Assembly: GCA_003141555.1 (NCBI GenBank)
Contig: PLMN01000028.1
Coordinates: 66,785 to 130,784, forward strand
Source: Candidatus Aminicenantota bacterium
GTDB taxonomy: Bacteria; Acidobacteriota; Aminicenantia; Aminicenantales; UBA4085
Length of the DNA: 64,000 bases
Reading direction: 5' to 3'
The notes below the pieces were generated by a model that did not search any database, was not told the origin of the DNA, and was given only the letters and a program-made list of their open reading frames with translations. The translations under genes were made by a program, and so were the position numbers. This document shows, piece by piece, positions 1 to 64,000 of the stretch. Each line of letters begins with the position of its first letter. Within the stretch, counting starts at the first letter, position 1.

Positions 1-1189
1 CGGGATGCTCCGGATGCGCTGACCCGCCAAGAAGTGCGTAAGACGAGCCGGGAGTATTGTAAATGGACATGTCGAGGCGGATGAGATTTTCCTCACTTCC
101 GGTTAAGTGGAAAGCGAGGGCTTTGGCCAACTCCGTTTTTCCGACGCCCGATGGTCCTGTCAACAGAAATACTCCGCATGGCCGCATCAAGTTGAGATGA
201 GATTTGCTTTTTGTAATTAAAATTCTCTTTGCGATCTTTGATGTAGAATCCTCTTGGCCAAGAACGTGAAAATTGAGCGCTGCTTCTAAGCCACGAAGAT
301 GGTCCGTCTGTTGTTTCAAGATATGATCGGGGATGCCCGTGATTTCGGATAATGTATGTTCAAGATCATTTTTATCGATGGACGCTTTGCCCTCATAAGC
401 GCAGTTAACGGCCGTCCTTTCCAATAAACTAATCGATTTGTCTGGTTGGTACCGGTGATGGATATAACTGTTCGACTTCGTGACAACGGCATCAATAATT
501 TCCGCTGGAATCGATACGTTATAGAGCCGCTCGAACTCAGGTTGAATCGAACGAAGAATCGTTTTCGTCAATTCGATATTCGGCTCTTTAATGTACACAG
601 TTTCGAATCGTCGTAGCGTGGCTTCGTCTTTCGCCAGGAATCTCTGATATTCCCTATGAGTGGTTGCCCCAATTACTCTAATTTTTCCCTCTGCAAGGTA
701 GGGCTTTAAACGGTTCATGCTATGGGGATGGAAGAATATCATATGGATTTCATCGAGAAATAGGATTACGGGATACTTTGAGCAAAAATCAAGAATGTCC
801 CGTAAATATTTTCCATACTCAGGCCACGGATATTCTGAGTTTGAGACCAATGACCAGATCTCAAAGAACGAGGTCCGGACAATTTTATGCCCTTTCAGCC
901 ATGCGGGGACTTCATTCCTCAATATTTTTAAGGCAAGGTACGACACAATCGCGGTCTTTCCGACTCCAGGTTCGCCTAATATTATCGGATTCCCCTTCTT
1001 TCTCATTCCGAGAATTTTGGTGATAGATTCGATTTCTTTCTCACGTTGGTAGATCTCGGAGACCTTACCTATTGAAGCCGAATATGTGAGATCCTCGCCG
1101 ACTTTGGATAATATATGATCGGGTTCGAGCTTTACCGCCGGAAAAGAATCGTCGATTTTATATGACTTAGGTTCATCAGGAAGATCCAT
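1..1189 (-). CDS. Clp-type double AAA+ ATPase, C-terminal part outside window
   Basis: The reverse strand encodes at least 396 residues of a HSP100/Clp-like unfoldase; the gene runs off the left edge. The first ATPase module has Walker A GEPGVGKT at residues 72-79 and Walker B ILFLDE ending near 147. A second module begins with Walker A GPSGVGKT at 345-352. The protein starts almost directly at the first AAA+ domain, so the usual N-terminal Clp repeat domain is missing, and I see no ClpB-type middle coiled coil between the modules. The ATG at 1189 is preceded by GAGGGGGA. It is divergent from the unknown gene at 1371. It probably remodels or unfolds proteins, but partner and substrate are unknown. 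Confidence 0.85.
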   Translation of the reverse strand, partial: MDLPDEPKSYKIDDSFPAVKLEPDHILSKVGEDLTYSASIGKVSEIYQREKEIESITKILGMRKKGNPIILGEPGVGKTAIVSYLALKILRNEVPAWLKGHKIVRTSFFEIWSLVSNSEYPWPEYGKYLRDILDFCSKYPVILFLDEIHMIFFHPHSMNRLKPYLAEGKIRVIGATTHREYQRFLAKDEATLRRFETVYIKEPNIELTKTILRSIQPEFERLYNVSIPAEIIDAVVTKSNSYIHHRYQPDKSISLLERTAVNCAYEGKASIDKNDLEHTLSEITGIPDHILKQQTDHLRGLEAALNFHVLGQEDSTSKIAKRILITKSKSHLNLMRPCGVFLLTGPSGVGKTELAKALAFHLTGSEENLIRLDMSIYNTPGSSYALLGGSAHPEHP

Positions 1190-1370
1190 GTTCCCCCTCA
1201 ATAAACTATGCCATGCGTAATAGGCAACTTACTGTCCCAAATTATCATTCGTTCATACTGCAATTGTCAAATTGACTTTCTTCCGCTATACCGTTTAAAA
1301 ATATGACAATATGAATTAGAATTGCACGAAGATAAATAGCTCTCTAGTTTATGGCGAAAGGGGCCGTTCG

Positions 1371-2258
1371 TTGAAGATATTTTATAACGAATCTCACATA
1401 CTCGAATCGATGAAAGAACGAATGAAATGCCCAGAATCGGACGCTCAAGCCGCGCTGGGCGTTTTAAAAACCGCGATTCGAAAAAGCCTGCCAAGCGAGT
1501 GGCGATTCACGCGGCATCCCTCTGGATTCTTCCTAATCTGTGATTTTCGCCGTGGCATCAAGTATTTCGGTTCAAGTTTTCGGTCCTCTCCGCTCGACGA
1601 AGAATTCAAGAAGGACATCGACGCTTTGTTTGTGAGCTGCGACCGTTCTATAGATGCAAAAAGGTGGAATGAAAATATCGCAAGGCTAAAAATAAAGTTC
1701 CAAGAAATCATCCAATATCCAGAATCTGAGATTTGCCACGAGATTAAGACTGTCTACGAGCCCGGCTGGGGAATACAAGAGATTCAGAGGGGTTATGAGG
1801 AATTGAAAAAACACGGCGGTCGTCCGCTTTCGATTAATTTAGAGCGCGAAGCATTTCGACCGAATGCCATTTTATTGGAAAATGAAATATGGGCAAGACA
1901 AGACGTCTGGATTCAAATAAATAAGCCGGATATGGAATATTTACTTTTTGAACGCTTGACGATGCATGGATTGGATAAGGCCTGTATTAAGGTATTTGCA
2001 TTTCTTTCTAATGGAACACTTGAGGAGAGAAAAGGAATTCCAATCTCGCCGAGGCCAGTTTATTTGCCAAGGAGGAAACCCCCTCGCGAATACGAGGGTT
2101 ACCACACCGAAAGCTACTGGTCCCTGCCCACCACGATCGAGAAAGATTACCTGGACCTGATGTTCAAACAACGAAAGAGCAAAAGAGAAGATTCGGTTGT
2201 ATTTGATTCCATGGATACCAGAGCCGTTTCTCTTATTCGGAGGATCTTGGAGAACTAG
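1371..2258 (+). CDS. Conserved-looking hypothetical protein, 295 aa
   Basis: I do not recognise this family. The frame opens with TTG at 1371, with GAAAGGGG about ten bases upstream; the ATG at 1351 is out of frame and closes after seven codons. The product is soluble, with mixed charge, no signal peptide and no membrane segment. It contains a proline- and arginine-rich stretch around residues 225-240 and a basic C-terminus. It is divergent from the Clp-like ATPase with a 181-bp gap, so the two could share a control region, but nothing in the sequence ties their functions together. Confidence 0.6.
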   Translation: MKIFYNESHILESMKERMKCPESDAQAALGVLKTAIRKSLPSEWRFTRHPSGFFLICDFRRGIKYFGSSFRSSPLDEEFKKDIDALFVSCDRSIDAKRWNENIARLKIKFQEIIQYPESEICHEIKTVYEPGWGIQEIQRGYEELKKHGGRPLSINLEREAFRPNAILLENEIWARQDVWIQINKPDMEYLLFERLTMHGLDKACIKVFAFLSNGTLEERKGIPISPRPVYLPRRKPPREYEGYHTESYWSLPTTIEKDYLDLMFKQRKSKREDSVVFDSMDTRAVSLIRRILEN

Positions 2259-2408
2259 GATTTGATAATCCTGCAAGAGCGGATCTTCGTAAAAAGGAAT
2301 TAGCTGTGTCCCCCAAGTCGTAAAAGACATGCAACGCATGACGGATAGACACGACTTGACGTCCACGTCCTGACCCAGTACAGGCGATTGACTGAATTGT
2401 CCGTACTC

Positions 2409-3167
2409 ATGTATTCTCTTGATGTGAATCGACCGTTTACCTACGATACCATCAGCAAAGCTTACGCGGAACTCGTTGACGGGGACCCTTCTAAGCAGTT
2501 TGTGCAATACCCTTGGGCGCTTGCGCAATTACCTCCCAAGGTGCTCGGCTTGAGGATTCTCGATATCGGCTGCGGAGAAGGCAGTCTCGCTCGTGCGCTC
2601 GCCAGACGTGGCGCCTTGGTCTGCGGATACGACAGCTCTATTGAGCTGATAAATCAAGCACGATTGGAGGAGGAAAGGGAGCCCTTGGGTATCGAGTACA
2701 TCCATGCCGATCCCGCCGATATAGTCCAAAAGGTCTCTTTTTACGGCTTCGACATCGCAATCTCCGTTACCGTTCTTCACTACGCAATAAATCGCGCACA
2801 CCTGGAAGCGTTCTTCTCGTCCACTTACCGGCTTGTGAAGCCAAGCGGACTTTTCGCCGCGCTCGTCATGAACCCGGGCTTCATGCGCTTCGGACAGAGG
2901 ATCTACAACCGCAGATACCGGCGCGAACCGGACGGGCGCCTCTACGTCGACTTCTTCGATGAAACGGGGATGCGCTGCTCGGCCCTATACTCGGATTTCA
3001 CATGGGCGGACTATCAGGAATCGGCGAACCGGACGGGCTGGAAGGACCTCACCTGGTGCCCCATAAAGGTCACCGACGAGGGAAGGAACCGACTAGGGAG
3101 CTTCTGGAACGGCTTCGAAGAAGACTGCCCATATGCGGGATTCAGGGTGATGAAGCCGCCGGGGTGA
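2409..3167 (+). CDS. Class I SAM-dependent methyltransferase
   Basis: The protein has motif I of the Rossmann-fold methyltransferases, ILDIGCGEG, at about residues 50-58, followed by an acidic end of strand 2 (YDSS) and a VLHY segment after the region FDIAISVTVLHY typical of motif IV/post-motif. It should transfer a methyl group from S-adenosylmethionine, but the acceptor cannot be predicted. The ATG at 2409 is given; an in-frame TTG at 2388 would add seven residues and neither has a strong ribosome site. It converges with the Tsx gene at 3244 and belongs to no visible operon. Confidence 0.8.
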   Translation: MYSLDVNRPFTYDTISKAYAELVDGDPSKQFVQYPWALAQLPPKVLGLRILDIGCGEGSLARALARRGALVCGYDSSIELINQARLEEEREPLGIEYIHADPADIVQKVSFYGFDIAISVTVLHYAINRAHLEAFFSSTYRLVKPSGLFAALVMNPGFMRFGQRIYNRRYRREPDGRLYVDFFDETGMRCSALYSDFTWADYQESANRTGWKDLTWCPIKVTDEGRNRLGSFWNGFEEDCPYAGFRVMKPPG

Positions 3168-3243
3168 AACGTTTCGCGCATAATTTTCGTCCTGACGAAT
3201 GCCTAAGGCCGGTTGCGCAAAGGATGACCGTGAGCCCGTTCCC

Positions 3244-4104
3244 TCAGAAATGGATTTCGGCCTGAATAGTCGGGCAGAAGGTAGTGTGGTTGGGTTTCGT
3301 TGACGCCCCTGCCGGGATAGGAGTGGGGTTCCCAAACTTGTTGTGCCAGTACTCGCAACCCGGCCCGAGGAACACCTTTGCCTTCCCCAAACCGACCACG
3401 GCGCCGAAGTCGAACATCCACGACGCCCGGACCAGCGTCTCGGCTGCGGTCTCCACGAGAGCACCGTCTAACCCCTTGGGGCCTATGTAGTTTCCGAAGC
3501 CCTTGAAGACCGATGAAACGGTGCCCAGGGCGATCGGAATACCCCATGACGCGCTGACCATGTATGTCCCGTCGAACTCGACATCCTTGTTGACACCGAA
3601 GGAATTGTGGTTCCATTCCTTGTAGTACAAGACGCTGACATCGAGGAAGCCCCCGGAGATCTCGAAGTTCACCGTTGGGCCGGCGAGGATGACGCGCTTG
3701 CGGGGAGCGAAAGCCGTGTCCTTCGTGTTGAGATCGAAGCCCGCAGTGAAAGAAACGTCGCGCACCACCCCGAACTTGACGGGCGCTTGGAATGCCTTGT
3801 TGAAGTTAAGTTGGCTTCGGTAGGTCACGTAGATTTCCTGTGCACCGCGGGAACCTGCTCCATTCGCTGGATCGTTGCGGTCGGACATCAAGATATCGAC
3901 GTTCAGGTAATTACTTCCGAGGGAATAACGGCTTGAATGCGTGAACGAAACGATGTTCTTGGTTATAGCCGGATCAATGGCGGGTTCGTGAATATGGGAG
4001 CCCCACCGGTAGCCAATATAAGTGTCGCTCCAGTCGGATGCGCCCGCCTGGGATGTGGCCGTGAGGGAACAGATCACTAGGGCTAAAAGTATGATCTTCC
4101 TCAT
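3244..4104 (-). CDS. tsx: Tsx/OmpK-family nucleoside-specific outer membrane channel
   Basis: The 286-aa product has a classical signal peptide (MRKIILLALVICSLTATSQA) and then alternating beta strands. Segments such as DTYIGYRWGSHIHEP, NVDILMSDR, AGFDLNTK and FGNYIGPKG match the Channel_Tsx family, and it ends with phenylalanine as outer-membrane barrels do. The family lets nucleosides cross the outer membrane. The ATG at 4104 is chosen because AAGGAG lies eight bases upstream; longer in-frame starts would precede the signal peptide. It is the last gene of the long leftward cluster, 20 bp after the sigma-54 regulator, which suggests that the imported compound is nucleoside-like. Confidence 0.85.
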   Translation of the reverse strand: MRKIILLALVICSLTATSQAGASDWSDTYIGYRWGSHIHEPAIDPAITKNIVSFTHSSRYSLGSNYLNVDILMSDRNDPANGAGSRGAQEIYVTYRSQLNFNKAFQAPVKFGVVRDVSFTAGFDLNTKDTAFAPRKRVILAGPTVNFEISGGFLDVSVLYYKEWNHNSFGVNKDVEFDGTYMVSASWGIPIALGTVSSVFKGFGNYIGPKGLDGALVETAAETLVRASWMFDFGAVVGLGKAKVFLGPGCEYWHNKFGNPTPIPAGASTKPNHTTFCPTIQAEIHF

Positions 4105-4123
4105 CGATTGACTCCTTGGCCGC

Positions 4124-6019
4124 CTATGAACCAGGCCCACACGACCAACGCTGAGCTTCCTTCAACAGGGGCCGTCGAGCCACGGCTTCAGGCGGCAGCG
4201 GGCCGATGAGCCCGTTCTTACCTTTGAAAAGTATTCGGAACCAACGTTTTGCGTCAGCCGCCACGTTGGCGGAACGGTCGGCGGACGGCACGGCAAGCCG
4301 GAAGGCGCCGGAATAGTTCACTCGACCCGTCCGTGGGTCGCAGTAGGCTGCAAGACAAGCCTCCACCATATCAGCCAACTGCTCATGGAATCTGGCGACG
4401 AGCCGGTCGAAGCTGCCGTTAAGATCTCCAGACTCTCGCCCACGGGTCAAAAGCCAACCCGGCCGTGCGGCCGCGTCGTCGCCCGACGTAAGACGATCGG
4501 CGGCTCCGGGAACGACAACTGGGGCAGACATACGAGAAACCTCGGCTGTGGGGGAGTCGTATCGCCCGCCTGCGCCGTCCTTCCGGATACGTAGGTGTCC
4601 GGCAACTAGGTGCTCGACGTCGGGATTGGCGCTAACGGCATCGAAGATTGCCGTGCGCAGCTCACGGACGTTGCCGGGCCAGTCATGGAGGGAGAGGAGG
4701 ACGAGTGCTTCGGGAGCAACCTGCCGGGCCATCGCATTCTTTCGGCCGGCTTCGGCCTCGCGGACGAATCTCTCGACGAGGAGCGGGATATCTGAGGGAC
4801 GTTCGCGAAGCGGGGGGAGCCAGATCGTGCCGCCCGAAACGAGGCGATCCAGAAGGTCGGCGCGAAAGCCGGCGCTCAGCGCGGCGCGGCGTTCGATGTC
4901 TTCGTTGGTCGCAGAGATGAAACGGACATCGATTTCGCGGCCGGAACTGGCCCCGAGCGGAACGACGTGGTGAGTTTCGATCACCCGTAGGAGACCCGTC
5001 TGAACATCAGCCGGCATGTTCCCGATCTCGTCGAGAAAGAGGTCGCCTCGATCAGCCTGTATGATCCGCCCCTGTCGATCACGGTCGGCGCCCGTAAAGG
5101 CGCCGCGCATATGGCCGAAAAGCTCGCTTGCCCAGAGCGAGGGCGCCAACGCCCCGGAGTCGACAACCACGAACGGTCGCCGCTCGGCCCCGGGCTCGAT
5201 GCAGCGGCTGAGGTACTGCGCCAGGATCTCCTTGCCGGTACCGCGCTCGCCGCGAATGAGGACATTCCGGCGGTCGCCCGCCGCGCGGCGGGCGGCGCGC
5301 AGCGCGAGGAGAAGGGCCAGCGAGGTCCCGACGATCTCTCCGGAAGGATCGGGCATCAAACCGTGCCTCCACAGGTATTCTCGCAATCGCGCCGGTCCGG
5401 CGGAGTCCGTCCGAGAGATGAAGCCCAGTGCCCCCCGCGTGGTGAACGATCGACTCACATCCTCCCGTTGCTTGCTTGAGAGGATCACAACAGGCAGTTC
5501 GGGGAACTCCTCGCGCAGGCGCTCCAGGAGCGTCAATCCGAAGTACCTTCTCGCGTCGTCGTCGCCCGAGCGCCCTTCCGGCATGCCGGCGAAAGCCTCG
5601 TTGCTGGCCGGCGTGACGGCACCAGTGTAGAAGCAGAGATCGAGAAGTACGAGTGCCCAAGCTGGACGGGACGAACTTGCCGTGTCCCAGCCTTGCCTAA
5701 CGAAAGAGACAGTCTCTTCAAGATCGTTTTCGACAATGTCGCCTACGCCTGCGCGTAGCGGGTGCTGTCCCCGAAAGAAGACTGCATCCGCGATCGGTTT
5801 GACGACTTCCTCCTCGGACGGGGCCGTTTCGTCGCCGGTAATGTCCCTAAGGTCGTACATGCCGCAAAGGTTCGCCCGCTCACGATTCGGATAGCCCGGG
5901 ACTTGACGGCCGAACATATCGTCAATCACAAGAATGCGCGGAAGCGCATCACTTATGACACCTTTGTTGACCAGATACACCCCTGGCGTGCGAACTGAAG
6001 GCGGGACGCTTTTTTGCAT
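4124..6019 (-). CDS. Sigma-54 activator (AAA+) with receiver-like N-terminus
   Basis: This is a bacterial enhancer-binding protein of about 631 aa. The N-terminus resembles a receiver (ILVIDD, then LVLLDLCF as the phospho-acceptor strand, VVILSS, GALGFIS) but carries about 90 extra residues between strand 1 and the acceptor aspartate. The AAA+ domain has Walker A GERGTGKE, the sigma-54 contact loop GAFTGA, Walker B GDLFLDEIGN and the RADLLDRL arginine-finger region. The roughly 170-residue C-terminus lacks an obvious Fis-type helix-turn-helix. The start at 6019 is two bases after the upstream gene; an in-frame ATG at 6079 would overlap it. It should open the -24/-12 promoter found at 13147-13165, so the operon is probably autoregulated. 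Confidence 0.88.
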   Translation of the reverse strand: MQKSVPPSVRTPGVYLVNKGVISDALPRILVIDDMFGRQVPGYPNRERANLCGMYDLRDITGDETAPSEEEVVKPIADAVFFRGQHPLRAGVGDIVENDLEETVSFVRQGWDTASSSRPAWALVLLDLCFYTGAVTPASNEAFAGMPEGRSGDDDARRYFGLTLLERLREEFPELPVVILSSKQREDVSRSFTTRGALGFISRTDSAGPARLREYLWRHGLMPDPSGEIVGTSLALLLALRAARRAAGDRRNVLIRGERGTGKEILAQYLSRCIEPGAERRPFVVVDSGALAPSLWASELFGHMRGAFTGADRDRQGRIIQADRGDLFLDEIGNMPADVQTGLLRVIETHHVVPLGASSGREIDVRFISATNEDIERRAALSAGFRADLLDRLVSGGTIWLPPLRERPSDIPLLVERFVREAEAGRKNAMARQVAPEALVLLSLHDWPGNVRELRTAIFDAVSANPDVEHLVAGHLRIRKDGAGGRYDSPTAEVSRMSAPVVVPGAADRLTSGDDAAARPGWLLTRGRESGDLNGSFDRLVARFHEQLADMVEACLAAYCDPRTGRVNYSGAFRLAVPSADRSANVAADAKRWFRILFKGKNGLIGPLPPEAVARRPLLKEAQRWSCGPGS

Positions 6020-6021
6020 GT

Positions 6022-6552
6022 TCAACAGCAGAGTATTTGGTGCGGAAGTGTCGAAATCAAGTCGGTGAGAATTTTGCATCGCTCGATGAAAGCCTGAAGA
6101 AGCGCGCTCATAAGCCGAAGGTCGCCGGGCGTGGGCGTTCCGATAAGCCTGGCAAGAGCGGAGTCTGCCGCCTGGAATGCCAGCTCGACCTCCCGGTAGG
6201 CGATCATAGCAGCGCGTATCTTCTCGTGAGTTTCCGTTCTTCTGAGCCACAGCTGATGGATCAAAGGCAAAAGCCAACTCCGTGTTTCAGGAGAGCATCC
6301 GCAAAGAGGTACCCGATCGAAAAACACCTTTGGTGACATCTCTTCTTCGAACCGGCCTAGCAGCGCTAACAGCTCCGCCTGCCGCTCCTGCCAACGGCGG
6401 ACGTCCTGCGTGATCGAAGCGAGAACATCCCGCGGGCGAACCTTCCCCGAGGACACACTCCGCGCGTGGTTCAACGCGACCAGCACTCCGTTTTGAAGCC
6501 AGTTGTGGTTCAACTGTCCGCGATCAATTTGCCATTGCGCTACAATCGTCAT
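6022..6552 (-). CDS. Hypothetical protein, 176 aa, helical
   Basis: I do not recognise this protein. It is predicted by eye to be largely alpha-helical, with heptad-like leucine-rich stretches (RRWQERQAELLALLGRFEEEM) and no membrane segment or signal peptide. The ATG at 6552 is used because upstream in-frame codons overlap the preceding gene; an AAGGGA sits upstream. It lies 28 bp after the pseudo-receiver gene and 2 bp before the sigma-54 activator, so it is cotranscribed with the signalling genes. It could act as an adaptor or anti-activator of the regulator, but that is a guess from position only. Confidence 0.6.
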   Translation of the reverse strand: MTIVAQWQIDRGQLNHNWLQNGVLVALNHARSVSSGKVRPRDVLASITQDVRRWQERQAELLALLGRFEEEMSPKVFFDRVPLCGCSPETRSWLLPLIHQLWLRRTETHEKIRAAMIAYREVELAFQAADSALARLIGTPTPGDLRLMSALLQAFIERCKILTDLISTLPHQILCC

Positions 6553-6580
6553 CGGGTTTCGTTCCCTTGGCTGTCGGGCG

Positions 6581-7372
6581 CTAAAGTTCGCCTGATTTCC
6601 TGAGAAACTCGCTGATTTTATCAAACGCGCTTTTAACAACCGTTTCGTCAATCCTTGAATGCTCACCTATCAGGGATAGCAGCTTTATAACCGGCTTAAG
6701 TTGCACTTCGGACCACGTCCATTCATTCTTTACTAACGCCAGCAAACGATTGGCGGCTTCAAGGATCTTATCATTGTCCGATCCCGATTCAGGGATCACA
6801 CCGAAGAGATCAAGCCACCAACCCGCGCCTGCTTTGATGATATTAGCCTCGGCCCCCGCTTCTTTGATCAGTTTATTCAACGCAGCATCCAAGCCCAGTT
6901 CGCTGGGCGCAAATGCCGCGAGGTAACCTTGGCAAAGGATGGATAGCGCTATGAGAGTACTATAGTCGGGTGGCGGTTGAAGGAACGCCGGAACCTTGAT
7001 GTTTGCTTCTCCCCTCATAATCGCAGAAGCATATAGAACAAGTTCGGAAATTTCGTCATCCGTAAGCGATCCGGATCCAGTTGGATAGATTGGCCGTGAC
7101 CAGAATCGATGACAATATGGCCGCTGATCCCGTCGGCTATCCCACCTGCCATCGGGCTCCCCCGCGCCGCCATAGTAGACAACAACGGACCGACTAATAT
7201 TCAAAATCGCCGCCATGTCATCTTCGTAGTGAACCATAAGGATGTCGGTCGTATGACTTTCAGGATGTGCGCGAGAATGATACTCGTTTACCGCGATGCT
7301 TTTGTTCCTGAATCCCTGGACTAGTTTTTTCCGACGCGCCGCGCTACTATCAACTATCGATATTTTGATCAT
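6581..7372 (-). CDS. Pseudo-receiver-like protein, 263 aa
   Basis: The N-terminus (IKISIVDSSAARRKKLVQGF, then TDILMVHYEDD and SVVVYYGG) follows the strand-helix pattern of a response-regulator receiver, but the acidic pocket is incomplete and the phospho-acceptor position has histidine-tyrosine instead of a clear aspartate. The remainder is a helical domain I cannot assign. The ATG at 7372 lies just inside the end of the upstream receiver gene (stop at 7383), suggesting coupled translation; a longer start at 7474 would overlap it by 90 bp. Likely a phosphorylation-independent partner in the neighbouring signalling chain. Confidence 0.6.
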   Translation of the reverse strand: MIKISIVDSSAARRKKLVQGFRNKSIAVNEYHSRAHPESHTTDILMVHYEDDMAAILNISRSVVVYYGGAGEPDGRWDSRRDQRPYCHRFWSRPIYPTGSGSLTDDEISELVLYASAIMRGEANIKVPAFLQPPPDYSTLIALSILCQGYLAAFAPSELGLDAALNKLIKEAGAEANIIKAGAGWWLDLFGVIPESGSDNDKILEAANRLLALVKNEWTWSEVQLKPVIKLLSLIGEHSRIDETVVKSAFDKISEFLRKSGEL

Positions 7373-7382
7373 ATGTAAGCCA

Positions 7383-8642
7383 TCAGTCGAAGAAGCTGAG
7401 AACGGTTTCTTTCCCATATTCACTGGCTCCAATATTAACGCACGCACCACTGAGGTAATAGAAATTATTTTCATTGATGGTTTTCATCGTGGACATAAGG
7501 AAGGCGACAAGCGAATTGCTTGCATCGTGTTTAGGCTTCGCCACTCGTTTCGCCTTAGTCTCCGTAGCTTCAGGAAGTTTTGATCCGAGGAAGGTATATG
7601 CATGCGCAACGTTTGCTGGGAACGTGGATGGCGCCCAGCTTAACAACCAATCTATTCGTTCGGAGGTTTCCCCATCCAGAATGAGGGTTGCGGATTTGAG
7701 GGCACAAGGATGGTCAGCATTCTTATCAACGAATAGTTTCTGGCACATTTTTCCAAATGCGCTTATGGTGGCGAAGCGATCGTATGCGGTCTGAGGGGGG
7801 ATGAATGGATGTTTGTAACTCCGGCCTGTCCGTTTCCAGGGGGTAAGGGACGAAGGCAAAGGGAACGCCGACGAAATACACATGGGATACAACTCAGACG
7901 CCTTCAGTAGACTTAGAAGCCAAGCTCCTGCCAAGCCTACCCCCCCCTCGGCTTCCGAATTCGCCATCTCGTAGAGTTGGCGGTCGAGAAAATCTTTCGG
8001 AAGAGATAATAAGGAAGGGAAATGTTTATTTAGCAAATTAGTCCGCTCATTGTTGCCATCGGGCGGATGCGCACTTAAAATATCGGCATTTGTACTAATC
8101 AGAAGCTCTTGAAAGAGAGCATCGTATGGTCCGGATTGCAGCGCTTCCCAATGAAGCAGGCCTAATACAATATTTTCTATAATAGCCACGTCACTATCGC
8201 AAGCTGTAGTGCCCGTAGGAACTACGTACGGTAGCGCCGCAGGGAGGGAATTCTTTATTTCCAAGATGATTGGCGTGATGCTATAGCTTGTCGCAAGGAC
8301 AATGGCAATGGTTCCGTCCAAGCTAATCTCAGGAAAAACATCCACGATCCCAACGCCCCGAGGCCCGCTTCGTTCTGAGCCTGGCATTTCGCAATCTAAT
8401 AGCAAAATAGTTGGTATCTGGGGCTCCTTCAGAATAGCAAATTTAGCTCGCAAGTCTTTATAGTCATTTACTTTTAAAGCCTGGAGTTCAAAACTTAAAT
8501 TACGACGGAGAAAACGGGCGGCGAAAGGGCTTTCTTTTCCTTTTAGATGTTTAAGAATTAGTGGAATCCCAATCCTATTGAACCGAATACTACGGTCGCC
8601 CTTAGGGTCGTCGTCGAAAAGCAGTATCCGTATTTTGTCCAT
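7383..8642 (-). CDS. Receiver-domain-like protein, 419 aa
   Basis: The N-terminal part resembles a response-regulator receiver: ILLFDDDP supplies the acidic pair, TILLLDCEMPG carries a plausible phospho-acceptor aspartate about residue 83, and IAIVLATSYS matches strand 4 with its conserved Thr/Ser. A longer than usual loop separates strand 1 from the acceptor. The C-terminal 250 residues have no recognised output domain and no DNA-binding motif. The gene sits 15 bp after the kinase-like gene and runs into the pseudo-receiver gene, so phosphotransfer between these products is the obvious hypothesis. Confidence 0.7.
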   Translation of the reverse strand: MDKIRILLFDDDPKGDRSIRFNRIGIPLILKHLKGKESPFAARFLRRNLSFELQALKVNDYKDLRAKFAILKEPQIPTILLLDCEMPGSERSGPRGVGIVDVFPEISLDGTIAIVLATSYSITPIILEIKNSLPAALPYVVPTGTTACDSDVAIIENIVLGLLHWEALQSGPYDALFQELLISTNADILSAHPPDGNNERTNLLNKHFPSLLSLPKDFLDRQLYEMANSEAEGGVGLAGAWLLSLLKASELYPMCISSAFPLPSSLTPWKRTGRSYKHPFIPPQTAYDRFATISAFGKMCQKLFVDKNADHPCALKSATLILDGETSERIDWLLSWAPSTFPANVAHAYTFLGSKLPEATETKAKRVAKPKHDASNSLVAFLMSTMKTINENNFYYLSGACVNIGASEYGKETVLSFFD

Positions 8643-8657
8643 AGATTTTCTCCATGC

Positions 8658-10733
8658 TCATGTGGGGATTCGTAGACTTGAGATCCAAAGACCTTTGCTT
8701 GTGTTGTAGCCGAATTGAGAGTGTTTCGCGACTTCGTTAATGGAGCCGCCCTTGTTCAAGCATTTCCAGATCTCCTGCCCCGCAATCATCATTACAAGAA
8801 GGGTGCCTTTCAGTTCAGTCTGACGTGCTTCGGGCAAGATATTGCAGGTATTTGAAACACTCGCTACGACGGCATGATCTTCGGACTCGAATGCGACCGA
8901 GAGTTGGAGAGATGGGTTTGGCCCTTTCAGGAGCGCAAACGCATCTGATGCAAAGCCGAGCTTCTTCCTCGGCTCGAGTTTGAGGAATTCTGAAGGGACA
9001 CTATATGTATTCCCAATAATGTGCTTCCAAGCATTGCCGAGGACAGCTAGCATCCACCGATAAATCGCGCGGCTTAGATTATCTTTTTGAGTTTCAAGAA
9101 AATTTCTGATAGGAAGATTCGCTAGGCCTGTCGAAGAGCAATTCGAGTCAGCAGTATAGAGGCTTTCGGCTGCGTTCCAAAGAGCGTCGAAAGTTCGCCA
9201 ATCCTCATTAGAAATCTGGGAATCTCCTAGCCCTCTAACAATGTCTGTAACAAGGCAGAGACGCCAAGATTCACGAAGAAGGCATTTTACTAAACTGTCG
9301 CATGCGATGAGCTTGCCCCTCTTGTCCCAAAGATATCCATCGGCAGGGATTACCGAGGCGGAGGAACTTCCCCAAAGCATGCCATATTGGAGCGTCATTT
9401 CAGTGAGCCGACGGACAAAGGCCGCGGTGGACTTCTCGGGTGGTTTTCGTCGAGCGATGATTATCCCATATGTCGTAGCATAAACTTTTGAAACCTCATG
9501 GCCCATCGCTTCGCTCATTTGGGAAAAAGCGGTATCGGCGCCTTCTTTCTCCGCATCCTCCCAGTCCTCGAGTTCGCGTAAAAAGTGGTAGATAGACTCG
9601 AGGTGTTTTCGGACGAGTCCTAATAGAATTGGATCAATTGGAAATTTCGAGTATAAGTTCACTGTCCCAATCGCTGCGTCATGCATGTCCTTGCCTCCCT
9701 TGTTGCGGAATTCCAGCGAGGGGTTTAGTAGGAAGGCATAGTAATGGTCGAATGTTAGAATCTTTTCGTCCCTAAGGTATTGAGCGTAGGTTCGGTAGCG
9801 GCAGAAACGGTCTGCGGCAAAGTCGGTAAGGGAACGAATAGTTTTGGCAGGCGACTCCCCAGGGATCTTCTTGAGGTCGAGAATCCTCTTCCATTCGGGA
9901 TCATTTCTAACTGGGAGGGCTCGGAAATTCGAGAAAAAAAACGTTGAAAAGATCGCTTGGAGGATTGTACGCTCTTCAACTGTGACTTGGGGCTTAATTA
10001 CTGGAAATGGTTGCTGCGAAGCAACGCCCCCGCGTGAGAAAAAGTTCTCCCCGGTGTCGAGGGCTTTCATGAATTCGGCGGTGACGTCGAAGCAGTTAGT
10101 TCGCGCCGGAAATCTAATATTCAGGATTCCGTGTACGAAATCAGCAGGCGGTATTTCCGGGTTTGGGTCAGGGTCAAAGGTGAAATGAAAGCCGTGGATC
10201 GGTTTTGGTACATCTTTGCTTTTGTGAACAAGGAAGCCATGTTCAGCCGTCCAACCTGAGAAGCCGGAGAGCGTCACTTCTTTCTCAATTCCCATTCTAT
10301 CTAGGAAAGTGATTGGCTTCTCATAAATGTAGTAATTCCAAAAGGCTACGGGCATGAAGTACCGCGATTTATCATGCTTACCGCCGTTCGCCATTTTCCC
10401 AAAGCGTTCGGCAAAATACCAGAAGTCGGGATCTTTCTTATCGTCGATTTGGGCACCAGGCGTAGGTTTTAGCAATCCGACTCCGCGATAGCGCGGCGCG
10501 ACGAAGACGCTATCGAGATAATCGGGATTATCAGGATATGTTTCATTCAGAACTGAGGAGAGCCGTTCCGCAATTTTTACATTGATTTGCTCCTCCATAT
10601 TTCTGTAGCTATCCGCATCCTTTTTAGGGTTGAGCCAATACTCTCGGGCAATTTCGAAGCAGTCACGCGTGAGGCTTTCAAGTCGAAGCATCGCGTTCCC
10701 AAGTTGTTTTTCGTCAAGGGGGAGTTCAGTCAT
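8658..10733 (-). CDS. Histidine-kinase-like protein, divergent, 691 aa
   Basis: I infer kinase ancestry from two features. A segment near residue 409 (AMGHEVSKVYATTYG) resembles the H-box of a DHp helix, and one near 566 (VLGNAWKHIIGN) resembles the N-box of a GHKL ATPase. The expected DxGxG G1 box is absent: the aligned region reads VASVSNTCN. The C-terminal KGLWISSLRIP recalls the last strand of the fold. The first 350 residues are an unrecognised input region without membrane segments, so the protein is cytoplasmic. It lies 15 bp after the ABC ATPase gene and just before two receiver-like genes. It could be an active divergent kinase or a pseudokinase. Confidence 0.6.
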   Translation of the reverse strand: MTELPLDEKQLGNAMLRLESLTRDCFEIAREYWLNPKKDADSYRNMEEQINVKIAERLSSVLNETYPDNPDYLDSVFVAPRYRGVGLLKPTPGAQIDDKKDPDFWYFAERFGKMANGGKHDKSRYFMPVAFWNYYIYEKPITFLDRMGIEKEVTLSGFSGWTAEHGFLVHKSKDVPKPIHGFHFTFDPDPNPEIPPADFVHGILNIRFPARTNCFDVTAEFMKALDTGENFFSRGGVASQQPFPVIKPQVTVEERTILQAIFSTFFFSNFRALPVRNDPEWKRILDLKKIPGESPAKTIRSLTDFAADRFCRYRTYAQYLRDEKILTFDHYYAFLLNPSLEFRNKGGKDMHDAAIGTVNLYSKFPIDPILLGLVRKHLESIYHFLRELEDWEDAEKEGADTAFSQMSEAMGHEVSKVYATTYGIIIARRKPPEKSTAAFVRRLTEMTLQYGMLWGSSSASVIPADGYLWDKRGKLIACDSLVKCLLRESWRLCLVTDIVRGLGDSQISNEDWRTFDALWNAAESLYTADSNCSSTGLANLPIRNFLETQKDNLSRAIYRWMLAVLGNAWKHIIGNTYSVPSEFLKLEPRKKLGFASDAFALLKGPNPSLQLSVAFESEDHAVVASVSNTCNILPEARQTELKGTLLVMMIAGQEIWKCLNKGGSINEVAKHSQFGYNTSKGLWISSLRIPT

Positions 10734-10748
10734 TTCCGAATTCCATCG

Positions 10749-11477
10749 TCATCGCGCCCCTAGAACCAGGCCAAGAAAGCGCTCGAGGCGGCTGGACTTG
10801 GGGTTGTCGAGGATCGTGGGCGGACCTTGTTCGACAAGAGTTCCATTGTCGAGGAAGACGATCTGATCGGCGCTATGACGCGCGAAGTCGATGAGGTGAC
10901 TCACCAAGAGCAGGCCAACCCCTCTATTCCTGAGGGATTTCAGCCGATCGAGGATCATGGCGACATATTCTATGTCGAGGGCTGAGGTGATCTCGTCGAG
11001 AAGGAGGTAGCGTGGTTGCAGCGCGAGGGCCCGGGCGATCGCGCCGAGTTGCCGTTGGCCGAGGGAGACTTCGTTGGGGAACCGATCGGCCAAGCTGGAT
11101 ATTCCGAATTCCTTGATGATCTGGTCCACGCGGTCCTCGGGAGAGAGAATTCCACGGGACCGGAGGGGTAGTACTGCGTTCTGGCGAATCGTAAGGTGGG
11201 GCCAGAGGAAGAGCTGCTGGAATACGACCGTAATCCGTGGCCAGGCGAACTGCGTCGGAATGGGCGTATTGCGCGGAAACGTGATCGCCTGTTCGTCGAT
11301 GAAAACGGTGCCGGACGTAGGCGGGTCGAGAAGCGCGAGGCTCCGAAGGAGCATACTCTTCCCGCTTCCGCTAGGTCCGATAATTGTAGTGATCGTCCCG
11401 GGTTCGACCTGGATATCGATCCCATGGAGGATTTCGATATCACCGAAGCTCTTCCGTATCTTCTCGCCTTTGAGCAT
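10749..11477 (-). CDS. ABC transporter ATP-binding protein, polar amino acid type
   Basis: This 242-aa ATPase powers import through the neighbouring permease. It has Walker A GPSGSGKS (about residues 34-41), a Q-loop in VVFQQLFLWPHLT, a signature VSLGQRQ that replaces the usual LSGGQ, Walker B YLLLDE and the switch histidine in LLVSHL. The ATG at 11477 lies eight bases after the permease stop with AGGA upstream; the frame is open far upstream but that part is only a shadow of the permease gene. It is the third gene of the binding protein-permease-ATPase set. Confidence 0.9.
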   Translation of the reverse strand: MLKGEKIRKSFGDIEILHGIDIQVEPGTITTIIGPSGSGKSMLLRSLALLDPPTSGTVFIDEQAITFPRNTPIPTQFAWPRITVVFQQLFLWPHLTIRQNAVLPLRSRGILSPEDRVDQIIKEFGISSLADRFPNEVSLGQRQLGAIARALALQPRYLLLDEITSALDIEYVAMILDRLKSLRNRGVGLLLVSHLIDFARHSADQIVFLDNGTLVEQGPPTILDNPKSSRLERFLGLVLGAR

Positions 11478-11485
11478 TTGGATTC

Positions 11486-12151
11486 CTAACGCTCGGAGTG
11501 GTCCCTTGTGAACCGGACTCGCAACCAATGGGCAAACAAGTTCAACGGCACGCAGACCGCGATGAAAAAGAACGCCAGGAGAGTGTAGATTTCGACCGGG
11601 CGGTAGATGAGAGAGTTCACCCGCTGCGCGACGCGGAAGATCTCGTCGACGGAAATCATGCTGGCAAAAATGGTCATCTGGAAGACCGTGATCTGGATGA
11701 GCAGTAGGCCGGGAATGAGCTGCCGCAAAAGCAAGGGAAGCTGGATGTGGAAGAGAGTGTCGTTGGCTTTCATGCCGCAGACTCGCGCAGCGTCGAGGTA
11801 CTGTCTCGGGAAGTCGGTTATGGCGTTGCGGACCTGGTCGGCGACGAGGAAGATGTTGATGATGGAGAGGGTCAACGCTGCAGTGAGAAACGGGTCCACG
11901 ACGACTTTGAGGAATGCCTGGAGAGGGTAGTGCATCCAGAAGAGGAACACGAGTACGGGCATTCCCGCGAGGATGACGGAGATGACCTTCGAAGGGCCTC
12001 CCACCGATCTTCGGAAGGAGGCACCGAGGGTCCCGAGGGTGCTGCCGATGACGATGCCGGAAATCCAGACGACCGCACATAACTTAAGCGTGACGAGAAG
12101 TCCCCCCAGCATCGGCTGGCTGTACTGCTGGATGATCTGGAGAAAGTTCAT
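11486..12151 (-). CDS. ABC transporter permease, HisM/GlnP type
   Basis: The 221-aa protein has five hydrophobic segments and the cytoplasmic EAA-like loop DAARVCGMKANDTLFHIQLP, in which alanine-glycine spacing matches amino-acid importer permeases. It forms the membrane channel for the solute captured by the lipoprotein encoded upstream. No strong ribosome site precedes the ATG at 12151, and an out-of-frame ATG at 12164 has AGGGGA before it, so the exact start is uncertain. It is 55 bp downstream of the binding-protein gene. Confidence 0.88.
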   Translation of the reverse strand: MNFLQIIQQYSQPMLGGLLVTLKLCAVVWISGIVIGSTLGTLGASFRRSVGGPSKVISVILAGMPVLVFLFWMHYPLQAFLKVVVDPFLTAALTLSIINIFLVADQVRNAITDFPRQYLDAARVCGMKANDTLFHIQLPLLLRQLIPGLLLIQITVFQMTIFASMISVDEIFRVAQRVNSLIYRPVEIYTLLAFFFIAVCVPLNLFAHWLRVRFTRDHSER

Positions 12152-12206
12152 CGGGCTTCGGCATTCCCCTCGAATATTGATGAACCGGCGCGTGGGAGCG
12201 GAGCGC

Positions 12207-13088
12207 TCACTTCACTCTATAAGGCAGCGCGGCCCGGTAGTAGGCGTTAGGGGCCGGTTCGTACTTGCGAAGAATTCGCTCGACGAAACCGCTGTTCTCG
12301 ACCTCTGCGAGGGCTGTATCGATCATCTCTTTCATCCGGTAATCCCCTCCGGGAAGAAGAAACACATTGGGGAAGACCTTCACCGGCTTGTCGGCAGCGA
12401 TGTTTTTGATTTTTCCGGGGTTGTTCTTGACGTAGAGAAACCCTTTCGCGGGCTCCTCGAAGAAGGCATCGACTTTTCCGGTCGTCACATCGAGGAAGAG
12501 TTGACCCTCTCCGACGGACTCGGGGTAGGAGAGGAGCTTGGCATGGGGAAACTGGGTTTGGGCGATCTTCTCGCCGGTCGACCCGTCGATTGCACCGAGC
12601 TTGATTCCGGGTTCGTTGAGACTGGCCCAACCGCCGTCGGGAGAAAAGCGGTTCTCGTCCTGCCGGACCCAGATGCCGATAGCGCTGTAGTAGACGGGAT
12701 TCGAAAACGTCGTCTGTTTGGCCCGGTTCGAGTTCGGCCAGACGGGCGAAGCTATCATGTCATATCGCTTCGTCTGCAGGCCCGCGATCATGGTGCCCCA
12801 GCCGACTTCCTCGACGTATTCGACCTTCAACGCCATGTTCTTCGCCATTTCCTCGAGAACATCCACGAAGATCCCGGATTTCTCCTTTGTCTTGGGGTCT
12901 ACATTGAAGCCAACGGAGACGTTGACATAACCTACCCTGATCTTGCCGGATTGCATGATCTGGTCCCGGACCGAGGCCGGGGCCTGGGAAACATTCCCCC
13001 CACCAGAAGACTTCGGGGAACATCCCACAATAACCAGCAGAGAAACAACCAGGGCGACGAGGCCACTCAACAAATTTTTTCTTTTCAC
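12207..13088 (-). CDS. Solute-binding lipoprotein, SBP_bac_3 family
   Basis: The product (about 293 aa) has a basic N-terminus, a hydrophobic segment and the lipobox VIVGC, so it should be an envelope-anchored receptor. The mature part starts with the family signature GKIRVGYVNVSVGFN and contains DVLEEMAKNM and MIASPVWPNSNRAKQTTFSNPVYY, typical of periplasmic binding proteins for polar amino acids and related small solutes. The GTG at 13088 is chosen because AAAGGAG stands seven bases upstream; longer starts would add a non-signal extension. It is the first gene after the sigma-54 promoter and thus the likely entry point of the inducing compound. Confidence 0.9.
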   Translation of the reverse strand: MKRKNLLSGLVALVVSLLVIVGCSPKSSGGGNVSQAPASVRDQIMQSGKIRVGYVNVSVGFNVDPKTKEKSGIFVDVLEEMAKNMALKVEYVEEVGWGTMIAGLQTKRYDMIASPVWPNSNRAKQTTFSNPVYYSAIGIWVRQDENRFSPDGGWASLNEPGIKLGAIDGSTGEKIAQTQFPHAKLLSYPESVGEGQLFLDVTTGKVDAFFEEPAKGFLYVKNNPGKIKNIAADKPVKVFPNVFLLPGGDYRMKEMIDTALAEVENSGFVERILRKYEPAPNAYYRAALPYRVK

Positions 13089-13146
13089 GATATACTCTCC
13101 TTTGCGCACCGAAATCTTTGGGTGTGCCCTATTCTCGCTTTTATAT

Positions 13147-13165
13147 CTGCATATTTTATGCCAAT
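13147..13165 (-). promoter_or_regulatory. Sigma-54 (-24/-12) promoter of the leftward operon
   Basis: Read on the reverse strand the site is TTGGCATAAAATATGCA, with GG and GC separated by exactly ten bases, and it keeps TGGCA and TGC of the consensus. Transcription would start near 13137, about 50 bases before the GTG of the lipoprotein gene. The operon itself encodes a GAFTGA-type activator, which makes the assignment coherent. Confidence 0.75.
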
Positions 13166-13238
13166 TTCTAAAACGTGACACAACTCCTTATAACCATCTG
13201 GTCTGGCTATGATAATAGCGCTCGGATAGGCATTTCTA

Positions 13239-13272
13239 CTATACGATATAGCAATTTAACTATTTTGTATAG
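13239..13272. promoter_or_regulatory. Inverted repeat, candidate activator site
   Basis: CTATAC at 13239-13244 is mirrored by GTATAG at 13267-13272. The repeat lies about 75-110 bp upstream of the -24 element, the usual distance for an enhancer bound by a sigma-54 activator. The arms are only six bases, so chance occurrence in an AT-rich region cannot be excluded. Confidence 0.35.
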
Positions 13273-13455
13273 GGGGATACATTTGACATCATCATTTAAA
13301 ATGGCCCGTCTATATTGCGAGTTTTCTGGCAAAATCTCTTGGAGGAACCTGTAAATCGCAGTTCAGCGATGATACACTAAATGGGGGCAGAGTAGATAAT
13401 AAGACAGCACGGAAATAGCCAAGGACTTTGTGAATGCGGTATGAAGGGGTGATGC

Positions 13456-13980
13456 ATGGAAGAAAGTGGAAAGCTCGATGAGGCCGTATTGGAAGGCAGT
13501 ATTTTTATCGTTGGTTTTGGAACTCCCGTACGGGCTCACTTGCCGGAGGATGAACGAGGCCCGCGAATTGTTTGGAAGGCGCTTGAACAGGTCATTTCAT
13601 TGTTTCTTCCTCCAGATAAAAAACCAGCGCTAGTCCTGGTCGGTCCGGAGGGAGTAATCGAGACCGCTAACCTCCCAGGCGTTGTCAATGGACAGTCATC
13701 CATGGTTGCGGTGCAGAGTTTGCTACGGCATTATCGAGAAGAGCGAGAAAAGATAGCCGCGTATTGCTTGGAGATGACCAAAGACACCCCATCGCTTCTA
13801 CCTTGGCGATTAGCTTTTCCGAAGAACCTGGTTCTCTCCCCGCCCTTCGTGGTGTCTAAATTACTGACCACGATCGTTGCCCCCGGCCCTGGCCCAGATC
13901 CCGTTAAGATGGAAGAACAGTGGAAAAAAGTAATGGCACAACGATTGGCGCATCAAGAAACCCTGAAGGAAAAACAATGA
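13456..13980 (+). CDS. Hypothetical protein, 174 aa
   Basis: I do not recognise this family. The N-terminal half alternates hydrophobic strands and helices (GSIFIVGFGTPVRAH, ALVLVGPEGVIETANLPG), suggesting a compact alpha/beta fold; the C-terminus is a basic, probably coiled helix. AAGGGG precedes the ATG at 13456. Its stop overlaps the start of the next gene as ATGA, so the two are translationally coupled, and it may be a partner of the large fusion protein. No catalytic motif is visible. Confidence 0.65.
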   Translation: MEESGKLDEAVLEGSIFIVGFGTPVRAHLPEDERGPRIVWKALEQVISLFLPPDKKPALVLVGPEGVIETANLPGVVNGQSSMVAVQSLLRHYREEREKIAAYCLEMTKDTPSLLPWRLAFPKNLVLSPPFVVSKLLTTIVAPGPGPDPVKMEEQWKKVMAQRLAHQETLKEKQ

Positions 13981-16900
13981 GCCTGCCGCGGGTTCTTCGT
14001 ATATTGGTGGTCGATGATTTGGTCTTTGAGAATAAGGATCTGCGCGAGTATATCCGCAACCTTGTCTTCGTAATTGCCTTTAATTCCGAAAAGAAGCTTG
14101 AGTATGTGGATGTTGTGTTTGCCGGAACCCCGGATGCTGGGGCCAAATTATGGCAGCAGGAGGCATTCGATCTGACGCTGATCGACTCTCATTTCATTCA
14201 GAAACCGGAGACGCTATCTGGTGACTATGCGCACGACGTGCTGCTCGTCAACGCGACCTTTCAAGGACTCCTTCTCTTTAAAATATTGAAACAGTTATCG
14301 GAGGGAAAGGACGAACGGTATTTTTATCGATCCGGTAAGGACAATTTTGTAATCTGGTCGTCTCTCAAAATAAGTGATATCGAAGAGTTCCCGGGCATAA
14401 AAGAATATACCGACGCATATTATTGGCCCAAGGCAGAAGGATGGGCAAAATTTCATAAGGGCATTAAGGATGCGGTAGATCGAGTCGCCGGTAACAACAA
14501 CGCAGAGTTTTTGTTGGAGCGAGTGATAACTTTTTCGAGGTTATCGCACCGGGGTCGAGCCGTTGAATGCGACCGACAACCGTGGCCATTCGACTTCGCA
14601 GAGTGGAGTTTTCTTATCCGGGATGATTTTTCGAATCCGATATTTCCATACCTGAGAGAAGTAGTAGCTTGTAATGAACAAAACTCCTGGCGACTTGGTC
14701 GACGTTTGCCCGATACCGCACGTGGTAAAGATGTGGTTTGCCTTCCTTTTGTCCCCGCGTTGTTGGACAAACCCCTACCGGATCTTATTAAGTACCTGAT
14801 GTCCGTTATTCGCGCTGAGGAAAATGCTACGCTAGGCAGCATTATCGAGACGGTTATAATCGGTCTTCCAAAGGCGGGGAACACACTCATTTCGTCCACC
14901 AAACCAATTTATCCGGAAATATCAGATCACGCTGGTCAGGCTAAAGAAGAAGGTGGAACCGGATTTAATTTCCTTGAGAACGTGTTTCCGAACCGCTTTT
15001 TTGCTGCCGCAACGCCACTGACCGGCACCAGCGTTGTAGGCGATCAAAACGCCATCGCTGCGTTGGAAGAGAAAGTGAGATGGCTTCTCGATGGTCGATT
15101 TGGCGGAGTCATCCTCAAGACTACCTATCTCGATACACTCGACCAATGGGACGGAGTACGGTGGCCATCGATCCAGGTGCAGAGTCACATGAGGTCACGG
15201 TGTCTCTTTCCCGACACGGGGACCGCAACCCTTTGGAATACTGGTCGGACCGCCCTGGAGATGCTTCTTCCGAAGCAGCTCAACTCCTTGCTTTGCCTGA
15301 TCAAGACAAATGATCTGGAAACACACCGAGTGATTATCTCTCTCGGGAGTAAGTACTATGAGCCGGGCGAACTGAAACGGGGATATCGAGAAACCGTACG
15401 CAGCGAGTATAGGCAACTATGGGAGAAGCTATTTTCGGATGTGTTTGAGGGTTTGGAAAAAACGAATTTTCCTATTGTAGAGATCAATGTTCGCCACTTC
15501 CTCCGGGAAATTGTCGAGTATTACCTGGGGGGAGATGAGTACTTGAACCCCACAAAAGTGGAGGAGAAGTGTCCGTCGGATGTGGACGCGTTTTGGACTG
15601 AATATGCACTTTGGCTCGAGGCAGTTCATTCGATAGCGGTGGAACACAAGAAGATGCTTATATTAAAAATGCCGCACCGAAGTGACACCCTTGCTCTGAT
15701 CCGCTATGCCCTATCGCTACGCCGCCTGCACCTTCGTGCTTCTTCGGTACCTGAAAGCGATCGCAAGTACGGAGTTAGAGCAATCTCGCTTGTTAATGCT
15801 TTGAAAACACCCGTACCGCGTTCTTCTGGTTATGCAAAAAGGCATTCGGTGGCATGGTATGCCGATGCGTATGGATGGGGTGATGCCGGAGAGAAAACCG
15901 GCAAGTACCAGATGTCTGGCGCGATGGTAGCTCCCTATCGCAATCAATTACTTAGCGGTTTGCTCCGAGGCCAAACTTTGCGAGACGACGACCTCGAAGT
16001 AATGGTCTCCGGTGGGGTTACTAACCCACAAGAGATCAATGCAATCGACAACATTGAGAGAAGCGCGAAATATAGCAGTACCAAATTCCCGATACAGATC
16101 GGAACCTGGGCTTTGCTGAAGATGTCCCCTGCAAAATGGGACGATACAGCTTCATGGGGCACTCAACAAGCGCCCAGCGTTGCAGCCTTTCACTTAAATC
16201 TGTCCGACTTGAGATCGACGTGCGTCGGCACCTGTCACATTGGCTGTCAACTTCCTGGTCTTTACGAGGCCTTTTTGCAAAGGGGAACTGATAATAAGAT
16301 TGTCGTCACCGGGGTCGGCGACATCCCATTGAGCAAAGCAAGTGCCGCCATTAGGGCTTGTAGCAAGGGGCAACTTGGCATAGCTGGGGTTCCCGCTAAG
16401 AGGAAAGCTTCTGACGCTTCTTGCCTGAAAGCCATTACGCCTAGAGTAGTCAGTCTAAACGAACGGCAATGTATTGCTTGTGGCCGTTGCCAAGAGATCC
16501 ACTATTGCGACTCCTTTATGGATAGATTCAGGATGCACTTCCCTCCCTTATTGGAGCCTCGAAACTGCACTGGCTGTGGCCTCTGTGTTCAGTCCTGCCC
16601 CCAAGGGGCCTTGCAGTTGTTTAAGCCCGAACACCTCCTGGTTCTGCTGGATGACCGGGCTGAACGTCATGAGATCCTCAATGAGATTGGCGTTCCGCAT
16701 CTCTGTATCTCAAACGATGAGGTGAGGCATTTTTTTATGGCGGACGAAAGAGTATTTGTAGCAAACACCACTTTAATTGCCACTGCTGAAACTCCCGCAG
16801 AAGGATCAACCGGGCTTGGGAATATCCTCAGGGAGATCTTCAATAAGCGCGTGGGCAAAGACAAAGAATACGGGCTCGATAAATTTTGCTTGCGCAGAGA

Positions 16901-17537
16901 AAAGGAAGACCTATATTCAGAAAACAGAGCCGCTTGGCTGAACCCGAGAGGTCAGTTTGTAGGTGATGCTCTGGCGGGCGGATTGCACGCCGTGTGGGAC
17001 AACAAAATACTGCGGATGCTCTATGCCAAAGTCGCAGTCGCAGCCATGTACGTTTGGACCGATCCGGGGCAGGTGCTATTTTTGAGCCCTATCGTCGCGG
17101 TAGACACAGAACTCCGGAAAGACAAAACGGGTCGGTACCAGGTTATTAACCATCTTGTCGTTTTGAGGGGTGGAATAGTCAATGTTGAAGGCCGTTTTGA
17201 GATTCCCGCCCGGGTTGTGACTACGATCCCCACAAAAGATGCCAAGACTGCGAGTGGTCCTATTGCGATAACCTTGCCCGGTCCATCATTTAATCTTGTT
17301 CAACTGGAGGAGACAGAAAAGCAACAATACGAAGCAAGTGGCTATGGCGAGGGACGATTGGATGGATTAGATTTCCGCGGAGCGGGAAGATTTTTTGTTG
17401 AAGGCTACAACGACCTGTCGCCAGATGAACGGATAGCCATTGCCGGTTTGCCGTGGAGCGACTTGAGACACTTCCCCGGGGTAGCCGACATTGTGGAGGA
17501 GATGACAGTTCGCGAGAAACTGCGTGATTTGAAATGA
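13977..17537 (+). CDS. Receiver-like / DHOD-like barrel / 4Fe-4S fusion protein, 1186 aa
   Basis: The order of parts is unusual. Residues 1-120 resemble a receiver: ILVVDD with D13-D14 and a possible acceptor D70 in DLTLIDSHF. From about 335 the sequence resembles the dihydroorotate/dihydropyrimidine dehydrogenase flavin barrel: NRFFAAATPLTGT, FGGVILKTT, then near 676 VMVSGGVTNPQEIN and IQIGTWALL. At about 830-880 come two cluster motifs, CIACGRCQEIHYC and CTGCGLCVQSCP, as in PreA, where a barrel is followed by ferredoxin domains. The last 300 residues are unassigned, with a weak Maf-like look near the end (GRFFVEGYNDLSPDERIAIAGLP). The ATG at 13977 overlaps the previous stop and the gene end overlaps the BtpA gene. 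I infer a flavin/iron-sulphur redox enzyme whose activity may be tied to signalling; the substrate may be a pyrimidine. Confidence 0.65.
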   Translation: MSLPRVLRILVVDDLVFENKDLREYIRNLVFVIAFNSEKKLEYVDVVFAGTPDAGAKLWQQEAFDLTLIDSHFIQKPETLSGDYAHDVLLVNATFQGLLLFKILKQLSEGKDERYFYRSGKDNFVIWSSLKISDIEEFPGIKEYTDAYYWPKAEGWAKFHKGIKDAVDRVAGNNNAEFLLERVITFSRLSHRGRAVECDRQPWPFDFAEWSFLIRDDFSNPIFPYLREVVACNEQNSWRLGRRLPDTARGKDVVCLPFVPALLDKPLPDLIKYLMSVIRAEENATLGSIIETVIIGLPKAGNTLISSTKPIYPEISDHAGQAKEEGGTGFNFLENVFPNRFFAAATPLTGTSVVGDQNAIAALEEKVRWLLDGRFGGVILKTTYLDTLDQWDGVRWPSIQVQSHMRSRCLFPDTGTATLWNTGRTALEMLLPKQLNSLLCLIKTNDLETHRVIISLGSKYYEPGELKRGYRETVRSEYRQLWEKLFSDVFEGLEKTNFPIVEINVRHFLREIVEYYLGGDEYLNPTKVEEKCPSDVDAFWTEYALWLEAVHSIAVEHKKMLILKMPHRSDTLALIRYALSLRRLHLRASSVPESDRKYGVRAISLVNALKTPVPRSSGYAKRHSVAWYADAYGWGDAGEKTGKYQMSGAMVAPYRNQLLSGLLRGQTLRDDDLEVMVSGGVTNPQEINAIDNIERSAKYSSTKFPIQIGTWALLKMSPAKWDDTASWGTQQAPSVAAFHLNLSDLRSTCVGTCHIGCQLPGLYEAFLQRGTDNKIVVTGVGDIPLSKASAAIRACSKGQLGIAGVPAKRKASDASCLKAITPRVVSLNERQCIACGRCQEIHYCDSFMDRFRMHFPPLLEPRNCTGCGLCVQSCPQGALQLFKPEHLLVLLDDRAERHEILNEIGVPHLCISNDEVRHFFMADERVFVANTTLIATAETPAEGSTGLGNILREIFNKRVGKDKEYGLDKFCLRREKEDLYSENRAAWLNPRGQFVGDALAGGLHAVWDNKILRMLYAKVAVAAMYVWTDPGQVLFLSPIVAVDTELRKDKTGRYQVINHLVVLRGGIVNVEGRFEIPARVVTTIPTKDAKTASGPIAITLPGPSFNLVQLEETEKQQYEASGYGEGRLDGLDFRGAGRFFVEGYNDLSPDERIAIAGLPWSDLRHFPGVADIVEEMTVREKLRDLK

Positions 17538-18523
17538 AACAGGTAACCAGATCTGGTGCGCCCACCGTTATCGGGATGGTTCACATACCGATCAACACAA
17601 TTCTTGCCAGCCCGGTTGCATGGCGCGACACGTTGGGGTATCGCGGAGTTTCAGCGGAGGATTGGCGGCTCATCTCCGCGATGCTCGATACCGGTGGCGA
17701 TACGGACAATTTGAGACAAAGCGCAGCAACCGTACGATCATTGAGTTTCTTTAATCAGCTTGAAACGCAGATGTTAGAGGCCGCGTATCTATATAAAGCA
17801 TCCGGCTTCAATGCTTTGATGCTGGAGAATGTTGCGGCTCCGTACTTTGTGCGAGGGGATCAACCGCCCGTGGTTTACTGGGTGATGTTTGCTCTGGCAA
17901 ATCGACTGAGAGCAACGTTTCCGAAGATACGGTTGGGCATACAAGTATTGGCCTATTCTGATGACTGGGCTATGGACATCGCGTGCCGATGCAGCGTGGA
18001 CTTCATTCGTTGCGAGAGCGCGCTCTTCGAGGGAGTACGCCCGGAGGGGCGAGCGCCGAATCATGGGAATCTGGCGAAGCTGTACATGATGCGGAACAAG
18101 CTCATGGTGGAGATCGGGGGGAATGGGGCGGGACCCCAGGTTTACGTGGACATTCAGAAGAAACATACGGTGTTTATGTCGGCCTTGGATTCGCTGGGGG
18201 TGTGGTTGGATAATATCCAGTTTCAGAAACTTGAGGGCATCGTCGTCACCGGCAGAGCAACAGGTCAACCAGTCGAGGAGAACGATCTGCGCCGGACGCG
18301 TGAAGCAATCGAGAAGGTGAAAGCCGAATCCCAAGCGGCCGTTGGATTGGTATGGGCACCCGCACTTATCGTGGGCTCAGGAGTTTCAGCGGACAACATT
18401 GGGATGTGCAAGCGGTATGCCGACGCAGCGATCGTAGGCTCATCGCTTAAGAGAAACGGGTACTGGGAATGCCAGTTGGACCAGGAGCGGGTAAAGCGAT
18501 TCATGGAGGCTTGGAATGCTTGA
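17534..18523 (+). CDS. BtpA/SgcQ-family TIM-barrel protein
   Basis: The 329-aa product matches the BtpA family through VIGMVHIP at the first strand, GFNALMLENV, DFIRCES, VDIQKKH, IVVTGRATGQP and IVGSSLKRNG near the end. BtpA was named for a role in photosystem I accumulation in cyanobacteria; most relatives in non-photosynthetic bacteria have unknown enzymatic roles and resemble phosphate-binding TIM barrels. The ATG overlaps the stop of the large fusion gene (ATGA) and the end overlaps the Maf gene, so it acts in the same pathway. Confidence 0.85.
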   Translation: MKQVTRSGAPTVIGMVHIPINTILASPVAWRDTLGYRGVSAEDWRLISAMLDTGGDTDNLRQSAATVRSLSFFNQLETQMLEAAYLYKASGFNALMLENVAAPYFVRGDQPPVVYWVMFALANRLRATFPKIRLGIQVLAYSDDWAMDIACRCSVDFIRCESALFEGVRPEGRAPNHGNLAKLYMMRNKLMVEIGGNGAGPQVYVDIQKKHTVFMSALDSLGVWLDNIQFQKLEGIVVTGRATGQPVEENDLRRTREAIEKVKAESQAAVGLVWAPALIVGSGVSADNIGMCKRYADAAIVGSSLKRNGYWECQLDQERVKRFMEAWNA

Positions 18524-19193
18524 TTCAGCTAGAGGATCGCCATGGAAGGCATCGGTATTTCTTGCGTCTATGTCTCCACAACGCGCGGCGATCCTTCAGG
18601 AGCTTAAGATTGAATTTCAAGCGATTACGATCGCGGTTGATGAAGTAACGCTCGATACGCCAGAGGAGACCGTACAGGAAAACGCCAAGTTGAAGGCGCT
18701 CGCGGCATTGCGTGCGATTCCGTCGGGGAGCTTGGTTATTGCAGCTGATACGATAGTATTCGCCCACGGTAGTATTCTAGGGAAACCCGATAACAAAGCG
18801 ACCGCTCGGGAGTATCTCTGTGCTTTGAGCGGTCATACCGTTCGAGCTTTCTCTGGAATAGCCGTTGCGCGAAAAGGCGCTGATGAGGGAGTCCTGGCTC
18901 TCGAATATGCCGATGCGCAGATCAAAGCTTTGTCGGAGTCGGAGATCGCGTGGTACATTGAGACAGAAGAGCCACTTTCTCGCGCCGGTGCGTTTGGCAT
19001 AAGTCGGTACGGCGAAATATTCGTCGAGAAGACTTATGGCGCGTATTCATGCATAGCAGGATTGCCCAAGATTGCCTTGCTAGCCTGTTTGGACGCAACG
19101 GGGGCTTCGGGAGCTTGCGCGTTCCCAGTTCTTCCCCCGAAGGAGCTTTTCGCACACAGAGTCAATCTGCAGCGCTTTCGTCTTGCGTCGTAA
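18516..19193 (+). CDS. Maf-family nucleoside triphosphate pyrophosphatase
   Basis: Maf proteins hydrolyse non-canonical or pyrimidine nucleoside triphosphates to monophosphates. Conserved parts are the phosphate-binding ASMSPQR near the N-terminus, the catalytic ADTIV segment, GKPDNKATAREYL with SGHTV, and AGAFGIS followed by the terminal AGLP. The SPRR motif is SPQR, and the usual DKAGAY is SRAGAF, small deviations in a plausible active enzyme. GGAGG precedes the ATG at 18516, which lies inside the end of the BtpA gene. A roughly 30-residue C-terminal tail is not typical. Its place in the operon fits a nucleotide- or nucleoside-related role. Confidence 0.88.
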   Translation: MLDSARGSPWKASVFLASMSPQRAAILQELKIEFQAITIAVDEVTLDTPEETVQENAKLKALAALRAIPSGSLVIAADTIVFAHGSILGKPDNKATAREYLCALSGHTVRAFSGIAVARKGADEGVLALEYADAQIKALSESEIAWYIETEEPLSRAGAFGISRYGEIFVEKTYGAYSCIAGLPKIALLACLDATGASGACAFPVLPPKELFAHRVNLQRFRLAS

Positions 19194-19229
19194 AGGCTCG
19201 GTCAATCGGTCCGATAGTTTTTAATTGTT

Positions 19230-19259
19230 TTGACAAATTCCCAATACATATATTACATT
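19230..19259 (+). promoter_or_regulatory. Candidate sigma-70 promoter for VWA/tubulin-like genes
   Basis: TTGACA at 19230-19235 is followed after 18 bases by TACATT at 19254-19259. The VWA gene starts at 19397, so the leader would be about 130 bases. The surrounding 200 bases are AT-rich and contain no convincing gene. Confidence 0.45.
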
Positions 19260-19396
19260 GTTCCCATCACATAGGGAGCGTTGCATGGAGAGGAAATGCG
19301 GCCGATTTCAGAAAAAATTCGGCTGACCAACTCATTTCAAATCCGCATCTTCTCTAATTGTAATAGAATATTTTTGTTACGACAGGGGATGAGACA

Positions 19397-21388
19397 ATGA
19401 GAATTCGCGGCGGGGTCTTTTTTTTCAGTATTTTATTGCTTTCTTTAGTCATTTTTCAGGGTAATGGGAACGCTCAGACAGTAGAAAGAAAAATCGATGT
19501 TATTCTCGTCGTGGACGGCTCCGGGAGCATGGAGTGGCCGGACCGGGATCCGGGACGGCTGCGGATACAAGGAGGAAAGCTGTTTATCGACCTTTGCAAT
19601 AAAGGCGATCGAATTGGCGTCATCGATTTCAGCACGGAAGCAAAAATAGTTTTCCCACTTTACGAATTTTTAACTCCCCTGGATAAAGAAACCTTAAAGG
19701 AAAAGATCGGGAAAATAGCGGCCAAAGGGGAATTTACGGACATCACGCTGGGCCTTGAAATGGCTCTTAAAGAGATGATCAGGGCCAGGCCTGAAAGCGC
19801 GAAAGCCGTGATCATTCTTTCTGATGGCGATATGGATCCCGATCCGGCCCGCGAAAATTTTTCTCCCTATAATCTGGAATATCTGAAGGAAATTCGTCTG
19901 GGAGCACCAAAAAAGGAAACGTTAAAGCAAATTAAAGAAAAATATAAAAAAATCGTATCGCCGATCGACACTGAGTTATTGAGAAACACTGTTCTCCCGG
20001 GATTTAAAGAACAAAAAATCCCGGTATTTGCGATCGCCTTTGGTGAAGGCGCTGATATTCCTTTGATAAAGGAAATTGCCGACGTTACCGCCACGGAAAC
20101 GGGGATCAGAAACTTTTATTTCATCGAAAACGCCGGCCGTCTCCAATCTGTCTTTTCAGAGATCGTAGAGCAACTGAAGAAATCGAAAGAAAAAATCGCC
20201 GAAAAAGAAATCCAATTTTCCGGCGAGGAGATCATTCATAAGGTCAATATCGATGATTTTGTCCGGGAAGTAAATTTTAAATTTATCTTTGGCCAGAACG
20301 TCGATCGATCCGACGTCAACATCGTATTGAAAGATCCGGATGGGAATACCATTTCCAGAACAACAAAAAAGGAAGGCGTAGGCCATATTTTTGAAAAGGG
20401 ATATGAGCTCTATAATATCTTTAATCCATTGCCCGGGACTTGGGAGGCCAGGATTAGCGGCAAAAAGGATGTTAAGCTGGATATTACGATCAGCACGTGG
20501 GGAAGATCCGAGCTAAAGATAATACCCGAAAATGTGAAATCTGCTTATTATGCGGGTGAACATATTCCCATAACTGCTTCACTGCAGATCGATGGGAAAC
20601 GCATCTCTTCGCGAGATTTCCTAAATAATCTAAAAATATCCGCGGCGACGGAAAATCCAAAAAGGGAAGTGGAAAAGATCGATCTATTTGACGATGGCAA
20701 GCATTCGGATTCGGCTGCTGCCGACGGGATCTTCGGGAATTCTTATACATCGGCAAATATTCCTGGAGATTATTACGTTGTAATTACTGCTCAAGGCGTG
20801 ACGGCAGGCCCGAAACGATATGATTTTATGAGGGAAATCCAATATAAGTTCCGTATTCTGCCTAGAGAGACGTCTCTTGGAGGAGCGGCTGATAAACAGC
20901 CCGGGGAACCAGAGAAGGCGAAACCGGCTTTGCCAATTAAAACAATTCTGATCTTAGCTGGGATCCTGGCGATAATTCTTCTGGCAGTTTTCTTGATAAA
21001 AAAGAGAAAAGCAGGATCAACTACCGAAGACGAATCGATAGACGAGATCTCTGAAGAAAAACCGTCAGAAGCGCCTCTAATGTTTTCGATAAAAATAAAA
21101 GATGGAGCCGTATCAACAATCGGGTACAAATTGATAAAACATCCCTCGATAGGAGAAAAAAATCTCATTATGCGGCGCGCAGGGGAAGAGTTTTATGTTC
21201 AAAAAAGCGAAGGAACCCTTGAATTGAATACTAAGATCGTTACTGATGAGAGAGAGCTTAAAGACCGAGACATATTAAAAATCGGTGAGCTCTATTTTGA
21301 GATCAGCTTAAAACCCGTAGAAAACAAAGTCGTTCTCTATGGCATTTCCAAAGAACAAGCTTCATTGGCGACAAAGGAGGAGAAATGA
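19397..21388 (+). CDS. Secreted, membrane-anchored VWA-domain protein
   Basis: The 663-aa protein has a signal peptide (about residues 1-27) and a von Willebrand A domain whose metal site reads VVDGSGSM (D40-S44). Around residues 380-460 a beta-sandwich region contains DLFDDGKHSDSAAADGIFG, as in repeats of cell-surface proteins with a choice-of-anchor-X-like pattern. A membrane helix lies at about 514-534 (ILILAGILAIILLAVFLI), then a basic stop-transfer segment and an acidic linker. The cytoplasmic C-terminus ends in a beta-rich domain (ELKDRDILKIGELYFE) reminiscent of FHA folds. The protein should sense or bind outside and signal inside. Its stop overlaps the start of the tubulin-like gene. 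Confidence 0.8.
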   Translation: MRIRGGVFFFSILLLSLVIFQGNGNAQTVERKIDVILVVDGSGSMEWPDRDPGRLRIQGGKLFIDLCNKGDRIGVIDFSTEAKIVFPLYEFLTPLDKETLKEKIGKIAAKGEFTDITLGLEMALKEMIRARPESAKAVIILSDGDMDPDPARENFSPYNLEYLKEIRLGAPKKETLKQIKEKYKKIVSPIDTELLRNTVLPGFKEQKIPVFAIAFGEGADIPLIKEIADVTATETGIRNFYFIENAGRLQSVFSEIVEQLKKSKEKIAEKEIQFSGEEIIHKVNIDDFVREVNFKFIFGQNVDRSDVNIVLKDPDGNTISRTTKKEGVGHIFEKGYELYNIFNPLPGTWEARISGKKDVKLDITISTWGRSELKIIPENVKSAYYAGEHIPITASLQIDGKRISSRDFLNNLKISAATENPKREVEKIDLFDDGKHSDSAAADGIFGNSYTSANIPGDYYVVITAQGVTAGPKRYDFMREIQYKFRILPRETSLGGAADKQPGEPEKAKPALPIKTILILAGILAIILLAVFLIKKRKAGSTTEDESIDEISEEKPSEAPLMFSIKIKDGAVSTIGYKLIKHPSIGEKNLIMRRAGEEFYVQKSEGTLELNTKIVTDERELKDRDILKIGELYFEISLKPVENKVVLYGISKEQASLATKEEK

Positions 21389-24153
21389 ATATTTACCCTA
21401 CGTTGATCATAGGAATCGGGGGATCGGGGAAATTAGTCTGCAAATTTTTAAAAAGATACTTTGCGGAGAGATTTCCGCAGGCTTGGCTAAATCCCGCGAC
21501 AAAATTACCATCAGTTCTCGATATCCTCATCATTGAAACTGAGCCGGGCAAGGAAAAAGAGGAACTGAATATTACCGGGCTGCCGGATGTGCAGACGATC
21601 TCTTCGTATATCGATGAACAAACGCTCAAGGCTATGCAAACTAAGGCGTTCAAGGATAATAACCCCGATATCGCAAACTGGCTATTCTCCCCTTTGCCCG
21701 TGAAGGAAATCATCGGGGGCGCGGGCCAGGTTCGACAGGCAGGTCGGTTGGCGTTCTTCCGTCATCGGACCGCATATGGAAAGATTCAGAAAGCCATTAC
21801 CACGTCCCTTGAAAGTATTAAAAGTGATGAAGCCATAGGGCTCTGTTCTCATCTTTCTCAAGGGGGAATCCAAATACCCGACAGGACTCCGCGCTGCTAT
21901 ATTGTCAGCTCAGTCTGTGGAGGGACGGGCAGCGGAATGCTATTGGATATTGCCGGCATCGTGACCAATGCCGGGGTTCGAACAAATCTGGTTGCGTTTT
22001 TACCGAAAATGTTTGAATCCAATATTGACTTACCGGAATCCGTATGGCAAACCTATTCGAATACTTATGCCGCCTTGAAGGAAATTAATCATTATATGAC
22101 CGGCGGGCATTGGTCGGTTTGGTATAACGAAAAAAAGAGGGACGGTGTATCCGCTGACAAAAAAATATTCGACTATTGTTTTCTTGTCGATAAAGAAAGC
22201 GATACGGTTGATCTGAAAGATCGGCTGCATGTGAGCCCTCTCGTCGCCGAATTCCTTTTTCGAATGATCAGTGAACTCGAGCACCCACTTCACGCGACTG
22301 ACATTAATATCCGAAAGTATAAGGATGCCGAGCTGCCCAATTGGTGTAATGGCCTGGGAGTATCCATAATCTCGTTCCCCTTGGAAGAAATTCGGGAAAT
22401 CATGGCTAATTGGGGGGTTCGGGACCTAATCACTCAGCATCTTTCTTTAGATTTTGCCCAGAGCGAAATAGACGCCAAGGTCATGGATCCAAATACGGGA
22501 TGGCTCTTCTCCGACTTCTCATACAAAAAATGGGAAGCTTCGCTGTTGGATAAAAACGAATATTCTCCTCTTGCGGCTGAAACGCTGATTAAACGCAAAG
22601 GAACCCTCGAAAGTAGAATTCGTCAGGAAAAATCTAGGATCCAAAGCGAACACGATGATGATCTAAAGAGAATGCGGGAAGCCTTCGATAAATATGTCGA
22701 AAAAGTGAGGAGCCGTTTCACATATCTCGCGGATGATATCCTAAGCACAAAAGGGCTGAAATATTATTCAGCCATAGTCGAAAAACTGAAGATCGAAATA
22801 CATAACGTAAAATCGATGATCGAGAACGATCAGCAGAAGCTGAATGCGAGTATCGCCCAATTAAAGGAGACCATCGATAAAAATTTAAAAACGCTGACAA
22901 GGATCAGCAAGAAAAAATGGTTTGCGGACATCGGGTGGACAAAAAGGATCTCCCCTCACGTTGAAAGCTTGCTTCGCTCCATTCAGGACCTGTATGGGGG
23001 GATGCTGAAAGAAGAAAAGCATAGATACGCTGTCAAAATAATCGCTGAACTTCAGGAAGTGATCGATAAAAAAAACGAAGACTATTCTTCTTTAGCGGAG
23101 AAGCTCCGAAATATCAGATTAAAGAACGAGGGTGAAGAGACAAAATTCTGGAATATTTTGACGTTCGGATCGGCTGCTCAAATAAAAGTCAAATCAGATC
23201 GTCGCGATGTTGAAGCATTCTACGGGGAGTATTTAAAATCCGGCCTGGCCGATTTAGGGACTAATCTCAGGAAAAGACTGGTGAGCTGGAAGATCTTATC
23301 GACGGAAGATATATTCGGAGAACTCAAGTCTTCAGTCGAGAAGCGGATCGTTAGTTCGGGATTTGACGACAAGACGATTCTCGATGCTATGAAAGATGAA
23401 TTGGACGTCTTGGGCGGCAAGGTCCAAGATTGTATCACCAATAAGTCCGCGCCATTCATCCGGCATACGGGATCACCCATGGAGGATAAATTTTTTATCA
23501 GCGGCCTCGATGCAAGCGATTTAAGAATGCTTCCAGCGATGGGCGGAGATGTGACTGCCATCACTTCGCAAATCGAAAAAAACAAAAGAAAGCTCATTTT
23601 CGTTCGCCTGTCTGCTGGATTCTCACTGAGCGATATGGCTCCTTATGAATACGAAGACAAGTATGCCAAGGCATATGAAGATTCTCTCAAAAAGAACCAT
23701 GGGTGGATTCATATTCTTCCGGAAGCGTTAGGTTTCGAAGATCCGCTCGGATTATCAATTGGTATGGAAGAGGAATCACTCATAAAGACATGCCTAGATG
23801 TCGGGATATTGTTCCAGCAAAAGGGCTATCACATTGAATATGAAGAAGGCGGGAAAAAGATTGTGCTGGCTCAAGGCATGGAGAATGCAATCAGAGAGCT
23901 CCGAAATACTCCCAGCCGGGCTGGTTTACTCAAAAAGAAACTTATAGCATTCTTCAATGCCCAGACTGTCGACTGGCTTGTGAATTTTATAAATGACCAT
24001 GACAGAACAAGATTTGCCGATGATGAGAAGTTTAGTGAGAATCACAAGAAAATATATAAAAATGCAGCACCTGGTTTTTCTTTTTCTTTATCTCTGCATA
24101 AGATTCCCAGTTACATTATGAAGGAAATTGAAAAACGGCTATCTCAAAAATAA
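21385..24153 (+). CDS. Tubulin-like GTPase (Tubulin_2 type), 922 aa
   Basis: The N-terminus has the glycine-rich loop LIIGIGGSGK (residues 7-16), and about residue 177 has the tubulin/FtsZ signature SVCGGTGSGM, which binds GTP phosphates. The length is far above FtsZ: after about residue 390 comes a long coiled-coil region (to about 600), then an unassigned C-terminal half. Such large tubulin-like proteins often sit with VWA genes in bacteria and have no firmly established function; polymer formation is possible. GGAGGAG precedes the ATG, which overlaps the VWA stop, so the two are made together and likely interact, one across the membrane and one in the cytoplasm. Confidence 0.8.
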   Translation: MNIYPTLIIGIGGSGKLVCKFLKRYFAERFPQAWLNPATKLPSVLDILIIETEPGKEKEELNITGLPDVQTISSYIDEQTLKAMQTKAFKDNNPDIANWLFSPLPVKEIIGGAGQVRQAGRLAFFRHRTAYGKIQKAITTSLESIKSDEAIGLCSHLSQGGIQIPDRTPRCYIVSSVCGGTGSGMLLDIAGIVTNAGVRTNLVAFLPKMFESNIDLPESVWQTYSNTYAALKEINHYMTGGHWSVWYNEKKRDGVSADKKIFDYCFLVDKESDTVDLKDRLHVSPLVAEFLFRMISELEHPLHATDINIRKYKDAELPNWCNGLGVSIISFPLEEIREIMANWGVRDLITQHLSLDFAQSEIDAKVMDPNTGWLFSDFSYKKWEASLLDKNEYSPLAAETLIKRKGTLESRIRQEKSRIQSEHDDDLKRMREAFDKYVEKVRSRFTYLADDILSTKGLKYYSAIVEKLKIEIHNVKSMIENDQQKLNASIAQLKETIDKNLKTLTRISKKKWFADIGWTKRISPHVESLLRSIQDLYGGMLKEEKHRYAVKIIAELQEVIDKKNEDYSSLAEKLRNIRLKNEGEETKFWNILTFGSAAQIKVKSDRRDVEAFYGEYLKSGLADLGTNLRKRLVSWKILSTEDIFGELKSSVEKRIVSSGFDDKTILDAMKDELDVLGGKVQDCITNKSAPFIRHTGSPMEDKFFISGLDASDLRMLPAMGGDVTAITSQIEKNKRKLIFVRLSAGFSLSDMAPYEYEDKYAKAYEDSLKKNHGWIHILPEALGFEDPLGLSIGMEEESLIKTCLDVGILFQQKGYHIEYEEGGKKIVLAQGMENAIRELRNTPSRAGLLKKKLIAFFNAQTVDWLVNFINDHDRTRFADDEKFSENHKKIYKNAAPGFSFSLSLHKIPSYIMKEIEKRLSQK

Positions 24154-24165
24154 TGCGTTCGTAAA

Positions 24166-24459
24166 TTAATAAATATATAGCGCGTCTTTAGGAAAAGGAT
24201 CAAGTGCGTAATCAATAGTTCCTAAATTCCAATAATCAACACTTCTGAGGATTGATGGATTATTTATTTGCAATTCTTGATAAATCTTCTTTGCCTCAGT
24301 AAACGCTTCTATCGATAAGCTCCTATAGCCCTTTTTTGCCATGATTCGCCCCGCCATCATAAAATATTTTACTGCTTTGTATGGCTCCTCCATTATTAGA
24401 TGTTTTCGCGCTAGACAAAAATAATCCCAGGGATTAGCACCAATACTGACCATAAACAA
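24166..24459 (-). CDS. Small hypothetical protein, 97 aa, TPR-like
   Basis: The product is helical with a pattern like one or two tetratricopeptide repeats (DYFCLARKHLIMEEPYKAVKYFMMAG, then SIEAFTEAKKIYQEL). It converges on the tubulin-like gene with a 12-bp gap. No ribosome site is strong and the start could be M1 or M3. It may be a remnant of a larger repeat protein. Confidence 0.5.
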   Translation of the reverse strand: MFMVSIGANPWDYFCLARKHLIMEEPYKAVKYFMMAGRIMAKKGYRSLSIEAFTEAKKIYQELQINNPSILRSVDYWNLGTIDYALDPFPKDALYIY

Positions 24460-24569
24460 TATCTTATCATGTTTTTATGCAATTAACGCACCAATTTAAA
24501 CGAGGGAGATAAAGCTCTAAAGATATTTACGGCTATATAAAAAAATATTTTATTTGTGTAAAAAAAGAT

Positions 24570-24575
24570 TATAAT
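24570..24575 (+). promoter_or_regulatory. Consensus -10 box (TATAAT) of the candidate small RNA
   Basis: A perfect TATAAT lies 11-16 bases before the structured GC-rich segment starting at 24586, the right distance for transcription to begin at its first base. The -35 region at 24547-24552 is only AT-rich and does not match TTGACA well. Confidence 0.5.
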
Positions 24576-24585
24576 TATCATTAAT

Positions 24586-24688
24586 GTGGGGCTGAGAACG
24601 CGTCCCGGGCTAGTAGGGGCCCAGTTGCTACGTCGCGGCTAGCGCCGTGATGTTTCCCTATTTGCGTTCAAGGCCCCTCTTTTTTTCT
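24586..24688 (+). ncRNA. Candidate structured small RNA with intrinsic terminator
   Basis: The roughly 100-base segment folds on itself. GGGGC at 24588-24592 pairs with GCCCC at 24673-24677, and GAACGC at 24596-24601 pairs with GCGTTC at 24664-24669, with a symmetric 3x3 internal loop between. Inside are a GGGC/GCCC hairpin (about 24607-24622) and an eight-pair hairpin GTCGCGGC...GCCGTGAT (about 24632-24651). The closing stem is followed by a run of T with one C, an intrinsic terminator. A TATAAT box sits just upstream. I tested the features of SRP RNA, tmRNA and the TPP riboswitch and found no match. No open reading frame crosses it. Confidence 0.55.
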
Positions 24689-24899
24689 TTTGATATTATC
24701 GCCAGACCGCCTGTCTTGAATTTGCAACAATCGCGTAACATTCTCCTTTGCCATAGGTGATTGAATCATCAAGATCCGGCATTGAACTCTTTTGGAACGC
24801 TACGACCTATAGATGCTCGAAGCGAGGATACTCGAGCCCCCTTATCTTTGGCATGATTTAAACGAACTGCACCGAGCTAGGCCGGCGGACCGCGCCGAT
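24689..24899. other. Gap at the left prophage border
   Basis: No gene is visible. An imperfect hairpin (GCTCGA at 24814-24819 pairing with TCGAGC at 24832-24837) lies downstream of the last leftward phage gene but has no U-tract. I see no tRNA and no direct repeat shared with the right end near 59.9-60.1 kb, so the attachment site is not defined. Confidence 0.4.
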
Positions 24900-26177
24900 T
24901 TATCTAAGGGCCAATCTTTCCGCCCGGCCAAGCGTCACAGCCGCATCCAGGTCCGGGGCGTTCGTCAGCTGGAAAGCCACCGCCGAGAGCTGTTCAAATC
25001 GCGGGTGTTTGATCCCCCGCATGACGCCGAAGATGTAGCAGATCTGCCCAGGATCCGGACGCCGGCCCGGGTTCTCCGCCGGCGTGCCCATGAGCCAGTG
25101 AAACGTCATCCCCTTCGCGCGATAGGCCGGCGGATCCTCGCCGACGCCGAAGCTGGGCCCGTCGCTGCATGGGTAGTCGCCGGCGTCCGCGAGGCCTTGT
25201 TTCCCGGGTGAATCCCGGTACCAGTCCGCATCGACCTCAGAGCAAATTTGATGTGTCGCCGCCAGTCCGGCACCGCCCAGGGCTTCCGAAATCGTCTGGT
25301 AGAAAAGGCTTGAATCGTACCAGTTCACCTGAATGTTCAGCGAAGGGACGCCCTCGGCCTTGAGCGCTGCAATTATGGCCGTGTCGTAGTCATGCAGCGC
25401 GTCGAAGCCGACGATTTGGCCGCCTTCATTCCGGGTTTCGTAGATGATCCGCGGCGCGAATTTCGCGGTCCGCCGCGCAAGCTCACGCGCGAAGGCTGCA
25501 ATCTTATCCCGGGCCGGCCCAGCTGAAAAGACTTGGCTGGGGGTTGTGACCAGCTTGTTCAAGGGATTGACGTCCCAGCTGTCCCCCGAGTACAAGCTGC
25601 AGGCGTCCAGGATCGAGATGATCTCGGCGCCGTTCCGGTCCCCGGCCCATAGCTGCAGCCGGCGGTTGAGCTGGGCCCAGTATGCCTCATTCCAGCTCCA
25701 ATCGGGGGCCCATGGTAGAAGGTACTGGCCAGCCCAGGCGTCTGACTGATCCGCGAACCAGGCGAAATTGCGCTCGGCGTTGATACCATCGAGGGCAAGC
25801 GCCTCATACAAGTTTTCCAGCTTCGCCTCGTCAATGACGCCCGCGGCGCCGCAAAGGCTCGAGTAGAGCGTCCCGGACCATGCGCGAAGCTCGCCGGATC
25901 CGTCCGGCCACGGATCCGCAACTTTCGTTTTCGCCGGCGGATCCGGCGCATGATGGACCGTACAGGTCAGGACCGGCACGGCGTCCGGCTTGAATTCCCG
26001 GATCTCGGTTGTCGGGCAATAGGGATTCGGGAGGATCCCGCTGACGCTGCAAACCTCAACCTTCACAAGCGGCGGTGTCGGGGGGTGCGGGCCCGGGCAA
26101 GCGCCGGCCGTAAAGGCCAGGATGAGCGCCAGCGCGTACAGGGCGCCGGTGAGGCGGATCCGATGAGGGCTATTCAT
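24900..26177 (-). CDS. Glycoside-hydrolase-like exported phage protein
   Basis: The 425-aa product starts with an export signal ending in FTAGAC, a possible lipobox. Next comes a cysteine-containing module (VCSVSGILPNPYCPTTEIREF, then C..H) resembling the small domain at the C-terminus of some penicillin-binding proteins. The rest resembles a cellulase-type TIM barrel: LDGINAERNFAWFA and IIYETRNEGGQ, where the asparagine-glutamate pair matches the acid/base position of clan A hydrolases. It may degrade surface or wall glycan or alter the lysogen's surface. The ATG at 26177 overlaps the previous stop. The family is an inference from pattern. Confidence 0.6.
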   Translation of the reverse strand: MNSPHRIRLTGALYALALILAFTAGACPGPHPPTPPLVKVEVCSVSGILPNPYCPTTEIREFKPDAVPVLTCTVHHAPDPPAKTKVADPWPDGSGELRAWSGTLYSSLCGAAGVIDEAKLENLYEALALDGINAERNFAWFADQSDAWAGQYLLPWAPDWSWNEAYWAQLNRRLQLWAGDRNGAEIISILDACSLYSGDSWDVNPLNKLVTTPSQVFSAGPARDKIAAFARELARRTAKFAPRIIYETRNEGGQIVGFDALHDYDTAIIAALKAEGVPSLNIQVNWYDSSLFYQTISEALGGAGLAATHQICSEVDADWYRDSPGKQGLADAGDYPCSDGPSFGVGEDPPAYRAKGMTFHWLMGTPAENPGRRPDPGQICYIFGVMRGIKHPRFEQLSAVAFQLTNAPDLDAAVTLGRAERLALR

Positions 26178-26830
26178 CAGCCTGGCCCGGCTTGCAGATA
26201 CGGCGACACTTTGAAATATTCCCATTGAGCCTGAGCAAGCGGCTGGTTATACCAGTTCCCGATCATGAGCCCGCAAAATAAAGCCCCGACACCCGCTGAG
26301 GTCAGGGTGTTCGTGTAGTTTAAGGTCCAATTTATTCCATCGGTTGACCAATAAAAAAGCCATTGAGCATATCTATGCGAGCCCTTCACCACAACCTTAA
26401 ACCATTTTGGGACCGTCGAACTTTCAATAGAAGAAAGGGCTTGTGAATTTCCCTCAACCCGACAGCCGTCTATGCCGTCACCGGAGCTATAACATTGTAA
26501 GAAAGCCCGTAAATCAACATTTCCGGTTTCGGCATGGGCATCCCCACCGATTATCAGCCCGGTTTTCGTGCGTTCCCCTTTGTTGTAAGAATAAAGTTTC
26601 GCCTCGATCTCACAGGGGACATAAGGCACGGGCATAAATATCCTCGGGATTAAATTCGCGCCGTCGTACCCGGCCTTGATCTCCATGACGAGCTTGCCGC
26701 CGGCAAGTGTAATTGACATATCTGTGCCGTTATTTCCGTAGAGGATCCAATTATTCGCCAGGCTCGCCCCGTTAAAATTGTCAACGAAATTCGGGAAGCC
26801 GCTTCCGCCTGATCCGGGAATATAGGTCAT
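26177..26830 (-). CDS. Lectin-like (concanavalin/LamG-type) tail or fibre protein
   Basis: The 217-aa protein has the strand pattern of a concanavalin A-like beta-sandwich: FVDNFNGASLANNWILYG at the start, VPKWFKVVVKGSHRYAQWLFYWSTDGINW in the middle. Such domains bind sugars, so it could mediate host-surface recognition. It lies between a structural protein and the hydrolase-like gene at the end of the tail module. Confidence 0.6.
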   Translation of the reverse strand: MTYIPGSGGSGFPNFVDNFNGASLANNWILYGNNGTDMSITLAGGKLVMEIKAGYDGANLIPRIFMPVPYVPCEIEAKLYSYNKGERTKTGLIIGGDAHAETGNVDLRAFLQCYSSGDGIDGCRVEGNSQALSSIESSTVPKWFKVVVKGSHRYAQWLFYWSTDGINWTLNYTNTLTSAGVGALFCGLMIGNWYNQPLAQAQWEYFKVSPYLQAGPG

Positions 26831-26841
26831 GACGTTCCCCC

Positions 26842-27366
26842 TTAAAGGATATGCCAGGCGCCCGCGGCGCCGTCCTGGATCGTGATATTGACATACTGGG
26901 TGGAAATGACGTAGGTTGCCGCCCCGTCAATCGTTTCCGCGCCGTCCCCGTCAACGGTGACGGCGTAGGCCGAGGCGTCGATTTTCTTGATGTTCAGGAT
27001 CCGCCCGGATCCCGTGGCCGCCGGCAAGGTGACGATCATGGCGCCGCCGACCGCGTTGCAGAGGATCGTATAGTCGCCGGCCGCGGCTGCATAGGGCGTG
27101 TCGGCAAAGGCCTTCGTGACCGCCTTGAGCTTGAGCCCGGAAAATACCGGCGTCACGTCGCTGGACCGGGTGGCCTGTAAAACTTCTTCCTCGGTTGATG
27201 TGCCCCGGTGCATGAGTTTGTCCGTCGTCGTCCTGGACATAAGCTCACCGGCGACGACGCCGGCCGGCGCCGCGGCGCCCCGCCAATGGTTTTTCAGCTT
27301 GTTATAAACGTCGTAGTCGAGGCGGTCACCCGTCACCGCGTCTGCTCCGGTGCTGAGGTTCGGCAT
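26842..27366 (-). CDS. Phage tail-associated structural protein, 174 aa
   Basis: The protein has a short N-terminal region (NLSTGADAVTGDRLDYDVYNKLKNHW) typical of fibre or fibre-attachment proteins, then a beta-rich part (YTILCNAVGGAMIVTLPAATGSGRILNIKKID) as found in trimeric phage fibres and appendages. It is nine bases after the tail tip gene. Exact role is not known. Confidence 0.6.
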   Translation of the reverse strand: MPNLSTGADAVTGDRLDYDVYNKLKNHWRGAAAPAGVVAGELMSRTTTDKLMHRGTSTEEEVLQATRSSDVTPVFSGLKLKAVTKAFADTPYAAAAGDYTILCNAVGGAMIVTLPAATGSGRILNIKKIDASAYAVTVDGDGAETIDGAATYVISTQYVNITIQDGAAGAWHIL

Positions 27367-27374
27367 GATTGCTC

Positions 27375-30080
27375 CTATAAACTTTTCCCGAAAGCGCCGT
27401 CCGCGAAGGCGCCGCCGTCCGAAAGGTATCCGTACACCCGTTCCTCGGGCCCGGCGTCGGCCCAGTTTTCATGAATGGCCGTGCTGCCCAGGATAAAAAA
27501 CTCGGAAAGGATCCAGGTTAAATCTGAGCAGGTGACGTCAATGACCATGCGCTCAGGGTCCACGGTTAGGGATTCAATGTAAATGAACCGGCCCGCTTCG
27601 CCGGCGCCGGCCGGGTCCACGCCGAAAAGGTCTTGCAGCTTGAGGTTTTCCAGAATATCAATTTCGTCCAGCCAGTCAATCGAAAGCTGAAACCGGAATT
27701 TATTGTCACCGAAGCCAAAGCGCCGAAGGTCCTCAGCTGCCCTCACGGCAATCCAGGCCGCTGAATCCGTCCAGGGATAGGCCGGCGCTTGCTGGGGCTC
27801 CATAACGGCCCCGAGGACCGTCAACGAGGAAGGATCCGTGAACGTCGCGCCGCCTTGGTAGGATCCGCCGTTCGGGACTAAATCCCAGGCCGCCCGGATC
27901 CGGTTGAAGGCCTCATTGGTGACATATTCGCGCGACGGGTGATCCAGCGTGTCCAGCTGGGCCCATACGGTTTTGAACATCGCCAGCGAGGCATAATCCT
28001 TTCGCGCGACGGTCCATTTCCCGCCGGCCGTGAAGGCCGCAAAGACGCCGAAGGTGTATAGCAGTTGCCGGAAATACTCGTCACAGCCGGCCTCGGTGGT
28101 GAGCGCCAGCTTGCCGCTTTGCTCATAGCCGCCGGCCGTGAAAAAGGCCGCCAGCGTAGTGAAGGCCGCCGTGTCAATATGGGCAACAGGCACGCCGACG
28201 AGGAAGGTCAAAAAGTATTCCAGGATATAGGCCGGGTTCTGGACATATCCATTGGCCGAATCCCAGGCCGGCCAAGAATAGCCCTTGCCGTTGTAGGTCA
28301 CGTCATTGTCGCCCTGGGATCCGCTGAAGGTTATAAGCGTCTGACCCAGGCCGTCGTAAGAAACGGAATAGTCGGCGCCGTCCGTTTTGAGGACGCCGGC
28401 TGAATAAACCTCGTCAACCGCGTAAAGGCTGCCTCGGGCCGCGAGGTAAATATGGTTCACGGTATCAACGCAAGGCGCAACGATGGCCCCGGGCTTGTCC
28501 GTCGCGGTGAACGAGAAGGTGCCCAGGACATCAGGCTTCGGGGCGTTTATGGCCTTTTCGTAAATGTTCGGAAATTCGGCCGCGGTGCAGCGGTATTCGG
28601 GGAGCTTCTTTTGAAAATACTTGGATCCAACGTCCCGGAGCTTCGCCGCGAAGGTCGGGCCCTGCAAGGTATAATCGTCAACAATGAACTTCGCCATGAG
28701 CGCCTTGCCAGCCTCGGCCTCGTCGCTCCAAATATAATAGGCTGCCACGCCCAAATTTATCGCATAGTATTGAAACAAGAGCCTCGAAAATTCCTTGTCC
28801 ACGTTCGACAGTTTAATATCAGCGTCCGATCCGAGGGACGTTCCGATCCCGGATGAAACGCTCCGGGTGAAATTGCTCAGGTTGATAATCCGGCCGTCGT
28901 AGAAGCGGGCTGGCGCCCGCATATCAATCGGCGCGTAGTATTTCTTGATGGGCCATTCCCATTCAACGCCCGGGAGTGGCCGGCGCTTCCCGCCGCCGCC
29001 GACGCGCAGAATGATCCTGTTCCCTTGTGACATGAACCCGGATCCAGGATCCGCGGCCCAGTCGCCGGCGTAGGCAGAGGGCGCTGTAATGGAAGGAATA
29101 CTTTGTTTCGTTAATTTTATTTTGTAGGATCCTATCGGCATCGCCGGCATGGACGCGATAGTGATTTGTGAGTTTGAATCAATGACATAATATCCAATGG
29201 CGCCCGGGACAACGTAGGGCCCGCTGGTCCTCGTGATTGAATAGGTGCCTTCGCCGGCGGTCCCGATGAAGTCTATTTGGTCAACGCGGTCATTCCAGCC
29301 GCCGGGGGGCGCTGAGCTATTCGCATTGTTGGCCGCATTGGTGATTTCGGTTCCGTCATTGAGAAAGCCCAGCCCGGTGAGTACCAGGGCGTCACCGCCG
29401 GCCGGCTTGACCCGGGTTTTGGAAATGGAATTCACAACGGGATTGAACACCCGGCACCGGACATCTTGAAAGGCGCCGCGGATCTTCATAATTTGGTTTG
29501 CGCTGATGTCGCCGCCGTTGGGCTGGGACATTCGAACATTGAGCCCGGTCAGGAAATAATAGGCCTGGCTCATGTTGTCAACAGGTCCGACGCCGGCCTT
29601 GTACGGGCACCCGTAGAGGGTCAGGACCTTCGGCATATCAGCGAAAACGTACAGCTTCCCGTCGCCGTAGTCGCCGGCCGTGCCGAAGGGGGGATACATC
29701 GTCCAGTCGTGCCCGGTGTCGTACTCCCGCCCCGTCATGACGGCCATATTGACCGCGGCGCCGCCGGACCTGTCCGACGTTTTAACGGTCGAAGCGGCGT
29801 TGAGCTTGCCGGAATTATTGCTCGTGACGCTGTAAGTCGCCGTCCACCAAAAATCAATCACCTGGTCAGCGCCCGCCAGCGCGGCCCAGCCGGCGCCCGA
29901 GGGCTTCGCTATTCCGTACCACCATGCAGCCCAGGCGCCGCCGATGTCCTTTTCATAGCCCAGGTAGAAATACCCGGGGATCGGCACGGCCGACCAGTCG
30001 CCCTTCGCGTTCCCGGGCGGATTCATGACAACCGCTGTCGCGTGGTCAATGGCCGTGAATGACCGATATGGAATTGTCAC
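27375..30080 (-). CDS. Large tail tip / baseplate hub protein, 901 aa
   Basis: The position after the distal-tail-like gene and the size fit the tip protein that docks the host surface. The N-terminal part is rich in aromatic residues and beta strands; around residues 235-330 there is an IPT/TIG-like segment (PVVNSISKTRVKPAGGDALVLTGLGF). The C-terminal third (DIKLSNVDKEFSRLLF, LDEIDILENLKLQDLF, ESLTVDPERMVIDVTCSDL) resembles hub proteins. The start overlaps the previous gene by four bases. Confidence 0.65.
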   Translation of the reverse strand: MTIPYRSFTAIDHATAVVMNPPGNAKGDWSAVPIPGYFYLGYEKDIGGAWAAWWYGIAKPSGAGWAALAGADQVIDFWWTATYSVTSNNSGKLNAASTVKTSDRSGGAAVNMAVMTGREYDTGHDWTMYPPFGTAGDYGDGKLYVFADMPKVLTLYGCPYKAGVGPVDNMSQAYYFLTGLNVRMSQPNGGDISANQIMKIRGAFQDVRCRVFNPVVNSISKTRVKPAGGDALVLTGLGFLNDGTEITNAANNANSSAPPGGWNDRVDQIDFIGTAGEGTYSITRTSGPYVVPGAIGYYVIDSNSQITIASMPAMPIGSYKIKLTKQSIPSITAPSAYAGDWAADPGSGFMSQGNRIILRVGGGGKRRPLPGVEWEWPIKKYYAPIDMRAPARFYDGRIINLSNFTRSVSSGIGTSLGSDADIKLSNVDKEFSRLLFQYYAINLGVAAYYIWSDEAEAGKALMAKFIVDDYTLQGPTFAAKLRDVGSKYFQKKLPEYRCTAAEFPNIYEKAINAPKPDVLGTFSFTATDKPGAIVAPCVDTVNHIYLAARGSLYAVDEVYSAGVLKTDGADYSVSYDGLGQTLITFSGSQGDNDVTYNGKGYSWPAWDSANGYVQNPAYILEYFLTFLVGVPVAHIDTAAFTTLAAFFTAGGYEQSGKLALTTEAGCDEYFRQLLYTFGVFAAFTAGGKWTVARKDYASLAMFKTVWAQLDTLDHPSREYVTNEAFNRIRAAWDLVPNGGSYQGGATFTDPSSLTVLGAVMEPQQAPAYPWTDSAAWIAVRAAEDLRRFGFGDNKFRFQLSIDWLDEIDILENLKLQDLFGVDPAGAGEAGRFIYIESLTVDPERMVIDVTCSDLTWILSEFFILGSTAIHENWADAGPEERVYGYLSDGGAFADGAFGKSL

Positions 30081-30844
30081 AGTAGTGTTATCCCGCGGGT
30101 CAGAACCTTGAGTTTCAACGTCCAGGCCCGAAGCTCGCCGGAGCTGCTATAAACTTGCCGGCTCGAGCTCGGGTTGCCGACAACCTTAACGAGAAAAACG
30201 TGGGGCTGGTTTTCATCCGGGATGAATACGAAGCGGCCGCTGGATCCTTCAATGGATCTCAGGAAGGTGTGAAAGTCGTCAACCGTGGCCGGATCAATAA
30301 AATTCGTCAGCGAAAGGTCAAAGGTTTGCGTATCGCTTAAATAAACATCCCAGTCTTGACCGTATTGCGTCACCTGTTCCACCTGGAAAAATGAAGGTGA
30401 GTCGGACCGGCCCGGGTTCACCCGGACGTTTTGAAAGCGGGCCCAGTTTCCGAGCCAGGCGCAGCCGATTTCAGGAAAGGCGACGTTCCCGGGGTCGTCA
30501 ATCGCAAAGCTCCACCACCGGAAACTCTGCGTGAAGCGGTGGTACAGGTCCAGGGCCCGCCAGGTCAAGGCCTCATTGAACGTTGGTGAGGTCCAGCTGT
30601 TTGAAGCATGGGCCTGGATCCTAGCCGTCGCGCCGGCGGTCAAATTGTGATTGAAAAGGCACGCCAGGGTCACGGCCTTCGCGGCGCTGAGGTCAATGAT
30701 GATCCGCTGCGAGGACTTGGCCGTGAAGCGAAACGGCCGGCTGGGCCTGTTGTCGTACAGAAATTCCTTCACATAAAGAGGATCCTCGGTTGAAACGCTG
30801 GAAAGCGTATAAAGGTCAATGAGGTTTTCGGTACTGTAAATCAT
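30077..30844 (-). CDS. Distal-tail-like minor tail protein, 255 aa
   Basis: This protein directly follows the tape measure gene, the usual place of the distal tail protein that connects the tube with the tip. It is beta-rich, with TNFIDPATVDDFHTFLRSIEGSSGRFVFIPDE and a C-terminal RAWTLKLKVL strand. The four-base overlaps on both sides show strict coupling. Assignment rests mainly on gene order. Confidence 0.6.
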   Translation of the reverse strand: MIYSTENLIDLYTLSSVSTEDPLYVKEFLYDNRPSRPFRFTAKSSQRIIIDLSAAKAVTLACLFNHNLTAGATARIQAHASNSWTSPTFNEALTWRALDLYHRFTQSFRWWSFAIDDPGNVAFPEIGCAWLGNWARFQNVRVNPGRSDSPSFFQVEQVTQYGQDWDVYLSDTQTFDLSLTNFIDPATVDDFHTFLRSIEGSSGRFVFIPDENQPHVFLVKVVGNPSSSRQVYSSSGELRAWTLKLKVLTRGITLL

Positions 30845-33561
30845 GAGGCTACTCCAAGCGCCGCCCTCAGCTTATCCTTCCCGAAATTCGTCCTGAGCCA
30901 GCTTATAAGCTCCGGCCCGATCTTTTCCCGGACGATGTCGCGGACGCTGTTCCCGTCCACGGTTTTGATCTCAAAATTCGCGTTGAGGTTCATGACGGCC
31001 GCCGGCTGCTCGGATCCAGCGCCGCCCGTGGCGTTGACGCTGATGGCCTGGGGCACGTTCCCGGTCCGGGCAAGCGGGATCGCGGCCTCGGGCCCGTTTT
31101 CCGCAATCCAGGTCAGCGTCGGCTTTTCAAAGACGGCACCCGTGGCCGCCTTGGGCACGGTGCCCAGCGCATTAATGACATTCCCGATACCCGTGGAAAT
31201 GTCAGCGAGGGTCCGGTTGCCGGCTTCCACTAGGTTATTCAGGGTGACGGCGAACCACCATTTTTCGTCGCCTTGACCCTGCTCGTACACCATGATGGCG
31301 ACCATGTCCCTCATCATGTCGTGCATTTCTTGGTTGAGGTCCTTTATCATCTTGAGCCAGTACGTTACGTCGGTCTGCTTTTGTGGGCCCTTGAGTAAAT
31401 CCAGGACGCCGGTCACGGCCGAAACGACGTTCGCGACGGTGTTAATAACGCCGCCGGCTAGTCCGGCGACGCCCTTGCCCGCGGCGCCGGCAATATCCCC
31501 GATGGTACTTGCCGCGGTGCTCGTGATGTTCGTCGCGGCCGAGGCCAGGGCTTCCCCCGTTTTCTTGAGGATCACTTTTTCCAGAAAGCCCTCGATCCAT
31601 TGAGCCGCCAGGTCACCGATGAGCCGGAAAAAGGTATCCTTTATGTCCTTCCAAATATCATTGAAAAAGGATTTGAAATTGATTTTCCCGTTGATGATTT
31701 TGTCCCAGCTCCACGTTTCAACGAAGCTCTGAAAGGTGCTGCCGAACTGCTTTGAAAGGTCCGCAAAGGCGCCCGTGAAGGCGGTTGACAGGGTGTCTTT
31801 GACTTCCTTTATGTCTTTTTTTACGGGCTCCGTGGGGATCCGAATGTCGGGCATTTTGATCCCCATAAATTCGAGGTTCAACCGCATAATTTCGTAGGCC
31901 ATGAGCCGGATCGTGTTGATGCTCACGCCCATTTTATCGGACATTTTTTCGATTTCGCCTTCAAGGTCGCTGGTATAAAAGCCCGTTTCTTCCATCGTGA
32001 CGCCGGCCTTTTCCAGCACGCCCTTGAGGTCACGGGCCGGGCCCGTGGCCGTTAAAAAATTGTCTTGAAGCTTTGCAAGCTCCTCGCGCATTTTTTTCTC
32101 GGACTCAACCGACAGTTGGCCCTTGTATTCCTCGAGCGCCTTTTTAATCAGCCCGATCCTGGTTTCCAGCTCGGAATTGAAGGTGAGGCCTAATTCCTCT
32201 TTGAGCGTTTTCGTGGCCGCGTGGCTTTTCCCCATGCCCTCGAGCAGCTTGTCCAGCTCGGTTTTGAAGGTGTTGGATTTTTTGGCCTGTTCATCTAGGG
32301 TCGCCGCGTGTTCCTTCCCGACCCTGGCCAAGGCCTGTTGCATGGCGACGCCTTCTTTGCCGGCTTTAATGGCGTTCCCCATGGCTGCATAATTGTCGTT
32401 ATATTTCAGGCTCAGCTGATGGAACTCGGCCCGGGTCAGGCCGGCCGCGTCCGTAACTTCCCTCATTTTTTGCCCGAGCTTTTCGTTGGATTCAAACGCT
32501 CTGTAATCGGCCTCGGTTGAGGCTTCCTTTGCCTTCGTGAGATTGTTGATCGTCGTATAGGCGAAGGTTGCCGCTGCTACAAGCGCGGTCAAGCCGGCCA
32601 GGGAAGTCGCCAGCGCCGCGGCCGTCGTGCCCAGGATCGCTGCGAAGGCGACGAAATGGGTGACAAGCGTGGGAATGACCATCATGAGAGTGCCGGCGAC
32701 GGTGAGGACGGACCCCAGCCCAAAGGCCATTGAGGATATTGCCGACACAAGCTCAGGGTTCGCCGCTGCCCAGTCCTTGAACTTCGTCACGATGTCCGTC
32801 ACGCCCTTGATAAGCGTCGAGAGCATGGGCATGAGGGATTCGCCTATGGCCCGGCCGGCGCCTTCGGTTGAGGCCTTGAGGTCAATGAGCTTGTCCTTAA
32901 ATTCAGCGGCCGCACGGGCCGCATCACTTGAAACGACGATCCCGAACTTGGCCGCAAGCTCAGCATTTTCTCTCAGCCCGGCGCCTCCCATGTTGAGCAT
33001 CGGGATCATTTCCATGCCGGCCCGGCCGAATAGCCCGACCGCCAGCTTCACTTTAATGGCGCCGTCCTCCATGCCCTTGAAGCGGTCCGCAATCTCGTAA
33101 ATGACATCGTTAAAGTCGCGGAGCCCGCCCGTCACCTTGTCCTTTGCCTCAATTCCCAGGGCCCCGAGGATCGTTTTGGTTTTGTCCGTTTCATTGGCCG
33201 TGTTCATCATTTGGGTGGCCAGGAACTTCATGCCGCGGGTGACGCCCTCAATGTCCGTTCCCCCCTTTTGGGCTGCAAGGGACATCATGGAAAGGTTCTC
33301 GGTTGAAATGCCGGTCTTTTCGCTCATGTGTTGAAATTCGTGCTCGGCTTCAACCGTTGAAAGGACAATGGCGGTCAGGGCCCCGGTGATCGCGGCGCCG
33401 GCGACGGCGAACTCCTTGCCGAGCTTTTGGATCTCATCCTTGTGCCGCATAGCGAAGCCCGACATACTTTCCTGATCTTTTTTAACCTCCGCGACGGACG
33501 CCTTCCAGCCCGCGAGGCCTAATTCCATCTTCGCTACAACGGCGCCGGCGTCGAATGACAT
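30841..33561 (-). CDS. Tail tape measure protein, 906 aa
   Basis: The tape measure sets tail length and is ejected with DNA. The sequence is long, helical and alanine-rich, with the phage_tail_TMP pattern near the start (AEHEFQHMSEKTGISTENLSMMSLAAQKGG) and two strongly hydrophobic regions at about residues 270-345. Coiled coils follow at about 400-520, and glycine/alanine-rich segments lie near 680-730. AAAGGAT precedes the ATG at 33561, five bases after the frameshift product ends. Taking about 0.15 nm per residue, the tail would be about 135 nm. Confidence 0.88.
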   Translation of the reverse strand: MSFDAGAVVAKMELGLAGWKASVAEVKKDQESMSGFAMRHKDEIQKLGKEFAVAGAAITGALTAIVLSTVEAEHEFQHMSEKTGISTENLSMMSLAAQKGGTDIEGVTRGMKFLATQMMNTANETDKTKTILGALGIEAKDKVTGGLRDFNDVIYEIADRFKGMEDGAIKVKLAVGLFGRAGMEMIPMLNMGGAGLRENAELAAKFGIVVSSDAARAAAEFKDKLIDLKASTEGAGRAIGESLMPMLSTLIKGVTDIVTKFKDWAAANPELVSAISSMAFGLGSVLTVAGTLMMVIPTLVTHFVAFAAILGTTAAALATSLAGLTALVAAATFAYTTINNLTKAKEASTEADYRAFESNEKLGQKMREVTDAAGLTRAEFHQLSLKYNDNYAAMGNAIKAGKEGVAMQQALARVGKEHAATLDEQAKKSNTFKTELDKLLEGMGKSHAATKTLKEELGLTFNSELETRIGLIKKALEEYKGQLSVESEKKMREELAKLQDNFLTATGPARDLKGVLEKAGVTMEETGFYTSDLEGEIEKMSDKMGVSINTIRLMAYEIMRLNLEFMGIKMPDIRIPTEPVKKDIKEVKDTLSTAFTGAFADLSKQFGSTFQSFVETWSWDKIINGKINFKSFFNDIWKDIKDTFFRLIGDLAAQWIEGFLEKVILKKTGEALASAATNITSTAASTIGDIAGAAGKGVAGLAGGVINTVANVVSAVTGVLDLLKGPQKQTDVTYWLKMIKDLNQEMHDMMRDMVAIMVYEQGQGDEKWWFAVTLNNLVEAGNRTLADISTGIGNVINALGTVPKAATGAVFEKPTLTWIAENGPEAAIPLARTGNVPQAISVNATGGAGSEQPAAVMNLNANFEIKTVDGNSVRDIVREKIGPELISWLRTNFGKDKLRAALGVAS

Positions 33562-33566
33562 GGCGG

Positions 33567-34246
33567 TTATCCTTTGCCCTTGAGCTTCATTTCATCCCAG
33601 GTTTCGCGGATCCGCTTCCCCTGGTTCCCGGTCAGGGCGTCAAGCGCATGCTGGTACATGGTCAATTCTTCCTGGACATAATCCGCGTCGGCCCAGGCCA
33701 TTCGGGAAAGCCGGAGAGCTTCGATTTTCTCATCCAGCACCTTCCTTTCGGCCTCTTTGAGCCAAAAAACAAAATCCCGGACGTCCAGGTTCAACAGCCC
33801 GGTGAACGTGAAAAGGCCCGGGAAGGCCCCGGCGATTACTGCGATATTTCGCCCTCGGGCCTCAATCCGTTTTTTTCGGCCGTCGCTTCATCGGGGGGCG
33901 CCGCGGCTGGGGTCATGGCTTCCGCAACCTGCTCGGGCGCCAGGACGTTTTTGATCGTCGCGCCTCGGCCGGATGTCATAGCCTCGGTTGCGAGCTCGAG
34001 GATCCGTTGCAGGATCCGCACGTCAACCGTTTCAATGTCCTTCGCTTCCAGGCCGAAAATGAGCGCGACCTGCCTGGTCACGGTTTCCATGGAGTCCAGG
34101 GGCCGGGCCCCTTTGACCTCATCTTCGATGGCCTGGATCCCCTTTATCAGCTGAGGCGAAAGTGGGACGGACGTAAATATCCGCCCGCCTTCAACCTCAA
34201 CGGTCACCGGCTCATACAGAGAAGTTTCGATCTTGAACTTGGGCAC
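33567..34246 (-). CDS. Tail assembly chaperone, -1 frameshift fusion (GT product)
   Basis: A -1 shift on the slippery heptamer at 33869-33875 joins the first 126 codons of the upstream chaperone gene to 100 more residues in the overlapping frame, giving a fusion of about 226 aa. The second frame is open from the slippery site through GLLNLDVRDFVFWLKEAERK to a stop at 33567. In many long-tailed phages the shorter G and longer GT proteins act together to load tape measure and tube subunits. The extension contains RMAWADADYVQEELTMYQHALDAL, a helical T-like region. Confidence 0.8.
33836..34246 (-). CDS. Tail assembly chaperone, zero-frame product (G)
   Basis: The 136-aa acidic protein lies between tail tube and tape measure genes, the canonical chaperone position. 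It begins with a short beta segment (KFKIETSLYEPVTVEVEGG) and continues with helices rich in leucine and glutamate. The slippery A AAA AAC is near its end, ten codons before the stop, as in other phages where a few percent of ribosomes shift. Confidence 0.8.
   Translation of the reverse strand: MPKFKIETSLYEPVTVEVEGGRIFTSVPLSPQLIKGIQAIEDEVKGARPLDSMETVTRQVALIFGLEAKDIETVDVRILQRILELATEAMTSGRGATIKNVLAPEQVAEAMTPAAAPPDEATAEKNGLRPEGEISQ
33869..33875 (-). promoter_or_regulatory. Programmed -1 ribosomal slippery site A AAA AAC
   Basis: On the reverse strand the codons read GAA AAA AAC, so the heptamer A AAA AAC is in the correct phase for simultaneous slippage. After the shift the frame stays open for 100 codons. 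The plus strand shows it as a run of seven T after G at 33869. Confidence 0.8.
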
Positions 34247-34260
34247 GGTAAGCCTTCAGA

Positions 34261-34773
34261 TCAGGACGCCGGGCCCATGCGCCAAATTTCCCCGACCTGG
34301 CCGGTCACGGTGTCCGGGAATACCTTGAACGTGACCTTGATGATCCGCTGGCCGGCGTTGTCGAACTTGAACTCCGGGGATCCCAGCGGATAGGTCCGGT
34401 GGACATTGAGCCATTCGGTCGTGATGGCCGAGGGCACGTTGTCCACCAGGGGCTTGAGGATGAGCAGCTTCGAGTTGGCGAACATGGCGTTGCCGACGCT
34501 GTTCACGACCTTGAGGTTGCCGGGGCTGAGGCTCTTGGTCGCGGACTCAATCATGGCTTCAAGCTGCGTCAGCGAGGAGCGCGTGAAATTCGCCTCTACC
34601 GAGGTGATCTTGCCCGTCGTGACGGCGTCAACGGGCGTATCGCCGTGCCCGTCCTCTTTGATGTCAACATGGTGCTGGTCCTCTTTGAAGGTCACGCCGC
34701 CATGGGTGGGCCCGAGGTCGATGCTGTTCCAAAGCACCTGGCAAGGCCCGAGGTCTTTGATGTTGAGTGACAT
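34261..34773 (-). CDS. Major tail tube protein, 170 aa
   Basis: The gene is directly upstream of the tail chaperone genes. The product has the pattern of siphovirus tube proteins: an N-terminal segment (LNIKDLGPCQVLWNSIDLGPTHGGVTF) followed by beta strands with VDAVTTGKITSVEANFTRSSLTQLEAMI, like the tube fold that stacks as hexameric rings. A 59-bp gap before the preceding gene includes a good ribosome site (GGAGGTG). Confidence 0.75.
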   Translation of the reverse strand: MSLNIKDLGPCQVLWNSIDLGPTHGGVTFKEDQHHVDIKEDGHGDTPVDAVTTGKITSVEANFTRSSLTQLEAMIESATKSLSPGNLKVVNSVGNAMFANSKLLILKPLVDNVPSAITTEWLNVHRTYPLGSPEFKFDNAGQRIIKVTFKVFPDTVTGQVGEIWRMGPAS

Positions 34774-34832
34774 TTGTCACCTCCTGTGAATATTTAGAAG
34801 GGGGCCTGGCCCCGTTCCAACCGATTTGGGCT

Positions 34833-35237
34833 TCATGCTTTTTTCATCCGAAAAAGATAATTCGTTGAGAATTCAAAGGCGCCTTTCTCGTCCTGGCCGA
34901 TATAGTGGGGCGCCGCCAGGGCTTCGATAACCTGGGCCTCATAGGCCTGGCCTCCGGACAAGAGCGCCGAGATCTGCCAGCCGGCCGTACCGTTTATGGC
35001 GTTGAATATCGCCCAAGCATCCGCCCGGGCCGTTTGATACGTTTCCGCCCGCGTGGCGACCTGGGTCAAATAGTCAATCCGATCCGTAAGGCCAAAGGCC
35101 GGGATCGCACCGCCGGATTCAAGGAACGTATGGCACCGGACCGGGGCGTCTTGCGCCCGGTATCCCACCTGGACATTCCCGCCGATGGTTAAGCCGGCGA
35201 CCTTCGTCGAGATCCAGGCTGAAATTTCTTTTATCAC
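34833..35237 (-). CDS. Tail terminator / tail completion protein
   Basis: The 134-aa protein lies between the HK97 gp10-like gene and the tube gene, where tail terminator proteins are encoded. TQVATRAETYQTARADAWAIFNAING fits the central helix of this family, which caps the finished tail and joins it to the head. The assignment rests on order and this motif. Confidence 0.6.
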   Translation of the reverse strand: MIKEISAWISTKVAGLTIGGNVQVGYRAQDAPVRCHTFLESGGAIPAFGLTDRIDYLTQVATRAETYQTARADAWAIFNAINGTAGWQISALLSGGQAYEAQVIEALAAPHYIGQDEKGAFEFSTNYLFRMKKA

Positions 35238-35238
35238 C

Positions 35239-35715
35239 TTATCCCCCCGAAGCCTCTTTGATCCGCATGGCCACGATCTCGATGTATTTCTTGAAAAACA
35301 TCATCATTTTCGATTCAAGGTATTTCGGCCCGACGCCCGGCTCCGACCAATTCACCTTTCGGTTCACGGCCTCATGCCACTTGGCCGCGTAGGGCATTCG
35401 CAGAATCAGCTGGACAATGATGCTCGTGGCGCCGAACCTTTCAGCCGGCTTCCCGCTGCCCTTGTGCTTGGATCCGAACTCCTGGATCTTGCTCTGTGTG
35501 ATCCCCTCAAGAATGAAGGTATAATCGCCGCGAAGGTCGCCGTGCAGGTGCGGCGTCCTGGGCTGTACGTTGTCGGCGTCGTTCTTGAGCGCGGAGAGGG
35601 CTTCAAACATCCCTTTCTCCGCGGCCGCCGGCGCCGTCTTTATGGCGTACTCCAGAAACTTCCTGTCGAAGTCAGACCAGTCCAACGTGAAGCTTTGGTC
35701 AGGGTTCGCGCTCAT
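35239..35715 (-). CDS. HK97 gp10-like head-tail connector
   Basis: The 158-aa product has the family pattern of a long first helix (WSDFDRKFLEYAIKTAPAAAEKGM), VQPRTPHLHGDLRGDY and the late segment EPGVGPKYLESKM, all seen in HK97 gp10-type neck proteins. It overlaps the preceding connector gene by four bases. Confidence 0.7.
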   Translation of the reverse strand: MSANPDQSFTLDWSDFDRKFLEYAIKTAPAAAEKGMFEALSALKNDADNVQPRTPHLHGDLRGDYTFILEGITQSKIQEFGSKHKGSGKPAERFGATSIIVQLILRMPYAAKWHEAVNRKVNWSEPGVGPKYLESKMMMFFKKYIEIVAMRIKEASGG

Positions 35716-36011
35716 TGGATAAAGACCTCGATATGGGAGAAGCTGAAGTCCTCTTTTCTCTCGATCCTGATAATCGAGTGCTCGATGCCGTCAATCATGA
35801 CTCGGTCCTCATGCGTAATCTGCGAAACAGACGGATGGAGATAGACCACAGCAGCGGCGGTCACCTGCTCCCCCCTAGCGTTTCGGACGAGGCGGGAGCC
35901 CCATTCGACTTTTGCCATGACGGGTAGGCTATTCCAGGCGGGCTCCTGCCACTCGTCCCGGCCCGAGAGGATTCTGAGCGTGACCGGATCTATCATATAG
36001 GCTCGTATCAT
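35712..36011 (-). CDS. Head-tail joining (stopper-like) protein, 99 aa
   Basis: This small beta-rich protein (GRDEWQEPAWNSLPVMAKVEWGSRLVRNARGEQVTA, then ITHEDRVMIDGIEHSIIRIERKED) matches the pattern of phage head closure or stopper proteins. The ATG at 36011 gives an ATGA overlap with the previous gene and is preferred over a start four codons upstream. Confidence 0.65.
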   Translation of the reverse strand: MIRAYMIDPVTLRILSGRDEWQEPAWNSLPVMAKVEWGSRLVRNARGEQVTAAAVVYLHPSVSQITHEDRVMIDGIEHSIIRIERKEDFSFSHIEVFIQ

Positions 36012-36907
36012 GCCGAGCTCCACCGAAGCGAGTTTTCGCTCACGGGGTTGAGATTATGTTCACAATTGGGGTGAGTCGGAGGTTCGGCTTCGGGGGGGAG
36101 CTCGTCGTAGTCCGGACTTTCGCCGGAAAGCGAATATATCTCCCCCTCGTATTGGGCGCATTCCGCGCAGGGGCTGTCATGCTGGGAGTACTGGACGAGG
36201 TCGTTGTCGTATTCCCGGCAGAGCTCCTTCGTAGCGTCCGTCTGCGCCTCTCTCATCGTGGTCCGTGCCACAAGCTCCGAATAGGCCTTCAGGTTGTAGT
36301 TTCGGCCGTTGATTTCGATAAACGAAGTTTCCCCCAATATTCCCATGAGCCGGTCCAGGATCATTCGGCCGACGCCTTGGGCGGGAACGTGTTCCGCGGC
36401 GCCCCGGGCAATGACGGCGTCAACGAGCTTGCGGGCTTCGGCCGACGTGAAGGCCTCGATCGCCGCCTCCTCGCGATAGACGTCGAGTTTTTCCCGAGCA
36501 TGCGCCAGGGCCGATAGATATTTGCCTGCAGTAGCCAGGATCGTCGCGTTCGCGTCCAGGAAATACCGAGCCGCCGCCCGAGCCCTTTTATCAATCGCTT
36601 GAGAATGTCGGGCCTGGTCGTATTTCCGTGAAGGCTTCGCGCCGATGGCTTCAAGCTTCACCCGGGTGACACCCTTGCTCTCTATATAGGCTGTTTTGAT
36701 CGAGGCCGCGGCCCAGTTCACGGCCTCTGCATCCAGGCCTCTGACAATCGAGCGGATCCGGTGCGTGGCCACGGTTGCCGCCGTGGGGTGATAGTTCTCC
36801 GGGTGAAGCTCCCGGAGAATGGCCATGATGCGTGAGGCGGATTCCGCATATGTGGCGCCAATCTCCTGAATCAGGCGCTCGATCGGAATGCTTGGGAGCC
36901 GCGGCAT
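36008..36907 (-). CDS. Minor head protein, Mu gpF / SPP1 gp7-like
   Basis: The C-terminal third has the signature of this family: RTTMREAQTDATKELCREYDND, then DSPCAECAQYEGEIYSLSGESPDYDELP and finally PTHPNCEHNLNPV with the cysteine-histidine set. The N-terminus is helical. These proteins bind the portal and are needed for head morphogenesis and DNA entry. The protein is complete at 299 aa. Confidence 0.8.
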   Translation of the reverse strand: MPRLPSIPIERLIQEIGATYAESASRIMAILRELHPENYHPTAATVATHRIRSIVRGLDAEAVNWAAASIKTAYIESKGVTRVKLEAIGAKPSRKYDQARHSQAIDKRARAAARYFLDANATILATAGKYLSALAHAREKLDVYREEAAIEAFTSAEARKLVDAVIARGAAEHVPAQGVGRMILDRLMGILGETSFIEINGRNYNLKAYSELVARTTMREAQTDATKELCREYDNDLVQYSQHDSPCAECAQYEGEIYSLSGESPDYDELPPEAEPPTHPNCEHNLNPVSENSLRWSSA

Positions 36908-36910
36908 GTC

Positions 36911-37396
36911 TTAATAGTCCAGATCGTCCCGGCCGACGACGTTTTCTCCAACTCTTTCGTCCTCTCCACGGTCAAGGTCAGCTGCGAAGAACGGCTGGGC
37001 GGCCACAAAGAACTCATTAAGGATGTCTCGGACGGTTTGCGGGATGGGAACCGTGGCCAAACGGTCAGCCTGGTATCGCTCTTTGACGATTCCGGCATCT
37101 GCGACGCCCTGGGCCTGTAGCCCCTTGCGGCGATCCTCGTCCTGAATATGCTGCGCGAGATAGTACGCCATTTCGCATTGGGCGATAGTCAGCTTCTCCA
37201 GCTGAACTGTCGAGGGCACGGTCGGAATCTCAAAGTCGGAGCAAAGCCGGAGCCGGTTGTAGGCTTGCCTCAGAACGGCCGTCTTCTCATCCCGCCCCCC
37301 GGACGACGCCGTCAACGAATCCCAGTAGGCTGAGTCCAGGCGCTCGTCCTTAAAATAGGCCTCTGCTGCGGCTAAATCGGTGATCCAGCCTATCAT
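36911..37396 (-). CDS. Head-tail adaptor, 161 aa
   Basis: The protein begins with a helical part (MIGWITDLAAAEAYFKDERLDSAYWD) and AVLRQAYNRLRL, as in gp6/gp15-type adaptors that extend the portal. It stands three bases before the minor head gene. The match is modest and rests partly on order. Confidence 0.6.
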   Translation of the reverse strand: MIGWITDLAAAEAYFKDERLDSAYWDSLTASSGGRDEKTAVLRQAYNRLRLCSDFEIPTVPSTVQLEKLTIAQCEMAYYLAQHIQDEDRRKGLQAQGVADAGIVKERYQADRLATVPIPQTVRDILNEFFVAAQPFFAADLDRGEDERVGENVVGRDDLDY

Positions 37397-37463
37397 TTGC
37401 GGCCCTCCTGGCGAAAAGCGCCCTGATAAGCGTCAGGACGCGTTGGCGCCCTATACCGCGCGG

Positions 37464-38039
37464 CTATTTCGGCCACTTAATTTCCTCCACTGTCACAAAG
37501 GCGTCCCCGCGGCAGGCGGCCAGGGCTGCTAACCGAGCCGGATCCGGCCGGTGCATGACGATCGGGGTTATCCCCCCGGGGCCCATGCTCTTGGCTACGG
37601 TGGCGTCATGCTTCCGGGTGTCCCAGTCAAAGCCGCCCCAGATTCGCTCGTAGGGCATGGGGTTCACGGCGTTCAGGGTCCGGAGGCTGGTAAAGAAGGG
37701 AAGCAGCTTCGTATGGCTCGCTTCGGTCCAATGCCCAAAGGGATATGCGAAATGCATCGGATTAAAGCCGTGCCGATACATAGCCTCAATGCCGGGCACA
37801 ATCTCAACTTGAATATAGGCCTCAAGGTCCGTGGCCTTGCTGGCGTTCAAGTGACGGAAGCCGTGGAATTGGATTGAGTGCCCGGCGTCCTGAAGCTCAT
37901 GCAGCTGGGCCCAGCCGTCCGCGGTGATGCTCTCTTGGTTTGAAACGTAGAACGTGGCCCGGATCGCCAGCCGCTTCATGTCGGGAATGATCCCCGCCCA
38001 TTCCGTCGGCCGGCAATCGTCGAAGGTGAGGAGGATCAT
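37464..38039 (-). CDS. Polysaccharide deacetylase (NodB-type)
   Basis: The 191-aa protein begins ILLTFDDCRPTEW, where TFDD supplies catalytic base and metal ligand, and has FHGFRHLN with two metal-binding histidines; HFAYPFGHW matches motif 3. It should remove N-acetyl groups from a sugar polymer. The ATG at 38039 overlaps the preceding gene (ATGA) and excludes a long upstream shadow. It is the last gene of a four-gene sugar cassette inserted between capsid and connector genes. Confidence 0.82.
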   Translation of the reverse strand: MILLTFDDCRPTEWAGIIPDMKRLAIRATFYVSNQESITADGWAQLHELQDAGHSIQFHGFRHLNASKATDLEAYIQVEIVPGIEAMYRHGFNPMHFAYPFGHWTEASHTKLLPFFTSLRTLNAVNPMPYERIWGGFDWDTRKHDATVAKSMGPGGITPIVMHRPDPARLAALAACRGDAFVTVEEIKWPK

Positions 38040-38848
38040 TCGACCCCCAAAACGAGGCAAAGTTGGATCCATTCGGCCAGTTTTGCCGGCATGAGATATC
38101 GCTTGAACTGTTCCCGGGCGCTCCGGCCGATAGCCTGAGCAGTCTGGGGATTCTTCCGGACGTATTCGATCGCTTTCGGCAGGTCTGAGAAGTCGGGCCG
38201 GCACGTCAGGTAATCGATACCCGGACGTAATGTCTTCCACCAAAGAAGGGTGATGTCGAGGACCGGAGAGATCGTGCAGACCCCGAGCGCCATGAGTTGA
38301 AGCTGGCCGCGGTCCAGGATGTCAGGACGCGCCCCGGGGACACAGACGGCGACAAGGCAATCCCCTCCCCGATGCCAGAATCCAGTTTGGTCCGTAATCT
38401 CTGTATCAACGTCCGCGCCATATTTGTCCCGGAGCATCGCTTGGACCGCTTCACGGCGATCTTTGGCCGCTCCGCCCGGGCGCTGCGCGTTCAGGATCCA
38501 CCGTGACGCCGCCGGCTGGTAGTTGAGGGGGTTCACCGCGCCCCATTCGAAAAAGCTGATCGGAGAGAAGGGAAAGACATTCGGAAGGTCTCCATGCAGC
38601 TCTCGCGAGTAGTGGAACTTGAATATCGGGAGGCCCAGCTCAATGGCCCCGACCTTGTGGTGATCGGAGTAGTCTACGATGGCTGCCCGGCCGTCGATCA
38701 CTGTTTCAAACGAAACCTCGAAATCCCGCAGGCCGGCCCCAGTCTCGACTTTCGCCCCGGCCGCTTGCATTGCCAGGGCGAAAAAGCGGTAGTGCGTCTC
38801 ATAGTATCGCTGGCCGTTATTAGCGGGGATGAGGACGTTCTGGATCAC
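38036..38848 (-). CDS. Glycosyltransferase-like protein, 270 aa
   Basis: The sequence has the GT-B look: an N-terminal VLIPANNGQRYYETHYRFFALAMQAAGAKVE, then ALGVCTISPVL and a late helix with DLPKAIEYVRKNPQTAQAIGRSAREQFKRYL, the usual end of family 1/4 glycosyltransferases. The GTG at 38848 gives a four-base overlap with the preceding gene. The donor and acceptor are unknown. It belongs to the glycan cassette. Confidence 0.65.
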   Translation of the reverse strand: MIQNVLIPANNGQRYYETHYRFFALAMQAAGAKVETGAGLRDFEVSFETVIDGRAAIVDYSDHHKVGAIELGLPIFKFHYSRELHGDLPNVFPFSPISFFEWGAVNPLNYQPAASRWILNAQRPGGAAKDRREAVQAMLRDKYGADVDTEITDQTGFWHRGGDCLVAVCVPGARPDILDRGQLQLMALGVCTISPVLDITLLWWKTLRPGIDYLTCRPDFSDLPKAIEYVRKNPQTAQAIGRSAREQFKRYLMPAKLAEWIQLCLVLGVE

Positions 38849-39396
38849 CGGACCACCTCTATCTGGCCGGGATGAAACCACGGCGCCGGATTCACCTTGT
38901 TCGAGAGCAGGGCGACTTCCAGGATCTCAAGCGTCCCGGGCGTTTCCGGATAGCGACGGCCTAGGATAACGACGTGCTGGAAATAGGCTTTCATGTCACG
39001 CCAGCGGCAGCCCTTGGCCGCGGCCTTTGCGGAGTCGTGAACGACAATGACGCCGATATCGGCTTTGGCCATGCGCTTGGCGTTCTCGAAACGGTCCGCG
39101 ATGTCCTGTTCGTTGTCCATGAGGCACATCCCCCAGCTTCCATTGAACGGAACCCGCGGCCATTCGTCGAAGGGGATCTCCAGGACATTTCCGAAACAAT
39201 GACGGAAGCGGGCCGCCCAGTTGAGGTCGGAGACGATGTTGGTCATCTGCCGGCCCTGGGCCTTGCCGATCCTGGCGAGGACGGGAGTCGAATAATCCCC
39301 GCATCCAAGCTCTAGGATCCCGCTCCCGGGCCAGAGCCGCCCTGTCTCCAGGGCCACGGCCACGGTAGCCTCGAGATGAGTTGCGATTCCGTCCAT
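38845..39396 (-). CDS. SAM-methyltransferase-like protein, 183 aa
   Basis: Motif I reads GILELGCGDYSTPVLARIG, as in Rossmann methyltransferases, and IVSDLNWAARF may be the acidic strand 2. A later segment ADIGVIVVHDSAKAAAK fits strand 5. The ATG at 39396 follows the previous stop immediately. It may methylate a sugar, given its neighbours, or prepare an aminosugar donor; the substrate is not evident. Confidence 0.65.
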   Translation of the reverse strand: MDGIATHLEATVAVALETGRLWPGSGILELGCGDYSTPVLARIGKAQGRQMTNIVSDLNWAARFRHCFGNVLEIPFDEWPRVPFNGSWGMCLMDNEQDIADRFENAKRMAKADIGVIVVHDSAKAAAKGCRWRDMKAYFQHVVILGRRYPETPGTLEILEVALLSNKVNPAPWFHPGQIEVVR

Positions 39397-39397
39397 G

Positions 39398-40780
39398 CTA
39401 TTCCTTAGCCCGGCGGCTGGCCTGGTAGTGTTCAATGACGGGCTGCCCAGCTGACTTCATGGCGTCGAAGATTTGGCAGTACTGGGGCGGAAATTCCTTG
39501 ATCGTCCCATCCCAGCCGGCCAAGGTGACAATGCGTTCGAGGTTCCTTTGTTCCCACTGGTCCGGGCGGCTTTCGTTTTCGCGGATCCACATGCGCAGTA
39601 GGTCGCGCGATTCCTCCGATTGGGAGAAATAAGCCGTACCGCTTAAAAGCTCCCGGCCCTTGTCCCGCGCGTGACTGGGGAAGAGAGCATAATCGCGCCA
39701 GCAGAGCCCGACGTCCTCGCCGATGTTTTCAAGTTCCCATGGCTGAGCCTGGAACTCCGCGTCGGCATCGACGAACAGAACGCCGCGACCCGGGTGTTTG
39801 TCCAGCATGGCTAAGATGAAGGCCGCTTTTCGCCGCGTGTTCGCCTGCCAACTCCCCAGGTCATCAACGGCCTGGACATCATGCTCGAGGTTGAACCGCC
39901 GGCAGGACTGGATCAGGCGCCGGGCCTCATCCTCGTAAATCCCAGGAGTGAAGTAGGAAACGACGACCGGGCGCCGGATCTCTGGGATCCCGCCGGCGTC
40001 GCCGAATTCAAAGCAACGGAGGCCGGAATCAGGGTTGAAGTTGATTACCCGGCTTCCGGCCGCGGCGATATGCTCCGCCTGGGCTTCAAATTCCTTGGCG
40101 TAGGACCTCACGACCTCGGAAGGCTGGGTCGCCGGATACCCGCCGTGATAGTGCGTCGTGCCGGCACCGGAATAGCCCATGTCGAATCCCAGAAGGTAGA
40201 TCGGGGAGGCGCCCAGGCAAACCGCTAGGTTGAGTGCGGCATATCCGGAATTGTTCCCGTGACATAGGCCGTCGGGCAAGGACGCCGTAAGCCCATGCAG
40301 CCCGGCGCTGTGAATCGTGAAGACGCCTTCGTACGGATGCCCGAAGGTATCCAGCCAGACCTTCGCGCCGGCAAACTCGTTGAACCTGATCCGTGTTTCG
40401 GGTCCCAGCGCTCCCGTGACAATCCAATCGTAGAAGCGCGAGTCCATGGAGAACATGATCTGCGCGTCCACGTTCTCGAAGGCGCGGTTGACGGCGATGA
40501 CGGCTTCGCCTCGCAGCCGCGAGAAATCAAAGCCGCGCAAACTGGGGCCTCCGCCGACGATGAAAGCCCGGTGCCCGCGCCAGGCGCCGTCCGGGAAAAG
40601 GTCCGTGAACATCTTGCCTTCAAACGCTTTGTCCCGAGCCGGAGCCTCATAGCGCACAGCGCCGCGTTTCAACCGCCGGAGCTCATCCCAGGTCAGCTTG
40701 ACGGACGGGGCCACCTTGGCCCGCCTCGCGGCCATGATCTCGGCCACGCGTCGGTCCCGCATCATCAGGATTTCAGTCAT
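39398..40780 (-). CDS. DUF115-like domain fused to a nucleotide-sugar transferase domain
   Basis: The first half (HRAFIVGGGPSLRGFDFSRLRGEAVIAVNRAFENV, then FSMDSRFYDW, LLGFDMGYSG) resembles the DUF115/MptE-like fold. The second half, from about residue 270, resembles a GT-A glycosyltransferase: VVVSYFTPGIYEDEARRL, then GVLFVDADAEFQAQPW with a DxD metal motif. The 460-aa fusion would add sugars to protein or glycan. It starts the cassette after the capsid gene, with a strong GC hairpin in between. Confidence 0.68.
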   Translation of the reverse strand: MTEILMMRDRRVAEIMAARRAKVAPSVKLTWDELRRLKRGAVRYEAPARDKAFEGKMFTDLFPDGAWRGHRAFIVGGGPSLRGFDFSRLRGEAVIAVNRAFENVDAQIMFSMDSRFYDWIVTGALGPETRIRFNEFAGAKVWLDTFGHPYEGVFTIHSAGLHGLTASLPDGLCHGNNSGYAALNLAVCLGASPIYLLGFDMGYSGAGTTHYHGGYPATQPSEVVRSYAKEFEAQAEHIAAAGSRVINFNPDSGLRCFEFGDAGGIPEIRRPVVVSYFTPGIYEDEARRLIQSCRRFNLEHDVQAVDDLGSWQANTRRKAAFILAMLDKHPGRGVLFVDADAEFQAQPWELENIGEDVGLCWRDYALFPSHARDKGRELLSGTAYFSQSEESRDLLRMWIRENESRPDQWEQRNLERIVTLAGWDGTIKEFPPQYCQIFDAMKSAGQPVIEHYQASRRAKE

Positions 40781-40795
40781 GGTTGCCTTAAATCA

Positions 40796-40822
40796 GGGGG
40801 AGGCCCTTTCGGACCTCCCCCC
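40796..40822 (-). terminator. GC-rich stem-loop after the capsid gene
   Basis: On the reverse strand GGGGGAGGTCC pairs with GGGCCTCCCCC around a GAAA loop, directly downstream of the capsid stop. There is no U-tract, so it may stabilise the capsid mRNA end or reduce read-through into the sugar cassette instead of terminating fully. Confidence 0.5.
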
Positions 40823-40858
40823 TTCCACTAGAATTGAGCCCGGGTAGGGCGAGGGGAC

Positions 40859-41860
40859 TCAGCTGATCGCGCAGCGGCAGAACTGGTCCTGGTCGCCGAT
40901 CGCGCCGCCGTAGCGCATCCAGCCGACGGCGATGTCCGAATAGCTCTCCTCGTCGAACTTGTTGAAGATCGTGAGGTTCATCCGGTTGCCGCCCTTGGCC
41001 TTGATCTTGGGGATGGCCACGTAGTAGACGTTCGTGGTCGCCAGCATGGTCGTCGGGACCAGCCGGAACTTGTAGATGACCTGGGACGGAGAGCCGCCAA
41101 ACCCCTGGAGGGCCAGTCCGAGCGCCTTGTTGAGTCGTCCGACGAGCTGGAGCGGGGCCAGGACGACAAACGAGGCGTTGCCGGGAGTGATCCCGTAGCC
41201 TTTGTCCTTGGTCGCGAGGAGGATCGTCTGGGCGGCCGTGTTGAGCGTCTGGACATCCCGGTTCGCGGTGTAGGTCGCGTCTGAGGTGGCCAGGGCCGCA
41301 GGATCCGGGAGCTGCCAGGCCACATTCTGGCCGGCGCCGATGGCTTCGATCAGGGCGTAGAAGGCCGCGGCCTTGTTCTCGTAGGCCTTGTTGACGAAAG
41401 CCTTGGCGTTGTCCTCGAACGTCCAATATTCCTCGTCATCGATGAGGGTCCGGTGCCAGCCGAGCCCGCCGCCGTAGAGGTCGAAAATGACGGTCGTCTT
41501 GGCGCCGGCCATTTTGAAGATCTGGGCTTTCTCCCCGAGAGGGACCTTGGCGAAGGTCAAACCGTCCTCCACGTCCAAGAGCTCGAAGCCGTTGCGGCGG
41601 GAGCCCGTGAAGTCACGGATGTCGAAGATCTCCTCGTAGCCCGTGTCGTAGGCCGGAGAGGCGTTGTACTTCTCGATGAGCGGCAGGATCGAGGTCGGGA
41701 AATCGCTCGGCGATCCAAAGGCCTGAAGCTGGGCGGCGTATTTCTTGACGCGATCCTGGTAGCCCTTGCCGGAGGCGAAGTAGTTGAGGGCGGCGAAGAT
41801 CTTGTCCCGCCCGACCGGGGTGGAGAAATCGAGTTTGCTGATGTCGCTGAAAATTCTCAT
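40859..41860 (-). CDS. Major capsid protein, 333 aa
   Basis: The gene follows the decoration protein gene and is the size of HK97-fold capsid subunits, near the Mu gpT-like type. Visible features are a long N-terminal helix region, LLDVEDGLTFAKVPLGEKAQIFKM and a C-terminal beta region (VIYKFRLVPTTMLATTNVYYVAIPK). It forms the icosahedral shell. The gene ends before a strong GC hairpin. Confidence 0.8.
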   Translation of the reverse strand: MRIFSDISKLDFSTPVGRDKIFAALNYFASGKGYQDRVKKYAAQLQAFGSPSDFPTSILPLIEKYNASPAYDTGYEEIFDIRDFTGSRRNGFELLDVEDGLTFAKVPLGEKAQIFKMAGAKTTVIFDLYGGGLGWHRTLIDDEEYWTFEDNAKAFVNKAYENKAAAFYALIEAIGAGQNVAWQLPDPAALATSDATYTANRDVQTLNTAAQTILLATKDKGYGITPGNASFVVLAPLQLVGRLNKALGLALQGFGGSPSQVIYKFRLVPTTMLATTNVYYVAIPKIKAKGGNRMNLTIFNKFDEESYSDIAVGWMRYGGAIGDQDQFCRCAIS

Positions 41861-41875
41861 GGTTATGTCTCCCGC

Positions 41876-42229
41876 TTAGGCCACGGCTAGGCCGTTGAAC
41901 GCCACGAGGATCGTAGTGTCGTTCGCGCCGGCGGCTTCGAGGGCTCGCCCGCAGAGGGTTCCGGAAATCCCGGTCAGCTTCCCCGTTCCGGCGTCATAGT
42001 AGACCTTGGCGCCTTGATCGATCGCCTCGCCGGACCCGGACTTCTTGGGCATCAGCGCCTTGTCGATCTGGGTGATGAAAGCGACGGCCTCGCCGCTCTT
42101 GCCGCCGATCTCGTAAAAGCCGACCGTGTCCTGGATCAGTTCCAGGGTCAGGTTGTCCTTCGTCCCGCCGAGAGTGACCGTCATGGACTGGTATTTCGAG
42201 GATCGCATTTGGATCCCGGTAATGCTCAT
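41876..42229 (-). CDS. Head decoration / DUF2190-like protein
   Basis: The 117-aa protein has the typical repetitive small-strand pattern (AIDQGAKVYYDAGTGKLTGIS, then GRALEAAGANDTTILVAFNG) of DUF2190-like capsid decoration proteins, which strengthen the shell. It is between the protease/scaffold and major capsid genes. GGAGGT stands upstream of the ATG. Confidence 0.7.
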   Translation of the reverse strand: MSITGIQMRSSKYQSMTVTLGGTKDNLTLELIQDTVGFYEIGGKSGEAVAFITQIDKALMPKKSGSGEAIDQGAKVYYDAGTGKLTGISGTLCGRALEAAGANDTTILVAFNGLAVA

Positions 42230-42262
42230 GGTGACCTCCTGTTGAGCAGGATCCCCAGGGTT

Positions 42263-43426
42263 TTAGTCCTGGGGAATCAAATCGTTGTTCTTGGGATCGA
42301 GGAGAGGGTTCCCGCCGCCTTCGTCCTTCTTGCCTTCTCCGTCCTTCGCGCCGGCCGCGGGTTTGCCGCCTTGCGGGGTGGTGTTCCCGCTGCTCTTTTG
42401 CGGCGCTCCGAACAGATCCGTGAACTCGCCGACCTGGGCATCCACGAATTTGTTGAGGTCGTCTTTGAGCTTGGCTTCCTCGGTCGGAGTGAAGGACTTG
42501 TCGAATTGCTTTCGGACGAACTTGACGAGCCTCTCGTCCTCTTTGAGCTTGGGGCGCTCGACGAGCACCGACTCGAACGATTCCCGAGCCTTGGTCTTGA
42601 GGGCGGCCTGGGCATGGGCCTGCAGCTGGTCTTGAAGAGTCTTCCGCTCCTCCTCCAGCTTCTTGATTTTTTCGTCGTACTCCACCTGGTTTCGCTTCCG
42701 GGCGTAGTACTCGTTGCCCTTTTCCTCTTTCACGTGCTCGACGATGAAAGGGTCTTCAACGAGAGCCTTGCCGTCGAATACTTCCGACGGCTTGAACTTC
42801 CCGTCACTGATGGCCTTTTTCAGGTCTTCCAGCGTCATTTCGACACCTCCTTGGGTGCGCTCGTTTCCAGCGAACGCCTGAAGCTGCGCGAGGAGCGTGG
42901 CTCCAGGGAACGCGGGTTTATCAATCGCGGAATTGCCGAGGGCAATCCCGGTGATCGCTTGGACATCGACGCCCTGGACATCGAACACCTGGGCGTTGTC
43001 GGGTACCGTGACCGTGGCCTCAATGGAGGCGACGTCGTAGGGGATCTCCTTGAAGGGGGGATAGATGTAGGTCAGGGCGACGGTTGAAAAGACGTCACCG
43101 ATTTTTCGCATGAGCTTTCCGACAACCTCACCGATGGGCGTCCGGTTGGTTTCGGTGTTGGCGCCGGCATGACCGTTATAGATCGGCGTGCCCAGCCCCA
43201 GTTTCGCCGTCAAGGCCTCAATGGCCGACTGGTACCACCGGGTCACGACGGGCCCGAGGCCCAGCTGGTTCGGGGTGGCGTCCCCTTCCTGACCGACGAT
43301 GAAGGCCATGAGTTTCGGGCAGGGATCCTCTTGCTTGATGTCTTTGATTGTCCGAGGCGAAACCATGCCCAGGATCTCGGATTCGGACATGGCGAGCAGC
43401 CTCGCAAGAATATTTGCGGTTTTCAT
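42263..43426 (-). CDS. Prohead protease-scaffold fusion, 387 aa
   Basis: The first 190 residues resemble a prohead protease (YNGHAGANTETNRTPIGEVVGK with a candidate catalytic histidine, then VASIEATVTVPD). From about 200 to 330 the sequence is charged and coiled (EYDEKIKKLEEERKTLQDQLQAHAQ), then a proline/glycine-rich tail, as expected of a scaffold. Fusion of both functions in one gene occurs in several phages. The gene lies between portal and capsid genes, the standard place. The catalytic set is inferred by pattern. Confidence 0.65.
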   Translation of the reverse strand: MKTANILARLLAMSESEILGMVSPRTIKDIKQEDPCPKLMAFIVGQEGDATPNQLGLGPVVTRWYQSAIEALTAKLGLGTPIYNGHAGANTETNRTPIGEVVGKLMRKIGDVFSTVALTYIYPPFKEIPYDVASIEATVTVPDNAQVFDVQGVDVQAITGIALGNSAIDKPAFPGATLLAQLQAFAGNERTQGGVEMTLEDLKKAISDGKFKPSEVFDGKALVEDPFIVEHVKEEKGNEYYARKRNQVEYDEKIKKLEEERKTLQDQLQAHAQAALKTKARESFESVLVERPKLKEDERLVKFVRKQFDKSFTPTEEAKLKDDLNKFVDAQVGEFTDLFGAPQKSSGNTTPQGGKPAAGAKDGEGKKDEGGGNPLLDPKNNDLIPQD

Positions 43427-43617
43427 CGCGCCCCCTCTGCCATGAAGTCGATCACCCGGGAGCGGCCGGCCTTGGACTTGATAAAGTCGCGCCAGACCTG
43501 TTTCCGCTCTGGCCTGGAAAAGCCGGCCGCGGTCATCGAGGCGTCAATCCTGGCCAGGAGCCGGATGGCCTGCCGGACCCGCCGCTTGAAGAGCTTTCGT
43601 CGCCACCAGCGTTTCAT
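43423..43617 (-). CDS. Small basic hypothetical protein, 64 aa
   Basis: The product MKRWWRRKLFKRRVRQAIRL... is highly basic at the N-terminus and helical. Its ATG at 43617 overlaps the previous stop (ATGA), and its own stop overlaps the protease/scaffold start, which supports it as real although short. Unknown function. Confidence 0.6.
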   Translation of the reverse strand: MKRWWRRKLFKRRVRQAIRLLARIDASMTAAGFSRPERKQVWRDFIKSKAGRSRVIDFMAEGAR

Positions 43618-43799
43618 GGCCGGACCTTTCTGCCTTTCTTCCGGGCATCCGGATCCGCCGGCTGGGCCTGTCCCCGGATCTGCTCGATGTTGCGAGTGGT
43701 GATCATCGGGCCGGCTGCCGGCTGCCGCTTCCCTGGCGCCGGGTAGGCTGGGCGCTGGGGCTCGACATCGTTGGTCGTGATCGGCTTGTTCTTTGGCAT
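43614..43799 (-). CDS. Small proline-rich hypothetical protein, 61 aa
   Basis: This short basic, proline-rich protein sits two bases after the portal stop and is coupled to the next small gene. No motif is visible. Confidence 0.5.
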   Translation of the reverse strand: MPKNKPITTNDVEPQRPAYPAPGKRQPAAGPMITTRNIEQIRGQAQPADPDARKKGRKVRP

Positions 43800-43801
43800 G
43801 G

Positions 43802-45184
43802 TTATTCTCCTGCCTGGCTCTGAACCGGGCTCTCGGTGGCATTGTCCGTCGGGTTCAAGGCGCCTTTGGCGAACCTGGCCATGTTCTCGGCTTTCTGGCT
43901 GGCGAGGCGCTCCGCTTCGTCGCCGGCGTCGATTCCGGGGACCTGCTCGAGGAAGGTCTGTTTACTGATGGCGTCGGCCGTATAGAGAGGCAGCCAGACG
44001 TCGGTTAGCCGCTTCCAGGTCTCGGGTGCCACGGCCGGGATCGAAACCTTCACGAGCGAAGGATCGACGGGAGTCATGGCGCTATTAGCGTTCCAGATCG
44101 CTGCTGCCTTCTCGATGATTTGCTCGTAGGTTCCGACCCATATCTCGCGCTCTTTACGGGTGCTGCTAGCCACTAGCTCCATGAGATTGTCGGCCGTGGC
44201 CCGGTTCGACATGAGGTCAGGCAGCCCAAGGAAGTGGACGGGGACGCCCGTGGCGCCGCTAATCATCTTGGCCAGGGTGATGATCTCGTTCTCGATTCCC
44301 TGGCGCGAAGCTGCGTCCGGCGTGAGATACATGAGCTTGCCCGTATGGGAGAAGAGCTTTCTGATTTTCCAGTTGTTGGCGAGGGCCGTGATGGCGTCCT
44401 TCATAGCCTTGGCCTGGTCGGCATTTTCGCACTCGATATGCGGCACCGGGGCACCGAAAAGGCGGTTGATCTCCCGCCAATCGCGGAGCGCTTTGGACAG
44501 GGCTTCGATCTCGGTGAGGCACTTTCCGACCTTGGGCGTCGGCTCGTTCGGGATGTGAACTCGGCCGCCGAACCGGGCGTATACGAACTCGGGCTCGGCG
44601 AGGACGCGGGGCGAGGATTCGTCCTTCCATCTGACTTCCTGATACCAGGAGTAATCGTCGGCCGGGTGAATGATCGTGTATTTCGTTTCCACCCGGGACA
44701 TGAAGCGGATCGTGACCTGGCGCTCCGCCTCATCCCAGGCTAAGATGCCAAGGAAACAGCCTTCGATCTCGGCTTCTTTGGCCAGCTCCTGGGACATCTC
44801 GCGGTCCAGGTCATTGAATTCGAAAAACGCCTTGGCCCAGGCAAGAGCGTCCTGGGTGGGCCTATCCTGGGCCGTGTCTTTGTCAGCGGGCCCCAGAGTG
44901 ACGCCCTGGCCGATGATGAACGAAGCCCGAACGTCAATGATGTTACCGGCCTGGACGCAGCCCCATTCAGAAGTGGCCTGGTATTTCTTGGCAAGCTCGG
45001 TGATGATAGCGTCATAGACTCGGTATTCGTTCCCCGTGTACCGTCGCCCCGCCTTGACGGACGATTCGATGTCGTCAATGATCAGCGCCTCGAGCTCGGC
45101 GTTCTTTTTGGTCAGGGCTTCCGTTGAAGCGCGGAGCGCTTGCAGGTCCGCTTTCACCTTCCGGCCGTCAAAGACGCCCATCAC
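43802..45184 (-). CDS. Portal protein, 460 aa
   Basis: The protein is helical and follows the terminase gene with an ATGA overlap. Characteristic parts are GQGVTLGP, ATGVPVHFLGLPDLMSNRATADNLME in the crown/stem region and an acidic C-terminal tail. It forms the dodecameric DNA gate of the head. Confidence 0.85.
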   Translation of the reverse strand: MMGVFDGRKVKADLQALRASTEALTKKNAELEALIIDDIESSVKAGRRYTGNEYRVYDAIITELAKKYQATSEWGCVQAGNIIDVRASFIIGQGVTLGPADKDTAQDRPTQDALAWAKAFFEFNDLDREMSQELAKEAEIEGCFLGILAWDEAERQVTIRFMSRVETKYTIIHPADDYSWYQEVRWKDESSPRVLAEPEFVYARFGGRVHIPNEPTPKVGKCLTEIEALSKALRDWREINRLFGAPVPHIECENADQAKAMKDAITALANNWKIRKLFSHTGKLMYLTPDAASRQGIENEIITLAKMISGATGVPVHFLGLPDLMSNRATADNLMELVASSTRKEREIWVGTYEQIIEKAAAIWNANSAMTPVDPSLVKVSIPAVAPETWKRLTDVWLPLYTADAISKQTFLEQVPGIDAGDEAERLASQKAENMARFAKGALNPTDNATESPVQSQAGE

Positions 45185-46668
45185 AGGACCTCTACGTCAG
45201 ATTGGACGACGAAAACGCCGGAGCCGAGAGTCTTGGGATCATAGAACGTCAGGAGAAAGGCGTCTGCAGCGTCCGGGCTTTTAGACCCGTGGCGCTTCTT
45301 GTAGTCCTCTTTCCCCTCGACGACGCGGCGGCCCTTGTGGTCCAGTCCCTTTGATTTCCTGTTCACGAGCTCGGCCGCAAGGCGGCTGTCCTCGGGACAT
45401 GAGATGTCCTGGATGATTCGCCCTATCTCAAACCACATCTCCGAGGCCGCGGAAGGGTAGCGGTCAGGATCGTTCGCTTCCCCGCCGAAATTGACGGGGA
45501 TCACGTTATAGCCGCGGTCCTGCAGGATGTCGGTCACCCCGCCGCCAACGCCGGTGTCGTCCACCTTAATCGGGTCCTCTTTTTCGTAGCAGGCAAAGCG
45601 TTCAACTTCGTCCGCGACAAAGACGAGTTTCGCCCGCTCCGGAAGGGCCCCAGGTGTGAGCGTCTTGCTGCCCAGGACCTTAAGCCCTTTACGCTTGAAC
45701 ATCACGACATCGTCCGTTCCGCCTCGAGCCACGTCCACCCCGATCTCGACGGCGCCAGTGGCGTCAAAGTCCTCGCGCTGCGCGTTGGCAAACATGGCGT
45801 TCACCTGGGAGACCTTGATGATGGAGTCGGCACCGGCATCAACGATGTCGCCCAGTACCTTGGTCTGGTAGAGGACCGAATCCTCGCCCCAGTCGCGCCG
45901 ACCGTTCTCGATATAGGCGGGATTGGCGATCTGGATAACAACCTCCGCGGGATCCGTGTAGCAGATGCTGAAATCGTCAGGGCGCCGGGGGTCTGAGATG
46001 TCCAGCGACCTGAACCTCTCGCCGGTGACATAGGGGCTGTCAAAAGCCGAAATATGAATCCTGTTCCAGTCCGATGCCGGGCTGTTGAAGATCTTGTAGA
46101 ACTCCTCGCCAACCTGGACGCCGTCCGTCGTACTGATCGCGAGCCAGCGGCAAAGGCCGCCGGTCATGGCGCCGCGGGCGCTGTCCCAGAGCCACTGGGG
46201 AAGGCCCTTAGCCTCGTCGAAAATGAACAGGATCGCCGGCGCATGCCAGCCCTCGGCTCGGGCCGGCTTATCGGTGGAGAATCCGTAAGCGTAATGATCC
46301 CCGTCCTCGGTCTGAATCTCGGTGGTCAGGCACTTGCCCTGCAGCCGGATCCGGGAGGTCGCATAGATCGCATTAATTTCAGACCACAGCAGCATTTTTA
46401 TCTGGGAGAACGTTGGCGCCGTCGTGATCACCTTGGAGTTCGGGATGCAGTTCAGAAACCAGACGGTCGCCTCGGCCGCGGTATACGTCTTGCTGACGCC
46501 GTGGCTCGACCGGACGGCCGTCTTCTCGTAGGCCGCGATAGAACGGAGGATTTCGCGCTGCTTGGTCCACGTCTTATGCCCGAGCGCGTGTTCAACGAAA
46601 AAGACGGGGTCCTGGCGGTACTTGCGTACCAGTTCAGCCATCCCCGCGCTAGTTTCAGGCGCCGGCAC
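45181..46668 (-). CDS. Terminase large subunit
   Basis: The 495-aa motor protein has an N-terminal ATPase with a variant Walker A SSHGVSKT (about residues 53-60), Walker B ILFIFDEAKGL near 145 and coupling motif STTDGVQVG. The C-terminal RNase H-type nuclease shows EIGVDVARGGTDD, DDTGVGGG and KSPDAADAF with the catalytic acids. It packages DNA into the prohead. It overlaps the small subunit gene by 14 bases. Confidence 0.9.
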   Translation of the reverse strand: MPAPETSAGMAELVRKYRQDPVFFVEHALGHKTWTKQREILRSIAAYEKTAVRSSHGVSKTYTAAEATVWFLNCIPNSKVITTAPTFSQIKMLLWSEINAIYATSRIRLQGKCLTTEIQTEDGDHYAYGFSTDKPARAEGWHAPAILFIFDEAKGLPQWLWDSARGAMTGGLCRWLAISTTDGVQVGEEFYKIFNSPASDWNRIHISAFDSPYVTGERFRSLDISDPRRPDDFSICYTDPAEVVIQIANPAYIENGRRDWGEDSVLYQTKVLGDIVDAGADSIIKVSQVNAMFANAQREDFDATGAVEIGVDVARGGTDDVVMFKRKGLKVLGSKTLTPGALPERAKLVFVADEVERFACYEKEDPIKVDDTGVGGGVTDILQDRGYNVIPVNFGGEANDPDRYPSAASEMWFEIGRIIQDISCPEDSRLAAELVNRKSKGLDHKGRRVVEGKEDYKKRHGSKSPDAADAFLLTFYDPKTLGSGVFVVQSDVEVL

Positions 46669-47071
46669 TTTCGTATTCCTTAAACGATTTCAGGAGCGTA
46701 TCCATGGTCATGCTTACGTTGAGGTCCAGGCCGCCGCTGATGGGCTGAGTGGCCTTTCCCAAAACGCGATCAAGGATCTCTTTGCCGGCCGTGATGTCGC
46801 CGGCCAGACCCTTGCTGAAGAACACCCGGACAAGCGCCTCAAGGTTCGACGCCTTGAATTGCCGGCCGCCCATGTTTGTCACGGTGATTTCCTCGCTGCC
46901 GATCTTCGCGAACAGCTTGGAGGTCTCAATCTCAGTGTTCAACTGGGCCTTGCTCTTGCAGCCGTGTCGCCATTGGCGCTCGTCGCCGCCCTTCTTGAAC
47001 GGGACGCCCGGGCCTCGCCGCTTCTTGGGCGTGTTCGCTGCCATGGCTGCGCCGCTGCGATTCTTGCTCAT
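46655..47071 (-). CDS. Terminase small subunit-like (DUF5681-type) protein
   Basis: The N-terminal basic region RRGPGVPFKKGGDERQWRHG matches the DUF5681 pattern seen in many phage terminase small subunits. A helix with ITAGKEILDRVLGKA follows. It likely recognises the packaging site. The ATG at 47071 overlaps the upstream ParB-like gene (ATGA). Confidence 0.7.
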   Translation of the reverse strand: MSKNRSGAAMAANTPKKRRGPGVPFKKGGDERQWRHGCKSKAQLNTEIETSKLFAKIGSEEITVTNMGGRQFKASNLEALVRVFFSKGLAGDITAGKEILDRVLGKATQPISGGLDLNVSMTMDTLLKSFKEYESAGA

Positions 47072-47571
47072 GCCGGGATCCAAGCCTTGGAGTACTTGTG
47101 CTTCCTGATTTCCAGGGCCTCAAAAACGTTTTCCTTGAGCAGCAATTCGACCTCGTCCCGGTTGGCCCCGATTTGCTCCGCGATATAGGCGGGGTCCTGG
47201 CCGTACTCCTTGACGAGCCCGGTGACGAGGTTGTGCATCTTTACGGCAATGTGGCTACCCTTGGCCCGGTTCATGCGGACGGTGAGTAGGCGGGCTTCGG
47301 CCTCGGAGAGCCGTAGGTCGCAGACAGGCACTTGATAGTTGAAGGCTTTGATTAGCGCCTTGTCGTTGGTCGAAAGCCAGTATCGATGAAAGCCGTCGAT
47401 GATGGTGGCCCCATTCACGATGATCGGTTGGATCCAGCCCTGCTTGAGCATGGAAAGGCGAAGCAGCTCAAGCTCTTTGTTCATGACGATGTTCGGGTTG
47501 TAGCTGTTCGGGTTGAGGGTCCGAGCGTCAATCCACTGGATCCGGTCGATGGGATGCTTAAACGATTCCAT
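47068..47571 (-). CDS. ParB-like nuclease/CTPase-domain protein, 167 aa
   Basis: The sequence has the ParB N-terminal pattern: LNPNSYNPNIV, LLRLSMLKQGWIQPIIVNGATIIDGFHRYW and LTVRMNRAKGSH. The region after residue 110 carries a helix-turn-helix-like segment (YIAEQIGANRDEVELLL). It is the second ParB-like gene of this module and lies before the terminase genes, suggesting a role in packaging control or DNA-end recognition. Confidence 0.75.
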   Translation of the reverse strand: MESFKHPIDRIQWIDARTLNPNSYNPNIVMNKELELLRLSMLKQGWIQPIIVNGATIIDGFHRYWLSTNDKALIKAFNYQVPVCDLRLSEAEARLLTVRMNRAKGSHIAVKMHNLVTGLVKEYGQDPAYIAEQIGANRDEVELLLKENVFEALEIRKHKYSKAWIPA

Positions 47572-47902
47572 GTTCCCTCAGTTGTTCAAAGTCATGCGTG
47601 AATACCGGCGCGAATTTCACGCCGGCAACGATTTGGGCGTCATAGGCCGCCGCCTGCTCCGGGTAGCGGTGCCGGAGGTGTTCCATCATGTGGCAGCGCC
47701 AGCAAAGCTCGACCATGAAGCGGTACGGGTGCGAGTAATTCTTGTGATGGAATTGGATGATGCCCTTGTCCTGTCCGCATTTGGAGCAGACCTTTTTCGG
47801 GACATACTCCCCGCGGGATATACAAGCGTGCAGCTGGGCGTCCACGGCAGAGCGCTGGGCCGGGGTGTACCAGACGCCGTTATCTCCAAGATACGATTTC
47901 AT
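47558..47902 (-). CDS. HNH-type endonuclease-like protein
   Basis: The 114-aa protein has two zinc pairs (VCSKCG and LCWRCH) flanking FHHKNYSHPYRFMVEL, the core of the HNH fold. Such small nucleases next to terminase genes often assist in cleavage at the packaging site. The ATG at 47902 overlaps the previous stop. Confidence 0.75.
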   Translation of the reverse strand: MKSYLGDNGVWYTPAQRSAVDAQLHACISRGEYVPKKVCSKCGQDKGIIQFHHKNYSHPYRFMVELCWRCHMMEHLRHRYPEQAAAYDAQIVAGVKFAPVFTHDFEQLREHGIV

Positions 47903-48990
47903 GCGCGTCCTTCGAATTCGAGGTCATCCTTCGTAGGTTTGGCCTTTGGTTGGATCATGTACTTTGAGCCGGCGAAAGCGGTCCGCCAGACATGGCGGAG
48001 GGGGTAGCCGCCGAGATTCCCACGGACATCGCCTTGGGCCTCTTTGTTCCGGCGGATCGCCTGCGCCGAATTGATGTGCTTTCGGATCTTGGCCGCCTCG
48101 AACGGAGAAAAGCGTTCCTGGACGAATTGCCTGAGCCCGTCCCAGGTATGGGGGTAGCCGGCGGCTATGTCGCGCGAGAGGACCCGGGAATATCGCTCTT
48201 GAAGGATCATATCGGGGAACATCGAGACGATTTGGTTGTAGAAAACGGGGTACAGGGTCCTGAGCTTGTGGAACGTTTTGGAGCTTTCGGCCAGCAGCGG
48301 CGTCGCGACGCGTAACGGCTGGGCATTCCAGGCCTGCAGGTCGTAGGTGACGCAGTACTCTTGGCCGGTGTCCAGGTAGTACTTGAAAATATCGTTCATG
48401 GCCCAGTCGTAAATCGGCTTGACCACTCTGACGTTTGGCGCGGAGGAAGCGCAGATATAGTTCTCGAATCTCCGTTGCATGACGGACTTGTAGCGGGTGA
48501 TGCTCTCGTCTGCCCGGATCCCCAAGATAAGGGCCATGCGGCCGCGGACGCCCTGGGCAAGAAAAGCGTCCATTTCGGTCTGATGGTAGATTTTCTGAGG
48601 ATCGCCCGTGATGGCGAATTCAGGTTTAGGCCGGATCCACGCCCGCCGCGGATCCCACTGGACGTAGTCAGCCAAGTTGCCCAGCACGTATTTCTGGCTT
48701 TTCTGGGCGACAGCGTAATACCGGAAATCGTAAATGCCCAAAAGGCGCTTCTTGTTCACGAAATCCAGAACGTCGTCGGGGATCAGTTCCTCGTCACGGA
48801 AGATCACGTGAAGCGGCGTCTTGATGCCGCGCTCCCTGCGGATCTCTTCGACCAGGTAGAGGCAGACGGTCGAATCCTTGCCCCCGGACCAGCTGACGGC
48901 AACATGATCAAAGATATCGTAGGTATGGCGGATCCGCTCCCGCGCCATGGTGAGCACGTCGGTGTCGAGATACCGCTTCTTGCTGGCCAT
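47899..48990 (-). CDS. PAPS reductase-family (IbrA-like, DUF3440) protein
   Basis: The PP-loop SWSGGKDSTV (about residues 33-42) identifies an adenosine phosphosulfate reductase/N-type ATP pyrophosphatase fold, and LILGIRADESITR is the conserved arginine-rich segment. No FAD or thioredoxin motif is seen. With the adjoining ParB-like gene it resembles the IbrA/IbrB pair found in prophages and islands. The substrate is unknown; sulfur or nucleotide transfer to DNA, RNA or a protein is possible. It overlaps both neighbours by a few bases. Confidence 0.8.
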   Translation of the reverse strand: MASKKRYLDTDVLTMARERIRHTYDIFDHVAVSWSGGKDSTVCLYLVEEIRRERGIKTPLHVIFRDEELIPDDVLDFVNKKRLLGIYDFRYYAVAQKSQKYVLGNLADYVQWDPRRAWIRPKPEFAITGDPQKIYHQTEMDAFLAQGVRGRMALILGIRADESITRYKSVMQRRFENYICASSAPNVRVVKPIYDWAMNDIFKYYLDTGQEYCVTYDLQAWNAQPLRVATPLLAESSKTFHKLRTLYPVFYNQIVSMFPDMILQERYSRVLSRDIAAGYPHTWDGLRQFVQERFSPFEAAKIRKHINSAQAIRRNKEAQGDVRGNLGGYPLRHVWRTAFAGSKYMIQPKAKPTKDDLEFEGRA

Positions 48991-49625
48991 TACTTCAATG
49001 CCTCGTCCAGGATCTCGGTGAGTGCCCGGCCTATAGTCACGTCGGGGAATTTCGTCTTGACGGCTTTTACCAGCGCCAGGAATTCGGAACAGAGCTCTTT
49101 GGTCTCAAAGACGATGTCGAAATGATAGGTTTCCTCATGGTCTTCGGACGAGGCAGCCGAGGGAGTGAGGTCCGGTGTATAACGCTCAACGAATTTTCCC
49201 AGATCTACGGAAGACGCAAGGTCAACATGGAACTCGCCTAGGTTGATTTCCTGGGCATGGGGGAAGACGAGCTCCGCGAGCTTGTCTTCCTCGTAAAAGC
49301 CGGCCCGATCGTTATCCGACAGGGCGTATTCGATCCTCTCCGCTTCCGTTTTCGGGTGGACGACGCTGATGTCGACTTCGTTGAGGCCCAGGGCCTTAAG
49401 GGCCCGGAGCCGCATATTCCCGCCCAGGACGACGAATTGCGCGCCCTCCTCATAGCAGACTAGCGGTTTGTAGACCCCCAGCCGCAGGATCTGGCGCTTG
49501 AGCCGTTCGAAGTCAACCGTCCTGATGTTACGGGGGTTCTTCTCCCATGGCTCGACCAGGCTGATGGAGACGCGCCGGATATCTAGGCCGGCGGCCTGGG
49601 GCTTGGTTTCGGGAGCTTTCTTCAT
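48990..49625 (-). CDS. ParB-like (IbrB-like) protein
   Basis: This 211-aa protein has the ParB/sulfiredoxin-like pattern NPRNIRTVDFERLKRQILRLGVYKPLVCYEEGAQFVVLGGNMRLRALKALG, followed by an acidic region. It ends where the PAPS-reductase-like gene begins and lies one base from the TM gene upstream. The pair probably works together, the ParB fold giving CTP/ATP-dependent DNA or protein contact. Confidence 0.8.
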   Translation of the reverse strand: MKKAPETKPQAAGLDIRRVSISLVEPWEKNPRNIRTVDFERLKRQILRLGVYKPLVCYEEGAQFVVLGGNMRLRALKALGLNEVDISVVHPKTEAERIEYALSDNDRAGFYEEDKLAELVFPHAQEINLGEFHVDLASSVDLGKFVERYTPDLTPSAASSEDHEETYHFDIVFETKELCSEFLALVKAVKTKFPDVTIGRALTEILDEALK

Positions 49626-49626
49626 G

Positions 49627-49980
49627 CTAGGAGGTTTTCAGGTTTTCGATGGCCGTGAAGATCTGCTGGTGATCTTGGCGGTTCTCTTGGCGGACCGTTT
49701 CGAGGGACTTGGCCAATCCCTCAAGACCGCCCTCGGCTCGGGCGATCCGTCCCTCATGTTCCCGGATGAGGCTTGGGGAGTGGCCGTTTGTCCCGTTGGT
49801 CCCAGGCATCGGCAGGTTCACTGTCACTTCTTGGGCCGCTTTGCGCTGGCGCTTGACCAGGATCATGGCGATCTTGTAGGCCAGAAAGGCGCAGACACCG
49901 ATGAGGAAATAGAGTCCGCCCTCCTGAAAGGCAGCGGCGATGCCATGGAGGCTTTTCTCGATATTGGTGAGATCCTGCAT
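49627..49980 (-). CDS. Single-membrane-span coiled-coil protein, lysis-related
   Basis: The 117-aa protein has one hydrophobic helix near residues 23-42 (LYFLIGVCAFLAYKIAMILV), a basic flank and a C-terminal coiled coil (EHEGRIARAEGGLEGLAKSLETVRQEN). This organisation fits an inner-membrane spanin or an accessory holin. The gene is in the lysis block. Confidence 0.55.
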   Translation of the reverse strand: MQDLTNIEKSLHGIAAAFQEGGLYFLIGVCAFLAYKIAMILVKRQRKAAQEVTVNLPMPGTNGTNGHSPSLIREHEGRIARAEGGLEGLAKSLETVRQENRQDHQQIFTAIENLKTS

Positions 49981-49981
49981 C

Positions 49982-50257
49982 CTATTTCCCCTTCCGAAGG
50001 CTGAGGATTTCCTGCTTGAGCTCGTTCACCCAGAGAAGGAAAGCCGCGTTGACGATGAAAAGGGATTCATGGGTGACAGGATCTTCGGTGATCGAGATGG
50101 GGTTCTTCCGGACGTCTGGGCCTGGGTTGAGGATGTCGTAGGAAACATATAGCGCCGGGTTGTAATGCGTACAGCTGGCCAAGAGCAGGCACAGGCCCAG
50201 GATCACGGCCAGGAAATAGACCAGTAGAAACCACGCTCCGCGCCGGTTAAACGCCAT
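49982..50257 (-). CDS. Putative lipoprotein, outer-membrane spanin-like, 91 aa
   Basis: An N-terminal hydrophobic helix ends with the lipobox LLLASC, so it may be lipidated. It lies next to a coiled-coil membrane protein and the M15 peptidase, which would fit the outer-membrane partner of a spanin pair. Size and neighbours support this only loosely. Confidence 0.5.
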   Translation of the reverse strand: MAFNRRGAWFLLVYFLAVILGLCLLLASCTHYNPALYVSYDILNPGPDVRKNPISITEDPVTHESLFIVNAAFLLWVNELKQEILSLRKGK

Positions 50258-50420
50258 AGAGGATCTCCTGGATCGCCGCCAGGTCGCGTTCCATGCAAGC
50301 CTTGAGCAGCTTCGCCCGTCGGCCGGCGTCCTGTTCGGATTCGACAGCCTTGGCGATTTTCTTCTCAGCGGCCAGAATCTCGTCGATCAGCTTGAGGATC
50401 GTCGCTAAGTCGGCGCTCAT
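50247..50420 (-). CDS. Small helical hypothetical protein, 57 aa
   Basis: The product MSADLATILKLIDEILAAEKKIAKAVESEQDAGRRAKLL... is wholly helical with heptad spacing. The ATG at 50420 overlaps the stop of the endolysin gene; a longer start at 50480 lies inside that gene. Unknown function. Confidence 0.55.
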   Translation of the reverse strand: MSADLATILKLIDEILAAEKKIAKAVESEQDAGRRAKLLKACMERDLAAIQEILYGV

Positions 50421-50788
50421 GCGACCTCCTGATATTCCACATGGCCGTAGTCTCGGAGCCGGGTCCAGCGGCCGCCCCATCTGAGTCCGAGCAATTCCGC
50501 GAGCTCGCCCATCTTGGTATAGGCGGATATGTCGGCCCAGTCATAATCCTGGCCCTTGGCGATCGCGAAGTCTTTGGCCAGGCCGGCCATGTGCATTGTC
50601 GGCCTGATGCGCGGATCAATCTCGGATTTCCCCTGCTGGAAATAGGCGAGATCTTCGGCCAGGGTCGAACGGTGGCGGTAGCAGATGATCGAGATGTCTT
50701 GCAAAGCGCATTGAAGCACGAGCTTTGCCGTCAGCAATTCAAAGCGAGCCTGCTTCTCGGTCATGGAAAGAGGCGGGGCGGCGCTCAT
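50417..50788 (-). CDS. Endolysin, M15 (VanY-type) peptidase
   Basis: The 123-aa enzyme has the zinc-site pattern RPTMHMAGLAKDFAI, in which histidine and aspartate bind zinc, followed by LGLRWGGRW and DYGHVEYQ with the third ligand. These match L-alanyl-D-glutamate/D-Ala-D-Ala peptidases of family M15 used by phages to break peptidoglycan stems. No signal peptide is present, so release depends on the holin. Confidence 0.8.
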   Translation of the reverse strand: MSAAPPLSMTEKQARFELLTAKLVLQCALQDISIICYRHRSTLAEDLAYFQQGKSEIDPRIRPTMHMAGLAKDFAIAKGQDYDWADISAYTKMGELAELLGLRWGGRWTRLRDYGHVEYQEVA

Positions 50789-50871
50789 AGTTGGGCGCCC
50801 CCCGCCGTGCGTTGAAAGGAGGAAACGCAGCTCATGCCCTCATCCTACAATCCCGGTTTCGGCCGGGGTCA

Positions 50872-50931
50872 GACGAATGGGGGTAAAGGGCCGGCTAGAT
50901 GGGGGTAGAGGGACGCTCAAACGGGGGAATT
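50872..50931 (+). repeat. Three G-rich direct repeats, 22-bp period
   Basis: The core ATGGGGGTA at 50877-50885 recurs at 50899-50907 and in degenerate form (ACGGGGGAA) at 50921-50929, each exactly 22 bp apart; flanks share AGGG and CG-CT elements. Five G-tracts in 50 bases could form a quadruplex on the plus strand. They lie in the 159-bp gap upstream of the endolysin, where the late leftward transcript could begin. Confidence 0.65.
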
Positions 50932-50947
50932 CCCTTCTTGACAGGAT

Positions 50948-51226
50948 TTAGACTTTTTGGATCTCAAACCGTTCTCGGCCGGATTTTCTGATCCATAGCT
51001 CTCGGGAGGCGACGGAGGAAGCCGAATATTGGGAGACGCGCTGCTTTTCCTCGGGAGAGGCGGAATCAAGGCAGATCTTGATGATCCGGATATCTTTCCC
51101 GAGCATGGCGACGAGGCAGATAGGTCGGTTGTCGGAAGAGATCACGTCGTAGCCCAAAGCGCCGAGATCATCGATGGCCCTCTGCTTTGCCCTGGCCATT
51201 CGTCTCTTGATGGGATCGTCGCTCAT
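50948..51226 (-). CDS. Hypothetical phage protein, 92 aa
   Basis: I do not recognise a family with confidence. A basic helix (KRRMARAKQRAIDDLGALGYDVISS) is followed by short strands (PICLVAML, IRIIKICL), a layout that recalls small PD-(D/E)XK or VRR-type nuclease folds, but catalytic residues are not clear. GGAGGCAAC is upstream of the ATG. Confidence 0.5.
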   Translation of the reverse strand: MSDDPIKRRMARAKQRAIDDLGALGYDVISSDNRPICLVAMLGKDIRIIKICLDSASPEEKQRVSQYSASSVASRELWIRKSGRERFEIQKV

Positions 51227-51299
51227 TTTGTTGCCTCCTCCCTACTGGCCAAGTGGACCTATCGACACTATTTGCCTTTGCCTTCACAACGACTCCCTT

Positions 51300-51328
51300 G
51301 GGGGGCGGAAGTTCGCTTCCCGCCCCCC
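51300..51328 (-). terminator. GC-rich stem-loop after the holin gene
   Basis: Read leftward, GGGGGGCGG-G-AAG pairs with CTTCCGCCCCCC around a CGAA loop, 20 bp after the holin stop. No U-tract follows, so it may act as a weak terminator or mRNA stabiliser between the early/middle and late blocks. Confidence 0.5.
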
Positions 51329-51347
51329 GCCGAAGTTATGCCGCCGC

Positions 51348-51704
51348 TCAGGCCGTCGGTTTCCCTGCCTTGTAAAGCCCGTTCGCCTGCAGGAACACGA
51401 GAGCCGCGTAGATGATGAAATAGCCCACGTTGAAGCTCATGTGCGCCGCGGAATAAAACCAGGCGACTGCTCCGATCGAGACGAGCGCAGAAATCGCCAC
51501 GGCCGCGGCTCCGCTGACGCCGAGGAGCTTCTTGACCATTTCTGTAATTCCCTTGACGCCGACACCGCCGAAAAGCGCAACGGCGAATCCGAGCACCGTT
51601 TCCGGGTCCAGGGGGATGGTCGGGAGAATCGGCTTGGGATCCTGGGCCGCCGCCATCACGGCGAAAAGACCGAACATCAGAACGAGAAAGAATACGCGCT
51701 TCAT
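51348..51704 (-). CDS. Putative holin, 118 aa
   Basis: The protein has an N-terminal hydrophobic signal-like segment (FFLVLMFGLFAVMAAAQ), then LLGVSGAAAVAISALVSIGAVAWFYSAA and VGYFIIYAALVFLQA as membrane helices. It resembles holins that make pores for the endolysin. It lies close to the M15 peptidase gene. An AGGAGGCG ribosome site precedes the ATG. Confidence 0.7.
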   Translation of the reverse strand: MKRVFFLVLMFGLFAVMAAAQDPKPILPTIPLDPETVLGFAVALFGGVGVKGITEMVKKLLGVSGAAAVAISALVSIGAVAWFYSAAHMSFNVGYFIIYAALVFLQANGLYKAGKPTA

Positions 51705-51713
51705 TTGCGCCTC

Positions 51714-51917
51714 CTATGTGGATTTTTCACCCGTTGAGGCGGGTGCTATTGAGGGCTGATAGAGGATGCACAATCGGCAATCTGATAAGGGATCCACGTT
51801 TGCCTTTAGACTGCCGCAATAGAATACGAAAGCAATCTCTTGCTGGGCAAAGAACCGACAAGGGGCCTTGGTCGGCTGGATCACCGTCCAAGTGGACTTT
51901 GTTGCTAAGGGCTTCAT
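51714..51917 (-). CDS. Small hypothetical protein, 67 aa
   Basis: Its ATG at 51917 overlaps the RusA stop as ATGA, the usual arrangement in this phage, which is the main support. It contains five cysteines in the second half but no known zinc pattern. Unknown function. Confidence 0.4.
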   Translation of the reverse strand: MKPLATKSTWTVIQPTKAPCRFFAQQEIAFVFYCGSLKANVDPLSDCRLCILYQPSIAPASTGEKST

Positions 51918-52369
51918 TCGTTCTCTCTGGATTTGCCGACTCCGACGCGCGCACAGGTCAGATCATTCAGCTCCCGGATATCGATCTCGACGCGGGGGAT
52001 GGCGCTGTAATATTTCCAGACGTCTCCATGACAGACCTGGCGATCGTCGACATAGGCCAGGCCGTTGAGCGCATCTGATATGAGCTTCCCGAGGTTGTCC
52101 CAGTCCGGCGCGTGAAGGTGTGGGCGCCCTTCCTTAGGGGCCTTCTTCGGTGCGCTCTTGGGGATCGGGAAATAGTTTCTAACATGAAGATCCACCGGCC
52201 CGGTGAAGGGGACGTGGCCGGGGTATTCCGAGGAAAACATCAAACGAACGAGGTTCTGCATCGAGGCGGTCTTCCCGGGCGTGAACGACATGACGCGGCC
52301 GGTCTTGAGCCGGACGGTTCGCGCCCTCGCTTTGCCGACCGGGGCGCCCGGGATGGTGAGGGAGATCAT
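51914..52369 (-). CDS. rusA: RusA-family Holliday junction resolvase
   Basis: The 151-aa enzyme has the family motifs VGKARARTVR near the N-terminus, PDWDNLGKLISDALNG with the catalytic aspartates and YVDDRQV. RusA-type enzymes cut four-way junctions to release branched DNA before packaging. It overlaps the methyltransferase gene by four bases. Confidence 0.88.
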   Translation of the reverse strand: MISLTIPGAPVGKARARTVRLKTGRVMSFTPGKTASMQNLVRLMFSSEYPGHVPFTGPVDLHVRNYFPIPKSAPKKAPKEGRPHLHAPDWDNLGKLISDALNGLAYVDDRQVCHGDVWKYYSAIPRVEIDIRELNDLTCARVGVGKSRENE

Positions 52370-53673
52370 GGTATCCTACTCAAGATTTCGTAGACGATTT
52401 GGGGGACGATGGCATTCCCGAGGGCCTTGAGCCTGTGAGTTCTTCCTGCCTCCGCGCTTTTCCTTCGTTCTGGCGTGGCTTCGGGGGGTATTGATCCAGC
52501 TTCGTCCATCCTTTGGGGTAGCCCATCATCCACTCGACAAAGGCGGGCTGCAACCTCATGCCACGGTTCGAGCCACGCCTCACGGCCGTCGTCAGGTCGT
52601 CCCCACCGCTCCCCGGCCGGTTCGCGCGGGCAAAATCCCCGCCCTTCCGCTCCGCGTCCGCCCCTTGCGGCGTCGGGAGCATCTTGATCGCTGAATAAAT
52701 CGAGTCCGCCTTCCCCCTGTGAGCCCCGCAGCATTCCGAATCCTCCGCCCGTGGAGTTGGGATCATGGCGATTTGGTCCCGGAGCTTGTAATGTCCGTCG
52801 CATCCCGGGCGAATCTCCATCACCTCGCTTTCCGTCTCGACCGCCGACGGAGTTTTCAGGAATCGAATCGCCAACGCCAGCGGAGATGTCGCTACCGCAC
52901 CGGCGGCTTTCCGCTTTCCCCAGGCCTGCTCCGTTTCGTCTGTTGTTTTCCCGGCCCTGGGAGTCGGAAGCATGGCATGGGGTCCCTCCCCGAATTTCTC
53001 TAGGACCTGTCCCGTCAGAGTCCGTCCAGAGTTCGGGCTCGTTCTTCCTTTGTCCGGTTTCCCGCAAAATCCCGCGCTGTCCATGACCGTGGGCGTAACC
53101 AATAATCCAGACTCGATCCCTCCGGTGCGACGCATTGAGGGCGCAAGCTGGAATAATAAACGGCTGGACTTCATAGCCTTGGCCTTCCAAGTCAAGACAC
53201 ACTTGTTCGAGCTCCATGTTGACGATACCAGCAACATTCTCGCCAACAATCCAAGCGGGCCGGGCTTCTGATATAACGCGGAGCATTTCCGGCCAGAGGT
53301 GACGGTCATCTGCCTTGCCTTTTCGCTTCCCAGCGACGGAAAAAGGCTGGCAAGGGAATCCCCCGGTAAGCAGAGTTGCCTTTCGGAATTGGGAGCCGTC
53401 GAAATTTCGGATGTCTGGGACGAGAACTGGCCTAGATATTCCTGAAGGCTCCCTATCGAGTGGTCGGCCCTGCGGTAGCCCACCCTCAGTCCCGCCGTCG
53501 TGCAATCTGTTTGTTGGGGCGTCGGCAACAGCCCCGAACCTTGCTTTGAGGACTTCCTGGCAGAACGGGTCGATTTCGCAGAAGGCAATGGTCCTAAATC
53601 CGGCCCATTTTCCGGCAAGGGCAAATCCTCCGACGCCTGAGAAAAGATCAATATGCATTCGGTCATGGCTCAA
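52366..53673 (-). CDS. C5-cytosine DNA methyltransferase (Dcm type)
   Basis: The 435-aa enzyme shows motif I (IDLFSGVGGFALAGKWAG), motif IV with the catalytic cysteine (GGFPCQPFS), motif VI (GENVAGI), motif VIII-like (SHRRDRVWIIGYA) and the C-terminal motif X (LGNAIVPQIVYEIL). The region between about residues 200 and 375 is low in structure and would hold target recognition. It methylates cytosine in an unknown sequence, probably to protect phage DNA. TTG at 53673 is the outer start and ATG at 53658 is the alternative. A long open second frame overlaps the whole gene. Confidence 0.88.
   Translation of the reverse strand: MSHDRMHIDLFSGVGGFALAGKWAGFRTIAFCEIDPFCQEVLKARFGAVADAPTNRLHDGGTEGGLPQGRPLDREPSGISRPVLVPDIRNFDGSQFRKATLLTGGFPCQPFSVAGKRKGKADDRHLWPEMLRVISEARPAWIVGENVAGIVNMELEQVCLDLEGQGYEVQPFIIPACALNASHRRDRVWIIGYAHGHGQRGILRETGQRKNEPELWTDSDGTGPREIRGGTPCHASDSQGRENNRRNGAGLGKAESRRCGSDISAGVGDSIPENSVGGRDGKRGDGDSPGMRRTLQAPGPNRHDPNSTGGGFGMLRGSQGEGGLDLFSDQDAPDAARGGRGAEGRGFCPREPAGERWGRPDDGREAWLEPWHEVAARLCRVDDGLPQRMDEAGSIPPEATPERRKSAEAGRTHRLKALGNAIVPQIVYEILSRIP
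52380..53666 (-). CDS. Overlapping second frame in the methyltransferase gene, 428 aa
   Basis: A frame of 428 codons is open inside the methyltransferase gene. Its product contains repeated LPTP/TPRA elements (GLLVTPTVMDS, MLPTPRAGK, MIPTPRAEDS, MLPTPQGAD), LLFQLAPSMRRTGGIESG and the end RLQPAFVEWMMGYPKGWTKLD. I recognise this pattern from many annotated phage proteins next to or on top of dcm genes. It may be a true dual-coding gene or a recurrent by-product of methyltransferase codon constraints; both frames look conserved. It begins with ATG eight bases inside the Dcm start. Confidence 0.4.
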   Translation of the reverse strand: MTECILIFSQASEDLPLPENGPDLGPLPSAKSTRSARKSSKQGSGLLPTPQQTDCTTAGLRVGYRRADHSIGSLQEYLGQFSSQTSEISTAPNSERQLCLPGDSLASLFPSLGSEKARQMTVTSGRKCSALYQKPGPLGLLARMLLVSSTWSSNKCVLTWKAKAMKSSRLLFQLAPSMRRTGGIESGLLVTPTVMDSAGFCGKPDKGRTSPNSGRTLTGQVLEKFGEGPHAMLPTPRAGKTTDETEQAWGKRKAAGAVATSPLALAIRFLKTPSAVETESEVMEIRPGCDGHYKLRDQIAMIPTPRAEDSECCGAHRGKADSIYSAIKMLPTPQGADAERKGGDFARANRPGSGGDDLTTAVRRGSNRGMRLQPAFVEWMMGYPKGWTKLDQYPPKPRQNEGKARRQEELTGSRPSGMPSSPKSSTKS

Positions 53674-53762
53674 AGCCCCAGCTCCATCTCGACAGGCTGA
53701 TCGAGTTCTGGATAAGCCTTGGCGATGGCTTTCATCCGGTTGAGGTCAACGTTCTTTATCAA
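53670..53762 (-). CDS. Possible 30-aa leader-type ORF
   Basis: Between the RlpA-like and methyltransferase genes a frame opens at TTG 53762 and closes at a TGA overlapping the TTG of the methyltransferase. AGGG is upstream. It could be a small coupled gene that regulates entry of ribosomes into the methyltransferase, but evidence is weak. Confidence 0.25.
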   Translation of the reverse strand: MIKNVDLNRMKAIAKAYPELDQPVEMELGL

Positions 53763-53764
53763 GT

Positions 53765-54262
53765 TCAATTCCCTAAGACCGGAGTCAGGACGACCCGCGC
53801 CGTTCCCGTTCGCTCCATGCCGATTTCTCTGGCTGCCGCCGGGGACAGGTCAATGATCCGGCCACGGACGTTCGGGCCGTCGTCCGATATCCTGACGATG
53901 GTTTCCCGCCGATTTTCGAGATTAATGATTCGCCAGAGTGAATTGAACGGAAAGAATTTGCTCGCGGCGGTGAGGGCGAATTTGGAAAACCGTTCATTGT
54001 TCGCAGTGATCTGCCCATGTTCGCGGTCTCCATACCAGGAAGCCGTGCCCGTGAAGGTGACCATCTGATGCAGGATCGTGGAGTCGACCAGGGCGTCGTC
54101 CAGGCGGATCCGGAGGTCAGTGAGTTCCGCGTTGTACTGTTTGGCAAGGAACTCCTCCCGGCTGTCAGCCAGGCTGCTCTCCACCTTGGCCCCGACATAG
54201 AGCCCCAAAAGAAGGGCACCGAGGATGAAAAATGAGGCAATCAGAAGGGCTTTGGATTTCAT
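53765..54262 (-). CDS. RlpA-like double-psi beta-barrel protein
   Basis: An N-terminal hydrophobic segment (ALLIASFFILGALLLGLYVGA) anchors or exports the 165-aa protein. The C-terminal domain matches RlpA: TGTASWYGDREHGQITANNERF, IVRISDDGPNVRGRIIDLSPAAAREIGM and GTARVVL, including the catalytic-type aspartate in ISDDGP. RlpA cleaves glycan strands lacking stem peptides. In a phage it could help entry, lysis or wall remodelling. The ATG at 54262 overlaps the previous stop. Confidence 0.75.
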   Translation of the reverse strand: MKSKALLIASFFILGALLLGLYVGAKVESSLADSREEFLAKQYNAELTDLRIRLDDALVDSTILHQMVTFTGTASWYGDREHGQITANNERFSKFALTAASKFFPFNSLWRIINLENRRETIVRISDDGPNVRGRIIDLSPAAAREIGMERTGTARVVLTPVLGN

Positions 54263-54480
54263 GATGTCCTCCGTCTTCCGGTCCCCCGACACATCTGGCA
54301 TTGGAACGGTTTGAATCCGCCACCGGATCCGTGACAATATGGGCAACTGTCGTCCTCCTCCCCTGTCCCGCCGCACATTTCGCACTCTTCGTAGATGGGC
54401 GTACCGTCCTCTTTTTCGTCGACGAGCACTTTGCCTTCTTCACAGTCCGGATTCGGGCAAGGGATGATCATGGGGCTCAT
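54259..54480 (-). CDS. DnaJ-type zinc finger protein, 73 aa
   Basis: The small protein carries four CxxCxG-like half sites (CPNPDCEEG, CEMCGGTG, CPYCHGSG, CQMCRGTG), as in the DnaJ central domain, which bind two zinc ions. Alone it may bind nucleic acid or protein. It overlaps both neighbours. Confidence 0.7.
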   Translation of the reverse strand: MSPMIIPCPNPDCEEGKVLVDEKEDGTPIYEECEMCGGTGEEDDSCPYCHGSGGGFKPFQCQMCRGTGRRRTS

Positions 54481-55334
54481 AGCGCGCCCTCCTGGGAAAT
54501 TTGCTTGAGACGTATCGTCCGAAAATAGTTCTTGTCCGGTGTCCCGAGGGGATCGTTATCAAATCGCTGCTCCCATTCGGCGTCTATCGCCGGGAGCAAC
54601 GACTTAGCCTCGTCGGTCAAGCTGTCCTCAAAGGCCGGATGCCGGCGCCCGACTCGTCGCTCCTTCTGGATTTCGACCTCCCGTGCCGATCCCTTGGGTA
54701 TGGAGCCTCCGCGATCCTGAGAACGGTTGAGCCAGTTGACGATGAAGCGGCGATAGTTGGACTTTTTCCCCCTGGCCGGGTTCGCTTTGATCCATTCGGC
54801 CATGCGATTCAGCTCGAGCTCGATGTCGCAGGCCGGATAAGCCGAAGCCCAGGCCGTCTTGTCGGTTTCCGTTATTCCCCCCCACACCCCCCCTTTAAAG
54901 ATCAATGGTTCATGGTTCATTGTTCCTTGTTCAGGTGCCACTTGCGTGTCTCTGTTAAGTAACGGTGCAGTAACGGTTATTTCACCGTTAAAGGGAGGGA
55001 TCGAGCTTTCCTTTTCTGTGTTGTGAGGGGACTGGTGATCGTCCCAGGCGACGATCTGGATGTAGTTTTCTCCATTAACCGAATACCGAATAATGAAGGG
55101 ACGATGGGTCGGACTGTGCTTCTTGGGATTAGCGAGGATCGCAAGCCCTTTCCCAACGTCGATGTTGTCATAGGGGAAGATCTTCGCCTTGAGGCGAACA
55201 GGACGGTCCTGAAGCCTTCCGCTCTTGTCGGCGTTGACCCAGAGCCCCTGATACAGAAGCCGCACCCAGAACGGAAATTCTGCCAGGTCTTCGTCTTCAA
55301 AGAATTCTGGTTTCAACGCTCGAATCCTGGGCAT
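54477..55334 (-). CDS. Phage replication organizer (initiator-like) protein
   Basis: The N-terminus MPRIRALKPEFFEDEDLAEFPFWVRLLYQGLWVNADKSGRLQDRP matches winged-helix replication proteins of phages (replisome organizer/O-like). A C-terminal DnaD-like helical part (AEWIKANPARGKKSNYRRFIVNWLNR) follows. It should bind the origin and load the host helicase. The ATG at 55334 is used because the motif begins there. A stretch around residues 120-160 is rich in serine/threonine linker. Confidence 0.78.
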   Translation of the reverse strand: MPRIRALKPEFFEDEDLAEFPFWVRLLYQGLWVNADKSGRLQDRPVRLKAKIFPYDNIDVGKGLAILANPKKHSPTHRPFIIRYSVNGENYIQIVAWDDHQSPHNTEKESSIPPFNGEITVTAPLLNRDTQVAPEQGTMNHEPLIFKGGVWGGITETDKTAWASAYPACDIELELNRMAEWIKANPARGKKSNYRRFIVNWLNRSQDRGGSIPKGSAREVEIQKERRVGRRHPAFEDSLTDEAKSLLPAIDAEWEQRFDNDPLGTPDKNYFRTIRLKQISQEGAL

Positions 55335-55432
55335 GGTTTTTGGTTCCTGTTCCTCGAAGGGAAGCAAACCGCGAGCAGCCAGGCAGAAAGGTCAGCGTCT
55401 ACCTTTCGCCCGGCGCGTATCAGCCGCATGGT

Positions 55433-56206
55433 TTAGATCGCCCTCGAGGCCACGGCTTTTTCCGAGTAGGTCCGGACGCCCGGGATCTTCGCGTCACCCT
55501 TGAGCGCCCGGACGACTTTCCCGATCTTGACCAGGTCGGGCGTCAGGTATTCCGCAGGGATCAGGCTGGCGTCCACGATCTCGAAATGCCAGAGGTCGGA
55601 AATGGCAATGCCGACGATCTTAGGCGCCGCGGCGCCGGCCGTCAGTTGCTGGCCTTTCGTGTCCGCGGCTTCCAGCACCGTCACCGCTTCGTTGATGATC
55701 TTGTCGCGCTCCGCGTCGGTCTTAGCACCGACGGCCTCGGCTTCCAACTCGTTAGCCTTAGCAATCGCCTCAGCTTCGATCCGCTGGCGTTCCTTCTCGG
55801 CTTCGGCCCGCCGGCGGTCCTGTTCCTCATAGAAAAACGCCACGGCTCGCTTAACGACCTTCTCGGCCATCATCAGCGGCTCATAGAATTTCTTTTTCTC
55901 GGTCAACAGAGACTTGTGGAGCGCGTGGGCCTTCGTGATCTGAGGATCAAAGGTCGCCTCGATCTTCCCGACCATCGTCCGGAGGTCCTGGAGATAGTCC
56001 TTGGCAATGCCCAGGGTTTCCTCATTGGTCACCGTGATCTGATGGGCCAGCCCGGCGAAGGTCATGGCCTCGTCTACGGCCCGGGATTGGAGCTTTCCCA
56101 GCTTGGTCGGCTTGGGCAGTACGGAGGGCTCCTCCTCGGGGAAAGTGAACCGGCCAGGGTGGCGGGAGCCGAGCTTCTTGATAACAACGGTTTCTGTTTC
56201 GCTCAT
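55433..56206 (-). CDS. Phage coiled-coil recombination-associated protein, 257 aa
   Basis: The sequence has a long coiled coil (FFYEEQDRRRAEAEKERQRIEAEAIAKANELE) and ends VRALKGDAKIPGVRTYSEKAVASR, a pattern common in phage proteins encoded next to recombinases. It may hold or load the recombinase on DNA, but no activity is proven. The ATG at 56206 follows the Sak4-like stop directly. Confidence 0.6.
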   Translation of the reverse strand: MSETETVVIKKLGSRHPGRFTFPEEEPSVLPKPTKLGKLQSRAVDEAMTFAGLAHQITVTNEETLGIAKDYLQDLRTMVGKIEATFDPQITKAHALHKSLLTEKKKFYEPLMMAEKVVKRAVAFFYEEQDRRRAEAEKERQRIEAEAIAKANELEAEAVGAKTDAERDKIINEAVTVLEAADTKGQQLTAGAAAPKIVGIAISDLWHFEIVDASLIPAEYLTPDLVKIGKVVRALKGDAKIPGVRTYSEKAVASRAI

Positions 56207-56207
56207 G

Positions 56208-57299
56208 TCACGCCCTCGCTTGGGCAGCTTTCCGCGCCCCGTTTCCGGCGCCTGACTTGGCGGCTTTGGATTTGATCTCGTCATGGAAGGCAGCCCACTG
56301 TTTGAGGTAGTCAATGACCATATCGGCCTGGGTGTCGGTGAGCTCGCTCAGTTCCACAAACTCGGGGACTTTGTTCTCCGTCATGACCTTGTGGATACCT
56401 TTCCAGATCACGTCCTCGGACTTGCCCCGCTCTTTGAGAGCGGAGATCCCAGCCCGGATTTTGTCCACTTGCTCGGGCTTGATGGGGCTGAATCCGTCCG
56501 TTTCTTCCGCAGCTTCGTCCTCCGGGAATTCGGCAGGGGCTTGGTCCTGGGGCAGCAGAGCGGCCTTGGGCGCCGGCTGGGGGGCGGGCTTTTCGATGGG
56601 CTTCCCGCCAGCCAGCCAAGCCATGATCTCCTCGCCCGTCTTTTTGGAGATCTTGAAGATCTTCCCGTCGAAGAGGCTCGTTCGGTCCTTGGACACCTGG
56701 GCGTTGTGGTCCATAGCCAAGTCGAAAACGGTGGTGAATTCGTACTCCATTCCTTCCCGCTGGACAGGGGCCAGCCCGACTTTTTTCGGGGTCTGCTTGC
56801 CCTTGTCGTTAGTTTCCAGGACGTAGTCCTGCTTGGACCGCATTGTGCAGATCAGAATGATGTCCGCGTTGAGGATCCGGGCCTTGAACAGCTCATGTTC
56901 CTTGGAAATCCCGGCCCAGTTCGTGTAGGAGTTCCCGCCCCTGGCATCCAGGGCTTCCTTTTTCGAGAGCAGCCCCCCCTCCCCTGCCCAGGCGTGGGAA
57001 ATGGAATCCACGACCAGGACATCGTAGCCGGCGGCCTGGGCGGTCTCGATGGCCAGGGCGTACTTGTCGATGGTGTAGGGGGGCGTAATCTCAAGGACAT
57101 CGAAGTTGACGCCCTTGAGCGGCCCTTTGTCCATGTCGGCATAGAGGCTGGCGCTTCCGTTCTCGGTGTCGATCACCGCGATCTTCTTCCCCATCCCAGC
57201 CGCCAGAAGGAGCCCGCTGAAGGTCTTGCCCGAGCCGGACGGCCCGGTCATGGCAAATTTGGGCCGGACCTGTTTCCGTTCCGCTTTCTTGAATGTCAT
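56208..57299 (-). CDS. Sak4-like RecA-fold ATPase
   Basis: The N-terminal 230 residues are a small RecA/AAA_24-type ATPase with Walker A TGPSGSGKTF (about 18-27), Walker B VLVVDSISHAW (about 93-103) and a motif 3 region ILICTMRSKQDY. The C-terminal part is acidic and holds an extra helical domain. Proteins of this kind act as phage single-strand annealing or strand-exchange helpers, often with an SSB, and an SSB-like gene follows upstream at 57308. Confidence 0.78.
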   Translation of the reverse strand: MTFKKAERKQVRPKFAMTGPSGSGKTFSGLLLAAGMGKKIAVIDTENGSASLYADMDKGPLKGVNFDVLEITPPYTIDKYALAIETAQAAGYDVLVVDSISHAWAGEGGLLSKKEALDARGGNSYTNWAGISKEHELFKARILNADIILICTMRSKQDYVLETNDKGKQTPKKVGLAPVQREGMEYEFTTVFDLAMDHNAQVSKDRTSLFDGKIFKISKKTGEEIMAWLAGGKPIEKPAPQPAPKAALLPQDQAPAEFPEDEAAEETDGFSPIKPEQVDKIRAGISALKERGKSEDVIWKGIHKVMTENKVPEFVELSELTDTQADMVIDYLKQWAAFHDEIKSKAAKSGAGNGARKAAQARA

Positions 57300-57307
57300 G
57301 GTAGGCC

Positions 57308-57550
57308 TCAGAAGGGGACTTCGTCGTCGCCCGCGGCACTCGGTTCGAAGCCGCCTTCACGGGGCTTAGCCTGGAACGTGTCCTCATAGATCACGTAGTC
57401 GGGCTGCTTCGAGCCTTCGTCCTTGTAAGAATTCGAGAAAACCGCGATCCGCGTCTTGGCGCCCAGGATCTCGACCGTTCCCGTGAGGAGCTTTGTCCCA
57501 CGGGCGGTCTCCTTTTCCCATAAGGCGCCAATCTTTTTTTTCTCGCTCAT
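57308..57550 (-). CDS. SSB-like small protein with acidic tip
   Basis: The 80-aa product resembles DUF736-like phage proteins (KKIGALWEKETARGTKLLTGTVEI) and ends in GDDEVPF, very similar to the SSB C-terminal tip DDDIPF that recruits partner proteins. It sits next to the Sak4-like recombinase. I infer single-strand DNA binding or mimicry of the SSB tip. AAAGGAGGA precedes the ATG. Confidence 0.65.
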   Translation of the reverse strand: MSEKKKIGALWEKETARGTKLLTGTVEILGAKTRIAVFSNSYKDEGSKQPDYVIYEDTFQAKPREGGFEPSAAGDDEVPF

Positions 57551-57581
57551 GTTTCCTCCTTTGAGCGCTGAGCCTTTCCTT

Positions 57582-57761
57582 TCAAAGGCTCAATGTGAGC
57601 TGCGTTGAATTGGGCGCGGCCTCAGCGGCCGGCCCGGCCTCTTGGCTTGCCGGTTGATCTTCCTTCCGGGGCACCTCCTTTTCGGGATTGCAGTAATGGC
57701 AGCCCTCACTTTTCAGGGCCGTGAAGCCACACATCGGGCAACGAAAAGCGATATCACGCAT
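57582..57761 (-). CDS. Zinc-ribbon mini protein, 59 aa
   Basis: The frame opens at ATG 57761 and ends at TGA 57582. It begins MRDIAFRCPMCGFTALKSEGCHYCN, two CxxC pairs of a zinc ribbon, and continues with an acidic, alanine-rich tail. It overlaps the previous gene end by eight bases. The zinc motif makes it a likely real gene although short. Confidence 0.6.
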   Translation of the reverse strand: MRDIAFRCPMCGFTALKSEGCHYCNPEKEVPRKEDQPASQEAGPAAEAAPNSTQLTLSL

Positions 57762-57969
57762 GAGCTTTCTCCCCTTGCAATAGCAATTGATCGATCTTGG
57801 ATTCGATCCTGGCCAGAGTGGCCCGGATGTCGGCCGGCGTTTCGTCTTTTTTTCGAAGAGAATAGGCAGCCTTCCGGCATCGGCCGGAGCAGTAAACAGA
57901 CCAGGGCCGCGTCTTTTTCTGTGTCTTGCCGCAAATCGGGCAAGTGATTAATTCGCCTCTACTGGTCAT
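57754..57969 (-). CDS. C4 zinc-finger protein, 71 aa
   Basis: The protein has CPICGK and YCSGRCRK, four cysteines in a pattern like YacG or zinc-finger transcription cofactors, followed by a coiled helix (ADIRATLARIESKIDQLLLQ). The ATG at 57969 overlaps the CII-like stop. It may modulate transcription or replication of the phage. Confidence 0.65.
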   Translation of the reverse strand: MTSRGELITCPICGKTQKKTRPWSVYCSGRCRKAAYSLRKKDETPADIRATLARIESKIDQLLLQGEKAHA

Positions 57970-58433
57970 TTCGACACCTGGGCCTTGATGGCTTCTTTCA
58001 GGGTTTCGCACCGCTGCTCGACATCGGTCACGGCCACGGAAATCTTTTTGAATTCTTTGGGCGGGATAGATCCGTTATCCATCGCTTTTTCAACGACTCT
58101 CTGGAGTTCGCCGACGGCGATGGATATGGAGAGGCCCAATTGACGAATGTCTTGGTCTACGGCCTTTGACTTCGGCTTGGGAACAACAATGCAGCTGCAC
58201 CGCTCGGCAAGATAGGACATGTAATGGAAATCATTTGTGGCATTGTGGAGATCCGGGATCCGCTCGGCCGGCCAGGTGTTCTCCCCCCGGATGTATTTGT
58301 AGAGCGTGTCGGGGGCGATCCCCATCCGAGCCGCAATCTCGTCGACGCGATATTTCTTTTCAATAAAGAAATTAACGTAGGCCAGCGCCTGGATTCCGTT
58401 TCCGTTTTCTGCCCCATTATTTGGATTGCTCAA
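57966..58433 (-). CDS. CII-like regulatory protein, 155 aa
   Basis: The start is TTG at 58433, with GGAGGA seven bases upstream. The product contains ALAYVNFFIEKKYRVDEIAARMGIAPDTLYKYIRGENTWPAERIPDL, a helix-turn-helix like the CP76/CII-type phage regulator, and a C-terminal helical region for multimers. It probably activates lysogeny or replication promoters. A longer upstream reading is only a shadow. Confidence 0.7.
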   Translation of the reverse strand: MSNPNNGAENGNGIQALAYVNFFIEKKYRVDEIAARMGIAPDTLYKYIRGENTWPAERIPDLHNATNDFHYMSYLAERCSCIVVPKPKSKAVDQDIRQLGLSISIAVGELQRVVEKAMDNGSIPPKEFKKISVAVTDVEQRCETLKEAIKAQVSK

Positions 58434-58479
58434 GGCGATCCTCCGAGTTATCTTGAAGACAGAAAAAGGAGAACGCGGC

Positions 58480-58644
58480 ATGGTCCATGTGATTGTGATT
58501 GACGAGGAGTCTGGAGAAATTTGGACCGGGGTCCAGGATGGCAGCGCACGGCCGCTGTTCATTTGCCCGGATCCGGAGGACGGAGCGGTTGAAGGTCTTG
58601 ACATCCCGAGGGGTAAGCCGGCGCCGGCGGAGCGGGAACATTAA
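58480..58644 (+). CDS. Small acidic protein on the opposite strand, 54 aa
   Basis: AAAGGAG lies nine bases before the ATG at 58480. The product is acidic (HVIVIDEESGEIWTGVQDG) and has no known motif. It sits between two leftward genes and its stop overlaps the end of the HTH gene by four bases. It could be a small antirepressor or antisense-linked control gene; the ribosome site is the main support. Confidence 0.4.
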   Translation: MVHVIVIDEESGEIWTGVQDGSARPLFICPDPEDGAVEGLDIPRGKPAPAEREH

Positions 58645-58832
58645 CGGACATCCTTTCCGAGCGTTCGGGCAGCGATGAACTCTTGGATATCATCCGTTTT
58701 GAACCGCTTCGCTCCGGGGAGCTGGACGAATGGTAGGCGTGGGACATTTGCCTGCGAACAGTAGTTGTCCACGGATCGAGGTGACACGTGGAGGATTTCA
58801 GCAACCTCGCGTTTGGTCAGCAGACGGGTCAT
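58641..58832 (-). CDS. Excisionase/MerR-type HTH protein, 63 aa
   Basis: The sequence LLTKREVAEILHVSPRSVDNYCSQANVPRLPFVQLPGAKRFKTDDIQEFIAAR is a winged HTH_17 DNA-binding domain as found in excisionases and small phage regulators. It overlaps the Cro-like gene by four bases, so it is part of the early leftward transcript. Confidence 0.75.
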   Translation of the reverse strand: MTRLLTKREVAEILHVSPRSVDNYCSQANVPRLPFVQLPGAKRFKTDDIQEFIAARTLGKDVR

Positions 58833-59014
58833 TGATGCCTCCGGGCCTGGACGAGCTTCCTGATCTGGTAAAGCGTCTGGTGATGTGGTTCTGTTTTCCC
58901 ATGAAGGAATTTCCAGATCGTCAAGGGATGCCGATTGAGGAGGGAAGCCACTTCCCGGACGGAAAGGTCGTTTTCCCCCATATACTCCCTAAGCCTTTCT
59001 CTCAATTCGTTCAT
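58829..59014 (-). CDS. Cro-like HTH regulator, 61 aa
   Basis: This is the first gene of the leftward early operon. The product has an HTH pattern (SVREVASLLNRHPLTIWKFLHGKTEPH). It is divergent from the CI-like repressor over a 103-bp operator region, the arrangement of phage genetic switches. It would repress the repressor promoter. Confidence 0.72.
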   Translation of the reverse strand: MNELRERLREYMGENDLSVREVASLLNRHPLTIWKFLHGKTEPHHQTLYQIRKLVQARRHQ

Positions 59015-59032
59015 TATGGTCTCTTGCGCATA

Positions 59033-59061
59033 ATAATAAGCACATGAATATAGTCTGTCAA
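59033..59061 (-). promoter_or_regulatory. Early leftward sigma-70 promoter (PR-like)
   Basis: On the reverse strand TTGACA (59061-59056) and TATTAT (59038-59033) are separated by exactly 17 bases. It stands 19 bases before the Cro-like start and should drive the early lytic operon. Confidence 0.75.
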
Positions 59062-59077
59062 GTATTTTTTTATACTT
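59060..59077. promoter_or_regulatory. Palindromic operator of the phage switch
   Basis: AAGTAT at 59060-59065 is mirrored by ATACTT at 59072-59077 around six T. It overlaps the -35 box of the early promoter, so repressor bound there would block it. A wider pair GCGCAT (59026-59031) and ATGCGC (59104-59109) flanks the region. Confidence 0.5.
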
Positions 59078-59117
59078 TTTATAACATCCCTATTTACTTC
59101 AATATGCGCCTGGGACT

Positions 59118-59873
59118 ATGTTGAGATTAATGGATAAGCTAGATGTCGGTCGTCAGATCCGGCGGGTTCGCCAATCTAAGGGCATAACAGAGTCTGAACT
59201 GGCGAAACTCCTAAAATCCCACCAGTCTAATATCAACCGAATTGAAAATGGGAAGCAGGGCTATACGATAGATTTCTTCCTGCGCATTTCAAACGCCCTA
59301 AACGTTCCGCCTCACGAACTCATCTCCACCGAGTCCTTGGTCCCTAAAGCCGAAGCAGACAAAGAACCCGCTATCATTGAGGTATTCCCAGACGAGGCGA
59401 CAAAGCTCGACTATTCCAAATTCCGAACCCGGGATGATTTCCTCGCCGTCCGGATCCTCGAGGACGCGGCCTCGCTAGGCCCCGGCGCCATAATCGCCCA
59501 AGAACGCACCCACGGCTATGCCCTGATCTACAAGCCCGCTCTCCCCAAGCAAGCGGAGAAGCAGAAGCGTGGCCGAGAGCGGATCGTTGCCCTCTTTGCC
59601 AAAGGCGATTCAATGGCGCCTTCGATCCAAGGGGGAAGCTTGGTCGCGATCGACATCGAGGACAAAGTCGAAATCAAAAACTACAAGATCTACGCCGTCG
59701 AGATCCCTGATGAGGGAGTTACCATCAAGCGGGTATACCGCGACAACGATCACCTGATCCTTCTGGCCGATAACCGGGATACGAAGGGCTTCCCGCGGAT
59801 CGTGAACCTGAAAGGGCTGGACTACAACCCGGTCTGCGGGAAGGTGGTTTGGACCTGGAACAGATTAGACTAA
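59118..59873 (+). CDS. CI-like repressor with S24/LexA protease domain
   Basis: The protein of 251 aa (247 if the in-frame ATG at 59130 is used) begins with an XRE helix-turn-helix (VRQSKGITESELAKLLKSHQSNINRIENGK) and ends with a peptidase S24 domain, with catalytic serine in KGDSMAPSIQGGS and lysine in EGVTIKRVY. It should hold the prophage silent and cleave itself when RecA is activated. It is the only large rightward phage gene. Confidence 0.88.
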   Translation: MLRLMDKLDVGRQIRRVRQSKGITESELAKLLKSHQSNINRIENGKQGYTIDFFLRISNALNVPPHELISTESLVPKAEADKEPAIIEVFPDEATKLDYSKFRTRDDFLAVRILEDAASLGPGAIIAQERTHGYALIYKPALPKQAEKQKRGRERIVALFAKGDSMAPSIQGGSLVAIDIEDKVEIKNYKIYAVEIPDEGVTIKRVYRDNDHLILLADNRDTKGFPRIVNLKGLDYNPVCGKVVWTWNRLD

Positions 59874-60151
59874 CATCGAGCGAACATTACTGTATACTAA
59901 TAAACAAGACGCAGCCGACGCTGACTTTAACCCCTAAACAAGCCTATATTTTGAATATTCCGCGGAGAGGAAAGGGAGACGCGCGGGCGTCCCATTTAAA
60001 GAACGATTTTAATAATATTCTCAATCGATTATAATCATTGCGGGTTTAATCCGGTTACGCTGGGTGAAGGCCGGTTAGACCGGATCAAAGAATGGTTTCA
60101 TCAAAAAACCCGGGGGGCTGTCCACAAAATATTCGCTGAATGGAGTCTACG
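59874..60151. other. Junction between prophage and BREX operon
   Basis: This 278-bp AT-rich gap has no gene. It contains TATAAT at 60030-60035 and repeated CCGGTTA elements described separately. The right attachment site should be here or close by, but I find no repeat of the left border. Confidence 0.5.
60030..60084 (+). promoter_or_regulatory. Candidate BREX promoter and CCGGTTA repeats
   Basis: TATAAT at 60030-60035 would start transcription near 60042. CCGGTTA occurs at 60051-60057 and again at 60071-60077, exactly 20 bp apart (two helical turns), followed by ACCGGAT; ATCCGGT and ACCGGAT also form an inverted repeat. Such phasing suits an operator, perhaps for the HTH protein at 60152. 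Confidence 0.45.
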
Positions 60152-60346
60152 ATGAATGATCGTTGGCTTTCCGTAGTCGAAATCGCGGACCATCTCGGAA
60201 TCAAACGAGATACTGTCTATACTTGGATCAGCGATAAGAAAATGCCGGCGCATCGAATGGGGCGATTATGGAAGTTCCTAAAAGATGAAGTGGACGATTG
60301 GGTTAAATCCGGAGGCGCCGGCCGTAATGATAAGAATAAAATCTAG
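60152..60346 (+). CDS. Excisionase-family HTH regulator, first gene before BREX
   Basis: The 64-aa protein (MNDRWLSVVEIADHLGIKRDTVYTWISDKKMPAHRMGRLWKFLKDEVDDWVKSG) is a typical excisionase/MerR-like winged helix. GGAG lies seven bases before ATG 60152; the earlier ATG at 60140 lacks this. It is 12 bp before brxE, so it more likely regulates the BREX operon than phage excision, but a phage origin cannot be excluded. Confidence 0.75.
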   Translation: MNDRWLSVVEIADHLGIKRDTVYTWISDKKMPAHRMGRLWKFLKDEVDDWVKSGGAGRNDKNKI

Positions 60347-60358
60347 TCAGGAAGTAAA

Positions 60359-60916
60359 ATGAAGCCTATACAAGTTTCTTCTTTGTCGCCACTTCCCGAA
60401 TTTATATTGCGATTACGTGCTCTAATCCTCGCTCTCGGTGAGTCCGTCCGCCCCCCTTTGTGGAAAACCGAGTTCATGAACGAAACTGGATTGCGCTTTC
60501 TAGAGAGGATCTACCCGCGTAATTCATTTCAAGCCTCCGTCCACGCCGCTGGAAAAAGCGCCTGCGATGTCCATGACCGGGCAGTCGGCCGCGTCGGCGT
60601 TTACCACCTTTTCAGGCTTCCCGAATCATTGGAAACCGAAATCCGCCGGATTCCTCCTGATTTCGATGAGGAGTTTGTCTCACAATTTCGTGCAGGTCTC
60701 GGGCATCCGGATATGCTGATAGAGATGCTCGTCTCCATGTGCAGCGGAGTATCACGACCGGATGATGCCGCCGGGGCAAAGAGGATCGGTAACGAAGGGG
60801 ATTTGACGAATGCAGCCGGTTTCAAGAAAGCTGGAGCCGTCTACCAAAATGCTTTCGCTCAAGGGAAACCCGCCTTCCCGTATTTTGCGGCTGAACAAAA
60901 CGGAAGCCGGAGATGA
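60359..60916 (+). CDS. brxE: BREX type 6 protein BrxE
   Basis: The 185-aa protein matches the BrxE pattern: LRALILALGESVRPPLWKTEFMNETGLRFLERIYPRNSF, an alanine-rich middle and GVYHLFRLPESLETEI. BrxE is found at the front of type 6 BREX loci, before brxA, brxB and brxC, exactly as here. Its biochemical role is not established. The stop overlaps the brxA start as ATGA. Confidence 0.75.
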   Translation: MKPIQVSSLSPLPEFILRLRALILALGESVRPPLWKTEFMNETGLRFLERIYPRNSFQASVHAAGKSACDVHDRAVGRVGVYHLFRLPESLETEIRRIPPDFDEEFVSQFRAGLGHPDMLIEMLVSMCSGVSRPDDAAGAKRIGNEGDLTNAAGFKKAGAVYQNAFAQGKPAFPYFAAEQNGSRR

Positions 60917-61716
60917 ATATGCCCTTCGATAAGGATTTGCAGCGCAAATATTCAACTGCCATAAGCAAAGGCGCGGGAATGATAGAGGAGACTCGGCGTC
61001 TTCTCGAGCATTGGCAACCCGGTGAAGCCCTCGACGAGTTCGCATATCGGGTTCAAAAAGAGGGCTTACTCGGCAATGCGACCGCTTACAGAACCCATGA
61101 TGTGGTACGAAGAGTGTTCGCTCCGCGTTTCTTGAAGCCGAGCGATAAACCCGCGCGGATCCTTAAGAAAATCCTTTCATCGGGAATGAGTGGCCGGGTT
61201 TTCAGCGAGCTTCTGTTTGTGTTCACAGCGAGACAGGACCCCTTGGTATATGATTTCACGGTCCGCGAATATTGGCCCGCAGTCCGAAGGGGAAGATCTG
61301 TTCTCGATACAGATTCAATGGTCTCTTTTCTGTCAGAGGCTCACTTTGATGGAAGGTTGGATAACCAGTGGTCGGATTATGTATCGGTGCGCATCGCACG
61401 TTGTGTTCTCGGGCTCCTGCGGGACGTCGGGTTCCTCCGTGAGCAAACCCGCGGCCGCAGGGAAATCGTCGATTATCATATGTCTGATGAAGGAGCCGCA
61501 GTGCTGGCACGGGAGCTTAATGAATCGGGTGTCACGGATTCCTCTCTATGTAACCATCCCGACTGGGGGCTTTTCGGAATGACTCCTTCAGAGATCTTGG
61601 AAAGACTAGACGGTCTCGGCGAACAACGAGGCTTGATTGTTCAGCGGGCCGGCTTGGTCGTGCATTTCACTTGGAAAGTCAATTCAATTGAGGAGTTGAT
61701 TGATGTACTCACTTGA
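60913..61716 (+). CDS. brxA: BREX protein BrxA (DUF1819)
   Basis: The 267-aa product has the DUF1819 features: STAISKGAGMIEETRRLLEHW at the N-terminus, VVRRVFAPRFLK and the middle FVFTARQDPLVYDFTVREYWP. BrxA is a small NusB-like, nucleic-acid-binding protein of BREX phage defence. It lies between brxE and brxB, overlapping both. Confidence 0.85.
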   Translation: MNMPFDKDLQRKYSTAISKGAGMIEETRRLLEHWQPGEALDEFAYRVQKEGLLGNATAYRTHDVVRRVFAPRFLKPSDKPARILKKILSSGMSGRVFSELLFVFTARQDPLVYDFTVREYWPAVRRGRSVLDTDSMVSFLSEAHFDGRLDNQWSDYVSVRIARCVLGLLRDVGFLREQTRGRREIVDYHMSDEGAAVLARELNESGVTDSSLCNHPDWGLFGMTPSEILERLDGLGEQRGLIVQRAGLVVHFTWKVNSIEELIDVLT

Positions 61717-62266
61717 TAAAGCCTTCAATGAACTTATCAACAAAATCCGTGATCCTGACATGCTGGATCCGGCCAAGTCTGATCCGGTCCTTTATTTCGT
61801 TTATCCTCCGGAATTGATGCTCTCCATAAAAAAGTGTTTTCCGCGATGGATCGCCACATTGCGGGGACATGGCTATGAGGTTTGTCGGATCTCGATGGCC
61901 GAAATCATTTGGGGATTGGTTGATCGATCAGGCCGTTGGGATGATTGGCTTCGACTGGAATCCTTTGAGGACATCCCTTCGGTAAATGAATCCGTCCGAA
62001 ATGTTTTACATCAAAATTACGCGTTATTGAGTAAAGTCGCTGATATTGTGGAAGCTGCGTCTAAAAATACTATTGTACTTGTCAGCGAAATTGAACTTTT
62101 ACATCCGTTTACCAGGACAAAAACCATCGGCGATTATCTTCACGACAGGGCGAGAATTCCTACGGTTTTCTTTTATCCTGGGACTCATAGCGGGCAGAGC
62201 GGATTGAAATTTCTTGGATTTCACTCTCCCGATCCCTGTTATCGATCGGCTATTCTGGGAGGTTGA
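61703..62266 (+). CDS. brxB: BREX protein BrxB (DUF1788)
   Basis: The 187-aa protein shows the DUF1788 pattern: PVLYFVYPPELMLSIKKCFPRWIATLRGHGYEV, VLVSEIELLHPFTRTKTIGDYLHD and PTVFFYPGTHSGQSGLKFLGF. It is a required BREX component of unknown activity. ATG 61703 has AGGAG seven bases upstream and overlaps the brxA end. Confidence 0.88.
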   Translation: MYSLDKAFNELINKIRDPDMLDPAKSDPVLYFVYPPELMLSIKKCFPRWIATLRGHGYEVCRISMAEIIWGLVDRSGRWDDWLRLESFEDIPSVNESVRNVLHQNYALLSKVADIVEAASKNTIVLVSEIELLHPFTRTKTIGDYLHDRARIPTVFFYPGTHSGQSGLKFLGFHSPDPCYRSAILGG

Positions 62267-62268
62267 TA

Positions 62269-64000
62269 ATGAATTCATTGATTCGAGGGTATTTCCGACG
62301 GGAAATCGATCGTACCATTGAAAAGGTCATTGACTACTACGCACAGGATGAAGATCGCTTAAAGCGAGAGATCGCCGAATATGAAGTCACTAATAACATT
62401 GAATCCTGCTTTCGCAGGTTTCTAGACGCTTTCGGTGAGGGTGTCCGGGGCGGGCAGGTAACCGAGGTGGGAATCTGGGTTTCCGGTTTCTACGGAAGCG
62501 GTAAAAGTTCGTTCACCAAATATCTCGGCGCCGCCTTGGACCCCTCAAAAACAGTTGATGGGAGGCCTTTCCTTGACCTTCTCTGTGAAAGGTTTTCCCG
62601 CAACGAGATTCCAGCCGCCCTCCGTACCGTCTCAAAAAAATATCCGACGGCTGTAGTACTACTCGATCTTGGCTCTGAGCAACTTGCCGAGAGCGCAGGT
62701 GTGCCCACATCCACTATCCTCTACTGGAAGGTTTTACAGTGGGCCGGCTTTTCCAAGGAGAAAAAACTCGCCCGGCTCGAATTCACTCTTGACCGTAGAA
62801 ACTTATATGACCGGTTCAAGCAGAACTACATTGCGCGGTATCAAGGGGAGTGGGAGGATATCCATAACGATCCGCTAATCGGTGTGGCCCGTGCGGCGGA
62901 GATTGTGCCCGACGTCCTGCCGGGGGATTTTCCCACGCCGGAGAGCTTCCGCGGCCTACGGTTCGAGGAAGCCCGGGACATGCGTGACTTGACGCAGGAG
63001 ATCATCGATGTGTGCCGCCGCAAGACCGGCTATGAGAATATCCTGTTCCTAGTCGATGAGGCCGGTCAGTACGTCGCACCCCGCGGAGAACTGATCCTTA
63101 ACCTTGACGGATTAGCGCGCAACCTCAAAGAATTGGGAAAGGGCAAAGTCTGGATTGCGGCAACCGGTCAGCAGACACTGAGCGAAATCGTCGAGAAGGC
63201 CGCCCACAACTCGGCTGAACTGAACAAGCTGCGGGACCGTTTCCCGATTTCCATCCAGCTCGATGCGAGCGACATCCGCGAGATCACCCACCGCCGGCTG
63301 CTCGACAAATCCGAAGAGGGAGCGAAGAAACTGGATGCCCTTTTCAAAGAACATGGTCAATCTATGGTCACATATACCCGCCTCAGCGGTACGGCTCTGT
63401 TCAAGGGCGACCCCGACTCCGAGACGTTCACGCGGCTCTATCCGTTTCTGCCGCAGCATTTCGATCTCCTATTGGAACTCATCCGGACACTCGCCCGTTC
63501 CACCGGCGGCATAGGTCTGCGCTCGGCCATCCGGGTCATCCAGGACGTACTAGTGGACAAGAGCCGTGTTCTCGGCGCGGAAGCCGTCAAACTGGCCGAC
63601 CGGGAGGTAGGCTCCTTGGCCTGCGTGGACGACTTCTATAACACATTAAGTGCCGACATATCCAAGGTCCTTTCCCACGTCATCGGTGGCGTGGACAAGA
63701 CAGTCAAGATCTTCGGAGTAAACTCCATGGAGGTGCGGGTTGCCAAGGCGGTCGCCGCCCTTCAGCCGGTGGAAACCTTCCCTCGTACGGCGGAGAACAT
63801 CGCCGCGTTGCTATACAGAAAAATCGGCTCACCCGGCCTTCTCGACCAGGTGCGGGAAGCTCTACGCAGGCTGATCTCCGAGAAAGAATGCGGCCTCATC
63901 GAGGATCCGCAGGCGGGCGGATATGTGTTCCTAAGCGACGCCATCAAGCCGATCCGCGATAAGCGCAATATCTATGCGCCCACTTCCGGCGAATGCGCCC
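62269..64000 (+). CDS. brxC: BREX ATPase BrxC (PglY-like), C-terminus outside window
   Basis: About 577 residues are present of a very large ATPase (usually about 1100-1200 aa). Walker A GFYGSGKSSF is at residues 73-82 and Walker B ILFLVDEAGQ near 264. BrxC is the AAA+ motor of BREX and is required for both host methylation and phage exclusion. It begins two bases after brxB with GGAGG upstream. The rest of the locus (pglX, pglZ and, in type 6, brxD and brxHI) should lie to the right. Confidence 0.9.
   Translation, partial: MNSLIRGYFRREIDRTIEKVIDYYAQDEDRLKREIAEYEVTNNIESCFRRFLDAFGEGVRGGQVTEVGIWVSGFYGSGKSSFTKYLGAALDPSKTVDGRPFLDLLCERFSRNEIPAALRTVSKKYPTAVVLLDLGSEQLAESAGVPTSTILYWKVLQWAGFSKEKKLARLEFTLDRRNLYDRFKQNYIARYQGEWEDIHNDPLIGVARAAEIVPDVLPGDFPTPESFRGLRFEEARDMRDLTQEIIDVCRRKTGYENILFLVDEAGQYVAPRGELILNLDGLARNLKELGKGKVWIAATGQQTLSEIVEKAAHNSAELNKLRDRFPISIQLDASDIREITHRRLLDKSEEGAKKLDALFKEHGQSMVTYTRLSGTALFKGDPDSETFTRLYPFLPQHFDLLLELIRTLARSTGGIGLRSAIRVIQDVLVDKSRVLGAEAVKLADREVGSLACVDDFYNTLSADISKVLSHVIGGVDKTVKIFGVNSMEVRVAKAVAALQPVETFPRTAENIAALLYRKIGSPGLLDQVREALRRLISEKECGLIEDPQAGGYVFLSDAIKPIRDKRNIYAPTSGECA

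Follow-up and report, generated by a model that had tools for sequence, protein, structure and literature searches.

A regulatory module recurring with different importers in a divergent gene cluster of a Candidatus Aminicenantota bacterium

In the window, by which we mean the whole 64,000-nucleotide stretch analyzed here (GenBank assembly GCA_003141555.1, contig PLMN01000028.1, positions 66,785 to 130,784), two divergent operons bring together an ABC importer, signaling proteins, a sigma-54 activator and several enzymes. Do these genes form one system, and which compound does it handle? The initial annotation treated both operons as a single system for a pyrimidine- or nucleoside-like substrate. 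Comparison with homologous loci shows conservation of the regulatory-importer module but not of the two operons as a unit. We consider it as probable as not that the left operon represents one variant of a mobile, modular system for importing and sensing, here fitted for an N-heterocycle; the best reading is that the module spread horizontally between genomes. Our search of the open-licence literature retrieved no description of a cluster of such composition.

Composition of the two operons

All thirteen ORFs were confirmed, in two divergent, tightly packed operons with within-operon gaps of -8 to +55 bp and a divergent intergenic region of 367 bp. The source genome is 3.79 Mb in size. Start codons were corrected by a Shine-Dalgarno-like sequence, a signal peptide or the length of homologs, yielding GTG at 13088 for the substrate-binding protein (SBP), and ATG at 6019 for the activator, at 6552 for g3, at 7372 for g4 and at 4104 for the outer-membrane protein. 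The features are:

3244–4104, minus strand: outer-membrane protein of the Tsx/OmpK/DUF5020 type (AtzS-like) with a signal peptide, last gene of the left operon
4124–6019, minus strand: receiver-AAA+ sigma-54 activator (Pfam Sigma54_activat, 3e-46; homologs 27–54% identical)
6022–6552, minus strand: g3, a new conserved family (22–52% identity in homologous loci)
6581–7372, minus strand: g4, receiver-like N-terminus (by eye) and a domain with the shared motif ALxILCQGYL
7383–8642, minus strand: g5, receiver-like by motif only (FDDD...LLLDCEMPG), C-terminus with no assigned domain
8658–10733, minus strand: soluble histidine-kinase-like protein (H-box AMGHEVSKV, N-box GNAWKH)
10749–11477, minus strand: ABC importer ATPase (Pfam ABC_tran, 1e-30)
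11486–12151, minus strand: ABC importer permease (Pfam BPD_transp_1, 3e-14)
12207–13088, minus strand: lipoprotein SBP of the SBP_bac_3 family (Pfam PF00497, 3e-22)
13148–13163, minus strand: candidate sigma-54 -24/-12 promoter TGGCATAAAATATGCA, located 59 bp before the SBP start codon
13239–13272, no strand: inverted repeat of CTATACGATATAG and CTATTTTGTATAG that could serve as an upstream activator site
13456–13980, plus strand: g10, 174 aa, first gene of the right operon, with no known relatives
13977–17537, plus strand: 1186-aa fusion of a receiver-like N-terminus, a dihydroorotate dehydrogenase (DHOD)-like barrel, a 2x[4Fe-4S] ferredoxin part and a 290-aa C-terminus with no assigned domain
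17534–18523, plus strand: divergent BtpA-family TIM-barrel protein (Pfam BtpA, 96.8 bits)
18516–19193, plus strand: additional Maf-type nucleotide pyrophosphatase that keeps the catalytic motif but has altered base-selecting residues

The GC content is uneven across the cluster (47–50% in the kinase-like gene, g5 and g4, 56–58% in the importer genes and 63% in the activator), which fits a mosaic origin. Downstream, at 19397–24153, the window encodes a VWA protein and a Tubulin_2 (PF13809) protein. The tubulin-like gene is missing from 11 relatives, and hence the cluster is located in a variable region. As this neighbor is likewise genome-specific, comparison of the flanks with those of relatives was uninformative.

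A regulatory module with exchanged importers

The receiver part of the activator (window positions 5351–6019) was searched against a sample of 396 genomes of the phylum, and activator homologs were found in four other genomes. A receiver profile of these homologs retrieved three more in class-level searches, for a total of seven loci in other genomes; one further search yielded no additional homolog. In every locus found, g3, a 174-aa-type protein, either adjoins the activator or forms a fusion with it (the latter in L023 and L024); this neighbor, overlooked in the initial annotation, is thus a conserved partner of the activator. The conserved part consists of the activator and g3, to which the importer loci add kinase-like and usually g4-like proteins.

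Like the NtrC-type enhancer-binding proteins, the activator joins a receiver, weakly matched by Response_reg, to an AAA+ domain with intact Walker and GAFTGA motifs. Unlike them, it has a receiver with long insertions, no Fis helix-turn-helix (HTH) domain was found by Pfam in it or in any homolog scanned, and the homologs share another conserved C-terminal domain in alignment. Both acidic residues of the pair are kept in the activator receivers, as is the phospho-acceptor aspartate. The GAFTGA motif is altered in the activators of five genomes, G474, G274, G086, G517 and G074 (e.g. KTATGV, GAFTDA, GAFTSA), which makes their contact with sigma-54 uncertain.

The same gene order as in the window, namely SBP, permease, ATPase, kinase (851 aa), receiver (452 aa), g4, g3 and activator, was observed in G274 (L016), bearing out the initial view that importer, kinase and activator belong together. 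Here g5 is the positional equivalent of the 452-aa protein, and the g4 motif recurs in a 274-aa protein, as well as in a 280-aa protein of L028. The importer of G274 is from a different family (PF04392/BPD_transp_2), and the locus has a different enzyme, a B12 radical SAM protein. In G474 (L028/L029), consecutive genes on one strand encode an importer of the Liv type, a pair of ThiF-like proteins, YcaO, a nitroreductase, an SBP, a putative HATPase-receiver protein, then g4, g3 and the activator. This region (G474:C28) is likely a single operon, and looks as if import sensing had been coupled to a pathway for azoline-type peptides or thioamides. In G086 (L019), an NMT1-type importer is followed by two unannotated proteins, g3 and the activator.

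Hence, three of the seven homologous loci have importers, belonging to three further families (PF04392, NMT1 and the Liv-type Peripla_BP_6), and together with SBP_bac_3 of the window four importer families are joined to one regulatory lineage. Other enzymes are found at two of these three loci (B12 radical SAM in one; YcaO, nitroreductase and ThiF in the other). The initial proposal of one fixed system comprising both operons fails here, as the importer family and the enzymes differ at every importer-bearing homologous locus. Moreover, the fusion/BtpA/Maf operon is missing from all homologous stretches read, so that for the homologs of the left operon the two operons do not occur together, an outcome that the initial annotation had itself named as counting against its proposal.

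The kinase and the free-standing receivers are putative assignments made by motif, with no significant family match. The initially described kinase-like protein does have H-box- and N-box-like motifs, whereas the Pfam scan, HisKA and HATPase included, gave no match. Both boxes are kept in the 851-aa protein of G274 (MLGHEVIKA and NALKH) at weak overall similarity (E of 0.003–0.008), and the equivalent in G474 matches DUF6272 (E of 0.0008), with motifs that suggest a receiver-like segment. Similarly, the receivers proposed in the fusion and in 7383–8642 are recognizable by their DD...D motifs, although Pfam detected none in either protein.

The biosynthetic-type enzymes in the homologous operons, and the soluble kinase adjoining the importer, would also be expected of quorum-like signaling, in which enzymes make or modify a signal, the importer recaptures it and the kinase reads it. 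We consider this improbable, since neither an exporter nor a precursor peptide was seen, and Maf and BtpA of the window are more suggestive of salvage or clean-up than of synthesis.

The remaining loci are simpler. On the short contigs of G281 and G257 (L017 and L018), g3 and the activator are the only recognized members, and no importer was found in the stretches read around the g3-activator fusions of G517 and G074. In an operon of the latter (L024, G074:C134, 696–10064), the fused g3-receiver-AAA+ activator lies beside a 1041-aa single-chain RNA polymerase-like protein with the motifs GDKLATRHGIKGV and LGADFDGDQVNV and the domains Rpb2_6 and Rpb1_2. In addition, proteins encoded directly downstream of the activator in L019 (881–3334, 817 aa) and L023 (2489–4770, 760 aa) are 38% identical to each other, and have a receiver-like segment and no Pfam match.

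The activator identities are out of step with kinship: the closest homolog (54%) is from another family of the class, while that of G274, from the same order, is 36–40% identical. This suggests horizontal transfer. Rare, patchy and mosaic loci are also what one might see if the receiver/AAA+ core controlled variable effectors of a defense or conflict system, and the replacement of the importer by a single-chain RNA polymerase at one locus, as well as the match of the AAA+ region to RtcR-type PADLOC models, point the same way. Still, we regard such a role as very improbable: the PADLOC match covers a generic sigma-54 AAA+ region, PADLOC finds no effector in the window, and importers and metabolic enzymes are atypical as effectors.

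Sigma-54 sites and the proposed relay

The genome encodes RpoN. Among background stretches of the same length, no more than 0.5% reach the score of the candidate promoter upstream of the importer operon. Corresponding sites were found in G086 (TGGCATAGTGAATGCA, 98 bp upstream of the first gene; background fraction 0.013) and in G474 (TGGCAAACATATTGCT, 30 bp upstream; 0.033). In all, three of the four importer loci have a good -24/-12 site upstream of the importer operon, G274 being the one with no site found. Counted by plain consensus across the entire window, sites of this kind are no commoner than expected by chance; what speaks for them is their position and their recurrence. In G474 (2/150) and G086 (1/150), the palindromes that lie upstream of the sites surpass shuffled sequences; the quality of the intergenic palindrome in the window is not above that of shuffles. 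The initially proposed sigma-54 link is thus retained for the importer operon, where autoregulation is likely judging by these sites, but no -24/-12 site was found upstream of the right operon, and sigma-54 control of the enzyme operon is tentative.

Under the modular reading, the ABC importer, fed by the nucleobase-type outer-membrane channel, would take a small molecule into the cell, and the soluble histidine-kinase-like protein would sense either this molecule or the working importer. Phosphate would then pass via the receiver proteins, helped by g4 and g3, to the receiver-AAA+ activator. The activator would then act on the sigma-54 promoter in front of the importer operon that encodes it, giving positive feedback, and would probably switch on the divergent enzyme operon too. 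What differs between loci is the importer and the enzymes; the activator and g3 stay.

Transporter-linked two-component regulation is already known. In particular, an enhancer-binding protein and RpoN control an ABC amino-acid importer in AauR–AatJQMP, the glutamate/aspartate uptake system of Pseudomonas (PMC7962211). By comparison, the kinase-like protein of the window has no known family match, the activator has no recognizable HTH, and the operon adds extra receivers, g3 and g4. Each half of the locus has known parallels (AtzR/AtzSTUVW, considered below, and AauR/AatJQMP), and there is a real chance that the module is a class of its own. Tentatively, this would be a new signaling class, a possibility that we rate as unlikely yet worth stating, in which a conserved cytosolic relay (kinase-like protein, receiver, g4, g3 and an HTH-less activator) is plugged onto unrelated importers with processing enzymes, so that the cell reads its imports; in one lineage, the activator module would instead have a private single-chain RNA polymerase. 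If true, a constant relay with swapped importers and enzymes would be a general route to new substrate senses in bacteria, and the g3 and g4 families would gain a role.

Substrate clues and the enzyme operon

The outer-membrane protein was initially called a Tsx channel. It is not Tsx by sequence: Pfam gave no Tsx match, BLASTP against Tsx of E. coli was not significant, and relatives are annotated as DUF5020 or OmpK. The closer relatives, at 37–43% identity, are on plasmids; those with the OmpK and DUF5020 annotations are more distant. Five of six independent annotated neighborhoods of the relatives hold nucleobase or N-heterocycle genes (the count omits a pADP-1 repeat and two loci with no local annotation). 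These are cyanuric acid genes with an AtzT-type importer on pADP-1, AtzT being a guanine-binding protein (PMC6834077); dihydroorotate dehydrogenase and dihydroorotase; a nucleobase symporter and a BMP protein in a caffeine degrader; urate/allantoin genes; and hydantoinase/NCS1/cytosine permease genes. The sixth neighborhood has no nucleobase genes. These neighbors are an association and not proof of what the channel may carry.

With an SBP_bac_3 binding protein and a BPD_transp_1 permease, the importer groups with the polar amino-acid importers (PAAT). The binding protein belongs to an amino-acid type and not to a nucleobase type; among solved relatives, cyclohexadienyl dehydratases and ArtJ are closest to it. 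The pyrimidine- or nucleoside-like substrate of the initial annotation is thus favored by the neighbors of the outer-membrane relatives and by Maf, whereas the binding protein speaks against it.

Could the locus be an ordinary sigma-54-regulated one for N-heterocycle catabolism or salvage, with a local, incidentally divergent two-component system whose resemblance elsewhere reflects a widespread response-regulator family? The nucleobase neighbors of the outer-membrane family would agree with this, and so would the layout of AtzR/AtzSTUVW–AtzDGEHF on pADP-1, where an ABC importer operon with a related outer-membrane protein is divergent from an enzyme operon, both having sigma-54-dependent promoters (PMC6834077). 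The pADP-1 locus differs in having the LysR regulator AtzR, a BMP-type importer and different enzymes, and it lacks the kinase, receivers, g3 and g4 seen in the window. Moreover, at other loci the same regulator lineage accompanies unrelated importers and enzymes, with the operon order kept. The extra conserved families g3 and g4 belong, to our knowledge, to no known two-component system. On balance, we consider an ordinary locus rather unlikely.

The right operon (the 174-aa protein, the fusion, BtpA and Maf) was found nowhere else. No homolog of the fusion was found among same-family genomes (n = 12), in the phylum sample (n = 396), in two pattern scans of GTDB genomes, or among plasmids and viral contigs; ferredoxin-level matches were all that these searches gave. 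In some of the viral-contig and GTDB scans, the choice of pattern was steered by combining the fusion with artificial rows randomized outside motifs guessed to be conserved; these query devices do not represent biological alignments, and a negative outcome with them is no proof that homologs are absent. The fruitless searches leave room for distant homologs.

Within the fusion, two ferredoxin-type [4Fe-4S] motifs were identified by Pfam. The barrel was not detected by Pfam or phmmer, nor by profile methods: neither a local HMM nor a global PSSM of the DHOD barrel separated the fusion from shuffles. Only the third test on this question, for the order of nine conserved blocks derived from nine PreA/DHOD proteins, marked the central ∼490 residues as DHOD-like (Z of 4.4, 0/400 shuffles; controls, namely four unrelated proteins, BtpA and the reversed sequence, had Z of -1.1 to 1.2). 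A barrel followed by two [4Fe-4S] motifs is the arrangement of PreA and of the C-terminal half of dihydropyrimidine dehydrogenase, whereas the fusion has a receiver-like N-terminus and an added C-terminus. At the N-x-S/C-P loop it reads EINVRHFL, lacking the catalytic Cys/Ser in the one alignment on which this reading depends, which makes a standard dihydropyrimidine dehydrogenase an unlikely identity for the fusion. Of the initially proposed receiver-DHOD-ferredoxin fusion, the Fe-S part stands, and the barrel is putative, with support from the motif test. Single-sequence structure predictions were discarded (pLDDT 37 for the barrel/Fe-S part and 38 for the kinase C-terminus).

The BtpA protein, missing from 11 relatives, is a Pfam member as initially called (PF03437, gathering cut-off 30 bits), although at 90.5 bits it is below the curated cut-off of 153.4 bits for the BtpA/SgcQ subfamily (NCBIfam TIGR00259). 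Within the modular reading, the payload of the window would act on a pyrimidine- or purine-like N-heterocycle: the Fe-S flavoenzyme-like fusion on the imported molecule itself, BtpA on a downstream sugar or nucleotide form, with Maf clearing unwanted triphosphates. The window is also a candidate for a new Fe-S/flavin-type reaction on a nucleobase-like molecule, with the altered selectivity of Maf hinting at the product.

The Maf protein, the second copy in the genome, matches Pfam and has the complete catalytic motif S-R-E-K-D-K of YhdE and YceF, which upholds the initial call. By the motif scheme of PMC3899018, its selectivity positions read Q-T-S, as compared to R-T-Q in the YhdE subfamily, to which it does not conform, and W-Q-E in YceF; positions 12 and 153, R and Q in YhdE, are Q and S here.
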